Below are positions 1 through 64,000 of a DNA stretch of 64,000 nt, in pieces. The number at the start of each line of letters is the position of its first letter. Position 1 is the stretch's first letter. This DNA is from Paracyclopina nana (taxonomy: Eukaryota; Arthropoda; Copepoda; Cyclopoida; Cyclopettidae), in assembly GCA_019096065.1 (NCBI GenBank), contig JAGUCH010000003.1, positions 4,774,001 to 4,838,000 of the forward strand, read 5' to 3'. Position numbers and translations under genes: made by a program. The notes under the pieces are model-generated. The model was given only the letters and a program-made list of their open reading frames with translations. It did no database searches and was not told the DNA's origin.

Positions 1-75
1 TTGTCTCAAAACTGGTTTTTCTTGTGGGAAAACCACTCTGCGCCGTAACAAAACGCTTCGTTCGTTCATCCAGTT

Positions 76-1857
76 ATGACAAACATCATGGCTAAGGTGC
101 TTGGCAGATCCCATTCTTACTTGTTACTGCTTCTTTGCATCACCTCAAGGGTACAAGCTATGGACTACGAGTGCCAAGTCATCGAAGGAAACAGTGCTGT
201 GTTGACCAATTGCTCTTTTCCATTCAAATTTGAAAATCAACTCTTTTACGGGTGCATTACAAACGCCGATCCAGAAGGGAAACTTTGGTGTTCCACCAAA
301 ACAAACCCAGACACATACGAGCATATTGAAGGAAATGGGTATTGGGGGCATTGCGATTCTGAATCGTGCCCAAAAGACCAAGATTTCAACGATAGCAATG
401 AAATTGCTCTCGAATTTGAGAAGCAAATAGAACAGTTGAAAAGTGATGCAAACACCCGCTCCTCTGACATTCTTTGTCCTTGCATTGATTTTCGAGAGTG
501 TAAGTGGAGCTCAGAACTGATTGGCTTTGCTAATAGAATAAACAAAAGGCATCCAGCGTATGCCAAAGTGCTATCATTCATAAGAAAAGAAGTCTGCGAC
601 CCTGGGACTTTTGGTGTCAATTGCTGCGGACACACGAGCGCAGTTCCATCAAGTACAACTTCTGCTATTCCATCCCAATCCCCAGAAGCCACATCAACGC
701 CTGAGTTAACCTCCACCGACGCTCCTCAAGACCAAATGGTAAGAAGATGCACAGTCTGTCCCGTAGATTTCAACGCACTTCTTCGATAACCTGAAGTGCT
801 AAAAATCAACAGGATAGGCTGTATAGTAAGTTTTTCCATAATCAATAAAAAGAAAACATCAAGGATTTGGGAACGTGGATCCCTACAAGCTCGGAGAAAT
901 GTGGAACAAGGATCAATCCACTCAACGTTGTGGGAGGGAAAAATGCTCCCATAGGCTATTTTCCTTTTGTGGCTCTTTTGGGATTCAGAAAAGAAGAAAA
1001 TAACCAAGTTTACTTTACATGCGGAGGATCTGTCTTGAACAAGTGGTACATTATGACCGCTGCACATTGCTTCATCAACGACTATCCAGTGTAACTCTTC
1101 ACTAAGGCTGCGTGACCATGTCCTCAACTTTGTTCCTGTATTTATAGCGAAATTCGGCTTGGAGAGCACATAGTGGGCTCCGATCCGGATTGCACCAACG
1201 GCAACGTGGGCTGCTCTCCCAAGTTGATTGTACGTAAACCAGCCAAAGTCATCATTCACGAGGGCTACAATTCTGATAATCCAGCATCTATCAACGACAT
1301 AGCACTCATACGAGTTGATGAAGCAATCCCTCTGCATACCGAAAACAAAGACTTGTCCGGAGTGATGCCAGTATGCATTCCATTTGATGAGGACGATGAG
1401 GGGAGAGTCCTCAGAGAAAATGACCAGCTCGTAGTCGTTGGATGGGGCAAGGTTACGAAGAATCGGAGAATCACTCAAGAAAACTATTTGCTTTTTCAAG
1501 TAGCCATAAGGCACCTGCAACAAGCGACTGTGCCCGCAGTGTCCCGCTTAAGATGCGAAAAAATTGAAATTTACTCCGAGCTTGACCCAACGTACCAGCT
1601 ATGCGCAGGAGGAGAACCAGGTTTGTTGCACATTACAGAAACCATGTACTATATATTGGCAAATTCTTAAAGGAGTGGACAGTTGCAACGGAGACTCAGG
1701 GGGCCCTCTAGTATATCAAGGACCAAATGCTGAAGCTCCCTGGTATCAGGTTGGAATTGTGAGCTTTGGCACAAAAGAGTGCGGGAAAGGAACCCCAGGC
1801 GTTTACACCAGGGTCACTGCTTATTTAGACTGGATAAAGGAAAAACTGGAACCATAA
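76..1857 (+). CDS. Secreted FN2-CLIP-trypsin-like serine protease
   Basis: Four exons join in frame: 76-738, 864-1090, 1148-1620 and 1673-1857, giving about 515 aa. A signal peptide (hydrophobic run LLLLLCIT near residue 17) is followed by a fibronectin type II domain (CSFPFKF ... WCSTKT ... YWGHC). A six-Cys CLIP-like region follows (CPCIDFREC ... VNCCG), then a Ser/Thr/Pro-rich linker and an S1 protease domain. The triad is His in TAAHC, Asp in NDIALIRV and Ser in GDSGGPL. The Asp in [10 protein letters not shown] occupies the S1-pocket position, so trypsin-like specificity is expected. The presumed activation site reads NPLN/VVGG, so P1 is Asn rather than Arg. CLIP proteases normally act in extracellular cascades such as coagulation, melanisation or Toll signalling; the role here is inferred. 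The FN2 domain in front of CLIP is unusual. An AATAAA lies just after the stop. Confidence 0.85.
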
Positions 1858-1860
1858 GGA

Positions 1861-1866
1861 AATAAA
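1861..1866 (+). terminator. AATAAA poly(A) signal of the serine protease gene
   Basis: AATAAA starts 4 bases after the TAA stop at 1855-1857. A second AATAAA lies about 20 bases further on. Confidence 0.55.
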
Positions 1867-3149
1867 CTTAAAGCTGTATCTTTAATAAAAAAAGACTTAT
1901 CATAAAAAAAATTGTAACACCAGGGAGGGAGCTTGTAGCTATTTTGCTCCGTATCTATGGAGCCAGATAAGAGATGAAGACAAGCTTGTACCAATTTAGA
2001 AAGCTACAAGCCCTAAGGTTTCCAACGCGACGTTAAGCTGAAATATTTTTGGTTGTGGAGCTAAACGCCTTTATGCTGCTAGTCCTATTTTATTTGCATA
2101 ACACATTCGAAGCTTATATGGACAATCTTAAAAGCATTGAAAATGAATTTAGTCAAAAAGAATTGTTGGTGTGATAAGAAATAATTTTATTGGTTTACCC
2201 CAAAGTAAAACGAGAAATGGACCGTGAAGATAAAACGCAAAAATTCCCACATTTGCATTGGTGCGAATATTTTGCGATTTATCCTTTTTTAAAACGCTTT
2301 ACCCACACCCAATCAAACTATATCATTATCCGTCAGAATCAACATTTTAAAAGTTTTTTAGGGGCAATGCTTTGTTCCATGGCAGCAGACTGACTTCGCG
2401 TGAATTCCGCATTAATGCAGAAAAACGTTGCTAAGTGGCGCAGGGCAAAGAAAGCACTTCTTTATCTCCTGAAAACTCCGTAGTAGCATAGTAGCGTTGG
2501 GAAAATCCCGGTTTTTACTTACGCCACAAATTCAATACAGATGACCCATATTCTGATGAGGCTTTTTTAAAGTTTATTTGTGCGTAATTTGCTCTCTTTT
2601 TCTTCACTTAAAGCATAGTCTCGTAAATTATAAAGTGGGAAAAAACTGCGTTATTTTGAGCTCACGTCGTCATTCTTTAGGAGAGCATTTCATAGCGAGA
2701 ATCAGTGGGAATTTCACCCATGATGGCGGCAACTTAAAACATATGAACAAATTTAGATTTTGAGGCTATTAGCGCGTACGGTTCGAGCTATAAAAACTCT
2801 TCAAAGCAAACGTGATATTTCGTAGGAAGCGCGTCGCAGCAACAGGATCTGTCAGCCTTTCACCATGTTTTGCTTCGACGGAGTTTCCTCCAATTGAAAG
2901 GGGCGTAACACCTATAAAAGCACTAACGCTCATGGGAAAGTCTTCAGTAGAAGTCTCAACAGCTCAAAGAAAAGGTCGAGTTGGAACTAAATGTTTGATT
3001 TTGATCACTTTGTGTCCATTCTCAACTCACTCTCAGACTTAGAAGCACACAACGTTTTTTACGGCGAAAGAGGGTAAGGACGTGCAAAAATTGGAGGCAT
3101 CGAAACCAATCATGACAAGGTTCAATTGCTTAGGTTAAATAGCAACACC
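1867..3149. other. Intergenic, no gene recognised
   Basis: This AT-rich stretch holds only short ORFs (for example 2190-2393 and 2812-3042) without recognisable domains or paired splice sites. It ends just before the upstream first exon of the LRR gene. Confidence 0.5.
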
Positions 3150-4924
3150 ATGGTTTTCGACAACGATTTCGATGAGAACCGCAACAATGCAATGGCCAGA
3201 ATTCAAGCATTAAGAGCAGCGAGTTGCGTCAAGATTTTGGGCAAAGGCGTGATACGAGTAGTGCACAGAGTTGATGATGCAAAGGAGAACAATAATTTAG
3301 GTAAGAGTTTCTTATGCTCAAGTACCAATGCAATGCAATGCATGCGTGACCAAGCAATCAAAGAAGTCATAATTGGATGCGCCATAAAAGTCACTTTCCT
3401 CATTTTATCAAGCAATATGTTGCTGAATAAGAGATTTCCCTCTAGTTTCCCTCGAATCAAAGCAAATATAGGGGTGAAGTTTAGCATCTGCCAAAGTTGG
3501 ATTGCATACAGAAATATAGCCTAGGTGCAGTATGTTTCTCCCCCCGAGCATATCTGCTATAGCTGTTTAGCTCAGCGGCACATCGTGACCTTTACTAAGA
3601 CTAAAAGTGAAACGTGCTAGCAAGCTGAAGCAGCACGAAGTTTCGTACGTCAGTATGCAAGAGAAAATCAGCTAGCTGCAGCTCCTGCTTGCTTCAAACT
3701 TGCACCGAGTGAAAAGATTTTTTTCCACCTTCGCCGGCCTGCCAAAACCAGGCTATTGAGAATAATCCTGCAATGGCACATTCAGTCCAAAGAGTGGTAC
3801 AACGATGTGAGGACGCTAAAAAGAATGGCGGGGCTTTTGGTAAGATTTCCAATAATTGCCAATGCAATCGGATATTTATACTTTTTAACATTCCACGCTA
3901 GTTCGACCCATTTTAGTTCAGTTTTTGAGGGAGTTAAAACAAAAAAGCATTCAGTGGCCTACTTAACTTTTTCTTTTCCTTTTCTACACTTCAGAAAGAG
4001 TTTGAAAATAGCAGTTCAGATTTTTGAAAGAATTTCAAAGAAAAGGCAAAAGGTAGATGGATCGAAGGGAGAAATTTGGTTGAAAGTTTGCCTCTCCGTT
4101 GTCCTTGGTTTAGTAGGCCGCGACGAGGCGTCGTGCGGCTTGGTTACATGCGAGCGCATGCCAAACTTTCACCGCAGCAGCAACGATTATGACTATTATT
4201 AGCAGCAAATACACATCTTCTTCATTTAGACCTCTCTGGCTGTCAACTGATTCAAGTCCCGGATGCCATCTACATGTTGATGAAGGACACCCAATTGACA
4301 GCATGCAACCTCTCATCGAATGTCATCACAAAGATCCCTCCAAAATTCCCCACCAATTTCAACTTTATTACTGGTAAGTTGCCTTACAAAAACTCCAGTT
4401 TTCCCCTCTCGGCAAGATGCCAAGTGAGGCAAGAAAAGTGCAAAAAAAGGGAAATAACACTATTGGGATTTCCCCGTGCCCTTTTTGTAAATGAAACAAA
4501 GCAAAGGTTGCAGTTAAACATCTCTCTTGCAGATCTGAATTTGTCCCAGAACAGAATGTCATCACTGCCTGAGGAGATTTCAGAATGCACGCAACTCGAG
4601 ACCGTGGACATTTCTCATAACTCGTTTATAGCCTTGCCCCCGTGCCTTTTGAGCCTGCCAAAGATTAGCAAAATCAATGCCAGGAAAAACTTCATAGCTG
4701 GTACGTTTTGAGTGCACTTTATATTTGCTAACAGACGAGAAATTTCTTAACTTATTGCAGAAGTGGAAGTTGAAATGATTAGAGCCTGTAGTAGCTTGGA
4801 GACGCTTAACTTGGAAGACAATCCTCTGAGCAGAGCTTGCCAAGACAACCTAGCCTCTATCACTAGTGTCAGGATTTTGGTAACTCCCAGAGATCTGGAA
4901 GAGTGGGAAGACCTGTCTATCTAA
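3150..4924 (+). CDS. LRRC20: Leucine-rich repeat protein, LRRC20-like, with two alternative first exons
   Basis: The downstream form joins 3773-3839, 4203-4373, 4533-4700 and 4761-4924 in frame for 189 aa, close to the usual length of LRRC20. LRR motifs are evident (HLDLSGCQLIQVPDAIY, DLNLSQNRMSSLPEE, TVDISHNSF, LETLNLEDNPL). All introns have GT-AG ends and phase 1. A second candidate first exon at 3150-3300 also starts with ATG, ends in phase 1 before GTAAGA, and encodes a related ending: RVVHRVDDAKENN compared with RVVQRCEDAKKNG at 3773-3839. Either could splice to 4203, giving proteins that differ only at the N-terminus. The family is cytoplasmic with poorly known function. The upstream exon rests on similarity and phase only. 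Confidence 0.8.
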
Positions 4925-6079
4925 ATTCGTTGTGCCAAATACGATATTTTTTATATAACACTCATGTGATCACTTTTTTAAATACTCAACACTTCTTTCC
5001 TGTCTGATTTTTGTAAAGTACTGTAATAGGAGGTAATATTTCTATTATTATGGATGAGGCATCTAGTCAGGTGTGTTTTGATAGTATACATACAACTTAA
5101 GTTGATCCCCCCCTACCCTCTTAACTCTCTTTACACTTATACTATAAGCTTGGCAAAGAATAGACAATATCAGAGATCAAAATTGCATTTCAGCTCTTTG
5201 AACATGATTTGCTAAGGGTACCAATTCGGATATAGATCGCTAATTAGTATTTTCTCTCCAGCTCTAAAAATCCACAACACTAATACACAGCAACCCTCTT
5301 ATCATTGTACATCTCTATCTGTATAAAACTGTACCAAAAACGTGTGAAATACAGATTTGATTGTAACACTCAAAGATGTAGCCAATTTATTTAGTAGCAG
5401 ACATTAGGCTGCTTTGAAAGTGGAGCAGCACTGAAGAAGTAGTACTATGTCATCTGGAGCAGCTCGCACATGTGGAATAAAAGAACGAGAAGCACCAGTG
5501 CTCAAAGTAGTTGGGATCGGCAGATGAGCAAGTGAAGTTGTCCGCCCAAAAACCAATGTGATTGCTGGCTAGAAGAGTGAACCGGGGGGATGTTTGACCA
5601 AAAACGACCCCCATATCGCAGAAAGTCATGACATGATACCTTCCAAATTCATCATGGAGCCGTGGAAAGCCAGGTGAAATATTTTCAAAAAGCTACTAGA
5701 GCTTGGATGTAAATAGCTTGCATGCAAGGTACTTGTGAAACTAAAAACATTAGTAGCAATTCAGAATTATTACTGCATGTACCAAGACATCATTTTTGAA
5801 AAGATTGCGAAAGGGAATTAATCATATGTTGCTGAATGCGAAACAAGTGGAATAACGCGTCTCATGTGGCATCACTTCAAGGAGAGGGTGTTGCTTGACA
5901 AGTATTATGAGTTTCAAATGTCACTTGGGTGGCTTTTTCTGCAAGGAAACATATGGCAAAAGATGTGACCCAATTCTCGACATCTTATCATGATGCTGCA
6001 CAAATCATTTTTGCTTTCCCATTCGTATGTATTTAAATTTGTTTCTAGGCGGATCCTACCGAGCAGGAGGCTCTGCCTG
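4925..6079. other. Intergenic, no gene recognised
   Basis: AT-rich spacer between the LRR gene and the collagen gene. I see no convincing ORF, tRNA or repeat here. It should hold the 3' UTR of the LRR gene and the promoter of the collagen gene, but no clear signal was recognised. Confidence 0.45.
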
Positions 6080-11224
<5,145 letters not shown>

Positions 11225-11387
11225 TCAAAACTAGTACAAACTTCTCGGCTCACCATTAAAACTACCCCATATTTTACTATTTGTTTTGTGCTCAGTATCT
11301 TTACATTGTCGGTTTAAATGACTTGAACATGAATGCTAATACACGTAATACTGGTGAAGGTGACAAAATACTCGTATCGTAAATAGC

Positions 11388-11393
11388 AATAAA
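11388..11393 (+). terminator. AATAAA poly(A) signal of the collagen gene
   Basis: AATAAA about 165 bases after the collagen stop, the first good candidate in the 3' flank. Confidence 0.45.
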
Positions 11394-12222
11394 ATTCTTA
11401 CCGAGAGGCTTTCCCTTGAAAATACGCAATGTCGATCAACTCACTGATGCCCTGTCGAATGGTGTTCTATTCAATGGCAAGCCGCAACTTTCCGCTTTTC
11501 ACACCCAGTTGATTTGACGCACAAAACATTTCACTGATGGAAAATCGAGAATTTGCAGAACTAATCGTGATTCGTGATTCGGGAATTGAAAAATGAGAAT
11601 GCTGAGTAGAGTAAGTAGAGTAACACGATGATTGCGCGCGAGCTAGTAAAAGCCGAGATGAAAACTGAGTCAGCTGACGATGACCTCAGCGACCAGCTTG
11701 CTTACGCGCGCGCATTCACCAAATAATCTTGAATCTTCTTTCGTTGAAAAAGCTTTCTAAATAATGACGTGTTCATCTGCATCCCTTCCGATGATAAGGA
11801 AACCCTCATAAATGTGCAATTCGCATCAAGGCCAAATTAATGAAGGCATATCATGCAGTTGATCCGATAGCACCCAGGTATTTTTTGCCGTATTATCATT
11901 AGAGCATTATTTTCTGAAAGACCCTGACCCACACTTTTTCAACGTTCAAGTCCGCAAGTCGCTCGTCAAAAAGGTGAGCAAATATTGTAAGTTTCCGGCA
12001 ATTGAATTGAAGCCTTGCATTGAGCTGGTAATTGTACCCAACAAATACCAACACAAAACCAGTTTTGTCGTTTTTTGAATCCTTGACAAATCCTCGTTCC
12101 ATTGTTGGTAAAGGTACAACTTTTCGCTTGCCGACAGCAAATATTTGGAAGTACGTCCTAGGTTTGCTATACCAAGGTGGTCAGTTGAGATTGAGCCTTT
12201 GAGTGAGGTAGAGGTTCACAAA
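11394..12222. other. Intergenic, possible promoter region of the IGFBP-FN2 gene
   Basis: No coding exon was recognised. Around 11670 a TGAGTCAG (AP-1/MARE-like) motif runs into the perfect palindrome GTCAGCTGAC, flanked by GCGCGC runs near 11635 and 11707. This is suggestive of regulatory DNA only. Confidence 0.3.
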
Positions 12223-13364
12223 ATGGTCACCATGAGGCATATCATATTTTTTCTGGCAGTAGTGATTGCCCACGTGAATGCTTTGAGTTGCTTCTGCGGA
12301 CAAAGTCCTTGCGAGGTATGAAAATTCTTCACCATCGATCATTATGACAAATGGGCCATTATAAATATGCTCCTTTTAGGTGCCAAAATGCTGTCCAAGT
12401 GGAAAACTGACTCTTGACGCCTGTGGATGCTGCCCAGTCTGCGCGAAGGGTGAGAAAGAGGCATGCGGAGGACCTTTTCGTATAAGTGGCGCATGCGTTT
12501 CCGAATTGAATTGCCTGAGAAAATGTGGTAAAACAATTCCCATTTTTTGCGAGTATTTCGTGTCTAACGACTGACTGCCTTTGTCCACTAGACTGTAAGG
12601 CCTACGTCAATGCTACGAATCAAGAAACGGACTGCGTTTTCCCTTTCAAGTTCAAAGGCGTGGAATACAACGAGTGCACAAAGGATCATTCTGACAATGG
12701 CAAACCATGGTGTGCCACTGAGGTGGATTCTGAGGGCGTTGCCATAAACAATCAATGGGGTGACTGTCAATTTAATTGTCCAGGCACAGGTAAAAATTGA
12801 GAGAATTCATTTGATCTCCAATCAGGAAAACATATTTTAGAGTACCCATGTGACGAGTCTGCGTTGTTCAACTTCGAGGGAGTTTGCGTCAAGAAGTCCG
12901 AAACCGAGCAAATGCTTGTGGGCAGTCCCCTGAGCTACTCATTTGACGAAAACTACTCAACCAGCAACGAGGCTACTGAAACATGTCTGGCTCGTGACAC
13001 TGTCAGCCCAATTGAATGCAGATGCGCACCTCCAAGAGCTAACCCTGATCGGGGGGAGGGCTGTCAGCAGGATTTTGGATCCGAAGGACCAAGCAGTGGA
13101 TGGTGCTTTTTGGAGCATGTTCCTGATCCAAACAACCCTTCATTCAATTGCTACCCAGATGCATCGTGGTCTACGTCGCATGGTCGCTTTTATTCTAACA
13201 TGGCTTGTGGTCGCTCCGACACTTTTGAGCTTAATGAACCGACTCTTTTAGAGCCAGAAATTCCCCCACCTCCCCCAACATTCTCTGGTGCTGGCCCTCC
13301 AGCTCCACCTCCATCAGGAGCAAAGCTAATCTTTCCTCCAGCACCTCCCCCGCCTTCTAAGTAA
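12223..13364 (+). CDS. Secreted IGFBP-like plus fibronectin type II protein
   Basis: Exons 12223-12315, 12380-12527, 12592-12789 and 12841-13364 join in frame for 320 aa. A signal peptide (IIFFLAVVIAHVNA) leads into a single IGFBP N-terminal domain with its Cys clusters (CFCGQSPCEVPKCCPSG, ACGCCPVCAKGE). An FN2 domain follows (DCVFPFKFKG ... KPWCATEV ... WGDCQFNC), then a Cys-containing region of about 120 residues I do not recognise, and a proline-rich tail (IPPPPPTF). Single-IGFBP-domain proteins in arthropods are secreted and linked to growth signalling or immunity; the function of this combination is unknown. It is the second FN2 gene in 12 kb. Introns are 52-64 bp. Confidence 0.82.
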
Positions 13365-13565
13365 CACCCAAGTCGGAGAGAAAGGTTGCGTCATTTAATA
13401 TGTCCTTAAAATGTTGCGAAATTGAAAGAGACCAAACGGATTTTTTTGAGGCGCCAGCAAAATTTACTGTATTTACACTTAATTTATGTTGATTATGTAT
13501 CAAATATTTTCAGTTCCATTGCTTTTTTTAGCATTTATTTACAGCTGTAAGCTATTTGGAATTTG

Positions 13566-13571
13566 AATAAA
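13566..13571 (+). terminator. AATAAA poly(A) signal of the IGFBP-FN2 gene
   Basis: AATAAA about 200 bases after the stop at 13364, shortly before the next gene starts at 13718. The 13372-13717 gap is mostly 3' UTR and the next promoter. Confidence 0.55.
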
Positions 13572-13717
13572 GTTATATCATAATTGTCCAATGAAACTTT
13601 GGAGTTGGTAGACTCAGGAGACGATTCGTTCTGTTTACTATTGAAAATGAAAGTTGGTTTCGGTTTTCTACTTGCGTAAAGTATTTGATTTTGATATTTG
13701 GAGTGATATTCAGAAGC

Positions 13718-14749
13718 ATGGGCAAGAAAAATAGGAAAAAAGGATGGGCCTCAGAAGCAATTACGGTTGGAAATCTCACACTATTGAATTACGCAGATGC
13801 TCCAAAAAGCTCAGAGCGTATTGTCAAATCAAAATCTAGCCTTAAACAGCACATTGCAGAATCAACCTCTATCGATCACTTTGATGTTGATGTTGAAAGC
13901 CAAGATGAGGAAGAACCTTACTCTGATAAGCTTAAAAAATCAAAGCCAAACATATCAAATTTGTGGTCTGGCGAAATCGAATATCCTTTTGACTTATGGG
14001 ACATTTTGTCAAACTACGTATTACCCGAGACTTTGTGCATTTATGCGCGTTTGTGTCAAGGAGCATATTCGTCTGTGAATCGCGTCACATTCTGGCTGAA
14101 TTTGTACGAAAAATTTGCCGTGACTGCATCAAGGCAAGCTTTTGCAAAGACCGGCTGTGAATCATTACCAGAACGTTTCAGGGAAGAATATGTGAACAGA
14201 TACTGCCAAGGCAATCTACGAATCAAAGTGATAAGAGCCCTCTTTTACGCTTACGAACCGTTTAGGGGAAGGCTGACATCTGTGAAAAGTCTCGTTGATC
14301 CCCACTCTATTATTGGTTTCACGTGTCTTTCCGCATGGACAGCGAGAAAAATGTCCATGTTTAAGTTCTGCTTCAAGCTTACTTCCAAGCCGACTTCAAT
14401 CAGTGCTTTCCAGAGTCAAAGACCTCCAAATGAATTTGGTGACGATTGGGAAGCCGAAATCCCTGAAGCGGATGTTAGTGTAAGCCAAGAGGAAAGCTGC
14501 GTTCTTCTTCAGCTCGACTGTGATGCTTTTTCATTGCTCCCAGGATTCATTCCTGGGCTTAAAATATTGGACCTTCTGGTCACATCAAGTGGTGATGGAT
14601 TTCGTTACCAAAAGGTTACTCTGAATTTGGGCCCACCTCATGTGCGTCCAGGAAAAGATTCAACAGGAAGATCCACGGCATCTCTAACCATTGGGAATAT
14701 CATGGCAATAAGGCTGTTAAATTGGTACCACCCATTGTATTCAAGCTGA
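13718..14749 (+). CDS. TMEM183: TMEM183 homologue (F-box-like protein)
   Basis: Single-exon ORF of 343 aa. The start at 13718 was chosen because it gives a basic N-terminus (MGKKNRKKGWASEA) followed by NLTLLNYADAP, which corresponds to the N-terminal block of TMEM183; a longer reading from 13685 adds only non-conserved residues. The centre has an F-box-like segment (YPFDLWDILSNYVLPE ... FWLNLYEKF), then a family block (IRALFYAYEPF), and the C-terminus ends RLLNWYHPLY, the typical family ending. The stretch where vertebrate TMEM183 has its transmembrane helix (LLPGFIPGLKILDLLV) is only moderately hydrophobic. Molecular function is not well defined. The stop lies 10 bases from the stop of the convergent TRMT2B-like gene, so the 3' UTRs must overlap. 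Confidence 0.8.
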   Translation: MGKKNRKKGWASEAITVGNLTLLNYADAPKSSERIVKSKSSLKQHIAESTSIDHFDVDVESQDEEEPYSDKLKKSKPNISNLWSGEIEYPFDLWDILSNYVLPETLCIYARLCQGAYSSVNRVTFWLNLYEKFAVTASRQAFAKTGCESLPERFREEYVNRYCQGNLRIKVIRALFYAYEPFRGRLTSVKSLVDPHSIIGFTCLSAWTARKMSMFKFCFKLTSKPTSISAFQSQRPPNEFGDDWEAEIPEADVSVSQEESCVLLQLDCDAFSLLPGFIPGLKILDLLVTSSGDGFRYQKVTLNLGPPHVRPGKDSTGRSTASLTIGNIMAIRLLNWYHPLYSS

Positions 14750-14759
14750 AATAACTATG

Positions 14760-16129
14760 CTACTCCCGAAGCTGCCTATTTTCTAGAGCAAAAGCGTGCT
14801 CAAAATTTGGTGTCTTCGGATATAAATCTAAAATATGGCACCTCTTGAGCCTGTAACATTGATACGGGTCTCTCTTGGAATCGGGCTTGAGCAGTTCAAC
14901 CAAGTTGGATAATGCTTGCTCTTCAGGGTTGGAGGTGAAGTAAATAATTGATCGCACCACATGGCTCCTCTTCAAAGCTCTAATCACTGGCTCAGGAATT
15001 GCGCTGCCTTGTTGAGGATGAAGCAAGACCACAGCTTTCCTGTTTTCAAAGTGAATGTCAACTAGACCAAGCTCCACATCTTTTGCAGTTGCACCAAGGC
15101 GGATATCTGGCAAAGAAAGTCCTTTGTCTTGGGCGTTTAGGCTGGTATTGTCAAGGTTAGCTGATGACGCATCAAAACACATCAATTGATTGGTGAAGGT
15201 TTTGCTATTTGCCATATTTATTCCATGAATGCCAGCGTTGCAATCGTAATCAATCACCACATCGCTAGGCTGAATGCAGGAGCTTTGGAGGTTACGAAAT
15301 AAGTCAATGACGCCCTCAGGATTGACTGGCATCTGGGCAAAAGGTCCGAGCTTAAACTTGAAAAAGCCTATTACTTCTTCCAAGTAATCTCTTCCACTTA
15401 GTTTTTCCACAGCAACTATTCTTCTTCTCTTGATTTCCGATGCTCGAATTGTGATCATATACAAAGATGTGCACTTGTGAGCCATGTTTTCTAACAATTT
15501 TTGCCTCGCTTCTTCCGCTTTCCCAGAGCTGTCAGTATCATTGAAAGTAGCGACTATGCAAATCTGGTCAGTCGCTTTATTGGATTTGATTTTTAACTGC
15601 TTCCACTGTGCACAATCTGCCATCATATTTTGAAAAACCAGTCCAATTTCTCTATGCTCGTCTTTCATGCCAGACACTCCTTCAAGGCTAGACAGCCCTG
15701 TTATAGTATCTTGGCATCTGTATTGCTCGGCAATTTTGTAAGAATAGTAAGTACACTTCTTTGAAATGGGCTCCGCCAAATTTGCTACTTTTGACACTCT
15801 CTTGAGAAAACTGTGGTACTTCTGCACACAAATGGCTTCAGATGGTTTCTTTGATTTCGACTGAGCCTCGTTCGCTCTATGCGTTTCTTTGGGCGGTTGT
15901 TTTATTACTTTCTCGTCTATATTTCTCAGAAAATCTTTTGGACTGACAACCACAACTTTTTTCACTTCCTGTTGCTTGAGGCTTCTCACAAATCTGCTCT
16001 GAACAAAGAAAACTCTGAAAATAAGGCAAAAGGTAGCATTGAAGAAATTGACGCTATAATCAATAGCGCTTACCCAACAGAACGAGATTGAAGGAAGTAT
16101 CTAGACACATTTTGGCAGACTGTAGCCAT
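14760..16129 (-). CDS. TRMT2B: Mitochondrial TRMT2B-like tRNA m5U methyltransferase, probably catalytically dead
   Basis: Two exons, 16129-16074 and 16014-14760, join in frame (GG|A) for 436 aa. The N-terminus is Arg/Ser/Gln-rich without acidic residues (RYFLQSRSVG), as expected of a mitochondrial presequence. The C-terminal half follows the TrmA/TRMT2 fold: KFKLGPFAQMPVN, a SAM-binding region (VVIDYDCNAGIHGI), then SIIYFTSNPEE and a terminal DLYPKTPNFEHAFALE. In active enzymes the motif before NP is S-C-N-P with the nucleophilic Cys; here it is T-S-N-P. The DPPRxG motif is also altered (LLHPQQGS). The frame is open and the exon junction intact, so this looks like a conserved pseudoenzyme rather than a decayed gene. 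Convergent with TMEM183. Confidence 0.75.
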
Positions 16130-16367
16130 GTCTGAACAAATTCTCCTTTTCTTGCGCTTGTTTACTTTTGCTACTTGATAGGTTGCGTGACACTAAACAA
16201 AATAAAAATGGTTCGCTAAATCAAAGGCTCTGTCCATGTGCAGCGTCACTAAATTGTAATTGAGTGATTGAGTCGGAAAATGATCACTGCGGGTGATGCA
16301 TTGCTTGGCAGTGAAAGTGTCGAGGAGTGACTAGCAAATGTACATAACTGCGAACTCTGTTGCAAAG
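16130..16367. other. Spacer between TRMT2B-like gene and the TIR element
   Basis: Probable TRMT2B promoter side. Nothing else recognised. It ends with GTTGCAAAG at 16359-16367, the presumed left target duplication of the next element. Confidence 0.4.
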
Positions 16368-16384
16368 GGGATATACTAAAATAC

Positions 16385-16460
16385 GCAACATGAGCAACAT
16401 GCGCAACATGCTTAATATACGCAATATGCGCAACAAACAACTAAAATGCGCAACATGCTC
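16385..16460. repeat. GCAACATG subterminal array, left end
   Basis: Imperfect tandem units around GCAACATGC and AATATGCGC. They are inverted relative to the array at 25390-25500 and form the inner part of the terminal inverted repeat. Confidence 0.6.
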
Positions 16461-16733
16461 AATATTTTTTTCAACATACAGGTTTGATTTTCTAATTATT
16501 GACTAATTCATGGTAATTAAAAATGTCAGCTTAACAAGCGTAATGTTGTCGGGTCTTGGGGGGTATTCGAACCCCCTACAAATTGGCATGGTGCTGAGGA
16601 CAACTCTCCGAGTACCATCGACACCTTCGCTTCCCGCAAAGGCAAAACACCTTGACACAAGAGAGCAACAATTTAGCGAACAAACGCTGTTTATGGAGCC
16701 ATGGTCGAATCCAGAGGACATTTCCTGGAGCTA

Positions 16734-17020
16734 CAGCCTCCGCCCTCGCCGGGGCCGGGCGACCAAGGTCACCCGGGCCACACGAGGGGGATCAGTTGGG
16801 TAGGAGGCCCCCGCACCGCAGCGTCCAGCGCGACCCCAGTGTGAGCTCTACCCTGGCCAACACATGCATCAAGGCCATTGTGTTCCGGCTGAAAGCATGC
16901 CAAGGAACATCTACCTCCGCCCTCGCTGAGGCTGGGCTGGCCGAGGCCACCCAGAGCACAAGGGGGAGCAGTTGGGCAGGAGGTCCCCGCACAGCGCGCA
17001 GTCCAAGGACCCCGTGTGCG
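16734..17020 (+). repeat. Imperfect tandem duplication in the leader of the first retroelement
   Basis: Two copies of a segment of about 110 bases, the first starting at 16734 (CCTCCGCCCTCGCCGGGGCC) and the second at about 16913 (CCTCCGCCCTCGCTGAGGCT). They are spaced by about 180 bases and diverged by substitutions. GC-rich, non-coding. Confidence 0.55.
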
Positions 17021-17445
17021 AACTCTGCCTCCTGGCTATGACACGCTAGGGCCGCCTCTTGCGTCGAGGCCGGGGTGCACCTCCTCCCCGAAGGAGCCGC
17101 TGCATTAACCCCTGGATCACCAGAGGCGCGAGCAAAGTAGGCATCGCGTCACTCCACAGAAAGATGCGAACACACCGTGGCTGGCCACGACCAACGCCGA
17201 GCAACCCTCATCCTAGCCAATACCCTGGGCCTGTGAAAGGAACTACCCAGAGGATCGCACGGAAGAAGAGGGGCTATAAAAGATCGAGGAGTGGGGGAAA
17301 TGTGCAGTTCTTTGGACATCCTCCAAGCTACTACATCTCCACTCTCGCACTTTTTGCACCCCTCTCGGTAAATTGATCCTAATTACTCGTTCGCGGCTTC
17401 GCGCTTATGACTTGCTTCCACTCGCAGCTACTCTTTCACTGCACC

Positions 17446-18126
17446 ATGCCGGTCAATCGCTCTCCCCTGCAACCCGCTGGAAATGACGACTTCGGCACCT
17501 CGCCAGACAGCAATGCCCCAGAGACCCAACCTCAGGGCCTGCAGCGGCAATTTGAGGACAACCTCAAGAACATAAATGGGGCCGCTGGGTTCGCTCCTGC
17601 AACCGACAGCAACGGTCTCCACCCGCTGGGGTTACCAAGGGGCGAGGCTCCTGGGACAGGATCCGTGGGCGGAACCCGACCCCGCCATGGCGCCGGACCC
17701 GATCCGATGGGCAGCTTGGCCGACCCCAGCCCGGCGGGCCCCCCTCCTGGTATGGACATCCAGACGGTGTTGCTGCAGTTCATGCAGAATATGGAAGCTC
17801 AATGCGTAGCCGATGCCCAAGCTTGACAGCAAGAGGCAGAGCTGCGGCGCGCCGAGGCTGCTGCCTGTCGCCTCGAGGCTGAGGCCTCCGCGGCCCAAGC
17901 CGGCCGGAAGCACAAGCTCGAGAAATTCTAGGATACAGAGGACAACAAGTGGCTCACGTTCCGGCTCCACATTGAGGCCACCTTCTTGGGGTCGAAGGAT
18001 TCTGAAGCGATGGAGATCAAGCATGCTATGGTGGCCAAGGTCAACGAGATCCGCGAGGCGGAATCTGAAGGCAAGCCCGAGCCCGAGGACGACCCGGCCG
18101 CGGGAAACGACTCAACCCGGCTGTAG
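17446..18126 (+). pseudogene. gag-like region, interrupted by stops
   Basis: The first ORF (from ATG at 17446 to the stop at 17824-17826) is Pro/Gly/Asn-rich and ends in a short amphipathic stretch (VLLQFMQNMEAQ). After that stop, the same frame continues with an Ala/Glu-rich coiled-coil-like segment, another stop near 17930, then a capsid-like piece (KWLTFRLHIEATF) to the stop at about 18126. No zinc knuckle was seen. Two in-frame stops make it non-functional as read. Confidence 0.5.
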
Positions 18127-18129
18127 AGA

Positions 18130-19574
18130 GCACCAGCCGGGTCCCGCCGTCCTCTCTCATCTTAGCAGCTCTCGACCACATCACCAGCCATCAGCAGTTT
18201 GTCGCCCAAGTCCCCATCCGAATCGGCAAGATCGGCAAAACTCGCGCCCTGGTCGATAGCGGTAATAGCTGGCATGCCTACATCTCCGAAGACTTCGCCC
18301 GTCGGATGGGGGTGCTTCCCCACGGGGTGCGGCCACTGCTCGACATGCCAGCTGTCGGCACCGCCCACGCCCGGCAACGACTTCAGGTCTTGGGCGAACA
18401 GCGGCAACCCGTACAAGTGCAACTTGGGGAACACCCGCACGCATTCTCTACTCGTCCCGCCCTAGTGCGCAACCTCTCCATGGACTTTAACCTCTTGGGG
18501 CCGTTTCTGAGCCATCACCGCATCGATCAGCTCCTCTCCCAAGGGACGCTCCGGCGGCAGATTCACCTGGTGGGCTCCTTGCATCCTCAACCGACGAACG
18601 AGGAGCACCAGGTCCGCATTGTGCACCCTGCCTTCATTCCAGCACGCACCGTCGCCATGGTGGCTGCTGCTGCAGAGACGTGGCCCCATGGGGCGACCAA
18701 GGCCGCCTCCCTCGAGTATGAGCCCCAGTTTGCGGCCCAGACCCAACTGGCCCCCTGGAGCGCGGCAATGGTGCAACCTGAGGCCAGTGGGCGCCTGCTG
18801 GTCGGGGTTCTTAACCCAATGGACCATCCGCTCCGCCTGAAGGGCGGGGCCCTCTATGGGCACCTGCAAGAATATGAAGATCTGCCGCAGGGCGCGGCCA
18901 ACACCTCATCTACGCTCGGAGTGCAAGCCCTCAAGGGGTCACCGCCTGCCAAGGAGGCTGCCGCGACAGTCCCTCGGGCGCCCTCGAAGGAAGCCAGCGA
19001 GCGGGAGCGGGTCTCATTCGTCATCAACGCTTTCCGACTGCGGGAGAATGAGCTGATCAAGCAGGACCCAGGTCGGCTGGCTAAGGCCGCCACCCTCCTC
19101 GCCGCCTACATGGACGCGTTCTCCTTCGACGGCCGCACTGGACAGACTAAGCTGGTCAAGCACACCATCGACCTCAAACCAGGCACAAGGCCCATCATCA
19201 TCCGACGGAGGCCCATCAACCCAAACCTGGAGGCCTCGCTGAAGGACCAGATTCGTCAGTGGCTGAAGGATGAGATCATCACGCCCATCACTTCTCCCTG
19301 GTCCGCGCCTCTGGTCCCGGTACGGGAGAAGGATGGCTCCCTCCGATGGTGTGTCGATTACCGCGAGCTCAACAAGGCCACCGTCGTAGACTCACACCCC
19401 ATCGGGGACGTCCGTGACAACCTCAGTCGCCTGGCACGCTCCACGGTGTTCTCGACACTGGATGCTGTGGGCGCCTTCAATGTGATCCCTATCCGGACCG
19501 AGGATGTGGAGAAGACCACCTTCTCAACCGAAAAGCTCGCATGCCTTCCTCAAAATGCCATTCAGCCTCACTAA
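18130..19574 (+). pseudogene. pol: aspartic protease and start of reverse transcriptase
   Basis: An open frame runs through the protease motif ALVDSGNSWHAYI (DSG) and a linker into a typical Ty3/Gypsy RT beginning (TSPWSAPLVPVREKDGSLRW, CVDYRELNK, FSTLDAVGAFN). It closes where the conserved block KMPFSLTNAPK continues in another frame at about 19553-19600, so a small indel broke the RT just before the fourth conserved block. Confidence 0.7.
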
Positions 19575-19604
19575 TGCCCCCAAGACCTCAGCCGTCTGAA
19601 CCGG

Positions 19605-20064
19605 ATGGTTTTGGAGGGCGTGTCATGGGACGTGGCCCTGCCCTACTTGGATGACTGCCTGGTGCACTCACCCGACTTCGAATCCCACTTGTGCAATCTC
19701 TGCTTGGTGCTCCAAGCCCATCAAAAGGCGGGCCTCTTGTTGAAGCCTTCCAAATGTCACCTCTTCCAAACGAGGGTGACGTATCTGGGGCACGTGGTCA
19801 CTCCGCAAGGTCTTGAAGTCATGCCTGCCTAAATCAACATGAGCCGCAAGTGGCCGCTGCCAAACTCACGCAAACTGCTGCAGTTCGACAGTCTCACCTT
19901 GGACCCGCAGGGGGCCATGCGTCTCCTCGGGGCTGTCAGGTCTTCTCGCCTGGTCGTGCCTCGGCAATGGCAAGAAGCTAGCCTGCGACATGTCCATGAG
20001 ACAATGGGGCACCAGGGCCGGGACTCCTTGATCCACTGCGCCACCCAACATTCTACTTCCCTGG
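19605..20064 (+). pseudogene. pol: RT end with YLDD box; RNase H deleted
   Basis: The RT active-site block LPYLDDCLVHS and the following TYLGHVVTPQGLE are present, then a stop at about 19830. Instead of an RT connection and RNase H, the next coding piece (19839-20069) is already the N-terminal zinc-binding region of integrase (HETMGHQGRDSL). RNase H has been lost by internal deletion. Confidence 0.65.
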
Positions 20065-20065
20065 C

Positions 20066-21480
20066 ATGACCAAGTTGGCCGACGAATTTGTCAAGTCTTG
20101 CCTGCTATGCCAGCAAGCTAAGCCTGTAGGGAAGAACCAGAAGCATACATTGAAGTCCCACCACACTGGCTACCCGTTCCAGATCTTGAGCCTGGACTAC
20201 GTGGCGCCGTTCAAGCCCAATCAACACCGCTACTTGTTCACGGCCAAATACGTCTTCACCCAGTGGATCGAAGCCTTCCCCTGCCGATCAAATGATGCCG
20301 AAACAGCCGTACGGTTCCTCACCTCCGAGATCATCCCCAGGTTTGGGCATCCCGAATGGCTACACACGGATCAGGGTACTCATTTTACAGCACACCTGAT
20401 GCGGGAAGTGTGCACCGCTCTCGGTATACAAGCCACCACGACGCCGTCGTACAACCCTCGCAGCAACCCTGTTGAGCGGGCTCATCGAGACCTCAACGAG
20501 CTCATTCGTAAGATGATTAAGGGGCATTATTCAGACTGGGCCGAGATGGTGCCCTTCGCCCTCTTCGTCCTCCGAACAACCAAGAATCGGACCACTGGTC
20601 TCGCCCGGTACGAAATGGTTTTCGGCCGTCAGCCCTCCACCAACCTGGACCTGATCTTTGGTGACCCCCACCCAACCATAGCCAAAGCCACGCAGGCTGG
20701 CCGCTTCGCAAAGCAACTACGAGAACGCATACAATTAGCTCACGAATGGGCGCGCAAGAACATTGCAACCTCCATTGAGCGTCAGCGAAGAGCTTATCAC
20801 ATGGACAAGCGGGCATTCAGCAATGGACAGGCTGTGTGGTTGTTCACGCCCAAGGTCATCCCGAGGATCTCGAAGAAGCTGCAAACCTTCTGGACTGGAC
20901 CATGGACCATATCCAAACAGGTGAATGAGCTAACATACGAGATCACCCCGGATCTGTCATGGGCCTAGGCGAAAAGCAGGTGGTATCAGTCGACCGCCTC
21001 AAGCTATATATAGCTCCCGAAGAGGGCGGAACCAAACTCGCTTCCGCCCCTCCGCCAGACAACCTCGACCTCTCGATGACGGGTGATGAATCCGCAGAAT
21101 TCATCAAGCACGAGCCACCCCAAGCTATCACGCTGCCAACGACAGAAGTAACATACCCGTTAGAGTACGCGGTTGCCCCCACCGATAGAGAGTACGGATT
21201 TCCGCAGGCAGAAAATGATCCGATCCCACAGTTCAACGATGACCCCACTATCCCGGAATATGACTGTACCATGTTCGACCCTCCGTCTCCGGAAGCACTG
21301 CCGGATCCACAAGACCAAGGCACTTCAGAAACGGCTTTCGACCCACAAATCACCCCAACACAAGTGGTAGAAAATCGAGACTCGTCAACACCAACGAAAA
21401 GGAAAAGAAGGTCCATAGCTCAGCTCCTCCAGGAGTATTCGGAACCTGCCCTAGGAGGTCCTGAGCAATTGACGAAGTGA
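20066..21480 (+). pseudogene. pol: integrase core and C-terminal tail
   Basis: Integrase core with Cys pair CLLCQQAKP and the D,D,E triad in LSLDYVAPF, LHTDQGTHF and NPVERAHRDL. The frame closes at 20968; the typical C-terminal block SVDRLKLY continues in the frame 20959-21480, so there is a frame shift near 20960. The tail beyond is acidic and disordered, ending in a basic KRKRRS patch. Confidence 0.7.
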
Positions 21481-21875
21481 TCCCACTCACGCACACGCAG
21501 CGGAGATCGCACAAACACTCAAAACGATGACGTGTTGCCCCTCGATCACTTGCAACAAGCAGCGCCCCCGATACCAAGAGCAACCCAATACCTTCTACTG
21601 CCGCTGGAGCCGTGACCTCCCTCAGACCGTCGATTCCATCAACAATCACGGAAGCATCCAACTAGACATCATCGTCTTCAGCTCCTCCGGCGATGAATGC
21701 CGAACTCACTGACAACGTATTTTCGGATTAATTGTTGCTCCCTTGCCACAGAGTTTGGGGGGGTACCCATCGTGAAAATTATCACTCTTAAAATGTCATT
21801 GTACCAATGTATAAACTTTTGTATTAAACTCTGTGCCAGTCGCACCTATTTCAGCACAACAATAACCAATGATCT

Positions 21876-21891
21876 TTTCTCTCTTGCAGTC
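21876..21891 (+). promoter_or_regulatory. Probable splice acceptor for an env mRNA
   Basis: A pyrimidine-rich tract CTTTTCTCTCTTGCAG lies between pol and the env-like ORF, as expected if env is made from a spliced message. The donor was not identified. Confidence 0.4.
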
Positions 21892-21959
21892 TGAGCCACC
21901 AACTCTTTCTATAACACAAACACAAGTTTCCACCTAATCATTAATAGAGATCCTCCAGC

Positions 21960-24500
21960 ATGTCAATCTGCTGCAACAGTGCCCTGCCACTATTGGCTCT
22001 CTTCATGTACTTCTACTGGGTCCTTCTGAACAAGGTCGCTCAGGCGGCCATCGTGCCAGGACAGACCCCCGCTAGCCGGATCGCCGATCTCTACACGCCA
22101 AAGCCCAAGGTGACGTCCTTCACGACCTACGACTGCGCCCACCCCGATGCCATGCACTGATCTCAGCCAGCAGGAACATTGCGAGGACATCCGCAGCTCA
22201 TATCAGGCACCCATCAACATCACAGTTCAGGTCCTTCAGACTGCTTCCACCCTATTGGTAAAAGCTTATTGTTGCCGGGTTCACCTCTCGCGTCAGGTTA
22301 CGCGCTGCGGGTATGACAGCATTAGCTACGGGAGCCAGATGATGGACATCAACAGGCCTTCCTTGGTGATGCCCCAAGCGTGCCGATATGCGGCGGAAAA
22401 GCACTTCCTCCTCGTTGAAAACAAGCGAGTCAAAGTCACACTGAACACCCCGGTCTCGCTTTCGTACTTCTCCAAGGGCGGGCTGGACCGCAACCACAAA
22501 TGTACCACGACTACCTTCATCAGAGGTGGCGTGACCTTTTTCAAGTCATACAAGACCACCAGTATCCACGCCTTGGTAGAGGCTATTTATGGGAAGTTGA
22601 ACATGGCCGACGGGCGCGTGGTGTTCTCCAACCACTTGAGTGCCAACTTCCAGGACTTGATCGTGCAAGATGACGCCGAAGGGACGATCGTGTGGCCCAG
22701 GTGCAAGGCCCCACGGTGTGAGGACAAGCTTAGCAAAGTTTTCAAAGGGCCTGCCGTCCTCTACCCGCACCAGAATTCTTCCAGCCTCAGTGGGAACCCA
22801 GGCCATCTTGGGGACCTGCTCCTCCTGGCCCATGAGGAAGAATCACGATTTGCCGGGTTCGTGCTCAAGGGCGTGCAGTCCTTGTGCCAGCGACGACTAT
22901 TCACCACCCAGCTCCAGGACTTTGCTGTCCTTCTTGTCGGGCCTGGGGACAGGCCGCTGCAGGCCAAGTACATGCATCCGGAGGACATGGGCGGTGCAAA
23001 CATCCAGGCCCAGCTGGCCTTCGTCCACTCCCAGCATGCGCTACACATCCAGGACCGCTTCAAGTTCCTCCAGGAGCTTATCTGCAAAAATGAACGATCC
23101 ATCCTCCACTCGAAGTTGCAAAGCATGGCCTCGGGCTCATCTTCATATGCTACCTTGGATAGCCACGGACCCGGCCATCTGGTCACCCGAGCTGGAGCAG
23201 TTGCTTACGTCACCTCTTACTACCCGGATCCATTGCCAACTGCACCCAGGAAATTCCAGTGCTGGTCAACAATGAGACCCGATTCGCCGACCCCCTGTCA
23301 TTCATCTTGACCGATCGGCCGAGCATCGTGCCGTGCGACTCCATCACCCCCATCAAGTGGAGGATCCACAATCAATGGTTGTGCGCGACCCCCCAGATCC
23401 ATGCATGCATCGCCCCCACCCAATTGAACCCCATGTCGGACGCCACGCCCCGCAGCAGCCACTACGATATCAGCCGAGGACTGGGCGGCGGGGTGATCTC
23501 AGCCAAACAAAGGGCGTACCATGTGTTGTATCTACACTTATTCAGTAGCCGCGAGGCTGTGGTGAACACTATCACCAGTAACGTGCTACACAACTCCCTG
23601 ATTACAGGCAGCCGATCAACCACGCTATGGACCTAAGAGGACCTGGACAAGGTGGTGGACCATGTGGGCAGTGCCATCATTCCCTTCTTAAGCTCGGTGG
23701 GAAAGTATTACTCGTACTTTACCGGCACCCTCATCACCATCGGGCTCATCAAGCTCATCTTGGGGGCTGTCATCCGGATGATCATCTTGTATCGTCGCCG
23801 CGGGCTCGGCTGGTGGATGCTATTGGCCCTGTGGCACACAGTCTTCCTCATGGTGGAGATGCCCTGGAAAATGCTTACCAACCTGGGCCATGACCAGATC
23901 CTGTTTCCCGGCGGGGATGATGAGGACAACTCGACCAACGAACGCCCCCGACAACGCCTGAGAACCCGGGCCGAGGCTTACCGACTGGCTGCCCTGAGTG
24001 GGTCTGACGAGGATGATGATGAGGAAGCGCCACCGAAATATGGATCCGCGGGAGCCCCCGACCTGGACGAACCTGAAGCCGCTCGACGCCCGGGATTCTG
24101 TCAAAGGATGCGAGAGGCCCTATTCAAGGAGCAGTACGGTGTCTACCGCAACCTTCAAGCCCAAGTGGACGCACTGGCCCGGCAAAATGAGACAATGCAC
24201 AATTATATTATGTCAGTGCATCTCGGCTGTCTCTGTCCCGCTGGCAATGGCCTCAGCAACCTCCACGCCCATCAAATCCCCTATGGAAGGTGGTGCAACC
24301 GCAGGACCCCCGATCTCCCCGGTACCGGTACCTCCTGCTGCTGCCAGGCAGAGACATGCGAGTCGTGGGGACACGACCATCCCTCAGTAGGGGGAAGTTG
24401 TAGCAGGAACACGGGTCTGCGTTGCCTGATGCGTGGACCGCCGCCGCCAGGCGATTCTTGGTGTTTGTACTTCAGTAAATATACGATGGTGTTTAAGTAA
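21960..24500 (+). pseudogene. env-like glycoprotein gene, frame-broken
   Basis: The reading starts with a hydrophobic signal segment (LALFMYFYWVLL), shifts frame near 22150, continues in the ORF 22147-23310, shifts again near 23260, and after a stop at about 23635 enters a part with two hydrophobic segments (VIRMIILYRRR, WWMLLALWHTVFLMV) and a long acidic cytoplasmic-like tail. A Cys-bearing block near 23370 (NQWLCATPQIHACIAP) recalls a motif of mononegavirus/chuvirus-type glycoproteins captured by some retroelements; this family assignment is a guess. At least two shifts and one stop make it non-functional as read. Confidence 0.5.
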
Positions 24501-24570
24501 AGATCTCTCTCTCCTCATTCTACAAGCATAACGTTGTCGGGTCTTGGAGGGTATTCGAACCCCCTACAGA

Positions 24571-24628
24571 ACCCTGTACCCCAGGATTAGGAATCCAGCG
24601 CTCTACTGACTGAGCTACCATTACAGTT
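24571..24628 (-). pseudogene. tRNA-derived fragment, tRNA-Arg(CCT)-like, 3' end missing
   Basis: On the minus strand the sequence GGTAGCTCAGTCAGTAGAGC forms a normal D arm, followed by an anticodon arm with loop TTCCTAA (anticodon CCT), a variable loop and CAGGGTTC, the start of a T arm. The T arm is cut there by the terminal repeat of the retroelement and no matching acceptor 3' strand follows. A tRNA-derived SINE head is an alternative. Confidence 0.45.
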
Positions 24629-25389
24629 AGAAAAATTGCTGTTAGAATTCCTTTTTATTCTTTTTCTAAGCTGAGCTAAGCTTAGAAGAAGAGTAGAGTC
24701 TCTATCAGAGATACCAGACAAAAATGTATCTTACAGATCTTTAAGCTCCAAAAAGTGCAAAATTCAAAATGCACAATTTTTAATTGATTGATTAACGCTT
24801 TCAACTACTCTTGCCCTACTGAGGGCCTCTCAACCCAAGCCTTCAAAGTAATGGATCAGATGCTAAGTCAAGATCAATTGTTCTGGTAACTTCATTAACA
24901 TTTGAAAATTTCTTTCCATCATATAAAATTGTATATGTATATGTAATCAAATTATAAACAGTCTTACAAAATATCTGAGCTCATTTTGCAAAGTAAAAAT
25001 CTCGTAGCATCACTTGGCTCTCGCAAGCTCGAGCCCGCAAAGTTGCCACTCGATTTTTACTTTAAAAAATTTGCTCAGCTATTTTATTAGCTTGTTTTAT
25101 AAATTGTTTGCATATATAAATAGATATTATTTTGTTTTGTTTTACCATCCATTTTAGGCTTGCTGCGCATGTTGTGCATTTTAGTGCAGGCACTAAAATG
25201 CGCAACAAACTTTGATTTATAAAAACTTCTAAATAAGTCATGAAATTTAAAAAAAGAATAATAATCAAGTTTAGTTTGTGAAATATCAGATTTTGAATGA
25301 TTTTAATTTCATTGATTTATTCCAGCTAAAAAAATGTATTTCACAAGTTTTAAGGATGTTTAGAAGGTTGGTCTTTTAAAAAAATAATA
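24629..25389. other. Non-coding remainder of the TIR element
   Basis: AT-rich, no ORF of note. Near 25150-25205 a small hairpin of GCGCATGTTG/ACTAAAATGCGCAAC type repeats units of the terminal arrays. Confidence 0.4.
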
Positions 25390-25500
25390 ATAATAACTAT
25401 TGCGCATGTTGCGCATTTTAGTAGTAGCGCATGTTGCGCATTTTAATAGTTTGTTGCGCATATTGCGTATATTGCGCATATTGTGCATGTTGCGTATTTT
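25390..25500. repeat. GCGCATGTTG subterminal array, right end
   Basis: Inverted counterpart of the array at 16385-16460, with units of GCGCATGTTGCGCATTTTA. It ends in TTTTAGTATATCCC, the right terminus of the TIR element. Confidence 0.6.
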
Positions 25501-25524
25501 AGTATATCCCGTTGAAAAGGGGTC

Positions 25525-25609
25525 TGTATAAATATAGATACGTTAGATTATTTAGATGACTTAGATGATCATCTTTGTCAATAATATTTGGACCGTTTTT
25601 GGTCCAAAT
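25525..25609. repeat. Palindrome and extra copy of the DNA-transposon terminus
   Basis: ATTTGGACC at 25586-25594 and GGTCCAAAT at 25601-25609 form a perfect 9-bp inverted repeat around GTTTTT. The left arm together with the upstream TATAAATATAGAT resembles the right terminus at 29685-29722 in the same orientation, so this looks like a second, back-to-back transposon end. Confidence 0.5.
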
Positions 25610-26110
25610 ACAGATGATTTTCGCCGATTGTCATCTATATTTGTGCTACCAATCTCCTGCGATCACAAGATGTATAGCCTAGCTTCAGAGATTTAGTTCG
25701 TGCATTTTTTCGCTACGCTATTCGATGTCGCTGCGATAGGGGGGGAAGGTGTTTCCAAACTATTTAAAGTATTTATTTTAAAACGGCGACTTTGAACTAC
25801 TTTGGCACTTTTTGTCAGCGTGAAAGTTATTCTGGTTTTTTGCGAGCAAAACCTGACCTAACTTTCTAAGGCCTATTTTGTTGAAGCTTTAAAGCTTTTT
25901 TGAACCATGGTCTCTATTTGGTGGCATAATTTATTAACAAAAGTCAAAATTAATTTTTTAAAGAAGTTTAAGAGCAATAGTTTACCAAAACAGCCTAAGA
26001 AAATTTGTTTTTAATTGAAAATTGCTAATGCTCGACTTAACATGAAACTTGAAAATTCATTCAACTAACGTGCAATGCTTTGATCAGTCTTTCATTGCGG
26101 AAAAATTGAA

Positions 26111-27635
26111 ATGCCGTTCAAATATTGCTTTGTGTCTGGTTGTTTGAACAATTCCTGGCAATCAGACTCTGTTAAGTTTGTGAGGTTTGTTAATCCTAAA
26201 ACTAACCATGAAAAAGCAAAGCAATGGATAAAACTTTGTGGTCGACCAGATTTCCCCTTGGAAAATATAACCCGTGACACGTATGTTTGCCTAGCTCACA
26301 GTTTTGCCCTGGAAAAAAGTGAGGAGCAAAACTCATCAATGAATCTCCAGTTGGAATCGAGTTCCGAGAGGCCTGATCATGATTTTGACTGCAGCATTAA
26401 CTTAGCTCAGTTCTGTACAAAAAACTACTACATAAGAAGAGAAAGGGCTCCCAAAGCCTTTTTTATTCAGCTCCCATGTAGTTCATGTGCTCGTAGCTCA
26501 TCAAAGGAGATCGATGGTGAGCTTTCTTAGAATAGTATCATTGCATTTCTTTAATTTGTCTTTTAATTAGTTCAAGAACCTGACATCAAAAAGACGTCTA
26601 AAGCTTCCAAGTCCAACGAGAATGTTAGAGATGAAGAGGTGGTCAAAATCAAGTATTCCAGGCAGCCTCAACCAGTCACCAGTTTTTTAGAAAATGATGA
26701 AAAAGCTAAATTTTTCACTGGTATGTCAACTGAGGAGAGGTTTTGCCTGTGGGAGTTTTTAGGTATGAAAACCTGTCATTTGAGATCTATAGCACTAAAG
26801 CTTATCTTTTACTACTTAAGGTCCAGCTAAGTACAACCTTCACATACTGGGAAGAAGTTTGGGCACCTCCAGTAGTACCTTGCAATCTTTGTCAGTGAAA
26901 TGTCAATTTTTGCTGACTTTGGTCATTTTGCGCAGGAATAAGACCTATGAGGAGTGCCACTACTTATTTGGTATTTCAACCATCATAATCAGTGATGTTT
27001 TCAAGAGTTGGGTGCTGTTCATGTATTCAAAGTTCAAAGATATCAAAGACTGCATGTTCATCAAGAGGAATGACACTGATATGCCTCTTCCTGCACCCTT
27101 TCAGAACAAATTACTAAGAAATGTCAGAGTGGTCATTGACTGTACCGAAATATATGTACAAGGAAGTGGTAACTACACGCAACAAGGAAATCTGTACTCC
27201 AACTACAAGTCAGCAACAACTGTGAAAGTTCTGATTGGAGTGACTCCTCATGGCTGTGCTTGCTTCATAAGTGATGCTTATGAAGGCTCTATTTCTGATC
27301 GTGAAATCACAATTAAGTCTGGATTTCTCTCATATCTAGACAAAGGTGATGTTGTCCTCGCTGATAGAGGATTCACAATTGAAGACCTTTGTTTAGAAAA
27401 TGGTGCCAATCTTGTGATACCACCATTTTTGCAAGGGAGATCAAAATTCACTTTGGAAGAAGAGGCTTTAACTAAGGTTATCTCAAAGGCAAGAATCCAC
27501 ATTGAGCGGTGGAATCAAAGATTGAAAAAGTTCCTTTTTCTTAAATATGTCCCACAGTACCATTTTCCAATCTTAAATCAAGCTATCTATGTGTGCGCCT
27601 GCCTTGCCAACTTTTTACAGATTATGGTGGAATAA
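26111..27635 (+). CDS. THAP-domain DDE transposase
   Basis: Exons 26111-26516, 26571-26762 and 26821-27635 join in frame for 470 aa. The N-terminus is a THAP zinc finger (CFVSGC ... CLAHSF), which binds the transposon ends. A helix-turn-helix-like region follows (MSTEERFCLWEFLG ... HILGRSLGTS), then a DDE_Tnp_4-type catalytic domain with Asp in VIDCTEIY, Asp in VLADRGF and Glu in ARIHIERWNQRLK. All three catalytic residues are present and the frame is intact, so the enzyme could be active. The two introns are 54 and 58 bp. Confidence 0.8.
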
Positions 27636-27830
27636 ATGTTAAGCTTCCCGTAATTACTAAATGATTCAAATTTGGTTGTTCTTCCATCATATCATATTCT
27701 AGGCTGAACATTGTGACTTTGCCAGAGCAGGATTAAATCTATGACCCACATAATTAATGATCACCTATAAGAACCAATGCATTTGGGGAAGCTGTAAGCA
27801 AAGATAAATTTATTTGCGCTCATAGACTCA

Positions 27831-29553
27831 TTATAAGATTGCAGGAGGTAATCTTCTTGGAACCCGGTGTTCAAAGTACTCAGGTACAAGCATATTTAAG
27901 TAGGCTTTCTTAGCCTTTTCCAAAAGTTCAGAAGCAAAGATTTCATCAAAATCAACTCTCATAACTGCAATGTTTGAAGGAGTCTATACAACAAAGTTGG
28001 TCTTCTTCATGCCAGTCACAAGCATTTGACACTGGACCTGAGCAAAATATGCATGGCTACGTTTTAAACATAGATTTCCATCAATCTTTTCACAAAAATA
28101 AGAGCTTCTTTGGCTGCTTGTCAGGCTCTCCAAATCATTTGGATTAGTGTTCTTTAAAACATAAGGGCATTTGATTTCTACTATCACTTTGTCTTGAATT
28201 CCGTCAGGAGAAGCCGCAAGAAAAGGATGTTGTCGGGAAATAAATAAGCCACATGCCATTACTGGGCCAAACTGTCTGGAGTAATCCATGATGGCATCTT
28301 TCTCGTGCTCATTTCCCCATTTCACTGCTGAAATTCTGGACAAATCTGATGATGGTTTCCACATGTTCACTACATAACTCAAAGGATTTTTAGCAAATGC
28401 TGCAAACTTTGAGGCAGTGATTCTCAATTTTCGTTTTTGAAACCACAGATGACAGTCAGACTGTTTTTCAGTTCCTGTCACGTGAACAGAGTCTTTATTT
28501 GACAATATGTCTTGATCATGAGCTGTAATGTCATCTTGCAGATTTGCCAAGAACTGAAACCTCAGCATCTCTAGCACTATTTTTCGTTCATAGGGTATCT
28601 CATAATCATCATAATGAATTCTAAGAGTTGAGAGCCAATTAGGAGTCTTTTTCATGGCCTGGAGGTTGACCACAAAGCCATTCACTTCAGATTTGGTTGT
28701 GCACTGTAAAGTTGAGCAACGAAGATCTATTGCATTATATGCATCAGAGTTGATGCGACCTTTCTTCTCATAAACAGCTTCATTTATTGGCTTAGGTTCT
28801 TTTGCTCGTTTTTTTCCTTGGTTCCACTGTTGGGGTTTGGATGTACAAGCCTTGTTAATCCTAGGTACTTGTCCCAATGATAGATCTTCTATTAGATAGA
28901 GCAATGTGGCCACATGAGTACATTGACCTCCTGAGCTCTGCTCGCAAGTACATTGAGACACGAAAATTGAACCATCATTTTCTAATGCAATGCATGGATA
29001 TCTAGAACAAAATTAGAAATGAAGTCAATGTCATAGATTGATGGCATCAGAAAGCCAATACTCACCGAAACTTGTTTTTAGTGAAGCTAGCTTCTACTGT
29101 TGCACGAAAAAGAATTTTTGCGTCATGTGAACCCTGTTCACAGAATTGGACTTTCTCAGAAAGATACATTTTCCTCCCCTTAACTGCAGGTTTAGAGGTT
29201 CCACTCTGAAAAGTTTCTTCACCTATTTCTATTAAGCGTTTGGTTAGAAAATCAGTGATGGTTGCTATGTTGAAGTTTGTTGGAATGAGGCTCTTATGGA
29301 CATCCGATGCACAAATCCATTGACAAGTAGGATTTTCAAAGATTTTCCGCTTTTCTCTCAATTCACTCACAATTTCCTTGATTCCTCCATTCACTACACT
29401 TTCAGGGCTGTCTTTAATCTTATCAAAATACAAACTTGCATAGTGAACTAATTGAGCCTTATTTCCAGTGCGACGAGCATTGTTTTGCTTAAGAAAATCT
29501 TTAAGTCTTGGCACTGTCCACGAAGAAAAATCCGGTGCACTTTCTTCCTCCAT
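27831..29553 (-). pseudogene. SAP-SWIM-YqaJ nuclease of the DNA transposon, one in-frame stop
   Basis: Exons 29553-29066 and 29001-27984 join in frame for 501 codons up to a TAG. An N-terminal SAP-like DNA-binding motif (WTVPRLKDFLKQNNARRTG) is followed by a SWIM-like zinc finger (CTCEQSSGGQCTH) and a YqaJ/lambda-exonuclease-type domain with LRITASKFAAF, HPFLAASPDG and VIVEIKCPYV, which hold the catalytic Asp, Glu and Lys. The TAG at 27984-27986 lies just before a block typical of the family end (NIAVMRVDFDEIF), which stays open in the same frame to a TAA at 27831-27833. So the gene carries one premature stop removing about 50 residues. SAP and SWIM calls are by pattern. Confidence 0.7.
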
Positions 29554-29724
29554 TGCCTTGCTTCGTACCGCGCAAATTTGAATATTTGTTTACAAAACAA
29601 TAACAGCTGAACTTCCGCAAGAAAACAAACTTACAGACTCCCTCTAGCGGATTAGTTTCGCACGTGTTTTATGTTAGGCTATAAATATAGATGATTTTTG
29701 CGCTGTCTTCTACATTTGGACTAA

Positions 29725-30104
29725 TTTAGGTGATTGCAACTAGCAATGCTGATGAGATACATGAAATGCCAGTATTAAGCTGAGCCAATATTCCACCTGC
29801 CATTCGACCTATCTTCGCCAGAAACAAAATAAAAGAAATTAGGGACCTTTCCATGTGCTTGTACAAAAAATAAAACTGAAAAACGGTTTTTGATGGTACA
29901 AAAAATTGGTCTTTGGCAAGTAGCAAAAGAAGTAAACATATAAGTAAACATCAAGTACGCAAAAAGTAAACAAAAACGTAAATAAACAATGAAAACGGTC
30001 TTGCAAAAACGGTCTTGCGTGGTACATTTTTTTGTACCTGAAAACCAAAAGTGAGCACATGGAAAGGACCTAGGTTTCATCAGAATTTCCAAAATACTTC
30101 ATGA
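29725..30104. other. Spacer between DNA transposon and giant retroelement
   Basis: AT-rich. AAAACGGTC-type words recur near 29880 and 29993-30015. No gene seen. Confidence 0.4.
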
Positions 30105-30108
30105 TAAG

Positions 30109-31034
30109 TGGTGTGCGACGGTCACACCCTCTGAAGCCTAGGATGGTTAGCATCGGCTTCATGGTCACGGTACCGTTCGCAGCCTCCGGGTGCTGGCCGG
30201 ATGTCTACCCGCCTTGGACCCAAAGCCGCAGCCTCGGTGCTCCAACTCCGGCGAGATACATCACATGGCAAGCTTCAGTGCTGTAGACCTGTGATTGGGC
30301 CTCCTACCCACGTCCTCAACGGCCTCAACAGCCTCAGACGAGGATGCATAACTGCCCAGGAAACCTCTATACAAGTTATGGTCGAACAAAGTCAAACAAG
30401 GTTGTCTTATTCACTCAGCTTTTAACACCACACAAATTAATGGCAGCAAATACAAAGAAATAAGTACTGCAGTAAATATTCTTGTGGCCATCTTCTTCAT
30501 GCCTCAGCACACTTTGGAGAACTTTGGTGGGACAATAGCAGGGCAGAGCTCACTCAATGGGCCATGTGCACTTGGTCCATGTCTTGTTTCTCTGAAGTCC
30601 CCCGTCGAACTCCCCGAGTCTTCTCCTTCTTCTCCACTCGATGCATCGCAGCAAGTTCCATCAGCTTCCATCTGCTTCTCTCCGTTATCATGCAGCTGCA
30701 GGTCCTCTCTATGTAGCAGCTAGCAACTCCTCCACACAATGGCTAGCAACTTCTCCACTCAAGGTCAGGTGAATTGCCATAGGTAAGGCTCAACGCATAG
30801 GTAGTAGCAGCAACAGCAGCAACAATCAGAGAGTTGGAGGAGATGAAAAGGTGTTTTTTGAGAAGGGAGGTTTTGTGATTTTGAGGTGGTGATGTAGCGG
30901 TGAATGGGCAACCTTCCGGACTTCTGGCGGCTCCACGGGCTCCACGGTTTCCACAGGTTCCACTGGAGGGGTCCAATCAAGTCCTATTCTGGTCGTAACG
31001 TGCACCAGAGACATGATGTACTTATTGCCCATCA
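30109..31034 (-). repeat. 3' LTR of the giant retroelement
   Basis: 926 bp, same length as the copy at 59880-60805. By eye the only differences found are three clustered substitutions near 30172-30177, indicating a young insertion. Confidence 0.9.
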
Positions 31035-31047
31035 TTCCCCGGCCCTA
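31035..31047 (-). promoter_or_regulatory. Polypurine tract of the giant retroelement
   Basis: AGGGCCGGGGAA in element sense, immediately before the 3' LTR, the expected plus-strand primer site. Confidence 0.6.
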
Positions 31048-31138
31048 ACTTTTTCAGCTTTTGAAATAGTTTTTAAGCTCTAAAAATATAAAAAAGGTGT
31101 CATTGATCGCTTACATCACATTAAGGTTGATACAGTTA

Positions 31139-32539
31139 TTATACTAACGTCGCGCCTCCCAGGCCACTCATTCGCACAGTAAGGCGCTGATTTTGGTCAG
31201 CATCTTTCTTGCGATCTCCTCTATTGTAGCGAAGCCGTGGGCGGGACGTATTAGGTCTCACATAGCCTCCATCATCATAACATCGGCTGCATACTCGCCG
31301 CCTTTTCCAAATCAATATGCCCATACACGTGAATCCCAGTGCTGCAGACAATAGGCTCACCGTCAGGATTATTTCCCAATTATTGAATAAACCTCCAAGT
31401 TCATCTTCAGGGAATTTTGTAAAGAACTTCACCATATCACTTTCCCAAGGAGAGTCCTCGTATCCAGTACTTTGAGTTCCAAGGGAAACCTTACAATTGC
31501 TAAGGATCTGATAGGATCCTGGTTCCAATACCACCGAGTTCTTGAAGTCATTTAAACAAGTCCTATTAATCATTGCACTTGAGACCAAATTTAAGAACCC
31601 TTTATAATTAGCACATCCCACATCAGTGAGCGTGTTAGTTTTAAGTGGCTCTAATTCACAGGCGTCAAAAGGGTCACCCAGAGCTAGCCCTAAAAGTACT
31701 TTAGCACAGTGCTGGACTCCTTCTGTCAAGTCAAAGTCCTTGTTTTCACACACGGTTAAATTATGGTCATGAACGAAGCAATCACTATAGATGGGTATTT
31801 CCCGAGACACAAACACTAGATCATTTCGGCGGGTCAAATACCTATCATGCAGTAAGAATCCGTCTTTGCTTCGTGACACAATATGATATGTGACCTCAGG
31901 GGTAGGGTCCATTTCTTTATACCCAACTATTCCCTGAGTGACAAAGTCTCCACTCTGCTCAGTGTTCGCCAAAGGTTCATAAACATTAGTAATGGTGGCC
32001 GCATTTCTGTCACTATTATGCGCCAGAGTTGGTAAGCTGTACCGTGTGCCTGCCTGCCCAAAATTTCTGGCAAATTGCACAACTGTGTCAGCATATGACA
32101 ATACTTGCTGCAGATCATTTGGTAATAATCCAGACTTCAAAAATACCTTGCTAAAACCTTTCAGTAGTCGAAAGGCCAAAGAAACTTTCGGTGGTACTCT
32201 CAGTGGAGTGGTATTTGCTATCATGCCATCGGTGAATTTTGTCGATTTACCTGATTCTGCTAGGGCCATCACGGCGTTGTAGGCCTTTTCAAGGAAGCTT
32301 TTCCTCCCAGACAATTCAGATTTGACAAAGTCCTTATGGGTGATGACAAAGTCATTTTGAACACATATTGTTGCCTTCCCATCACTGTGTGGTGCATGGG
32401 CTTTAACTGACGTCATGGTCCTCGGCCCTTGTCCCACAGTGAAATACCCCGTGATACACGGGTAACCTGCAATTATCTCATCATCCGGTTTTTTCTCATA
32501 CCCCACTTGAGGAAATGTGGTTTTCCCATCCAAGGACAT
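31139..32539 (-). pseudogene. env-like gene of the giant element, 3' part
   Basis: 466-codon ORF with scattered Cys and N-glycosylation-type sites (NRTC, HNLTVC), then near the C-terminus a transmembrane helix (IILTVSLLSAALGFTCMGIL) and a basic cytoplasmic tail (WKRRRVCSRC). It lacks a signal peptide because its 5' part lies at 40017-40520, on the other side of the nested Gypsy. The split point is the ATAGG target duplication of that insertion. Family unknown; retroviral-like env is inferred from position and topology. Confidence 0.65.
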
Positions 32540-32542
32540 AGG

Positions 32543-32839
32543 TGGTTGGTCCCGACCTCGTGGGTGACACTTAAGGCACTACTACTCGAGCTACGTCGGT
32601 TGGATCCCTGGTCTTGTACCAGGAAACCGTGAGCACTACTACGCCGAGATTTACCAGATCGAGGCGAACGTATCCACTTTGATACGAGATGTGTACTGAG
32701 TGTAATTCAGTGCAAGCTTAAGCAATACAGAAAGAATGAATGAGTGCACGCGCGCGCTGGGGTAACAAGGGAGTATCTACTATAGCTATAATACACGTGA
32801 GAGTCAATATAGGGAAGTATGCTTCAACATGATACAACA
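32543..32839 (-). repeat. 3' LTR of the nested Gypsy
   Basis: 297 bp, apparently identical to 39736-40032; preceded in element sense by the purine tract GGGGGAGG. Confidence 0.9.
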
Positions 32840-33076
32840 CCTCCCCCAAGTGGGTACGGATACCCCTGGGTAGCTGTAGTCACTAACATATTAGCCTATC
32901 AATTGACCTCGAACTACTCTAATTTTGGGGCCTAGGATTTATGATATACCTAGCAAGCGAGAATTTCGATGAGAGCATAAAAAACCTAATGAAATAGAAA
33001 AATAGGAAAAATGCATAGCGTATCAAAATTCAGTTCCATCATCCGATCCAGTGTCTTCATTTCTCTATGTTGCTCT
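32840..33076. other. 3' untranslated part of the nested Gypsy
   Basis: Short stretch between accessory ORF B and the 3' LTR holding the polypurine tract. Nothing else seen. Confidence 0.5.
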
Positions 33077-33850
33077 TCAAGGCGATGTCGTCAAAGCAAC
33101 CTCCCCTCCATTGGTGCACCATATGACCATGCCAATACCAATAGCTACCATTGCAGCTACAAAAATGCCGTACTTCTGGCGATCATCTCTGGCCAACTCG
33201 TCACGCTTCAAGTCTAGGATCTTGATGACCTCGGACTTCGTGACGGAAGCTTCATCTTCGGAACCATCATCCAATTTGCATGCCTTGTCCAGTTGACCGA
33301 ATCCAATGAGCTCGGCCTCCAGCATTATGCCTTGACGGGTATATGCCTTACCGGCCCTGGCCGAGAACCCATCGTGCTTGGCAGATTCCGCGTTCTCGTA
33401 ACACGGTCTGGAGATTCTGCGGACCCCTTCGGCGTCAACAACTACCCTCAGGGGTGTCATGGGGACAATCCGAGTCCGCTTCCATTTCTTGCCAGGCGAG
33501 TTCATGGCCTTGTGGATGTTGTCGAAGATCTTGTCCAGCATTCGCCTGTAGCCATTGTACTGGTGCTTCAAATCCGCACGCAGCACATCCTTTGTCCAAA
33601 TGAGGTCCCTGACCTCCTGGTTGGCCTCAGCCAGATTATGCTCCAGTTCGGTGATCCTGTACTGGGCATCATAGACTTCCTCCTTGGCCTTCGCCAATTC
33701 GGCTTTGAGCTTGGCTACATCGTCCAGCTCATTGAGGGTGGCTACATCTAGTGGCGCTGGTGCGATCAGGCGCTCATCTACAGGTGCGTTGGGGTCCCAA
33801 TCGGGATGATCCCAATCAATGGGGGAACGGTCACCTCGGGCTTCTGACAT
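33077..33850 (-). CDS. Accessory ORF B of the nested Gypsy: coiled coil with C-terminal membrane anchor
   Basis: 257 aa. An acidic N-terminus (SPIDWDHPDWDPNAPVDER) leads into a heptad-rich coiled coil (about residues 40-90), a basic middle (PGKKWKRTRIVPM) and a C-terminal hydrophobic helix (YGIFVAAMVAIGIGMVIW) with a very short end. No signal peptide is seen. Just upstream of the ATG the element-sense sequence TTTTTCTCTGTGTTGCAG looks like a splice acceptor, so it is probably made from a spliced mRNA. I do not recognise the family; it takes the place of env but looks like a tail-anchored or stalk-like protein. Confidence 0.65.
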   Translation of the reverse strand: MSEARGDRSPIDWDHPDWDPNAPVDERLIAPAPLDVATLNELDDVAKLKAELAKAKEEVYDAQYRITELEHNLAEANQEVRDLIWTKDVLRADLKHQYNGYRRMLDKIFDNIHKAMNSPGKKWKRTRIVPMTPLRVVVDAEGVRRISRPCYENAESAKHDGFSARAGKAYTRQGIMLEAELIGFGQLDKACKLDDGSEDEASVTKSEVIKILDLKRDELARDDRQKYGIFVAAMVAIGIGMVIWCTNGGEVALTTSP

Positions 33851-33874
33851 GCCTGCAACACAGAGAAAAACACT

Positions 33875-34624
33875 TTAGATATTGTTGTAAGAGATGGCAA
33901 AGAGACGATTTCGCCGTCTCTGCTCCTCCTCCTGCAAGGGGGGCGAGTCAGGATGCGAAACCGTTGGTGAACTTCCCAGCGGGGAGGCTCCATAAGCCAT
34001 GTTTGGCAAGCTCTGTACAACTCCTGGGAAAGGTTGATAAACCATCGGATGAGGGGTCGGGGCGATGGACATTGTCGAGGCGAAGGGCGTGACATAGGGT
34101 GACGCATAGCCTGGACAGCCATATGGGGCAGGGGCTTGTTGGGGGTAGACCGGTGGCTGCACATTTGCAGCTTGGGAGTGCATGATCAACAGTGAGTCTC
34201 TGGCCCTTTTCCTCGCGCTGGCCTTCTTCCGCCATTTCCTGAACCGCAGTCCAATCCATAGCAAAGCCATCAAAGCGCAAAAGGCCACTCCATAGAAGAT
34301 CCAATGCGTGACATCTCTGCCAGTTGCCTCAGCAGCTGACTTGTCCTCCTCGCTGGAGCCTTGCGGAACCATGATATCGATGTCCGCTAGCCTAATACCA
34401 GTGTGGCTGGTCTCATCAACAACCTGAGTCTTCGCTTTGTCGGCGCTGTTGGTTGTACTTTGACCTGATCCCATTATAACCTCCGACCAAGTGCAATTTA
34501 CAGGGGGACAATTTTTTACAATGCTTTTTGCAATTAGGGCAGCTAACTTCTCTTCGTTTTTCTTAGCCTCTTCTGCGGTCGGCGTGTTCAAAGTACCGAG
34601 CCACTGGGTGTATGTATACATCAA
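33875..34624 (-). CDS. Accessory ORF A of the nested Gypsy: single-pass membrane protein
   Basis: 249 aa. A short N-terminal part with two Cys (NCPPVNCTW) is followed by a hydrophobic helix near residue 110 (WIFYGVAFCALMALLWIGL), then a strongly basic segment (RFRKWRKKASARKRARD) and a long Pro/Tyr/Ser-rich tail (PPVYPQQAPAPYG). The basic patch after the helix predicts a cytoplasmic C-terminus. PPxY-like and proline-rich motifs in the tail could act as late domains, which is inference. It ends 24 bases before ORF B. Not recognised as any known env. Confidence 0.6.
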   Translation of the reverse strand: MMYTYTQWLGTLNTPTAEEAKKNEEKLAALIAKSIVKNCPPVNCTWSEVIMGSGQSTTNSADKAKTQVVDETSHTGIRLADIDIMVPQGSSEEDKSAAEATGRDVTHWIFYGVAFCALMALLWIGLRFRKWRKKASARKRARDSLLIMHSQAANVQPPVYPQQAPAPYGCPGYASPYVTPFASTMSIAPTPHPMVYQPFPGVVQSLPNMAYGASPLGSSPTVSHPDSPPLQEEEQRRRNRLFAISYNNI

Positions 34625-34635
34625 AAAAGACTTAC

Positions 34636-34673
34636 TGAGTGCTGATGGAAATGTTTTCCTGGAGAAGGTGCTG
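34636..34673 (-). promoter_or_regulatory. Possible 38-base micro-exon upstream of accessory ORF A
   Basis: In element sense CCCAGCTTTTGCAG at 34687-34674 is a good acceptor, and 38 bases later (34636/34635) comes the strong donor A|GTAAGT. It lies between pol and the accessory ORFs and could be a leader exon spliced to ORF B. Confidence 0.4.
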
Positions 34674-34785
34674 CTGCAAAAGCTGGGCGTTGAGTGAGGT
34701 GCTTTACTTACTAGTCATAACGATGCATTTGCATCGAGGTCAGCCGTCTTATGCTTGCGTAAGAAGCGCTTGTTCCTCACACTGA

Positions 34786-37700
34786 TCACGCCATCATCAT
34801 TTTTGATGACGTAGCTTCTACCGGAATGCCGAACTTCGAGGATGACTCCGAACTCCTCCCATAGCTTAGTAAGTGCATTTTGCATGCGCACTTTTCCCCC
34901 ACCTTGAAATCTGGAATGATCTCGTTTGGCAATTGCTTCTTTTCAGCTCTGGGTTCTGGCATCTCAAGCTTTGTCATCTCATGCAAGATTGGTAATTTCG
35001 TCCTTAAATGACGGCCCAAAAACATCTTCGCAGGGGATTTGCCGTCTGCTCGTGCCAGATTTCGAAATTCCAGCACAGCGGCATTCATCTCCCTTAGGGT
35101 CTTGGTTTTCATAACCAGCCTTTTCATGTTTTTCACACTAGCTTCCGCGGTCCCATTGGACTCGTGGTGATAAGGGCTGCTGGTGGTGGCAATTATGCCA
35201 TGCTCTTTACAAAACTCACGCATTTCATGAGAGGTGAAGCATCCAGCATTGTCGGATCTCATCACGATCGGGTACCCAAATGTGGCAAAAATGATCGTCA
35301 ACTTCTTGATGATTTCCTCACTAGTGTATCTTACCATCTTGAAAATCCAAGGCCAACCACTGAAGGTGTCCACAACTATTAAATAGTCTGCCCCTTCATG
35401 ATGGCCCAAATCCATTGCAATACTCTGCATTGGGGCCGTTGGTACCATGTTCTCGCCTTCTTCATCATGCGGTAAAGAGGCCATGTACTTTTGGCACATT
35501 TCGCACTCTTCTACTGATTGTCTGATATCCTTGGTCATACCACTCCAATAGTAGAATTGTCTGGCCGTAGCCAGGCTCTTCGTTTGCCCAGGATGCGCAA
35601 TATGAAGAGTCCTCAAGATGAATGGACGTGCTTCCTTTGGTACGAAGACACGTTTCCCATCAATGACAACCATTCCATCTTGGACTGAAAGCTGCCCCCA
35701 AAGGTTTTGGGGCACCAGCTTTAATGCATGAATGGCCACACCCTTCTTCTTATGATGATGAAGGTCTTCCTGGATGGCCTCAATTAGATCCTGATACTCC
35801 TTGTCAGCTCTTGCTGCATCATGGATTTCTTGGAATGCCGGATCTTCTTGTGCTGAGACAGAGAGGGCTGAGATTACGCTGATCTTTGAGTTCTTCAAAG
35901 TTTCTGTTTCTTCAGCGTCTGGGTGGTCATCTGAGAAGTTAATGGGATGTCTTGACAAGGCATCTGCAATGAAGTTTAACTTCCCCTCAAGGTAGACCAA
36001 ATCGAAGTTGAACGGTAGTAGCCTCTCCCTAAGCCTCAAGAGTCTGGAGTTAGTGATTTCTGCCATGTCCTTATTCATAATACCAAGTAAAGGCTTGTGG
36101 TCAGTCTTCACCAAAAATTTTGGGCAGCCATGCAGAAAATGCGAGCTCTTCTCACATCCATAGACTATTCCCAGCAACTCCAGCTCAATAGTTGCATAAT
36201 TCTTCTCAGCAGCGGAGTTGACCTTGGACCCACAGGTAATCAGGTAGCTCCTGTCCGGGTCTTTTGGGTCATACTGAGTTAGAATGTAGCCGATGCCATA
36301 TAACCTGCTGGCATCCGTTGTCAACACTGTGGTCTTGTTGACATCAAAATGCTTCACCAACAAAGGTCCGGTCAGGATCTTCTTCAGCTGGTTGAAGTCT
36401 TCTTCGTGTCTTGGTAACCACTGAAACTGAACTTTGGCCTTGGTTAGCTCCCTCAATGAAGCTGACATGTGGGCCAAATCAGGCAAGAAACTTCCTAAAG
36501 TTTGAGCCAATCCCAAAAAGCTTCGCACATCCGACTGGTTGGCTGGCCTTGGGTACTCCCTGATTGCTTTCAAGTTGTCATCGTGTGGTTCTACACCATT
36601 CTTGCTGACCATGAATCCAGCAAACTTGACACGTTCACCCATGTGCAGCTTTTTGGGTGATAAGCTGACACCATAGGTTTTGCAGTTGCTGAGGAGGACA
36701 TCCAGATTGTGCAGGGCTTCCTGCTCTGTTTCTCCCCAGATGAGGACATCATCGACCAATTTGACTCCCTTTCCGTTCAGGGCAGTCATGATCATGTCGC
36801 TCCTGCAGCACCACTCATCACTGGAAGATGTGAGCCCCATGGGAGCTCTCACATAACGGAATCTTCCCTGTGGTAGCAAAAATGTAGTCAAGTAGGATGA
36901 CTTTTCTTCCAACTTGATCTGGTGGTATCCCTGCGCACAGTCTCCGACCACAAACCACTGAGCCTTTGCAGGGATGCTCTTCAACAAATGGAATGCAGAC
37001 GTAAAGGGGTGGGTTGGTCTCTTCACGTACTTGTTCAGCTGAACAAAGTCCGTAACCAACCGGACAGATTTCCCATCAGACTTGATGACAAAGAAACCTC
37101 TAGAGGTCCAATCTGTCATCTCCCCTGGCTTCAGCTTCTTGACAATGTCGGCATCCTCCAAATCCTTAATGCACTTGTCCGCCGCTGCTTTGAGATGCAC
37201 CGGTATGGCATTGGTTGAAGAGATCCTCATAGGTTTTATGTCCCCATCCACTAGGTGGATCTTCATGGGTTCACCCTTCATAAACCTGGTTTTGTCAAGC
37301 TTGTCTGCAAAGACCTCTGTATATTTGAGCTTCAAGCTCTCCAGAGTCATATCCATTGTGGTTGCTGCGATTGCCGTGGAGTTAATGTTTAGGCCAACCA
37401 CGCCTAATATCTCCAGTGTCTGCCAGTCGACAATCACCTCTTCATCGTCACCAAGTGAAGCGACCACTGCATTGGTTACTACAACCACTTTCATGCCACG
37501 TGATATTGCAATCTCACATGTTCTGCCCGTCTTCACTTCGGTGCCATCAACGCTCCTGACGGTCTCCGGATTGGGATGTATTGGCATCCCCATCTCCGCT
37601 GCAACTTTCTCATCAACCACAGTAATGGTTGCTCCAGTATCTGGCAGGCAATACGTAGAGAAAGCAGACCCTATCTCAGGGCAAAATAATAGCTTGGCCT

Positions 37701-37920
37701 TGGGAGTTGGCCTTGATGACGTGACCCTGGTAGCATTGGGTAGGCATGAGGGCCGCAGCCCGCTCACTGCCTTGGAGATCTTCTGCTGCATCTCCTTCTT
37801 TTTTCTGCTCTTGGTCTTCGCCATCTTGATAACCCCTGCCCCTCCGTCATCTTCCTCCATCCTCTTGATGCGACTCTGAAAAATGAACGGCAGAGAGTAT
37901 CTATCTTTTGATTTTTTCAT
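34786..37920 (-). CDS. pol: pol polyprotein of the nested Gypsy (PR-RT-RNaseH-IN)
   Basis: 1044 aa in one frame. Domain order: aspartic protease (YCLPDTGATITVV, DTG), reverse transcriptase (WTSRGFFVIKSDGKSVRLVT, VGDCAQGYHQIKL, APMGLTSS, active site KLVDDVLIWG), RNase H (TTDASRLYGIGYIL, TIELELLGIV, TDHKPLLGI), integrase zinc-binding region (LHIAHPGQTKSL ... CEMCQKY) and integrase core with Asp in SIAMDLGHH, Asp in VMRSDNAGCF and Glu in NGTAEASVKN. All catalytic acids are present. The RT box is LVDD rather than the usual Y-x-DD. The ATG overlaps the gag stop as ATGA, suggesting translation by termination-reinitiation or frame shift. Confidence 0.9.
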   Translation of the reverse strand: MKKSKDRYSLPFIFQSRIKRMEEDDGGAGVIKMAKTKSRKKKEMQQKISKAVSGLRPSCLPNATRVTSSRPTPKAKLLFCPEIGSAFSTYCLPDTGATITVVDEKVAAEMGMPIHPNPETVRSVDGTEVKTGRTCEIAISRGMKVVVVTNAVVASLGDDEEVIVDWQTLEILGVVGLNINSTAIAATTMDMTLESLKLKYTEVFADKLDKTRFMKGEPMKIHLVDGDIKPMRISSTNAIPVHLKAAADKCIKDLEDADIVKKLKPGEMTDWTSRGFFVIKSDGKSVRLVTDFVQLNKYVKRPTHPFTSAFHLLKSIPAKAQWFVVGDCAQGYHQIKLEEKSSYLTTFLLPQGRFRYVRAPMGLTSSSDEWCCRSDMIMTALNGKGVKLVDDVLIWGETEQEALHNLDVLLSNCKTYGVSLSPKKLHMGERVKFAGFMVSKNGVEPHDDNLKAIREYPRPANQSDVRSFLGLAQTLGSFLPDLAHMSASLRELTKAKVQFQWLPRHEEDFNQLKKILTGPLLVKHFDVNKTTVLTTDASRLYGIGYILTQYDPKDPDRSYLITCGSKVNSAAEKNYATIELELLGIVYGCEKSSHFLHGCPKFLVKTDHKPLLGIMNKDMAEITNSRLLRLRERLLPFNFDLVYLEGKLNFIADALSRHPINFSDDHPDAEETETLKNSKISVISALSVSAQEDPAFQEIHDAARADKEYQDLIEAIQEDLHHHKKKGVAIHALKLVPQNLWGQLSVQDGMVVIDGKRVFVPKEARPFILRTLHIAHPGQTKSLATARQFYYWSGMTKDIRQSVEECEMCQKYMASLPHDEEGENMVPTAPMQSIAMDLGHHEGADYLIVVDTFSGWPWIFKMVRYTSEEIIKKLTIIFATFGYPIVMRSDNAGCFTSHEMREFCKEHGIIATTSSPYHHESNGTAEASVKNMKRLVMKTKTLREMNAAVLEFRNLARADGKSPAKMFLGRHLRTKLPILHEMTKLEMPEPRAEKKQLPNEIIPDFKVGEKCACKMHLLSYGRSSESSSKFGIPVEATSSKMMMA

Positions 37921-39530
37921 AATGCGTATTGCCTCATTGCAAGCAATAGCGTTTTACACTCCAACGTGCTAGAAAAATCAAAACTCAAAGGCAACTTAAC
38001 TGTGAATTTTTTAATGGCTTTCGTCGGGTTCCCGTTCGGCTTCTTCTCGCCACCCTCGCCCTTGCCTTTCTTCTTGAAGCATTTGTCCGCCCCATGACCC
38101 TTCTTCTTGCAAAATTGACAGGTTGGTGCCTTCGGACAATTTGGTCGGAGGTGCTCTTTACTTCCGCATTCAAAGCAACCTCCATGCTTCTTCTTCTGGC
38201 TTGAACCTGCGGCCTCAGCCCCAGCATTCGAGCCCATGGCCTTTTTCTTGCGATAAGCAGTAGGCCCAGCCTTCTTCACGGTAGGGTTCTCGTAACCCTC
38301 TTCGGTGGCTGTATTAACATCATACATATTGCCATCCGATTTGAGCTCATCCATCGTTGCTTTGCCGCCAGCTAAGTTGTCGGCCTTGATAAGCTCTTTC
38401 CGTAAGGCTTTATTAGCTAGAGAGCTCATATAGAGGTACTTCATTACCGTCTCTATGTCCATGCTCTCGAACTCGGCTGCTTTGCATTTCAGCTCAAATG
38501 CAGCCCAACTCGTTCCATGCAGCTCGCTTGGGTTTGTACTTTTGTGACGAAAGCACTCCAGTCTTCTCTTAGACAATGGAAACGCCAGCTGGAACTCGTT
38601 TACTACGATCCTCTCCATTGAAAGGATCCAAGGAGTGCCCACATTTTCATCTTGTATGAAAAGGGGCGATTCCGCACTCAACTTTGCTGAAATCTTGGCT
38701 GATAGATTGGCATCAAATAATACCAGACTGTAAGTGTGCTGGGCATCGATGGACTTCTTCTGGATCTCCGACTCTTGAACGTAGGTCTTCCAAGTCCTCA
38801 AAAACAACTGCAGCTCAATGGCTGTAGCACCAGTCTTCAGCGTTTTCGGCTTCAAATTTGCATCCGGCTTGACAATTTTTCTGTCCTCTGATGCCGGTGC
38901 ATTTGATGCCGATATGGCAGTTGGGTTGGCCTTTTCGTACCGGCCTGTGATTGCCAGTGCTTTCAATTCCAGGGCATCCTTTCTCTCGAACATCTCCTTG
39001 ACCTTGTCAGCTTGAGTGACTCGGGTCTCGTCCGGCAGGTTATTTAGAATCTGCATGATGCTATTCTCCTGGTCGACCAACTTTTGTTTCAGCTTCTGGA
39101 GCTCTTTTGCTTCTGAAACTGAAATATCCTTCTGCCTTTCCAGGGCCTCGCATAGCTTCTCTCCGGCATTCATGTGCCTGGACAACCAACTCTTGTGTCC
39201 ATTGAGACTATGTATTTGTTTGGTGAGGTCCTCGAGTGCTCTTGCACCTCTGGCTTCGGAAAGCTTTCCGATTGCCAATTGCAAGTCAGTTGGATTCTCC
39301 TTCTCGGTCATCGCTAAATTTGCTCTGACCACACTTGTATCAAATGTGTCCTCGTCACTATTTGTGGCTGCCAAAAGCGTATCTTCGGGGCCCTCCGCTT
39401 CTTCTTTGGCTTCTTCTAAGGCTTTCACTTGCCTTTGAAGTGCTGCAAATACGTTCTGATCTGCAGTATGCCACTCTTCTTCGCCAGCACTTTTAATTGA
39501 GTCCTGGCTCATGGACACTTTTGTTGACAC
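37917..39530 (-). CDS. gag: gag of the nested Gypsy
   Basis: 537 aa. The N-terminal third is acidic and coiled-coil-rich, the centre is a capsid-like region (LQLFLRTWKTYVQE ... RRLECFRHKS), and the C-terminus has two CCHC zinc knuckles (CFECGSKEHLRPNC and CQFCKKKGHGADKC) within Lys/Gly-rich sequence. It ends at TGA 37917-37919, overlapping the pol ATG (37918-37920). Confidence 0.85.
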   Translation of the reverse strand: MSTKVSMSQDSIKSAGEEEWHTADQNVFAALQRQVKALEEAKEEAEGPEDTLLAATNSDEDTFDTSVVRANLAMTEKENPTDLQLAIGKLSEARGARALEDLTKQIHSLNGHKSWLSRHMNAGEKLCEALERQKDISVSEAKELQKLKQKLVDQENSIMQILNNLPDETRVTQADKVKEMFERKDALELKALAITGRYEKANPTAISASNAPASEDRKIVKPDANLKPKTLKTGATAIELQLFLRTWKTYVQESEIQKKSIDAQHTYSLVLFDANLSAKISAKLSAESPLFIQDENVGTPWILSMERIVVNEFQLAFPLSKRRLECFRHKSTNPSELHGTSWAAFELKCKAAEFESMDIETVMKYLYMSSLANKALRKELIKADNLAGGKATMDELKSDGNMYDVNTATEEGYENPTVKKAGPTAYRKKKAMGSNAGAEAAGSSQKKKHGGCFECGSKEHLRPNCPKAPTCQFCKKKGHGADKCFKKKGKGEGGEKKPNGNPTKAIKKFTVKLPLSFDFSSTLECKTLLLAMRQYAL

Positions 39531-39735
39531 TTTTTTGTTGTGATGCTGCCAAGGGTGGCGGAACTTTCACAATTCCACTCACGAAACCTTCTCCGGCTGC
39601 CTCTCACACTTTGTTGTCGTGATGCTGCCAAGGGTGGCGGAAATTTTCCACTCACAAACCTTCTTCGGCTGCTTCTCAAACCTTCCCTCTTCTAGGAAAG
39701 GGCCTCTTATGCAAAGAGACTGAGAACTGACGCCA
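39531..39735 (-). repeat. Leader of the nested Gypsy with a tandem duplication and primer-binding site
   Basis: The segment TGATGCTGCCAAGGGTGGCGG with its neighbouring CTTC-GGCTGC sequence occurs twice (about 39540 and 39617), a tandem unit of about 77 bases. The primer-binding-site-like TGGCGTCAGTTCTCAG (element sense) abuts the 5' LTR. Confidence 0.55.
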
Positions 39736-40032
39736 TGGTTGGTCCCGACCTCGTGGGTGACACTTAAGGCACTACTACTCGAGCTACGTCGGTTGGATCC
39801 CTGGTCTTGTACCAGGAAACCGTGAGCACTACTACGCCGAGATTTACCAGATCGAGGCGAACGTATCCACTTTGATACGAGATGTGTACTGAGTGTAATT
39901 CAGTGCAAGCTTAAGCAATACAGAAAGAATGAATGAGTGCACGCGCGCGCTGGGGTAACAAGGGAGTATCTACTATAGCTATAATACACGTGAGAGTCAA
40001 TATAGGGAAGTATGCTTCAACATGATACAACA
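39736..40032 (-). repeat. 5' LTR of the nested Gypsy
   Basis: 297 bp, apparently identical to 32543-32839, followed by the ATAGG target duplication at 40033-40037. Confidence 0.9.
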
Positions 40033-40520
40033 ATAGGTACCTCATTGACGATCCGAAACTTTACACATAAAGTTACCTTAGTGGCAAGAGGGCTTTCCTT
40101 TGCCGTATAACGTAATAGTTCTAGAAAAACGTCCATGTCTTCATAAGTTTTAGGGGCAAATGGTACAAACCCTTGACGTTTGGAACAAGCTTTGTCGATG
40201 GTGTTAGGGGTACTCTCTTCTCCAACTGCCAACATATTCCCAATATGGACCAAGTCCTCCTTGTCCTTAACTTCTTTTACCACGGTGTCAATATTATTCA
40301 GGACGCCAATTGTTGATTGCAAAAGGCCACTGTAATCCTTCGTATCTAACACCATAGCCTTTTTCACCATTCTAGGATGATGGACCACTCTAACTGGAAC
40401 TAGGGCATGTCCGGAATGGCAAAGTGCCTCATCCAGTACGAACTGAGTATTTGGGTAGTTGGACAGGCCCCAAGTGCCAGATCCCAAAAGGGTGAGTATG
40501 AAGGCCAATTCAAACGACAT
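40017..40520 (-). pseudogene. env-like gene of the giant element, 5' part
   Basis: A start with a clear signal peptide (FELAFILTLLGSGTWG) and an ectodomain-like sequence with several Cys (LDEALCHSGHAL, DKACSKRQG). The reading runs up to the nested Gypsy and ends in a stop just inside its LTR. The remainder lies at 31139-32539. The interruption is the only evident lesion of this gene. Confidence 0.65.
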
Positions 40521-40758
40521 CTTACCAGCACAAACTCTGATCAGAAACTATTTGGGCCCCAAGACCGCTAACTTTCCTTATAAACCCAGACAAGTATGGG
40601 CACGCCACCTCACTATGTCTAGACATTCTTTGCTTTTTTCCATTGGTTTTTTATTATCATAGCATGTCGACATGTATGGTAAAAAGTTAAGAGTATTGGC
40701 CCACAACCAAGTATTTTATCAATATGTACAATTCGATTCTGAAGGGTAATTTCATTTT

Positions 40759-42135
40759 TTAGAACTGCCCGACAAATCCATTAATCGCCTCAGTGAATAC
40801 CTTGATGTCGCTGGGGGTCATTTCCTCCATTTTAGCCTGGAGGAGATAGTTCACACGCTCCTTATTCTTATCGACTTTGGAGCGCTTAGCGTGCAAAATG
40901 TCTGGTCCATTCGTTCCTGTGCCAAAAGGGCGCCCGCGCGCTACATCGGCGTACAGTCTAGGTCCTCGCCTTGGTTTTTGTTGCCAAGACTTCTCCACAA
41001 ACGCAGCTAGTTTTTGGGGCCTGGCCCCGGCTGTGTACCTCACGCATTGCGGATATGTCCCAATGGCTCGATCGACAAACTGGGCTACCATGGTAGGCAG
41101 GAGTGCGGTCATATCGATCTTCACGTCCAATTTTCGTGGTGCTTGAGCCACGCCATTGTTAAGGCAGGACGGCGGTCCCACATACAGTTGCACGTAAGGC
41201 GACGTCAAATCATGGAACATCCGCGGATCCCAAAATGATGAGTCCAATGTTGGCATGATCTGAATGCAGCCTCGCTTGGTATAATGTTTGGAGACTACTA
41301 CAGGGAGTTGAGCTCCACCCTGTCCACGGATTCCATGCACATAATACCCAACAGCTGTTGGGCTCTGGACGGCAGACCAACTCCTGACATTGGCCAACTT
41401 ATGGACATTCTCGTCATATTCCATCTTGTCAGGCAAGTTGTAGACTGGTAGATTGTCTAGCATCGGAAATATAACAAGAAAATCGGGAATCTCCCCTCCT
41501 TTACTCACTGGCTCGATAATCAATTCAATGCAGTCAAAGTTTTTCACCTTCAATGGCCTACGAGGCTCGGTCCGTTCATAGGGTTCTCCATTTATCCTGA
41601 TCGTTAGGTCAAAAGGCACCTCCTTTCCAACAGTCATGACCTCTTTCGTAGCTATCTTCAACAGGCTTGCATCATAATGCTGCTGTATAGTAGCTCTGGT
41701 CCGGCTCGCCTCCCTCGCATAGGCCTGTAGGCCCTCCATGTGGGGAGGCCTGATCAAATCCTCAAATGGCAATGGGTACCCCAAACTGGAGGATACCCTT
41801 TCCAATGGGACCTCGAGGGGTTCCTCTTGGTCCTGGTGTCTAGTCGTCTGATTTAGGGCTTGGTTCTCAGTATTGACAGCAGGCATGTTGCGATCCATAA
41901 CTGGCTCATCATCCTTTAGGAGCTCACTAACCTCATGCTCGTTGAACTCTCCAGTCTTATCAGTCTCCATCATGGAGACCAATGCAGATTCTCCTTCCAT
42001 GGCTTCGGTGATCAGAGACATCCTTAGGTTATCGAGGCTATTCAAGCTATCGCTCATTTCCAGACTGTTGCTGTAGGGCCGTAAACTGCCCTTTTTATAC
42101 GCATCTTTACAGGTATGCCCCACACTCTCGGGCAT
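40759..42135 (-). CDS. Unknown 458-aa ORF of the giant retroelement
   Basis: Open from 42135; an inner ATG (MSDSLNSLDN, residue 28) may be the real start. The N-terminal third is acidic and Leu/Ser/Glu-rich. The rest looks like a folded, beta-rich protein (PFDLTIRINGEPYERTEP, DCIELIIEPVSKGGEIPD, SPYVQLYVGPPSCLNN), and the C-terminus is basic (QQKPRRGPRLYADVARGRPF). No Cys clusters, signal peptide or membrane segment are seen. It lies in sense between the integrase region and env. I do not recognise it. The mix resembles virus structural or nucleic-acid-binding proteins, which is only an impression. Confidence 0.6.
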   Translation of the reverse strand: MPESVGHTCKDAYKKGSLRPYSNSLEMSDSLNSLDNLRMSLITEAMEGESALVSMMETDKTGEFNEHEVSELLKDDEPVMDRNMPAVNTENQALNQTTRHQDQEEPLEVPLERVSSSLGYPLPFEDLIRPPHMEGLQAYAREASRTRATIQQHYDASLLKIATKEVMTVGKEVPFDLTIRINGEPYERTEPRRPLKVKNFDCIELIIEPVSKGGEIPDFLVIFPMLDNLPVYNLPDKMEYDENVHKLANVRSWSAVQSPTAVGYYVHGIRGQGGAQLPVVVSKHYTKRGCIQIMPTLDSSFWDPRMFHDLTSPYVQLYVGPPSCLNNGVAQAPRKLDVKIDMTALLPTMVAQFVDRAIGTYPQCVRYTAGARPQKLAAFVEKSWQQKPRRGPRLYADVARGRPFGTGTNGPDILHAKRSKVDKNKERVNYLLQAKMEEMTPSDIKVFTEAINGFVGQF

Positions 42136-42226
42136 TTAAATGCGTGGGTTGTCCCTTTTTTAAAAAACCAAGGTCATTTTTGTCTAGGTAAAAAAGAACA
42201 AGGTAACAGGACTTATACCACTTCCT

Positions 42227-42232
42227 TATAAG
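42227..42232 (+). promoter_or_regulatory. TATA-like box before the first antisense gene
   Basis: TATAAG on the plus strand about 195 bases upstream of the ATG at 42422, followed by a GC-rich segment (GCGCGTGCGCGC). A promoter role is inferred. Confidence 0.3.
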
Positions 42233-42421
42233 ATGGGCGCGTGCGCGCACGCTCATCGTCGAGTTGCACGGACATTTTTGACTTCCTAGGTCGAGAAACG
42301 TAGCGAGGGTGCAACAGGCAGTTGCAACTCTCAGCTTTCACTTAATGTTGATCATTCTCCCATCGGACTTCGTCCAAGCTGGTCACTTTTCTAGAGATAT
42401 TCCAATCCTAATCAACTCGCG

Positions 42422-43471
42422 ATGGTCATTTTAGCCTGGGTTTCTCTAACTCCAGAGGGCAGCTCTACAGAGGCTCCCACTGAGGTTCCAATCCAGCCAT
42501 CAACGGTGGGTCCTGCGCTAGTGGATTCTCAAACCACGGGCCCAGTAGGTCCTACTGTTGCTATTCCTGAGAGCGGCATTTCTGAAGCTGAGGGTGGACC
42601 TGGATTTGACCCAGCTCCTGTCGATCCCTTTGAGGTGGAGGTGTTTGACCCCCGAGATTTAATGCCAGCGGTACCAAATGGTTATCGTCCCGTTGCCCCT
42701 CAGAGGGACTGGATCGATGAGGTTTTCAATTATCACCGATACGGTGTAATGGGGTGGATCGGTCTTGGAGCCTCCATTGGGATGGCTTTGGTAAGTTCAA
42801 CTTTATGGCTAGTTTTGCGACTATGGCCAAATTTTATTTACCACCTCTTCCTTACAGATTTTGCTTGGCATGTTGGTGTACTTCTGCGTGTGGACATCAC
42901 GATGGTGCCGTAGGTTCGTGGCCACGTTTCGAGCTATTCGTACGGAGTCAGCGGCTGCCAGTGGAGCCATGCAAATGCTTCCAACAAAGGCCCCATCTGA
43001 GCATGCAGCGGTATTCCACTGCTGTACACCAGAGGTCCGAGCTTTGCCACCAGCCCCGATTATGCGTGACCCTGATGTCCATTCGCTCCAAATGGCAATG
43101 GCTGCCATGGACCCCTATGGAACACTACGCCGGAATCCCAGCATCATGTCCGGGCTGGCCCACATCTATGACGTCCCTAATCCCAAGGGCTGGGTAAGGA
43201 CCTATCAATTTATGAACTGTAAACAGGTTACTCATGTACTCTTTTTCATGCACCTTTTCAGGTACCTGTTACTGAAGGGTGTGGACCGCGGACTTTGAAG
43301 AGACGATCTCGCCGGGCTCGAGCCCGAGATAACCGTCGCTTGGATTCGGCAGCGGAGTCCATTCCGGACAAGGACGAGATCACTGAGGCTGAACCTCTCT
43401 CCATCGCAGATGAGGACCAGGATTCCGCCGAGTCAAAGGCTTCCCAGGACGTGAACAGCGATGCCAACTAA
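42422..43471 (+). CDS. Spliced membrane-protein gene, antisense to the giant retroelement
   Basis: Three exons, 42422-42790, 42858-43193 and 43262-43471, each a whole number of codons (123, 112, 70), separated by 67- and 68-bp GT-AG introns; 304 aa. The N-terminal part is rich in Thr, Pro, Glu and Val. The first junction falls inside a hydrophobic helix that is complete only after splicing (GLGASIGMAL plus ILLGMLVYFCVW), followed by a basic RWCRRF. The C-terminal side is Met/Pro-rich and ends with a basic patch (KRRSRRARARDNRR) and an acidic tail. It is a predicted single-pass membrane protein with cytoplasmic C-terminus; no signal peptide is seen. AATAAA follows at 43780. Family unknown. It could be captured host or viral DNA, or an element-specific accessory gene. 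Confidence 0.65.
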
Positions 43472-43779
43472 GGATCGCCACAGACTTATTGCAAGACGAA
43501 GAACGCTTTCTTTTCGCACGTATTTAAGCGCGTTTTCTGTAACTTTTCGCACTTTGTACTTTCATCGCGTTGCAACTTTCTCACTTTATAACTCGCACTT
43601 TTCCGCAGTCTTCGCAGACTTTTCCACTTTTTCAAGAACTAGCAGACTTTTCGAGGCCTTGAAGACTTTTTTAAAGCCGGCTTTTGCACTTGCACTCGTG
43701 TTGTTTTTATTTTGATCTGATCTCAAAGCTTCCGATATACTCGCGTATATACTATAGTACTTGTATTCTATATATATGT

Positions 43780-43785
43780 AATAAA
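43780..43785 (+). terminator. AATAAA poly(A) signal of the first antisense gene
   Basis: AATAAA about 310 bases after the stop at 43471, on the same strand as the spliced gene. Confidence 0.5.
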
Positions 43786-43960
43786 GAATTCGAATTCAAG
43801 TGGATTAGTAGGTATTAGCAAAGCCGTTACCTTCATCTGACAGCGCTCCCAGACTTTACGTAGATGCACGTAATAAAAAGAGGCTTTTTTACACGAAATT
43901 TGGCCGATTTCAGACCGGATTTTTCTGGTAGCGCGCCTTGTTTACTAAAAAGTCCAAAAC

Positions 43961-44518
43961 ATGGCGGGCTTCCTACACGGCTTGTTCGTAAGTTTTTATT
44001 TCGATTAAAATCCGGTGAATCCTTTCGTTAAACTGTATCTTTTTCATTGGGAATGCAGAATCCTTCTACTACAACGGTGGCGCCAGCCACCGAGGCTCCC
44101 GTAGGGGCGCCCCCCGCGGCCGAGTCCGCGGCGGGGTGGCCCCAGCCACCTGCGGCCCCGCCCGCAGGCCCTTTGGGCCATCAGGAGGCGTGTCCTCCCT
44201 GCCCCGTTCAGGGCTTCGTAAGTGCATTATTCGTTATCTATTTGGTCAAAGCTTGACTTTTTTCTCGTATTACAGGCCGAAGAGATCCTCTAGGGCGTGG
44301 CCCTGAACGTGGCAGGGGCGGCCACGTATTACGTGGTGGTGCTCCCCGCCCTCGTCTGGGTCCACCGGACGAAGCCGAGAGGCCTCTACCGGCTTGTCAG
44401 CCGCGTGTGGGCGGAGCCCGAGGACCTCCCCCGCATTTCTGCGTGGGTCCTCCGCATGATGGGCGTGGCGGAGGCGGACCCCCTTGAAGGAGTCGTCTAG
44501 TAAGTCTAACTTATTCAC
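43961..44518 (+). CDS. Second spliced antisense gene, with an in-frame TAG
   Basis: Exons 43961-43987, 44059-44217 and 44276-44518 fit GT-AG introns of 71 and 58 bp, all in phase 0. Exon 1 gives MAGFLHGLF. Exon 2 is Pro/Ala/Thr-rich with a Cys pair (ACPPCPVQG). Exon 3 begins AEEIL and then meets TAG (44291-44293), after which the same frame stays open for 75 codons with a hydrophobic helix (LNVAGAATYYVVVLPALVWV) and a basic/acidic tail (HRTKPRGLYRLVSR). The plan (Pro/Thr-rich start, helix, tail, phase-0 introns) resembles the neighbour at 42422-43471. Exons 2 and 3 are very GC-rich. Whether the TAG is read through, mutated or bypassed is unknown. Confidence 0.45.
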
Positions 44519-44664
44519 TTAAGCTATCACAGCTCCACTATATTCATCTTATCTTTTTGCAGAAATCGTCTCGTTATCGGTAGGCCACCGCACCGGCCAG
44601 GGCTGGCCCCAACGTGGCCCAAGGCCAGCCCGCCCCCCTCGCCTGGAGGCCTCCCTTACGGGAC

Positions 44665-44670
44665 AATAAA
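44665..44670 (+). terminator. AATAAA poly(A) signal of the second antisense gene
   Basis: AATAAA at the end of the GC-rich block. A possible last intron (donor GTAAGT at 44511, acceptor TTTTTGCAG at about 44563) precedes it. Confidence 0.45.
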
Positions 44671-46501
44671 GTCCACGTTCATTGTACTTTTTGTGTCTAC
44701 TGTGTTCGCCGCAACTCATTTCGCGTTTACCTCAGCAGATAGCTCAGCCTTATGAAGCTCAGCACCTTTCTAGTCAAGTTCAGCAGTTCATTATCATAGC
44801 CAAGCACATTTCGAGTCCAATTTTTTACATTTCATGGCCAAAAGGACCGTAGACCATATCTCAGGTGTCAAGAATTGCATTTTAATTGCATAATTAATCA
44901 TTAGCGAATCATTAGCGGCCCAAACCCACAGATTCGGGCCTGTAAATAAGCTAGCATTCCAGCTCGACCTTGACGGCCTTGACACTGCAAACGATGCTTC
45001 AATGTTCAAGAAAAGCGTTTACTATAGCCCTGCATTCCAGCTCGGGCTTGATGCAGCACCATATTTGAGTGTCTGCGATTACTACCGGCCAAGCGTTGGT
45101 GCTTATGGGCTACCAATGCCAATTTGGCATCCTTTTTTCCTTGGGCATTCCGGCTCGGCCTTGAGTGCGGCGAAGGAAACGTAGTCCCTACAGGACTGGA
45201 AAACCGGCCGTATGTCATTGCACATAGCAAAAGCAAGCTCAAGCACTAGGCAATGGCACAATATTCTTTTCCATATCAGGCTAGAAGACGTGTATTTTTC
45301 ATTTTCTCACATGTCAGTCTACAATGTGTGCTGACCTAGCTTGTTTTGCTAGCGCTGTGTTTAGCGTAAATTGAATTCTCCACCAAAAAAGAGGGGATTC
45401 ATGTGGCAACTGCAAGATAGCCACATTTCAGCACTTCTTTTATTTAACAATATGCCTAATCTTTGTGCACTTTGAACCTTTTCTTCTGTTAGTCCATCTG
45501 GCGGTCATTAGCGGTATCATTATAACATTAGTCATTTTCATTCTCTTGACTTTTATGTAACGTTTTATTTTATTCCTTGTACCCGCCTAATAAATCCCGG
45601 AATTTGGGTCACCACTCGAGTCAAGTATGGCCATTTTTGAGTTTAGATAAGTTCAAAAACCTTCCCAGGTGAATTGTAGGTGCACCGGCGGTTCCACTCT
45701 TCATTGTTCGTTTTAGCCTTGGGCAAAACGTTTTTAGTTCGTGGTTAGGCGCATGGTGGCGCCACCATTCTACATCTCCAAGCGAAGCCGCTCAAACTGG
45801 ATTTTTCTAGTGTGGGAGCGTCTCTGGATTTTTGTTCCATAACAACTTTTTGCCCCCCTTGGAGTCGGGTATCTGTTCAACAGAAACTGGCTCAGCGTCT
45901 TTGCGCCATGCAACTCACATTTCAGTCTATCTTGCTCAAATGTTTTTTGTCTAGCCATTTTGAACAGACTCATCGATTACGTTTTTATCTGTTATCACTG
46001 AATTGCATAGCTATTATAGCTCTGCATTCCAGCTCGGTCTTGATGCGTGCATCAAGTTCGGGTGCTCATAGCCGAAATTAATTTAAAAGATTGAGGTTAT
46101 CAGCACCGATCTTTTCAGCTAATTTCGGTTAGCACTAATAATAAGATCCATAAAGCAAATTTTGCACCTTTATGTGCTAGTGTTCAGATTTATAGTTTTT
46201 GTGGCACTTTGCCATTTCCAGTTTTATCTAGAAATTTTGTTTACAATACTTTCTCAGAGCGCGAGTGCGCTCAAAATTTGTGAAATTTTTGGGGCGCAGG
46301 CTGCATTTCCTGCGGCTCGTATATATACTCCCCCCTCCACAATTTTCTGCATTTTGTGGGAACTGTAGTGAGCAGTCACACAAAATTCAGGTAAGTATGT
46401 TTTCGAATCTTTTACTATAAAAGATCTTATCGGCTAGGCTAATTTTATTCAATGTTATTTAAACGATGGCGCCCGTGGGCACCATCCATGATATCAATAA
46501 A
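44671..46501. other. Non-coding middle of the giant retroelement
   Basis: No convincing ORF. The phrase GCATTCCAGCTCGG followed by CTTGA recurs near 44953, 45032 and 46023. At 46319-46326 a TATATATA box is followed at 46391 by a strong donor (TTCAG|GTAAGT) on the plus strand, possibly the promoter and first exon of another antisense transcript. Confidence 0.35.
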
Positions 46502-48010
46502 CTAAATCGTGCCATAGTAAGGAGAGAAACACGGCACATATTGAACTTTATTTGCATTTAGAATTACAATTTCGTTTGTCACACATAGACTGTTGGGCAA
46601 ATGAAATGTAAAATGGTATTTTATGGGGAAACACTTGTTCACCTCCAAGGTACCCCAGTTGTATCCAAAGCTGATGAGTTCACCAGCATATAGGTTTTTT
46701 GTTGTCTTTAGTAGCCACAAAGGAGCGGCCCATTCCAATAGAGAGTGGGTCCCTACATTTTGTCGAGGCATGAAGACCATAGTTTGGGCTGATTATTCGC
46801 CCAGGCACAAAGCTGTACTTAGTATTTCAAGATCCCTTCTTAGGGAGATGAATCCCATTTTTGTACAGATTTCCATGTTCCATCCTACTCAAAGTCCGGA
46901 GGCGTCACGCCTAGACCTGCGTTATGCAACCAGGTCATGGTCGAGACACTCTGATATTATAGGCACAGTAGTCGTTGCAACAGAGTGTTTGTTTTATGGC
47001 ATATACTACTGTGGTATCGTTTCCATGCCAGAACATGTGTGATTTATAATCGTCCTTTTTTATCGATGCCCAATCCTCATTTCAGAGGTTGTGCATTTTC
47101 CTAATTTCTTCTGGAAGTTTTCAATATCGTTCCAAGATTTTATATAGTAATGCTGCCAACACAAGCCCTCATGCGTATTGTGAGGTTTATTGTGTCCCAC
47201 TTGCACAGTGCCTAGTGCCAACTTTTGCTGTACTAAGGTACGAATGTCCCAGTAGCTATCAATCCACGCAAGGCATGGAGTGGATAGCGGTTCTATTTGG
47301 GCATAGCTCAGTGGAGCTTTAACCATAGTTTTCAAAGCATATCTATTCAGATGGGGCATTAGCCCCTCTGGTATTACGCCCATCTGCAACTTCCCTCTTG
47401 CATGGCGTGTTCATAGTACTTTACTGTATATAACTTATATAACAGTTAACTTTATTCAGGCCAATCGGCCCATCGTCTTTTGTAAGCTTGGTCTCCTACT
47501 ATAGTAGTAAGGGGCAAGCACACGTAAGTACCGGTCAAATTTTGATTTGCATCGGTATTTGTCAGGAAACAGGACAAAATTATTTGTCCCATCAATATTG
47601 TAAAAATAACCTACGCAAACTTCATTTATTTTGTCAAAGCAAGCGAGGTTTGGTTTGTTGTTGGATTGAACAATCCCTGGAGGAAGTCCAAATCCAGTGC
47701 TTTGTGGCTTCCATCATTTTTATACATACTTCTAGAACCGCTAACGAACTGCAGAGAGTATGTTTCGTTAGTTGTTTTCTTGCTGTCAATGTACTGTTCA
47801 GCAACTTATCACCTTTATGCATATTGTACCTTACTGGCGGGCATGTGAAGAGACATTGCCCGTTCGTGTCCATTTCTATGATCTTTTTGGCAAGTGGCCA
47901 AATTCAGGTCCGCAATCGACATTTTGCATTAACTTACTTTTGGGTGCGCTTGATTGGTAAAACGGTGCGCCCATATTGGACTGACAAAGTAAAGGTAGTG
48001 ACCCCATAAA
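46502..48010 (-). pseudogene. Decayed coding tract of the giant retroelement
   Basis: Protein-like sequence in sense direction jumps between all three frames. Pieces include 47873-47634 (MDTNGQCLFTCPP), a continuation near 47650-47465 (EVCVGYFYNIDGTNNFVLF), then after an AATAAA (47456-47451) and TATATAAG a second run with 47389-47060 (GLCWQHYYIKSWNDI), a piece near 47040-46930 (FWHGNDTTVVYAIK) and 46780-46502 (PLWLLKTTKNLYAGELISFG). Cys and aromatic residues are plentiful, unlike random translation. It looks like one or two former genes with many small indels. The last piece faintly resembles the end of a SET domain, but this is not reliable. Confidence 0.4.
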
Positions 48011-48056
48011 ATATGGGCACTAAGATTACCGTCATCACGTCCTTTCTTACGAATCT

Positions 48057-51000
48057 CTATTTAAACTTCTTAAAAGCTAGCTTGTATAGTTCATCATAGG
48101 TGAGACGCAGCCGCTTCATTTCATTTATGTTGCTATCATCTTGGTGATCCATGCCAGTCGCTTTAAGAAACTGAATATAATCAGGGACTGCAGCCATGTT
48201 TTTATTCAGTTTCCAATTAGGAATTACCTCTTCTAGTAACTCTCTCTCTTTTTGGTCAGGCCTTTCTTTCGTATTTGTAAACCTAACACGGGCGAATTCC
48301 CTGTCCTCCCGATCTAAAGGGGCTATTCGTGGAATATTAGGAAAGTATTTTTGTTCTTTACCAGTTTTGCTTTTCTCTTTCTCATACTTTCTTATGCCCG
48401 CTAACTTCCTGTAATCTACAGTTCCCTTTCTCTCCCGCAGTTGTCGTCTGGGAAGGATCCGTATTGGAGCGGGCTCACTAATCTCGGGTTCAACTGTTGG
48501 TTGGACAGCGGCCGAGGATTCTGGTTCCTTTGGTTCGGCGAATGATGTGGCTGCCGAACTACTCGGCTGGTCAGAAGACACCAAAAGGTTCGTGTCAAGG
48601 AGCTGTTGAACATTCTGTGAAGGACTTGTATCCTGTTCAGTTGTCAATGCTGCTTCGGAACGAGTCAATGCTTCAGAGGGATCAGGCTGAGCAATCGCAG
48701 GAAGACCCGCAGGTACGTTCTTTTTATTATACTTTTGAAACCCTGCCAGGGAGCGATAATTAACGTTTTTTCTTCTTCTTAGGTTATGAGGAAGAAAACT
48801 TAATGGAGACAACTTTTCTGGTTCATACGGAGCCCGTACAACAGCCTCAGGTGGCTTCTGAGTACCCGGTTGTGGAACTACTGGGCCAGTTTGCCTGAAA
48901 GTGGGGTGTGCAACCCCAGGAGTAGCTTGATGAGTAAGGTGCTCCTTTTCAGTCATAGCCAGGTCACCCAAAGGTGTAACCTTTGCCGAGGGGTGCTCAA
49001 GTACGTTTGTGCTTGGCACAGTTTGTGGTACTCCCGCATTTGGTAACTCACTATTTTTTGGTTGCAAATCAGGTTTTCTGACCGGACTTTTCATTATAGT
49101 ATACCGAACTTGAGGCTCCCCTCCTTCAGCTCCATAAATCTCCGGTTTCGGGGCACTGGGCCCTTCCATAGGATTATCGATTGGTGGAGAGGGAGGCCGT
49201 TTACGTGGTGAGAGGTCTAACTGGCGTCGTACAATATCGATTGCTTTTTGAACATTCTGTTTAATGCTTTTTGTCAACGGTGTACGCCGCAGATTTTTAC
49301 GAGCAGTATAATAAATTGTAGTTGTGTCATCACTATCACTACTTTCATTTTCATCATCGTGTGTATTTCCGCCGAATGGATCAGTAGGCAGTGCTAATTG
49401 CATACTTTCCAGGCCAGCAGATAAAGATTCTAGGTCAGTGTCAAATTTGGAAGGTGCGATGAAAGATGCTGCTTTTTCAACAATCTCCTCTATATTATCA
49501 TTGTCCTTATTAGGAGTTGCAGACATACTTTGGTCAGGAGTGTGATATTTCTCCGGACTTTCAGGTATATCTGGCACACGTTGATCACGGTATTGGCCAC
49601 GAAAGGCCCACTTTACAGGGCTGACCCCTGCAAGTGTCCCTTCACTGACGTTCGAGCGATCAGGAGTACTAATATGGTCAGGTTTGACACTTGGTAAATT
49701 CGGGTATAATCTTTCTTGTTGGGCCATTTCAGCAAAAGTAGGAGGGCCACGTTGGCTCAAGGCCAGCATGTCCTCATAAAATGCTTCATTGGGCCCTGTA
49801 TTTGCACTTCGTGCAATTGCTTGTTCAATAAATTCATCAGTGCCAGTGTCAGACAAAGAATCACTTGCTTCTTTGTGGAGAATATTATTACCAGCGTTGT
49901 CAGCTAGGTATTTTTCTTCTAACTTCTTACGGTCATATTGTTCCCACTGCTTTTGCACGAGTTGTTTATTTTCCTCCTGTATTCGCAAAATATCTGAGGG
50001 CTTAAACAAGCTCGCTGCCTTTTGCATGAGAATAGAACCAGAGCGCTTATAGGTTTGGTGAATCGCACTTGGCTCTGTGTCCATTGATGTGGACTGTGAA
50101 ATCAATGAACTTTGCGAGGCCACTATACTAGAGGCCTTTGTATGACCCCGCAAACTATAATCATGACTTTCAGGGGCTGCCCCTTCAAGAAATTCGATAA
50201 CCTCATTCCTTGCTTTTTTACGTAGAATTTCTTCCGGAGTGTAAGGTCGTTTCAAGAGGTTGGACAACTTTTCCGGAAGAAATCTATATAGTTCATGGAA
50301 TCGATATAACTTGACATGATCTAAGCTTACTTCACGAGTAAGCCCATCATAAAGGTATGGCTTTACAGTCACAGTCGAATGCTGTCCAATGTCAATAACT
50401 TCAAACAAATCATCCATAAATTTATACCGTTGTTTATTTATGGGATGTTTTATAACTAACACTAATGATCCAATCTCTGGTTTAAAGGAAGGTCTTTCAG
50501 TAGCCTTCATTTTTTCTAAGTGGAACTGTTCTTCTAGATCATATTCACGCATGCGTTGACGCCATTCGGCTTTATGAATTTTGTCCTCGCTTTCACTAAG
50601 TATTTCAAATACATCCCGTCCTAAATGATAGAACGGCATTTTATCGAAAAATAACGAAAAAGGTGTGGGGGTGATCTTCACCCCTTTATCATCAGTATAT
50701 GCCAAATAAGTAAGAGGGCGATTATTTATTGCGTAAATAGAAGTCTTAAACACATCGCATAACCTCATATTGTATGAGTTGGAGTTTAGGACTAATGCAC
50801 TCCTTATTATTCGTATAGCATTTTCAGCGTAAGCGTTCAAATGCTTGTATGGCGATAAAGTTCGGTAATGACATAACTCCTTAATTTTATAACGATCAAC
50901 AAGGCGTTGGAGGGCCTTATTAGTCGTTAGCTGGGCACCATTATCTGCAAGTAATGTTTTTGGCACCCCAAACAAAGAAATTACTTCTTCCATAGCATTC

Positions 51001-51368
51001 GCTACCTGCTTATATTTAGCATCCAATAGTGGTTTAGCAATTATCATCTTAGAATAAACATCGACAAATACTAACAGGTCTTTTGCGGAAGACCCTTTGA
51101 CTAAAGTGTCATCGAACTTGGCCAAATCAATCATTACCAATTCCCATGGCTGAGTCGGGATGCGGAAACGCCCCTTCCCAACAAACCTAGTATTAGCTTG
51201 GCGGTATAAAGCACAATGCATGCACGCACCAATAATAATACGACTGATTCTGGCTGAGTAAGTTGAATACATAGATTGGGTAAAAAGAGTATTAGTCTTT
51301 TTACTTCCCAAATGGTTATGTAGCAAATGAATACATGCCATCAGGTACACACAGTTGGGCATACTCAT
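48057..51368 (-). CDS. Integrase ORF with a very long C-terminal extension
   Basis: 1103 aa. Near the N-terminus is a zinc-binding pattern (HLLHNH ... CMHCALYRQ), then an rve-type core with Asp in VMIDLAKFD, Asp in LLADNGAQLT and Glu in LNAYAENAIRII, all present. A chromodomain-like or SH3-like piece may follow (IGSLVLVIKHP ... GLTREVSLDHVKLYRF). The last 700 or so residues are low-complexity, Ser/Pro/Glu-rich, with a repeated motif LRERKGTVDYRKLAGI / LRRRKNVNYRSLAGFQKY near residues 870 and 1000. Such an extension is far outside the usual integrase length. The start overlaps the preceding RT frame stop as ATGA, so this was probably part of one polyprotein. Confidence 0.75.
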   Translation of the reverse strand: MSMPNCVYLMACIHLLHNHLGSKKTNTLFTQSMYSTYSARISRIIIGACMHCALYRQANTRFVGKGRFRIPTQPWELVMIDLAKFDDTLVKGSSAKDLLVFVDVYSKMIIAKPLLDAKYKQVANAMEEVISLFGVPKTLLADNGAQLTTNKALQRLVDRYKIKELCHYRTLSPYKHLNAYAENAIRIIRSALVLNSNSYNMRLCDVFKTSIYAINNRPLTYLAYTDDKGVKITPTPFSLFFDKMPFYHLGRDVFEILSESEDKIHKAEWRQRMREYDLEEQFHLEKMKATERPSFKPEIGSLVLVIKHPINKQRYKFMDDLFEVIDIGQHSTVTVKPYLYDGLTREVSLDHVKLYRFHELYRFLPEKLSNLLKRPYTPEEILRKKARNEVIEFLEGAAPESHDYSLRGHTKASSIVASQSSLISQSTSMDTEPSAIHQTYKRSGSILMQKAASLFKPSDILRIQEENKQLVQKQWEQYDRKKLEEKYLADNAGNNILHKEASDSLSDTGTDEFIEQAIARSANTGPNEAFYEDMLALSQRGPPTFAEMAQQERLYPNLPSVKPDHISTPDRSNVSEGTLAGVSPVKWAFRGQYRDQRVPDIPESPEKYHTPDQSMSATPNKDNDNIEEIVEKAASFIAPSKFDTDLESLSAGLESMQLALPTDPFGGNTHDDENESSDSDDTTTIYYTARKNLRRTPLTKSIKQNVQKAIDIVRRQLDLSPRKRPPSPPIDNPMEGPSAPKPEIYGAEGGEPQVRYTIMKSPVRKPDLQPKNSELPNAGVPQTVPSTNVLEHPSAKVTPLGDLAMTEKEHLTHQATPGVAHPTFRQTGPVVPQPGTQKPPEAVVRAPYEPEKLSPLSFLPHNLRRRKNVNYRSLAGFQKYNKKNVPAGLPAIAQPDPSEALTRSEAALTTEQDTSPSQNVQQLLDTNLLVSSDQPSSSAATSFAEPKEPESSAAVQPTVEPEISEPAPIRILPRRQLRERKGTVDYRKLAGIRKYEKEKSKTGKEQKYFPNIPRIAPLDREDREFARVRFTNTKERPDQKERELLEEVIPNWKLNKNMAAVPDYIQFLKATGMDHQDDSNINEMKRLRLTYDELYKLAFKKFK

Positions 51369-53041
51369 ATATACTTTCGTATTGTCGCAACGCTAAAAGG
51401 TAACTTTACATTCTTGCGAATGACCAACAGGGCACCGTCAAGGACACGATATTTTACCGCAACATCTAGTGGTACTTTCTCTGGAGGCGAAAGCATAATT
51501 AGATTTATTATCTTTTGTGTTTCTTCACAATTTTGTTGCAACTTAATGAGTAGGTTGCGTGTAATTCCTGGTAAATGTGGCGATATTCGCCGTTTAACAG
51601 TGACTGTATCTACTCTTAAGTTATTTTCTATATGATTCACTGGCGAATCAAAATCAGCTTCACCATGAAATGAATGGGATAATTTAGAAAGTATCTCGTC
51701 CTCAAGAATTTCATCATCATCATGTTTTGCTTGAAGTAAGGTTGACGTGTCGTCGTGCACAAATGGCGGCTTCGTGCCGATCATGTCAACCCATTTGTCA
51801 TTTAGGCAATGCAACCTTTTCTGGAGTAGAGTCTTACTCATAGTTCCAGAATTCACAAGTGTATCATACACATGTGTAAGTAATTCCTGTGTCGTTAGCA
51901 CCTTATCTTTGATTGCATCGGGCAGAGGGTATTTATTTGCATAAATATCCTTCGTAATCTGCCCCGCAATAGAGTAGGGCGCATAAAATACAGTTTCACC
52001 TTCTGGCGTTTGATGGTACTTATTTAATAATACATCAACTACTTCTACCTCTGTGCGAGGTACAGCTCTCAATTTCCATGCTACAGGCAGGGAATAAATA
52101 CGAGCTGCTAGTCTATGAGTGAAAGCATCTTTACCAGTAAACGAACTAGCCAGCACGCTGGCTATTGATAGACAATCCGTAACTATGACTAGTCGCTCAT
52201 AGGCGAATAGTATGCTTTTAAAATGGTTTATCATTGTTAAAACTCCTAATGCTTCACGCTGAAACGAGTGGTACGAGAGGCAAACTGATAAAGGAAAGCG
52301 TGCGCTGTGTGCACCAACACACACAGCTTTACCATCCTCATTCACCTCCATTAATAAAGCTGAGGTGCTAATTACCCCAGAATCAACCACTAAATAACCT
52401 TCTTTAAAACGTGGCAATGCCAGTGACATACCTGTTTTAATCTCGTCTATTACTTTATAGAAACATTTTTCTTGGAAAGCAGTGAAGGTGAACTTTCCTG
52501 TTTTCCCTTGCGCTGTTTGTAATACATCTAGCAGTGGAGCTGTGTATGTAGCCATATTAGGACAGTACTGGCTTAACCAGTTTGTCATTCCAATAAACTT
52601 TTGCAGCTGTTTCTTGGTTGTGGGAATAGGGAAATCATCAAATGCAGACCTGAATTTATCGGGCATTCGCATAGTCATAATCCCATTTTCGTCAATAGAT
52701 ATTAGGTGCCCTAAGACTGTAGCTTCTTTAACACCTAATTGTGTCTTTTTAATTTGTAATAGGGCATTTAAGTCCTTGAGGCTTTGAAACAACTTCCTCA
52801 GATCACCTAAATGTCGTATGTAATCATCCAATGTAGCAGGCCTAGGCTTGCCAGGGTTCTTACAGGCCACAACCAAATCGTCTACATATACACATGTAAA
52901 GGGCAATATCTCAGGGTTAAGGGCCTGTTGGAGGAGCTCTGCGAACATTCTCGGAGCAATGGCGATCCCTTGTAGGCATGACTTACTTTTCAGAAAGACT
53001 GATCTATATATACTGCGAGGGACGTTACTGCAAAGCAGCAC
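51365..53041 (-). CDS. pol: reverse transcriptase core, RNase H
   Basis: 558-codon ORF. It opens inside RT (IAPRMFAELLQQ), has the YVDD active site (FTCVYVDDLVVACK), the Gypsy-type thumb/connection (TTKKQLQKFIGMTNWLSQYC) and an RNase H-like domain with Asp in LVVDSGVISTSALL, Glu in SFQREALGV and Asp in IVTDCLSIAS. Its upstream RT half lies in other frames (53154-53432 and 53042-53153), so at least two small shifts separate it from the start of pol. Confidence 0.7.
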   Translation of the reverse strand: MLLCSNVPRSIYRSVFLKSKSCLQGIAIAPRMFAELLQQALNPEILPFTCVYVDDLVVACKNPGKPRPATLDDYIRHLGDLRKLFQSLKDLNALLQIKKTQLGVKEATVLGHLISIDENGIMTMRMPDKFRSAFDDFPIPTTKKQLQKFIGMTNWLSQYCPNMATYTAPLLDVLQTAQGKTGKFTFTAFQEKCFYKVIDEIKTGMSLALPRFKEGYLVVDSGVISTSALLMEVNEDGKAVCVGAHSARFPLSVCLSYHSFQREALGVLTMINHFKSILFAYERLVIVTDCLSIASVLASSFTGKDAFTHRLAARIYSLPVAWKLRAVPRTEVEVVDVLLNKYHQTPEGETVFYAPYSIAGQITKDIYANKYPLPDAIKDKVLTTQELLTHVYDTLVNSGTMSKTLLQKRLHCLNDKWVDMIGTKPPFVHDDTSTLLQAKHDDDEILEDEILSKLSHSFHGEADFDSPVNHIENNLRVDTVTVKRRISPHLPGITRNLLIKLQQNCEETQKIINLIMLSPPEKVPLDVAVKYRVLDGALLVIRKNVKLPFSVATIRKYI

Positions 53042-53494
53042 ATATCAGCACTATCAGAGTCCACAGGTAAGTTATCGTATCCGGATGTTACATCGAAAGA
53101 TGACATTAAACACGAATTAGATAACATCCCTAGCAAGGTAGGGATAGGTGGCACTATGTGCTCGAAGTCGTAAATATCAGATTTTTATTAAAAGATGTTA
53201 AGTCAACTAGTAGCCGAGGCTTGCGTTGCTTCATAGGCAGCTTTTCATCATTTGGCCTTGAAGTCAAGAAACAAGGGCAAGCCGAGTACCTATTAAGTGA
53301 CTTATCCACAATTTCAATTAATCCAGATGACAGCATTAATGCTATTTTACGGTCAACCTGCGTAGTTTCATACTCCGACATGTTAAATACTTTTGGCACT
53401 AATGGTTTATCATCCTTTAACTGGAACTTCATGGGTTCGACATTCCATAGCCTATATGATCTAGGATCCTCCGAGAATATAGTCTTATATTCTA
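53042..53494 (-). pseudogene. pol: frame-broken first half of reverse transcriptase
   Basis: 53432-53154 encodes the RT fingers start (DRKIALMLSSGLIEIVDKSL, KPRLLVDLTSFNKNL), typical of Ty3/Gypsy (K-W-R-x-x-V-D-Y-R-x-L-N-K). The next block, FDVTSGYDNLPVDSDS, is in another frame at about 53110-53060. The junction with the protease ORF at 53495 is also shifted. Three frame changes within about 450 bases indicate mutation, or sequence errors if clustered. Confidence 0.6.
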
Positions 53495-56056
53495 TTAAGA
53501 GGTCCCTAAAGTCTTCTCTGACCTCATCGGAATGTGTTCTAGATCCATGTTCAGGATCGTTTCTGGTTTCAATGGAAATGTATAACCTGCTACTCCATTT
53601 AAAACACGGAGGGGGTCAAATTCACTTGGAAATTTCAAAAGGAGATTATAAACCTCATCATATAGTTTTTGGTTATTTCTCTCATCTTTAGAAAGCTCCA
53701 GGCTAGCTGATACGAGGTCTAGTTCAGAAGGACTTTTTCTAACTGTTTGTCTGACACTGGTATCCACAATAGGACCTTCGTAAATAGTAGTGAAGCTCTT
53801 AAGTGGCACTTTGATGCCCATGTTCTTTGCCAAGCAAGGCTTGCACGAGCAACCATGTGGTTCAAGTACAAATGGTATAAATTTACCAAATTTTGTCTTT
53901 ATATCCTCTTTGGTAAGGTCATCAGGGTACATTTGTAACCCAGATAACACTAGCAATGCAGCGGTGGTTGCCATACAAAGTGGGTCACCTACATGCACAT
54001 CGCCATCCATAAGTGTTCTGATCCACACGTCGTCGGCCACATTTTGGTACCGTAATTGACCAATTATTATGTACATAAGCGTGGTTAAGTAGCCAATATT
54101 CTCAGCATGTTCGCTAGGGACATGGAATATTAACTCAACATTGTTGGACAACTTAAACATGATACCATGAGCTCCAAGAACATTTAGTTCAAAATACTTA
54201 TCTAGTTCATTTCTTTGATAAGCAAGTGGGTAATTCTCATACTCATGTATCATCATAGTTATTATGACCCTATCCATCCCATTGAGGTAGGATTCAATAG
54301 GACACAAGGCAATGGTCATGCATGGTGGGCAAATATACTTATATTTTAGCCATACTACTTTAAGTTTATCCACCATCATATTCATCTTTATTACAATGCG
54401 CTTTTGTTCGCCAGACAAAAGTTTATGTCCTGGGACAATAACAGCCCACGGTAATTCATCCCATTTTTCTCGTTTCATAAATTTGCTAATTATCACATCA
54501 GTTATCTCTTCGTAACCATCACTTTGGTTAGCTGAGATAAATACGTAATTTCCTTTTCTACTAATCAAGGGCTTGTGGCTTCCCCTTAATGGCTCATAGG
54601 CATTGAAAAAATGCATATCAGTAAAAGAAAGACCATTTATATCCGTAAACTGCACAATTACGTGCGAATCCAAATAATTGCAGTAACATGACTCCATTTC
54701 ATGCTCCAGGGCCTTTAAACTAATGTTAGCCACATGGGCTGCAACCGTACTCTTAAATTTCTGTTTCTTGACAATCCTGGCTCGCCCAATCACTGCATGT
54801 GCATTTAAGTAGATGGGATCCTCAGTATTATTCCCAATATTTACTGGGAAAGTACCTTTACGAGTGACAGCAGTAAGTGCCCCCTCAGAGGTCACTCCGC
54901 GGTACTCGTTACTAGGCATAAAGTTTAAGTACTTATCCACCAATCCGGAATAAACATTTTTCTGGTGATGGGTACGACCAAGGTCGTCATCTTCGTCAGA
55001 GTCAGAATCTATTTGAATGTCATTACTGATGACAGGTAAATCATGAGGTAAACTAGCCATGGTGGTCACTTCTTCTCCAGGGAGCAGAGTGATCCCTTCA
55101 TTTATTGCCACTGGGTAGAAAGCCTCTTTTGATAGTAAGAGTGGAATTTTCTTATGTTTAGATTTTCCAGGGAAATCCATAAAGTGCTTTCCATCTTTAC
55201 TAGTCATCCGGACATTGTTGTCCACTAATAACGAGTTTCCTATCATTAATAGTGTATCACAATCAGATACAAGGAAAACAGCCTGTCTGATTAAAACACG
55301 ATTTCCAAATGCAACTTGAATAGAGACAGCTTCATTCCCTGGGAATTCTTCTCCATTGAAGCTCTTAATTACATAATTAGTTTCAACTCGAGGTAGAGTG
55401 TAACCAATCTTGTCTTCGATCAGTTTTACAAGGGTGCGTGATATTATCTGCACCATTGCTCCACTGTCAAATAAAGCATGCAAACGTATTTTTCCAGTTA
55501 TCTCCACTGGTATAAAATACCTTTCACAAACATTGTGTAGCTTTAATGAGTATATACTCAGCATGTCATCTTCAAGTTCCGGATTCGGTAAAGGTTCAAA
55601 ATGTGTTACTGGCTCTGCTTCATTAGCATTTACCGATGCCAGATGTGTAACGATACCATCATTACTACAAGTTTTTTGCTCATCATTCGTGCTACCTTTT
55701 ACAAAGTAGTACCATAAAGCTATTATTGCTCCACTACAGATTACTGTAATTGGCCAATAATTCCAACCAAATAAACAATATTGACATATTGTTATTACAA
55801 TCAGTATTATGCTAATCTCATTCACAGTCATAGTATGCTGAGGGACAAACCGACTTTTTCTACCCCTTATTGCAAGAACCAGAGCCTTTTCGTCCTTACT
55901 TCCACGAGTCATAATTTCAGCATTTTTTACAGATTGCTCCTTTAAATAATCAAAGTAAGCTCGTCCTACTTCTTTGTTACATTCTCCCCTCATAAATGAA
56001 GGCAAGATGTAACTATCTTTATCATTCTTATTGGGAGTTTTTGTACTTGGTCCCAT
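53495..56056 (-). CDS. pol: N-terminal part with membrane segment and aspartic protease
   Basis: 853-codon ORF. After a charged start it has two adjacent hydrophobic stretches at about residues 80-120 (IILIVITICQYCLFGW and ITVICSGAIIALWYYFV), predicted to span a membrane, which is exceptional for a pol protein. A retropepsin-like site follows (LHALFDSGAMVQII, DSG). Then come 500 residues I do not recognise, with a Cys pair (CSCKPCLAKN) and a distinct LPHDL / LLPGEEVTTM block. The start ATG overlaps the gag stop as TAATG. The frame ends just before RT. Confidence 0.7.
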   Translation of the reverse strand: MGPSTKTPNKNDKDSYILPSFMRGECNKEVGRAYFDYLKEQSVKNAEIMTRGSKDEKALVLAIRGRKSRFVPQHTMTVNEISIILIVITICQYCLFGWNYWPITVICSGAIIALWYYFVKGSTNDEQKTCSNDGIVTHLASVNANEAEPVTHFEPLPNPELEDDMLSIYSLKLHNVCERYFIPVEITGKIRLHALFDSGAMVQIISRTLVKLIEDKIGYTLPRVETNYVIKSFNGEEFPGNEAVSIQVAFGNRVLIRQAVFLVSDCDTLLMIGNSLLVDNNVRMTSKDGKHFMDFPGKSKHKKIPLLLSKEAFYPVAINEGITLLPGEEVTTMASLPHDLPVISNDIQIDSDSDEDDDLGRTHHQKNVYSGLVDKYLNFMPSNEYRGVTSEGALTAVTRKGTFPVNIGNNTEDPIYLNAHAVIGRARIVKKQKFKSTVAAHVANISLKALEHEMESCYCNYLDSHVIVQFTDINGLSFTDMHFFNAYEPLRGSHKPLISRKGNYVFISANQSDGYEEITDVIISKFMKREKWDELPWAVIVPGHKLLSGEQKRIVIKMNMMVDKLKVVWLKYKYICPPCMTIALCPIESYLNGMDRVIITMMIHEYENYPLAYQRNELDKYFELNVLGAHGIMFKLSNNVELIFHVPSEHAENIGYLTTLMYIIIGQLRYQNVADDVWIRTLMDGDVHVGDPLCMATTAALLVLSGLQMYPDDLTKEDIKTKFGKFIPFVLEPHGCSCKPCLAKNMGIKVPLKSFTTIYEGPIVDTSVRQTVRKSPSELDLVSASLELSKDERNNQKLYDEVYNLLLKFPSEFDPLRVLNGVAGYTFPLKPETILNMDLEHIPMRSEKTLGTS

Positions 56057-58620
56057 TATTGTTTACGAGCAGGTCGTGTCTTCCAACACTGTTCTCCCCT
56101 AAACTCAAGGTGCAATCCTTTACACAATGGGCACAATGTGCCATCGTTTCTAATCGAGGTCAAATTCGTGTTTGGGTAATTCGTACACTGTGTAGCGTAA
56201 TGCATTTGGTTGCAGAACAAGCACCCATTAGTCTGAAGAGGGTTTCCTTCAGGCAACTTAGATGTATCTATGTTAAAAGTTTTTCCCAGCCTATTTATTT
56301 TCTCGGATGGTGATTCAGCTTTCATCATAGCTACTTCAACAGCTTGCCTACTCAATTCAAAATTTGCTCGAGCCAACTCGCTTTGTAGCTCATTTATTAT
56401 TTTAGCACTTCGTTGACTACGGCCAGAGGCTGCCGACATAGTGCTAGCACTGTCTAACACCTCCTCTTCAGTAGCTTCAACCATAGCAATTCTAGGTTTG
56501 GCACGCATATTGGGTACCATTGGCAGCCTCTCCTCTTTATGAGCCCTATCCGGGTCCCTTGGCACATAAGTACCTAGGTCACTACCAATTAGGTTCATCA
56601 TGATATTGTAGGCGTGCAAACTCCTAGCAGGTATATTCGCTCTCAGCAGATAGTCGTTGTATTTGTTTACTAATGACTGGTAATTCTGAGGCCAATGACG
56701 TCCTAAGAGTGCAAAACCATCAGAGATGGCTTCAGAGACTGCATGAGCATCTCCGCCATCTCCAATGGTTGTGCTATGTATCTTCATTCGCAGTCGAAGA
56801 ATTGCCTTAAGTGTGGCAGTGAAGCACTCAGTAGGCTTCCGGATCATCTCCTGAATGAGGAAATATGGATCCTCTTTACGCACAAACTGCGTGTAGTTAA
56901 AGATATCTTGCCATAGCAATTCCATACCATCTTTTCCTTCTCCAGCCATCCCCTTAAAATACTCACTAGTATTCTGGGATGAAGCCTCACACATGGCTGT
57001 TAACAAAGCTGCATGAGACCAATGCTGTCTGCCAGCCTCGTTCGCCATATAGTCCAGAAAATTTATTATATTCTCAGCAGTTAATGAGGAACTATGTAAA
57101 TCAAACTTTTTAGTATATTTGTGCCTAATCTCCTTCATTGACTGTGAGCTTGCATACTTAACATGGCCATTCGTAGGTGCAGCGATGTAACCTCTCATGG
57201 TAGTCGGATCATAAATGCTCCTAGAAGTGTCAGCTGATACTCCAGCGGCCACACTTATTTCAGGGGTCTTCAAGTAGCCCTCTGCCAATATCTGCTTTTG
57301 GAGAGAAGTAAACTCGTCCCTCGTGCTAAGTACACTAAAGAGCTTCTGCATCTCAATCAATTTCTTTCCTGAGGATAAGTTTGGGTCAACCATCTGAAGG
57401 ATTACTCGTCTGGCTGATTCCACATCCTTAATCTCGTCGGTGTTAATTAACTTCAGCCTCTCTGAAATCGGAGCAGACTCATCGTAGATGACGTCAGTTT
57501 CCGGCACCATTCTTTCCTTCGTCGCAGCATCTACTATGCTTAAGGTTCTTTCTAAATTCTTACTGAAGATAGACTCTACTTTTGCCCCAACCATGTGCTT
57601 AGCCGTGATTTGTGCAGAGGCAATGATTTTATTTGCCGTGCTTGCATCATGCATTTTCGTGTAGTAAGCTTTTACCGTGTTCAATTCCTGAATATTCAAA
57701 TGGCCTCCTGACAACATCTTTTGTACCATCCTATGTACAACTTCCATTGGAGGAAGCGTGACAGAATTAGTCAAGTTGTGCAAATCACGAGGATTCATTT
57801 TAGTCGAGGTTAGGACTGACTTATTTTGGCCATTCAGATCAACACCTGTAGTGAACTCATGATGGTTAGTCCCAGGTGGACTTGCTATCGAAGACATATC
57901 TGGAACAGCATTACTCGTCTCATTGTTTGGAAAATGTACACTCTGGCCTGAAGTTTTCTGTGGCTTCAGGTTAAGCGGCTCATTTAGGAAATAATCGATT
58001 TGTAGGCCATAAAGCCTCGCTACAATGGAAAATCCATCTCCAAATGCCCGTATCTTTAGCCAATTCCTGGATATCAATGTCGCAACCATTTCATGCGTCC
58101 CTGACATTGCGTAGGTCATGGAGCTTCCATCAACTTCTTGGATACGCTGCAGATCTTTCTTTTCCTCAATACGAGTTAGGAACTCATCCAGACCAAAACA
58201 AATGCATAATAAAGCACAGGTCGTGCTTGTCAATGAATTAGGGTCAAGTGCATCAATATATTTAACCACATTTACAACCTGGCCTACTGGATCTTTAAGA
58301 GGCATAGTCCTAATGATTGCCGTAATATGATCATCCAACGGTCTAATTGGCTCCCTAGGAACAATTACTATCCGAGTCCTATCCCAGACAGCTGCTATTT
58401 GTGCTGGGGTTACCGTAACAAACTCTAGTGCTTCAGGGTAAGCAACGTGTGGCAGAAATCTTTGCAAGACAGTCCTGCTGGTCCCATTTGGGTGGCATTG
58501 GGATAAGTACCCTTGAAAAGTGTCCTCACTAATCCCAAGATGTTGCAACAATCGATCCTTTACTTTCGTAACTTCCTCAGCCAGAGTAGGTCCAGTGATC
58601 CTAGAATCCTGATTAGCCAT
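56056..58620 (-). CDS. gag: gag of the giant retroelement
   Basis: 854 aa, intact. The N-terminal and central regions are helical and capsid-like (LIQEMIRKPTECFTATLKAI, ALLGRHWPQNYQSLVNKYND). A C-terminal Cys/His region (CLFCNQMHYATQC and CPLCKGLHLEFRGEQC) corresponds to two zinc knuckles, the first near-canonical and the second a longer variant. The gene is about 1.5 times the size of a typical Ty3/Gypsy gag. It ends in TAA (56056-56058), which overlaps the pol ATG (56054-56056). Confidence 0.8.
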   Translation of the reverse strand: MANQDSRITGPTLAEEVTKVKDRLLQHLGISEDTFQGYLSQCHPNGTSRTVLQRFLPHVAYPEALEFVTVTPAQIAAVWDRTRIVIVPREPIRPLDDHITAIIRTMPLKDPVGQVVNVVKYIDALDPNSLTSTTCALLCICFGLDEFLTRIEEKKDLQRIQEVDGSSMTYAMSGTHEMVATLISRNWLKIRAFGDGFSIVARLYGLQIDYFLNEPLNLKPQKTSGQSVHFPNNETSNAVPDMSSIASPPGTNHHEFTTGVDLNGQNKSVLTSTKMNPRDLHNLTNSVTLPPMEVVHRMVQKMLSGGHLNIQELNTVKAYYTKMHDASTANKIIASAQITAKHMVGAKVESIFSKNLERTLSIVDAATKERMVPETDVIYDESAPISERLKLINTDEIKDVESARRVILQMVDPNLSSGKKLIEMQKLFSVLSTRDEFTSLQKQILAEGYLKTPEISVAAGVSADTSRSIYDPTTMRGYIAAPTNGHVKYASSQSMKEIRHKYTKKFDLHSSSLTAENIINFLDYMANEAGRQHWSHAALLTAMCEASSQNTSEYFKGMAGEGKDGMELLWQDIFNYTQFVRKEDPYFLIQEMIRKPTECFTATLKAILRLRMKIHSTTIGDGGDAHAVSEAISDGFALLGRHWPQNYQSLVNKYNDYLLRANIPARSLHAYNIMMNLIGSDLGTYVPRDPDRAHKEERLPMVPNMRAKPRIAMVEATEEEVLDSASTMSAASGRSQRSAKIINELQSELARANFELSRQAVEVAMMKAESPSEKINRLGKTFNIDTSKLPEGNPLQTNGCLFCNQMHYATQCTNYPNTNLTSIRNDGTLCPLCKGLHLEFRGEQCWKTRPARKQ

Positions 58621-59879
58621 TCTTATCTTGTAAAAAGCGTGACGGAGTCACACGAAGTATTTCTTATCTCTTAGAGGTGCAACGGAGTCACACGCAATAT
58701 TCTGGTCTTAGTACACTACTGTGTGTACTAAATTCGGTAATACCGAATTAAAAGCTATACGCTGTTCAAAGCACAGGGAAGCTTGTCCTAATTACTACGC
58801 CGCGTCAAGTGACACAGAGAAAAAGGTTGCAGTTGCTAAGCTCGTTTATTTATTTTTTGTCTAGGCTATGAGCGGCCAAGACAAAACACACACACAAACG
58901 CACGCACAAATACACACACTCACTTATTACAATATAAACGATGGAGTAAAATTTGGCACTACTGGTGCCAACAGGTGTATGGATGGTAATTTCTTCTAAG
59001 TCTCTGAAACAAAGGTGCATCAACTTTTTACGCAAAAAAGGTATGCCACTTCGCCAACCAGTGTCGACTCAGTGAATGAAAAAATAAAAGTTTGCCCACT
59101 CCTCCTCGAGTTGCGGGCCGGCCAACCTTCCCTGTGCCCTCGGCAACTTGTCCAAGGTTAGCCAGTTTTTTGGGCCCCAAACACGCATTTTCCTTTGTGG
59201 CTCCCACTCTGGCTCCACGCGTGGCCTATTTGGGGTTTGTTGACTCACAACGGAGTCATGGATTACATCATCTTCTTCCATCTGTGTGGCCAAACCCACG
59301 GACGAGACCCACTAGTGTCGCAACACTCTTGCGCTCACTCGCCCCATTATGGATAGGCAACAGAGGCTCAGGTCGCAACCTGCACCTTGGCTGGCTTTCC
59401 GGCTGCCATGGCACCCATACTCCAAGCTATGCCATGCGGAGCCTGCACGCATGCATTCACCTCCGGGAAAGACAGTGTCATTGTTACTTTGTGTAGGCCC
59501 ATCATCATAACAATGGTCCATGGAAGACATCATCAACGGGCTGGTGGTACGTCACGGCCTGTACCTTCTTGCACTCCCGCGCGCCAGTTCCAACCCGCCA
59601 ACGGCATCAATGCGCAATTTGGGTCTAAGGGAATCTAAAGCCTACGCACCACATAGGCCCAAATGCCATCGGAGTGACCCCCATCGGCTCGTCAGCCTTC
59701 GGGATTTTGCTTTTGTACTGTAGTAGACACACCCTGATCGCAATCAGCGTGCGGCCCAACCTGCGCCGCAGAGCAGGAATCTTGATCCACACCAAGACAT
59801 TTTCCGGGACTTCGTAGTATTTTGGTCATCAAACCTTTAGGAGAGAGAGTGGCCTTCAATCCCTCCGGGGCCTCCAAAA
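58621..59879 (-). other. 5' leader of the giant retroelement
   Basis: About 1.26 kb without a long ORF. Contains two copies of ACGGAGTCACACG (about 58642 and 58688), a CA-rich microsatellite at 58886-58922, and directly after the 5' LTR a primer-binding-site-like TGGAGGCCCCGGAGGG four bases in (element sense). Such a long leader usually carries packaging signals. Confidence 0.5.
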
Positions 59880-60805
59880 TGGTGTGCGACGGTCACACCC
59901 TCTGAAGCCTAGGATGGTTAGCATCGGCTTCATGGTCACGGTACTGCTGGCAGCCTCCGGGTGCTGGCCGGATGTCTACCCGCCTTGGACCCAAAGCCGC
60001 AGCCTCGGTGCTCCAACTCCGGCGAGATACATCACATGGCAAGCTTCAGTGCTGTAGACCTGTGATTGGGCCTCCTACCCACGTCCTCAACGGCCTCAAC
60101 AGCCTCAGACGAGGATGCATAACTGCCCAGGAAACCTCTATACAAGTTATGGTCGAACAAAGTCAAACAAGGTTGTCTTATTCACTCAGCTTTTAACACC
60201 ACACAAATTAATGGCAGCAAATACAAAGAAATAAGTACTGCAGTAAATATTCTTGTGGCCATCTTCTTCATGCCTCAGCACACTTTGGAGAACTTTGGTG
60301 GGACAATAGCAGGGCAGAGCTCACTCAATGGGCCATGTGCACTTGGTCCATGTCTTGTTTCTCTGAAGTCCCCCGTCGAACTCCCCGAGTCTTCTCCTTC
60401 TTCTCCACTCGATGCATCGCAGCAAGTTCCATCAGCTTCCATCTGCTTCTCTCCGTTATCATGCAGCTGCAGGTCCTCTCTATGTAGCAGCTAGCAACTC
60501 CTCCACACAATGGCTAGCAACTTCTCCACTCAAGGTCAGGTGAATTGCCATAGGTAAGGCTCAACGCATAGGTAGTAGCAGCAACAGCAGCAACAATCAG
60601 AGAGTTGGAGGAGATGAAAAGGTGTTTTTTGAGAAGGGAGGTTTTGTGATTTTGAGGTGGTGATGTAGCGGTGAATGGGCAACCTTCCGGACTTCTGGCG
60701 GCTCCACGGGCTCCACGGTTTCCACAGGTTCCACTGGAGGGGTCCAATCAAGTCCTATTCTGGTCGTAACGTGCACCAGAGACATGATGTACTTATTGCC
60801 CATCA
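59880..60805 (-). repeat. 5' LTR of the giant retroelement
   Basis: 926 bp, TG...CA in element sense, near-identical to 30109-31034, followed by TAAG (60806-60809) matching TAAG at 30105-30108. Confidence 0.9.
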
Positions 60806-60809
60806 TAAG

Positions 60810-62522
60810 TGAGCCAAAAAACACAACTTTTCAAATACGGCCGGCATGTATGTTTTCGTTTCTCACAAAAATTACCAATCGCAATCTTAAGTCAAATGAC
60901 TTTCGGCCTAAATTGGTAACTCTTGGTGACTTGCTATGAAAAGCAATCTTTTTTTGCTTTTGCTAGCTTGTGACCATCTGTTGAAGTTATGCTGTGATGC
61001 GGCATTTGCTAGCATAGAATGATACCACTAAAGGAAGCGTTGTGTTCTGATCACTTCGTTCTTAAAAAGCCCAACAAGGGGCAGACCCAAAGTGGAAACT
61101 CACTAGAGAAGAAGAGCACTAGATTTTGATTAGAGTAAAACGTTCTTAAAACCCAGTTCCAAAAAATAGCTGAAAGGTGGCCACCCAGAGCCGTAAATTG
61201 AGATTTATTGCCCTGTGGCCACCTAGCTACGGTTGTTGGACATCTGCCCCATTTTTAATCCACCGTTCAATATGATGTCTAACTTATGCTTTTCTTTATT
61301 TGGTAATTTTAGCGAAGAATAATGAAAATCTCAATTTTTCGCTTCGATTTAAAAAGCAGTAGTTTGAGCTCTACCTAAGTAATATTTTTTCCAAAAAAGA
61401 GGTCAACAGCTGTTGGGAGTGAGATACTCTCATCAAAAACTGCAATATAGAGAATTATATATTTTAGCTCTATAAACTTGAGGTGAGCCGAGTCATTTTG
61501 CTTCAAGCCTGGGAACTCAAGCTAGCAGCTTCATCCATAGGAGGCAAAAATTGTACGCATACGCATTGATAAATATTTTTCCAAAACTGACACAGGTCTA
61601 AAGCGTACTATGGTTTTAGCCTTACAAACTGAACTGATGAGCAAGAAAAAGGCTTTCCATCCCAGCCAGAATTTTGCCGAAATTATCGGTTAATATTCGG
61701 GACCATTTTGATATCAAATTTGATCTTGAATACTTCGCGATTAGGGGTTTAATCCGTGACGGAATTCCATGCTGAGAAATTGATTTGCTCATGAAAAGTA
61801 ACTGAAATTCAATGCTGATTACTTCCTGATTATTTCATATGCTTGGCCACTTTCAGCAGAATATTCAGGAACTTTTCAGGAACTTTTCATGAATTGATTT
61901 CAGTTCATAATCAAGGACTTGATATCAGCTATATTCAAGGACCTGTCAAAATTTAATTTTTTGGGAACTTTCTAGCTTTTTAATTAAGTTAGTGAAAGAA
62001 AGAAAGTTAGAAAAGCTAGAAAGAAAGTTTACCCATGTACCTCAAATTTAGAATCAAGTGCCTTGCCTCTAGACCACAGATGTCCCACTCTAAGTTGGGC
62101 TTTTTCAGCTATAATATTGTGCAGAAGATACTCTAGATGGAGCTAGCTTCAATAAGTAATCGATGGTTATTTGATATACTTCTTGATTGTTAAATAATTC
62201 GAACTCCGATCCGTGACGATCAAATGTAGTCTTCACTTGAATATTAACTGACAAAACAACAAATAATCGACAATGATTATTTATCGAATCAAAATTTTGA
62301 AAGAGTCGAGAACTATTCGTGTTCGAATCGAGAATCAAACTTCGCGTTGCGATGGCTTCAACTACACGCAGATATTTATTACGTTGAGAATAGATGAAAG
62401 CTATTTTTTCAGATACGAATCAACGAAATTATGCCATTAGCAGCCAGTAGTATGTACTAAGACTTAGTTCCATTTCTGCTATACTTTTGATACGTTGCTC
62501 GTGTTTTCCCCTGCTCTGCATC
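60810..62522. other. Intergenic, no gene recognised
   Basis: AT-rich host DNA between the giant element and NECAP. Around 61860-61930 short words (GGAACTTTTCA, TTCAAGGAC) recur, but no repeat family or gene is evident. Confidence 0.45.
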
Positions 62523-63300
62523 TTAAAACTTGATCCAAGTTTGATTGGTAGGCCTGTTGGGTGGTGCTGTCAGCTTGGGTGCAGAGGGGGCAGCAAACGG
62601 GTTAGATGGGGGCGTGGCAGAAGGGGGAAGAATGCCAGCGGCCACTGCGGCTGCTGAAGGGGGAGGAAGAATGCCTGAGGATGGCGCTGCAGGGGATCTG
62701 CTACGCTCCCTGTTTCCCTTTCGAGGAATGTTGATGTTAACCTTGATGGTCTGACCCTCTTTCAGAGCCAGGTCGAGTTGTTCTCGCGGCTCTTCGCTTT
62801 CTTTGGCAATCTCAGCGTCGATTCTGAGAGACTTGAAGTGCTCGTTGAGCGCCATGTTCATGTCGAAGCTGTCAGCCCTATCAGCGAATCCCAGTCCTAA
62901 ATGAGGGCCTTCGATGGGTTTGATGACAAAGTACCGGCTGCTGTCTGACACACTCTGCACGCATGGTCCAGGGTATGTGTCAACATTTACCTAGGTATAA
63001 AGATAGCATGAATACTGGCATAATAAGTTACCTATAAATGTAACCTACAATCGCGTACGGTTTCGTTGAACCCCGCTCCTCCAATTTGATGCTGCAATCC
63101 GTACCCTTTGACACCAGCTTCATTTTGCCTGTCCAGTCAGGCTTGTCCAAATTCCAGCCCTTGGCAATCCAACCAGCAGTCTCATCTGTAGGAACTTGGC
63201 CTGCAGGAATTTTATAGACAAATGCTTCTTGCTTGAGTAGCAGCACCCTCTCAATCATCGGGTCCATCTCATGGCTACCCACCGCAACGTACTCGGCCAT
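62523..63300 (-). CDS. NECAP: NECAP, adaptin ear-binding coat-associated protein
   Basis: Exons 63300-63049 and 62990-62523 join in phase 0 for 239 aa. The N-terminal PHear domain is clear (WNLDKPDWTGKMKLVSKG, SVSDSSRYFVIKP, GLGFADRADSFDMNMALNEH). The donor at 63048 (ATT|GTAGGT) was preferred to one at 63031 because it gives the family spacing KPYAIVNVDTYPG with no insertion. The C-terminal half is Pro/Ala-rich and ends TWIKF, a WxxF motif that binds the alpha-ear of AP-2. NECAP acts in clathrin-mediated endocytosis at the plasma membrane. Its start lies about 310 bases from the divergent FAM91 start. Confidence 0.88.
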
Positions 63301-63611
63301 TTTCAGATGTTCAGCGTCTTTCTTCTATCGCATCAGCTACTTCTGAGGGTTTCTGCTTTGCTGCACATAGTCATAGTGCACGTGACCGTTTGGTTCTCTT
63401 CCTTCTTTCTGCGACAGCCACAAAGACCCGACTTTCTAAAATGTGGTACACATTTTTCCGCGCAAAGATTTTCCGCCAAAATGACCAACCTCTCGTAAAC
63501 AAATCAACAGCTGACTCATTCTTCGTTCTGAAACTCTCGAAAATCAGTTGACAGGTGTCAGGACCAGAGCTGTAATGGCTGAGCTCCAGTGAAAGCTGAA
63601 GAAGCACGAAA
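63301..63611. promoter_or_regulatory. Shared NECAP/FAM91 promoter region
   Basis: Short spacer between two divergent start codons, so a bidirectional promoter is likely. No TATA box is obvious. Confidence 0.4.
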
Positions 63612-64000
63612 ATGAACTCGGAGGAGGTTGAGTCGTATGTCCGCAAAAATGTGGCTTGGCCGCAATTGCCGTCGTCGGTGAAACAGGTGAGAAAAATTGC
63701 CGCCATTGACGGTACGGCTGCTCTAAAACAACTATTTTATCATCGTAGCAACTTGGTAATTCTTCGAAAGAATACGATAAATGCGTGGTCCAATTAAGTT
63801 TGAAGAACCAATTGCGATATAAGGGAAGCTTAGGTGATATTGGCTGTTGTTTCAATCTAAACTTTTGCTAAAATCATTGGTTATAGTGCAAAAAATAAGA
63901 AAAGATGAGGTCAAATACTATGAAGACTTGCTCGAGTTCGGATGGAAAAACTTGCTTCTGTTTCCGTATCACCTATCCGACGTGATCATAAAGAGGATCG
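63612..64000 (+). CDS. FAM91: FAM91 homologue, 5' exons, truncated by the window end
   Basis: Exons 63612-63686, 63749-63833 and 63887 onward join in frame. Exon 1 gives KNVAWPQLPSSVKQ, exon 2 gives LGNSSKEYDKCVVQLSLKNQ, and exon 3 gives VKYYEDLLEFGWKNLLLFPY followed by HLSDVI. All match the start of the FAM91 family (FAM91A1 in vertebrates), which bridges golgin-captured vesicles to TBC1D23 at the trans-Golgi. The gene continues beyond position 64000. Introns are 62 and 53 bp. Confidence 0.85.

Follow-up and report, generated by a model that had tools for sequence, protein, structure and literature searches.

Intron-containing genes for putative membrane proteins on the opposite strand of a giant Ty3/gypsy-like element in the copepod Paracyclopina nana

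A 64,000-nucleotide stretch of the genome of the copepod Paracyclopina nana (GenBank assembly GCA_019096065.1, contig JAGUCH010000003.1, positions 4,774,001 to 4,838,000 of the forward strand), hereafter called the window, harbours a Ty3-like LTR element that reads on the minus strand and spans positions 30109-60805 of the window (30.7 kb). This big element is bounded by paired LTRs, detected as two 930-nt repeats with 99.57% identity, and is flanked at both ends by a TAAG target-site duplication. Its main parts, listed by window coordinates, are the following.

30109-31034, minus strand: 3' LTR, with TAAG at 30105-30108 outside it (borders set by eye)
31139-32542, minus strand: 3' piece of an env-like glycoprotein ORF, sense, with a C-terminal hydrophobic anchor (by eye)
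32543-40032, minus strand: younger gypsy-type element inserted into the glycoprotein ORF, with 297-nt LTRs that are 100% identical
40033-40547, minus strand: 5' piece of the env-like glycoprotein ORF, sense
40759-42135, minus strand: sense accessory ORF (458 codons), in head-to-head orientation with gene A
48057-56062, minus strand: protease, reverse transcriptase (RT), RNase H and integrase, in several frames in the window copy
56056-58647, minus strand: gag, assigned by position, 863 codons
59880-60805, minus strand: 5' LTR, with TAAG at 60806-60809 outside it (borders set by eye)

Pfam traces in pol comprise, in order, RVT_1, RNase H and rve, together with protease, several of them lying below the curated cut-off, and in other copies of the element pol is one unbroken frame, at most 2669 aa long. 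As judged from PDB matches, the RT is nearest to Ty3, its best PDB rows being 4ol8 (E 1.7e-14), which we take to be the Ty3 enzyme, and the Ty3-G Gag-Pol structure 7q5b (E 3.1e-14). The gag ORF had no match in Pfam. Between pol and the 3' LTR sit the 458-codon ORF and the env-like glycoprotein ORF, all on the minus strand; the glycoprotein frame measures 637 codons in 34 of the best 51 matches in the genome. A fusogen match to this glycoprotein was found neither in Pfam, where the two pieces were searched separately, nor in the PDB, where the 3' piece was searched. The nested gypsy element carries, between its own pol and LTR, two sense ORFs with hydrophobic stretches (33077-34714, minus strand, by eye), which had no Pfam match above cut-off.

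On the plus strand, opposite to the reading direction of the big element, lies a three-exon gene that we call gene A, with the following exons, introns and candidate signals.

42227-42232, plus strand: TATAAG, possible TATA box of gene A
42422-42790, plus strand: exon 1, 123 codons, predicted outer stalk, then the first half of the membrane helix
42791-42857, plus strand: intron 1, phase 0, GT..AG
42858-43193, plus strand: exon 2, 112 codons, predicted second half of the helix, a basic stretch and a tail with YGTL
43194-43261, plus strand: intron 2, phase 0, GT..AG
43262-43471, plus strand: exon 3, 70 codons including the stop, a basic cluster and then an acidic end
43780-43785, plus strand: AATAAA, possible poly(A) signal of gene A, after the stop

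The first-pass annotation of this locus had described exons of exactly 123, 112 and 70 codons joined across phase-0 GT-AG introns, and this structure stands as it was given. Exon 1 has 57 matches at 56 places in the genome (92 Mb in 10 contigs), and 48 of these 56 copies (the window and 47 others) were aligned, eight places being left out. Both introns keep GT..AG in all 48 aligned copies, with intron lengths of 61-74 nt. Exon 1 is 369, 354 or 366 nt long in 48/48 aligned copies and exon 2 is 333, 336 or 339 nt long in 43/48. All three exons are in frame, with a proper start and end, in 37 of the 48, a proportion that overstates intactness for the whole set of 56 places because four of the eight unaligned ones look damaged (one with a stop, two partial and one in two pieces). 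Two copies, L010 and L012, are mosaic at gene A, as if from template switching: their exon 1 is identical to that of the window, while exon 3 differs by 9.5% and the 3' flank by about 14%.

A pol was scored within 30 kb of gene A at 53 of the 56 places. It lies on the opposite strand, 8.8-16 kb off, at 52 of these 53, which bears out the earlier view that the gene is antisense to a retroelement; at the odd place, the nearest scored pol shares the strand of gene A and lies 21.6 kb away on its other side. Three places have no scored pol within this distance, which means little because just 78 of 342 pol candidates were scored. In most copies, gene A occupies the interval from pol to the 3' LTR and runs antisense to gag-pol.

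The start of gene A is parted by a gap of 286 nt from the 458-codon sense ORF, to which it stands head to head. TATAA occurs in seven of nine aligned upstream regions, and its conservation suggests an internal promoter for gene A. The 458-codon ORF has a likely ATG at 42057 and, by eye, TATAAAAAGG at 42099-42090 on the minus strand; with TATAAG at 42227-42232 on the plus strand, this may form a divergent promoter region. Conservation of the region upstream of gene A and of intron 2 is about equal to that of the exons. On the 3' side, the same-strand poly(A) signal noted previously was confirmed as AATAAA at 43780-43785, and AATAAA is present within about 650 nt of the gene A stop in 40/40 of the 6-kb copies. 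The nematode SL1 leader was sought at up to 1 mismatch and not found, and a bacterial-type promoter scan, of a type not expected to apply here, found no promoter.

Comparison among the copies argues that gene A is a real, element-borne protein-coding gene of three exons, with coding constraint in all of them. The dN/dS ratio, which the first-pass annotation had proposed as a check, was 0.09-0.22 in 31 of 36 pairs among nine copies picked to span the divergence, indicating coding constraint; in the other five pairs, all with L055, synonymous sites are saturated and the ratio is not defined. Pooled pN/pS among the 41 closest copies was 0.29 in exon 1 (41 copies), 0.12 in exon 2 (37 copies) and 0.20 in exon 3 (35 copies). 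When exon 2 was shifted by one base as a frame control, pN exceeded pS in 14 of 15 pairs. Read on the minus strand in three frames, exon 2 of 10 copies contained stops in 28 of the 30 readings, and no minus-strand ORF of at least 120 codons lies opposite gene A. Six of the 10 copies also keep a second plus-strand frame open in exon 2, the remaining four having stops in it, so open frames alone are weak evidence.

The introns themselves allow a further comparison. It had been argued earlier that introns in a gene antisense to a retroelement survive reverse transcription, and the antisense position, the retention of introns in 48/48 copies and the lack of any genome match to a fused exon 1-exon 2 word at up to 3 mismatches all fit this argument, the word search reaching close copies only and having no positive control. 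Between the window and copies L049-L053, intron 1 diverges by 36-47%, exceeding the exons (20-29%), and intron 2 by 23-29%, no more than the exons. Both introns diverge less than the synonymous sites of most exons, so that they are either under some constraint or hard to align. Introns free of constraint would be expected to diverge at least as much as synonymous sites do, and this counts against the reading of gene A that we favour below.

The gene A product is predicted to be a single-pass membrane protein, whose N-terminus would face outwards by the positive-inside rule since basic residues follow the helix. Its outer part would be short and its tail disordered for the most part; the structure model of exon 2 has a mean pLDDT of 56.8 and is confident for about residues 1-20 only. 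The membrane helix straddles the exon 1/exon 2 junction, as had been noticed before, although read-through of intron 1 likewise gives a hydrophobic stretch, within a 172-aa open frame. A Y-x-x-L motif, a candidate sorting signal, is kept in the tail in 6/7 rows of the window's own family (family 1) and in 5/6 rows of a related family (family 2, see below).

Searches beyond the element gave the product no name, in agreement with its initial description as a protein of unrecognised family. Exons 1 and 2 of gene A had no match in Pfam, hence none to a TRP28-type plant antisense protein or to bZIP, and exon 2 of family 2 had none in Pfam either. A PDB profile search gave two rows, at E 0.43 and 0.53. 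One outside relative was found, a 126-aa protein that is 64% identical over exon 1; it is an unspliced open frame and ends 8 residues into intron 1, which tells against the reading of gene A that we favour. A spliced relative was not found among proteins of 114-362 aa, in databases that seldom hold spliced animal proteins, and a search with the exon-2 alignment returned no relative at E 0.01 among 906 candidates.

Downstream of gene A on the same strand lies a second antisense gene, gene B, which starts at 43961 and is predicted to be spliced and to encode a membrane protein.

43961-43987, plus strand: putative gene B exon 1, 9 codons, 27 nt in 41/41 rows
44059-44217, plus strand: putative gene B exon 2, Pro/Ala-rich outer part, pooled pN/pS 0.19
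44276-44293, plus strand: 18-nt stretch between two possible gene B acceptors, ending in an in-frame TAG
44294-44500, plus strand: putative last coding exon of gene B, 68 codons and stop, membrane helix and tail, pooled pN/pS 0.25

In the gene B alignment of 41 rows (the window and 40 others), intron 1 is bounded by GT..AG in 41/41 rows, and intron 2 has its GT in 41/41 and its upstream AG in 40/41. The last exon starts directly after the AG of the in-frame TAG, and the 18 nt that end in this TAG are identical in all 41 rows, whereas the adjoining exons have pS of 0.11 and 0.25. The pattern of two AGs and a TAG was also seen by eye in families 2 and 4 (described below). With these 18 nt, gene B could alternate between a truncated product and a membrane-bound one, or they could serve as a read-through site. 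The last exon has 79 matches in the genome, 77 of them without stops.

Several smaller features surround gene B. Inverted arms (44197-44214 and 44300-44317) lie around its in-frame TAG at the end of the 18 nt, with the commonest form in 37/41 and 35/41 rows, respectively; the hairpin has z -4.4 in the window and z 0.2 in family 2, and because it is absent in family 2 we do not call it conserved. A further GT..AG intron (44499-44562) opens inside the gene B stop codon (TA, then GTAAGT, in 41/41 rows), and its acceptor precedes an A, so that removal of this intron would restore a stop. On the plus strand at 46300-46420, in the interval from gene B to pol, a TATA-rich stretch followed by CAG and GTAAGT was seen by eye and is perhaps another promoter or exon.

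Three further element families, whose pol is about 79, 65 and 51% identical to that of the window's family, have an antisense gene at the place of gene A, and in all three a phase-0 intron splits the membrane helix at the same point. In family 2 (L056; pol 79%), the exons lie at 937-1317, 1409-1744 and 1858-2025 with phase-0 junctions, and exon 2 has 112 codons, as in the window, in five of six copies and 106 in L062. Six copies of this family have open exons and GT..AG, with dN/dS of 0.13-0.27 in 14 of 15 pairs, and the gene lies opposite the 458-type ORF at 16/16 matched places (compared by eye). Near the helix, exon 1 of families 1 and 2 is similar by tblastn (E 1.6e-5, against 6 kb) and by hhalign (E 2e-4, probability 47%, over 21 columns only), and no significant similarity was found between their exons 2. 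In family 3 (L057; pol 65%) and family 4 (L063; pol 51%), exons were placed by eye in one or two representatives each; family 3 has one extra intron upstream, both families lack the second intron, and the family 3 gene is antisense to the glycoprotein at 7/7 places. Sequence similarity supports homology for exon 1 of family 2, whereas the antisense genes of families 3 and 4 are taken as homologues of gene A solely from their location and architecture. In family 2 the outer part is rich in Thr, Ser and Pro, and in family 3 it carries five N-x-S/T sites, both of which fit a domain outside the membrane.

Gene B is homologous by sequence down to family 4: its last exon is 46% identical between families 1 and 4 over 54 residues (E 1e-15, a single comparison), and in family 4 it lies opposite pol at 6/6 places with a scored pol and is present at one more place without. 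This homology across families suggests that the antisense cassette is old. The earlier picture of gene A as antisense cargo therefore holds as regards strand, but with three more families and gene B as a partner it is probably an old part of the lineage and not the cargo of one element.

With considerable confidence, we interpret gene A as a three-exon gene on the opposite strand of a giant Ty3/gypsy-like element with an env-like ORF, forming an accessory cassette for membrane proteins that has a promoter of its own and retains its introns as the RNA of the element is the other strand. Within the 286-nt gap that gene A shares with the 458-codon ORF, host RNA polymerase would start transcription of gene A at a promoter belonging to this gene, and the transcript would be spliced and end at its own poly(A) site (43780). 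The LTR-driven genomic RNA would be the other strand, on which the gene A introns read CT..AC and would stay unspliced; intron-containing genes could pass reverse transcription because the genomic RNA is the strand opposite to gene A. Retroelements normally lose introns through RNA passage. In this case, a lineage of LTR elements seems to have retained genes with introns over a long time on its other strand, under selection across dozens of copies, which would make it an animal case of antisense accessory genes and a natural test of the rule that retrogenes are intronless.

Other explanations must be weighed against this one. The locus might act chiefly through an antisense RNA regulating the element, for example by way of double-stranded RNA, the protein being secondary. 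Antisense transcripts acting as RNA are among those reported for LTR elements and retroviruses (PMC7264820, PMC10186651), and the conservation of intron 2 and the upstream region at about the level of the exons would suit such a role. Constraint that is specific to the reading frame in all three exons, together with protein features conserved across families, nevertheless renders it improbable as the main account, and RNA and protein roles may coexist. We regard as very unlikely that a host gene was recently captured by one element and copied along as a passenger. Introns and signals of its own give gene A the look of a host gene, and no Pfam relative was found, but such a capture is at odds with the constraint across copies and is disfavoured by the finding that three other families have a similarly built antisense gene at this position. 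The exon-1 matches moreover fit copies of the element as far as tested (pol nearby at 53/56), and among the 57 matches there was no intact gene outside the element, three places being without scored pol. Chance or shadow open frames arising from coding on the other strand, to which the extra plus frame of exon 2 open in 6/10 copies might have pointed, can practically be rejected as an artefact of chance or composition, given no opposing minus-strand ORF of at least 120 codons, stops in 28/30 minus readings of exon 2, and dN/dS of 0.09-0.22, not near 1, as against pN above pS in 14/15 pairs when the frame is shifted.

Several features of our preferred reading have precedents elsewhere. Plant LTR elements are described with antisense ORFs between pol and the 3' LTR (Retand TRP28, Grande gene23 and RIRE2), and for the Grande antisense gene an own promoter has been reported (PMC11963269, PMC7264820). 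The copepod element is likewise Ty3/gypsy-type, and its lineage keeps an antisense gene in the interval from pol to the 3' LTR; however, the plant proteins are presented there as nuclear or DNA-binding-like, whereas here two spliced membrane-protein genes are predicted in an animal, and the word intron, which applies to gene A, is absent from the main texts of both articles (PMC11963269, PMC7264820). Among retroviruses, antisense genes include hbz and APH of HTLV and ASP of HIV (PMC10186651). As described in that source, HTLV hbz is antisense and spliced like gene A, but it starts in the 3' LTR, whereas an internal promoter is likely for gene A, and its product is a nuclear factor, in contrast to a predicted membrane helix and no bZIP Pfam match in exons 1 and 2. 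HIV ASP is an antisense hydrophobic protein at the plasma membrane and on virions, and it lies opposite env (PMC10186651), while gene A sits beside the 458-codon ORF with no overlap with a sense ORF of 120 codons or more and has two introns.

Among animal elements, planarian Burro is also Ty3/gypsy-like, about 30 kb long, with an env-like part and accessory domains, but these accessory parts are given as belonging to a giant sense polyprotein or sense ORFs, and "antisense" is absent from the article's text (PMC6431247). In rotifer LTR elements (Vesta), ORF3 encodes a small transmembrane protein without an assigned role so far, as is the case for gene A, though it is not described as antisense or spliced (PMC5408684). 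Penelope elements also move introns, and an antisense template would keep introns according to the authors; they form another class of retroelement, and the case described concerns host genes framed by Penelope repeats, as opposed to a resident constrained gene (PMC3846280). Among the open-licence papers listed in literature searches, none was on an animal LTR element with spliced antisense membrane genes. Antisense position, splicing, membrane products, giant size and intron carriage are thus known singly, and what is new is their combination, which is found in none of these systems as far as their descriptions go.

As to function, we tentatively propose, at somewhat less than even confidence, that the products of genes A and B are accessory membrane proteins which the integrated provirus would express without using its LTR and which would act on the membrane of the cell or the virion, where they would support or limit the env glycoprotein or re-infection. 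A more speculative and rather doubtful idea is that the two genes form a provirus-only surface module that marks cells already carrying the element, with the 18 nt of gene B switching between a soluble and a membrane form. Antisense orientation and introns would then ensure that the proteins are made from integrated nuclear DNA only and never from genomic RNA, and A and B might, for example, block re-infection or steer env. Temperate phages, in which lysogeny genes are read opposite to lytic genes, offer an analogy for such a module.

Outside the big element, the window contains a separate retroelement with RT and integrase (18069-24500, plus strand) that bears a Monjiviricetes-type fusion glycoprotein, matched by PF24664 in two frames at E 1.2e-26 and 1.9e-5. 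At 28000-29012 on the minus strand, an ORF has a YqaJ-like domain of viral recombinases, matched at E 1.4e-19, and also matches SWIM weakly.
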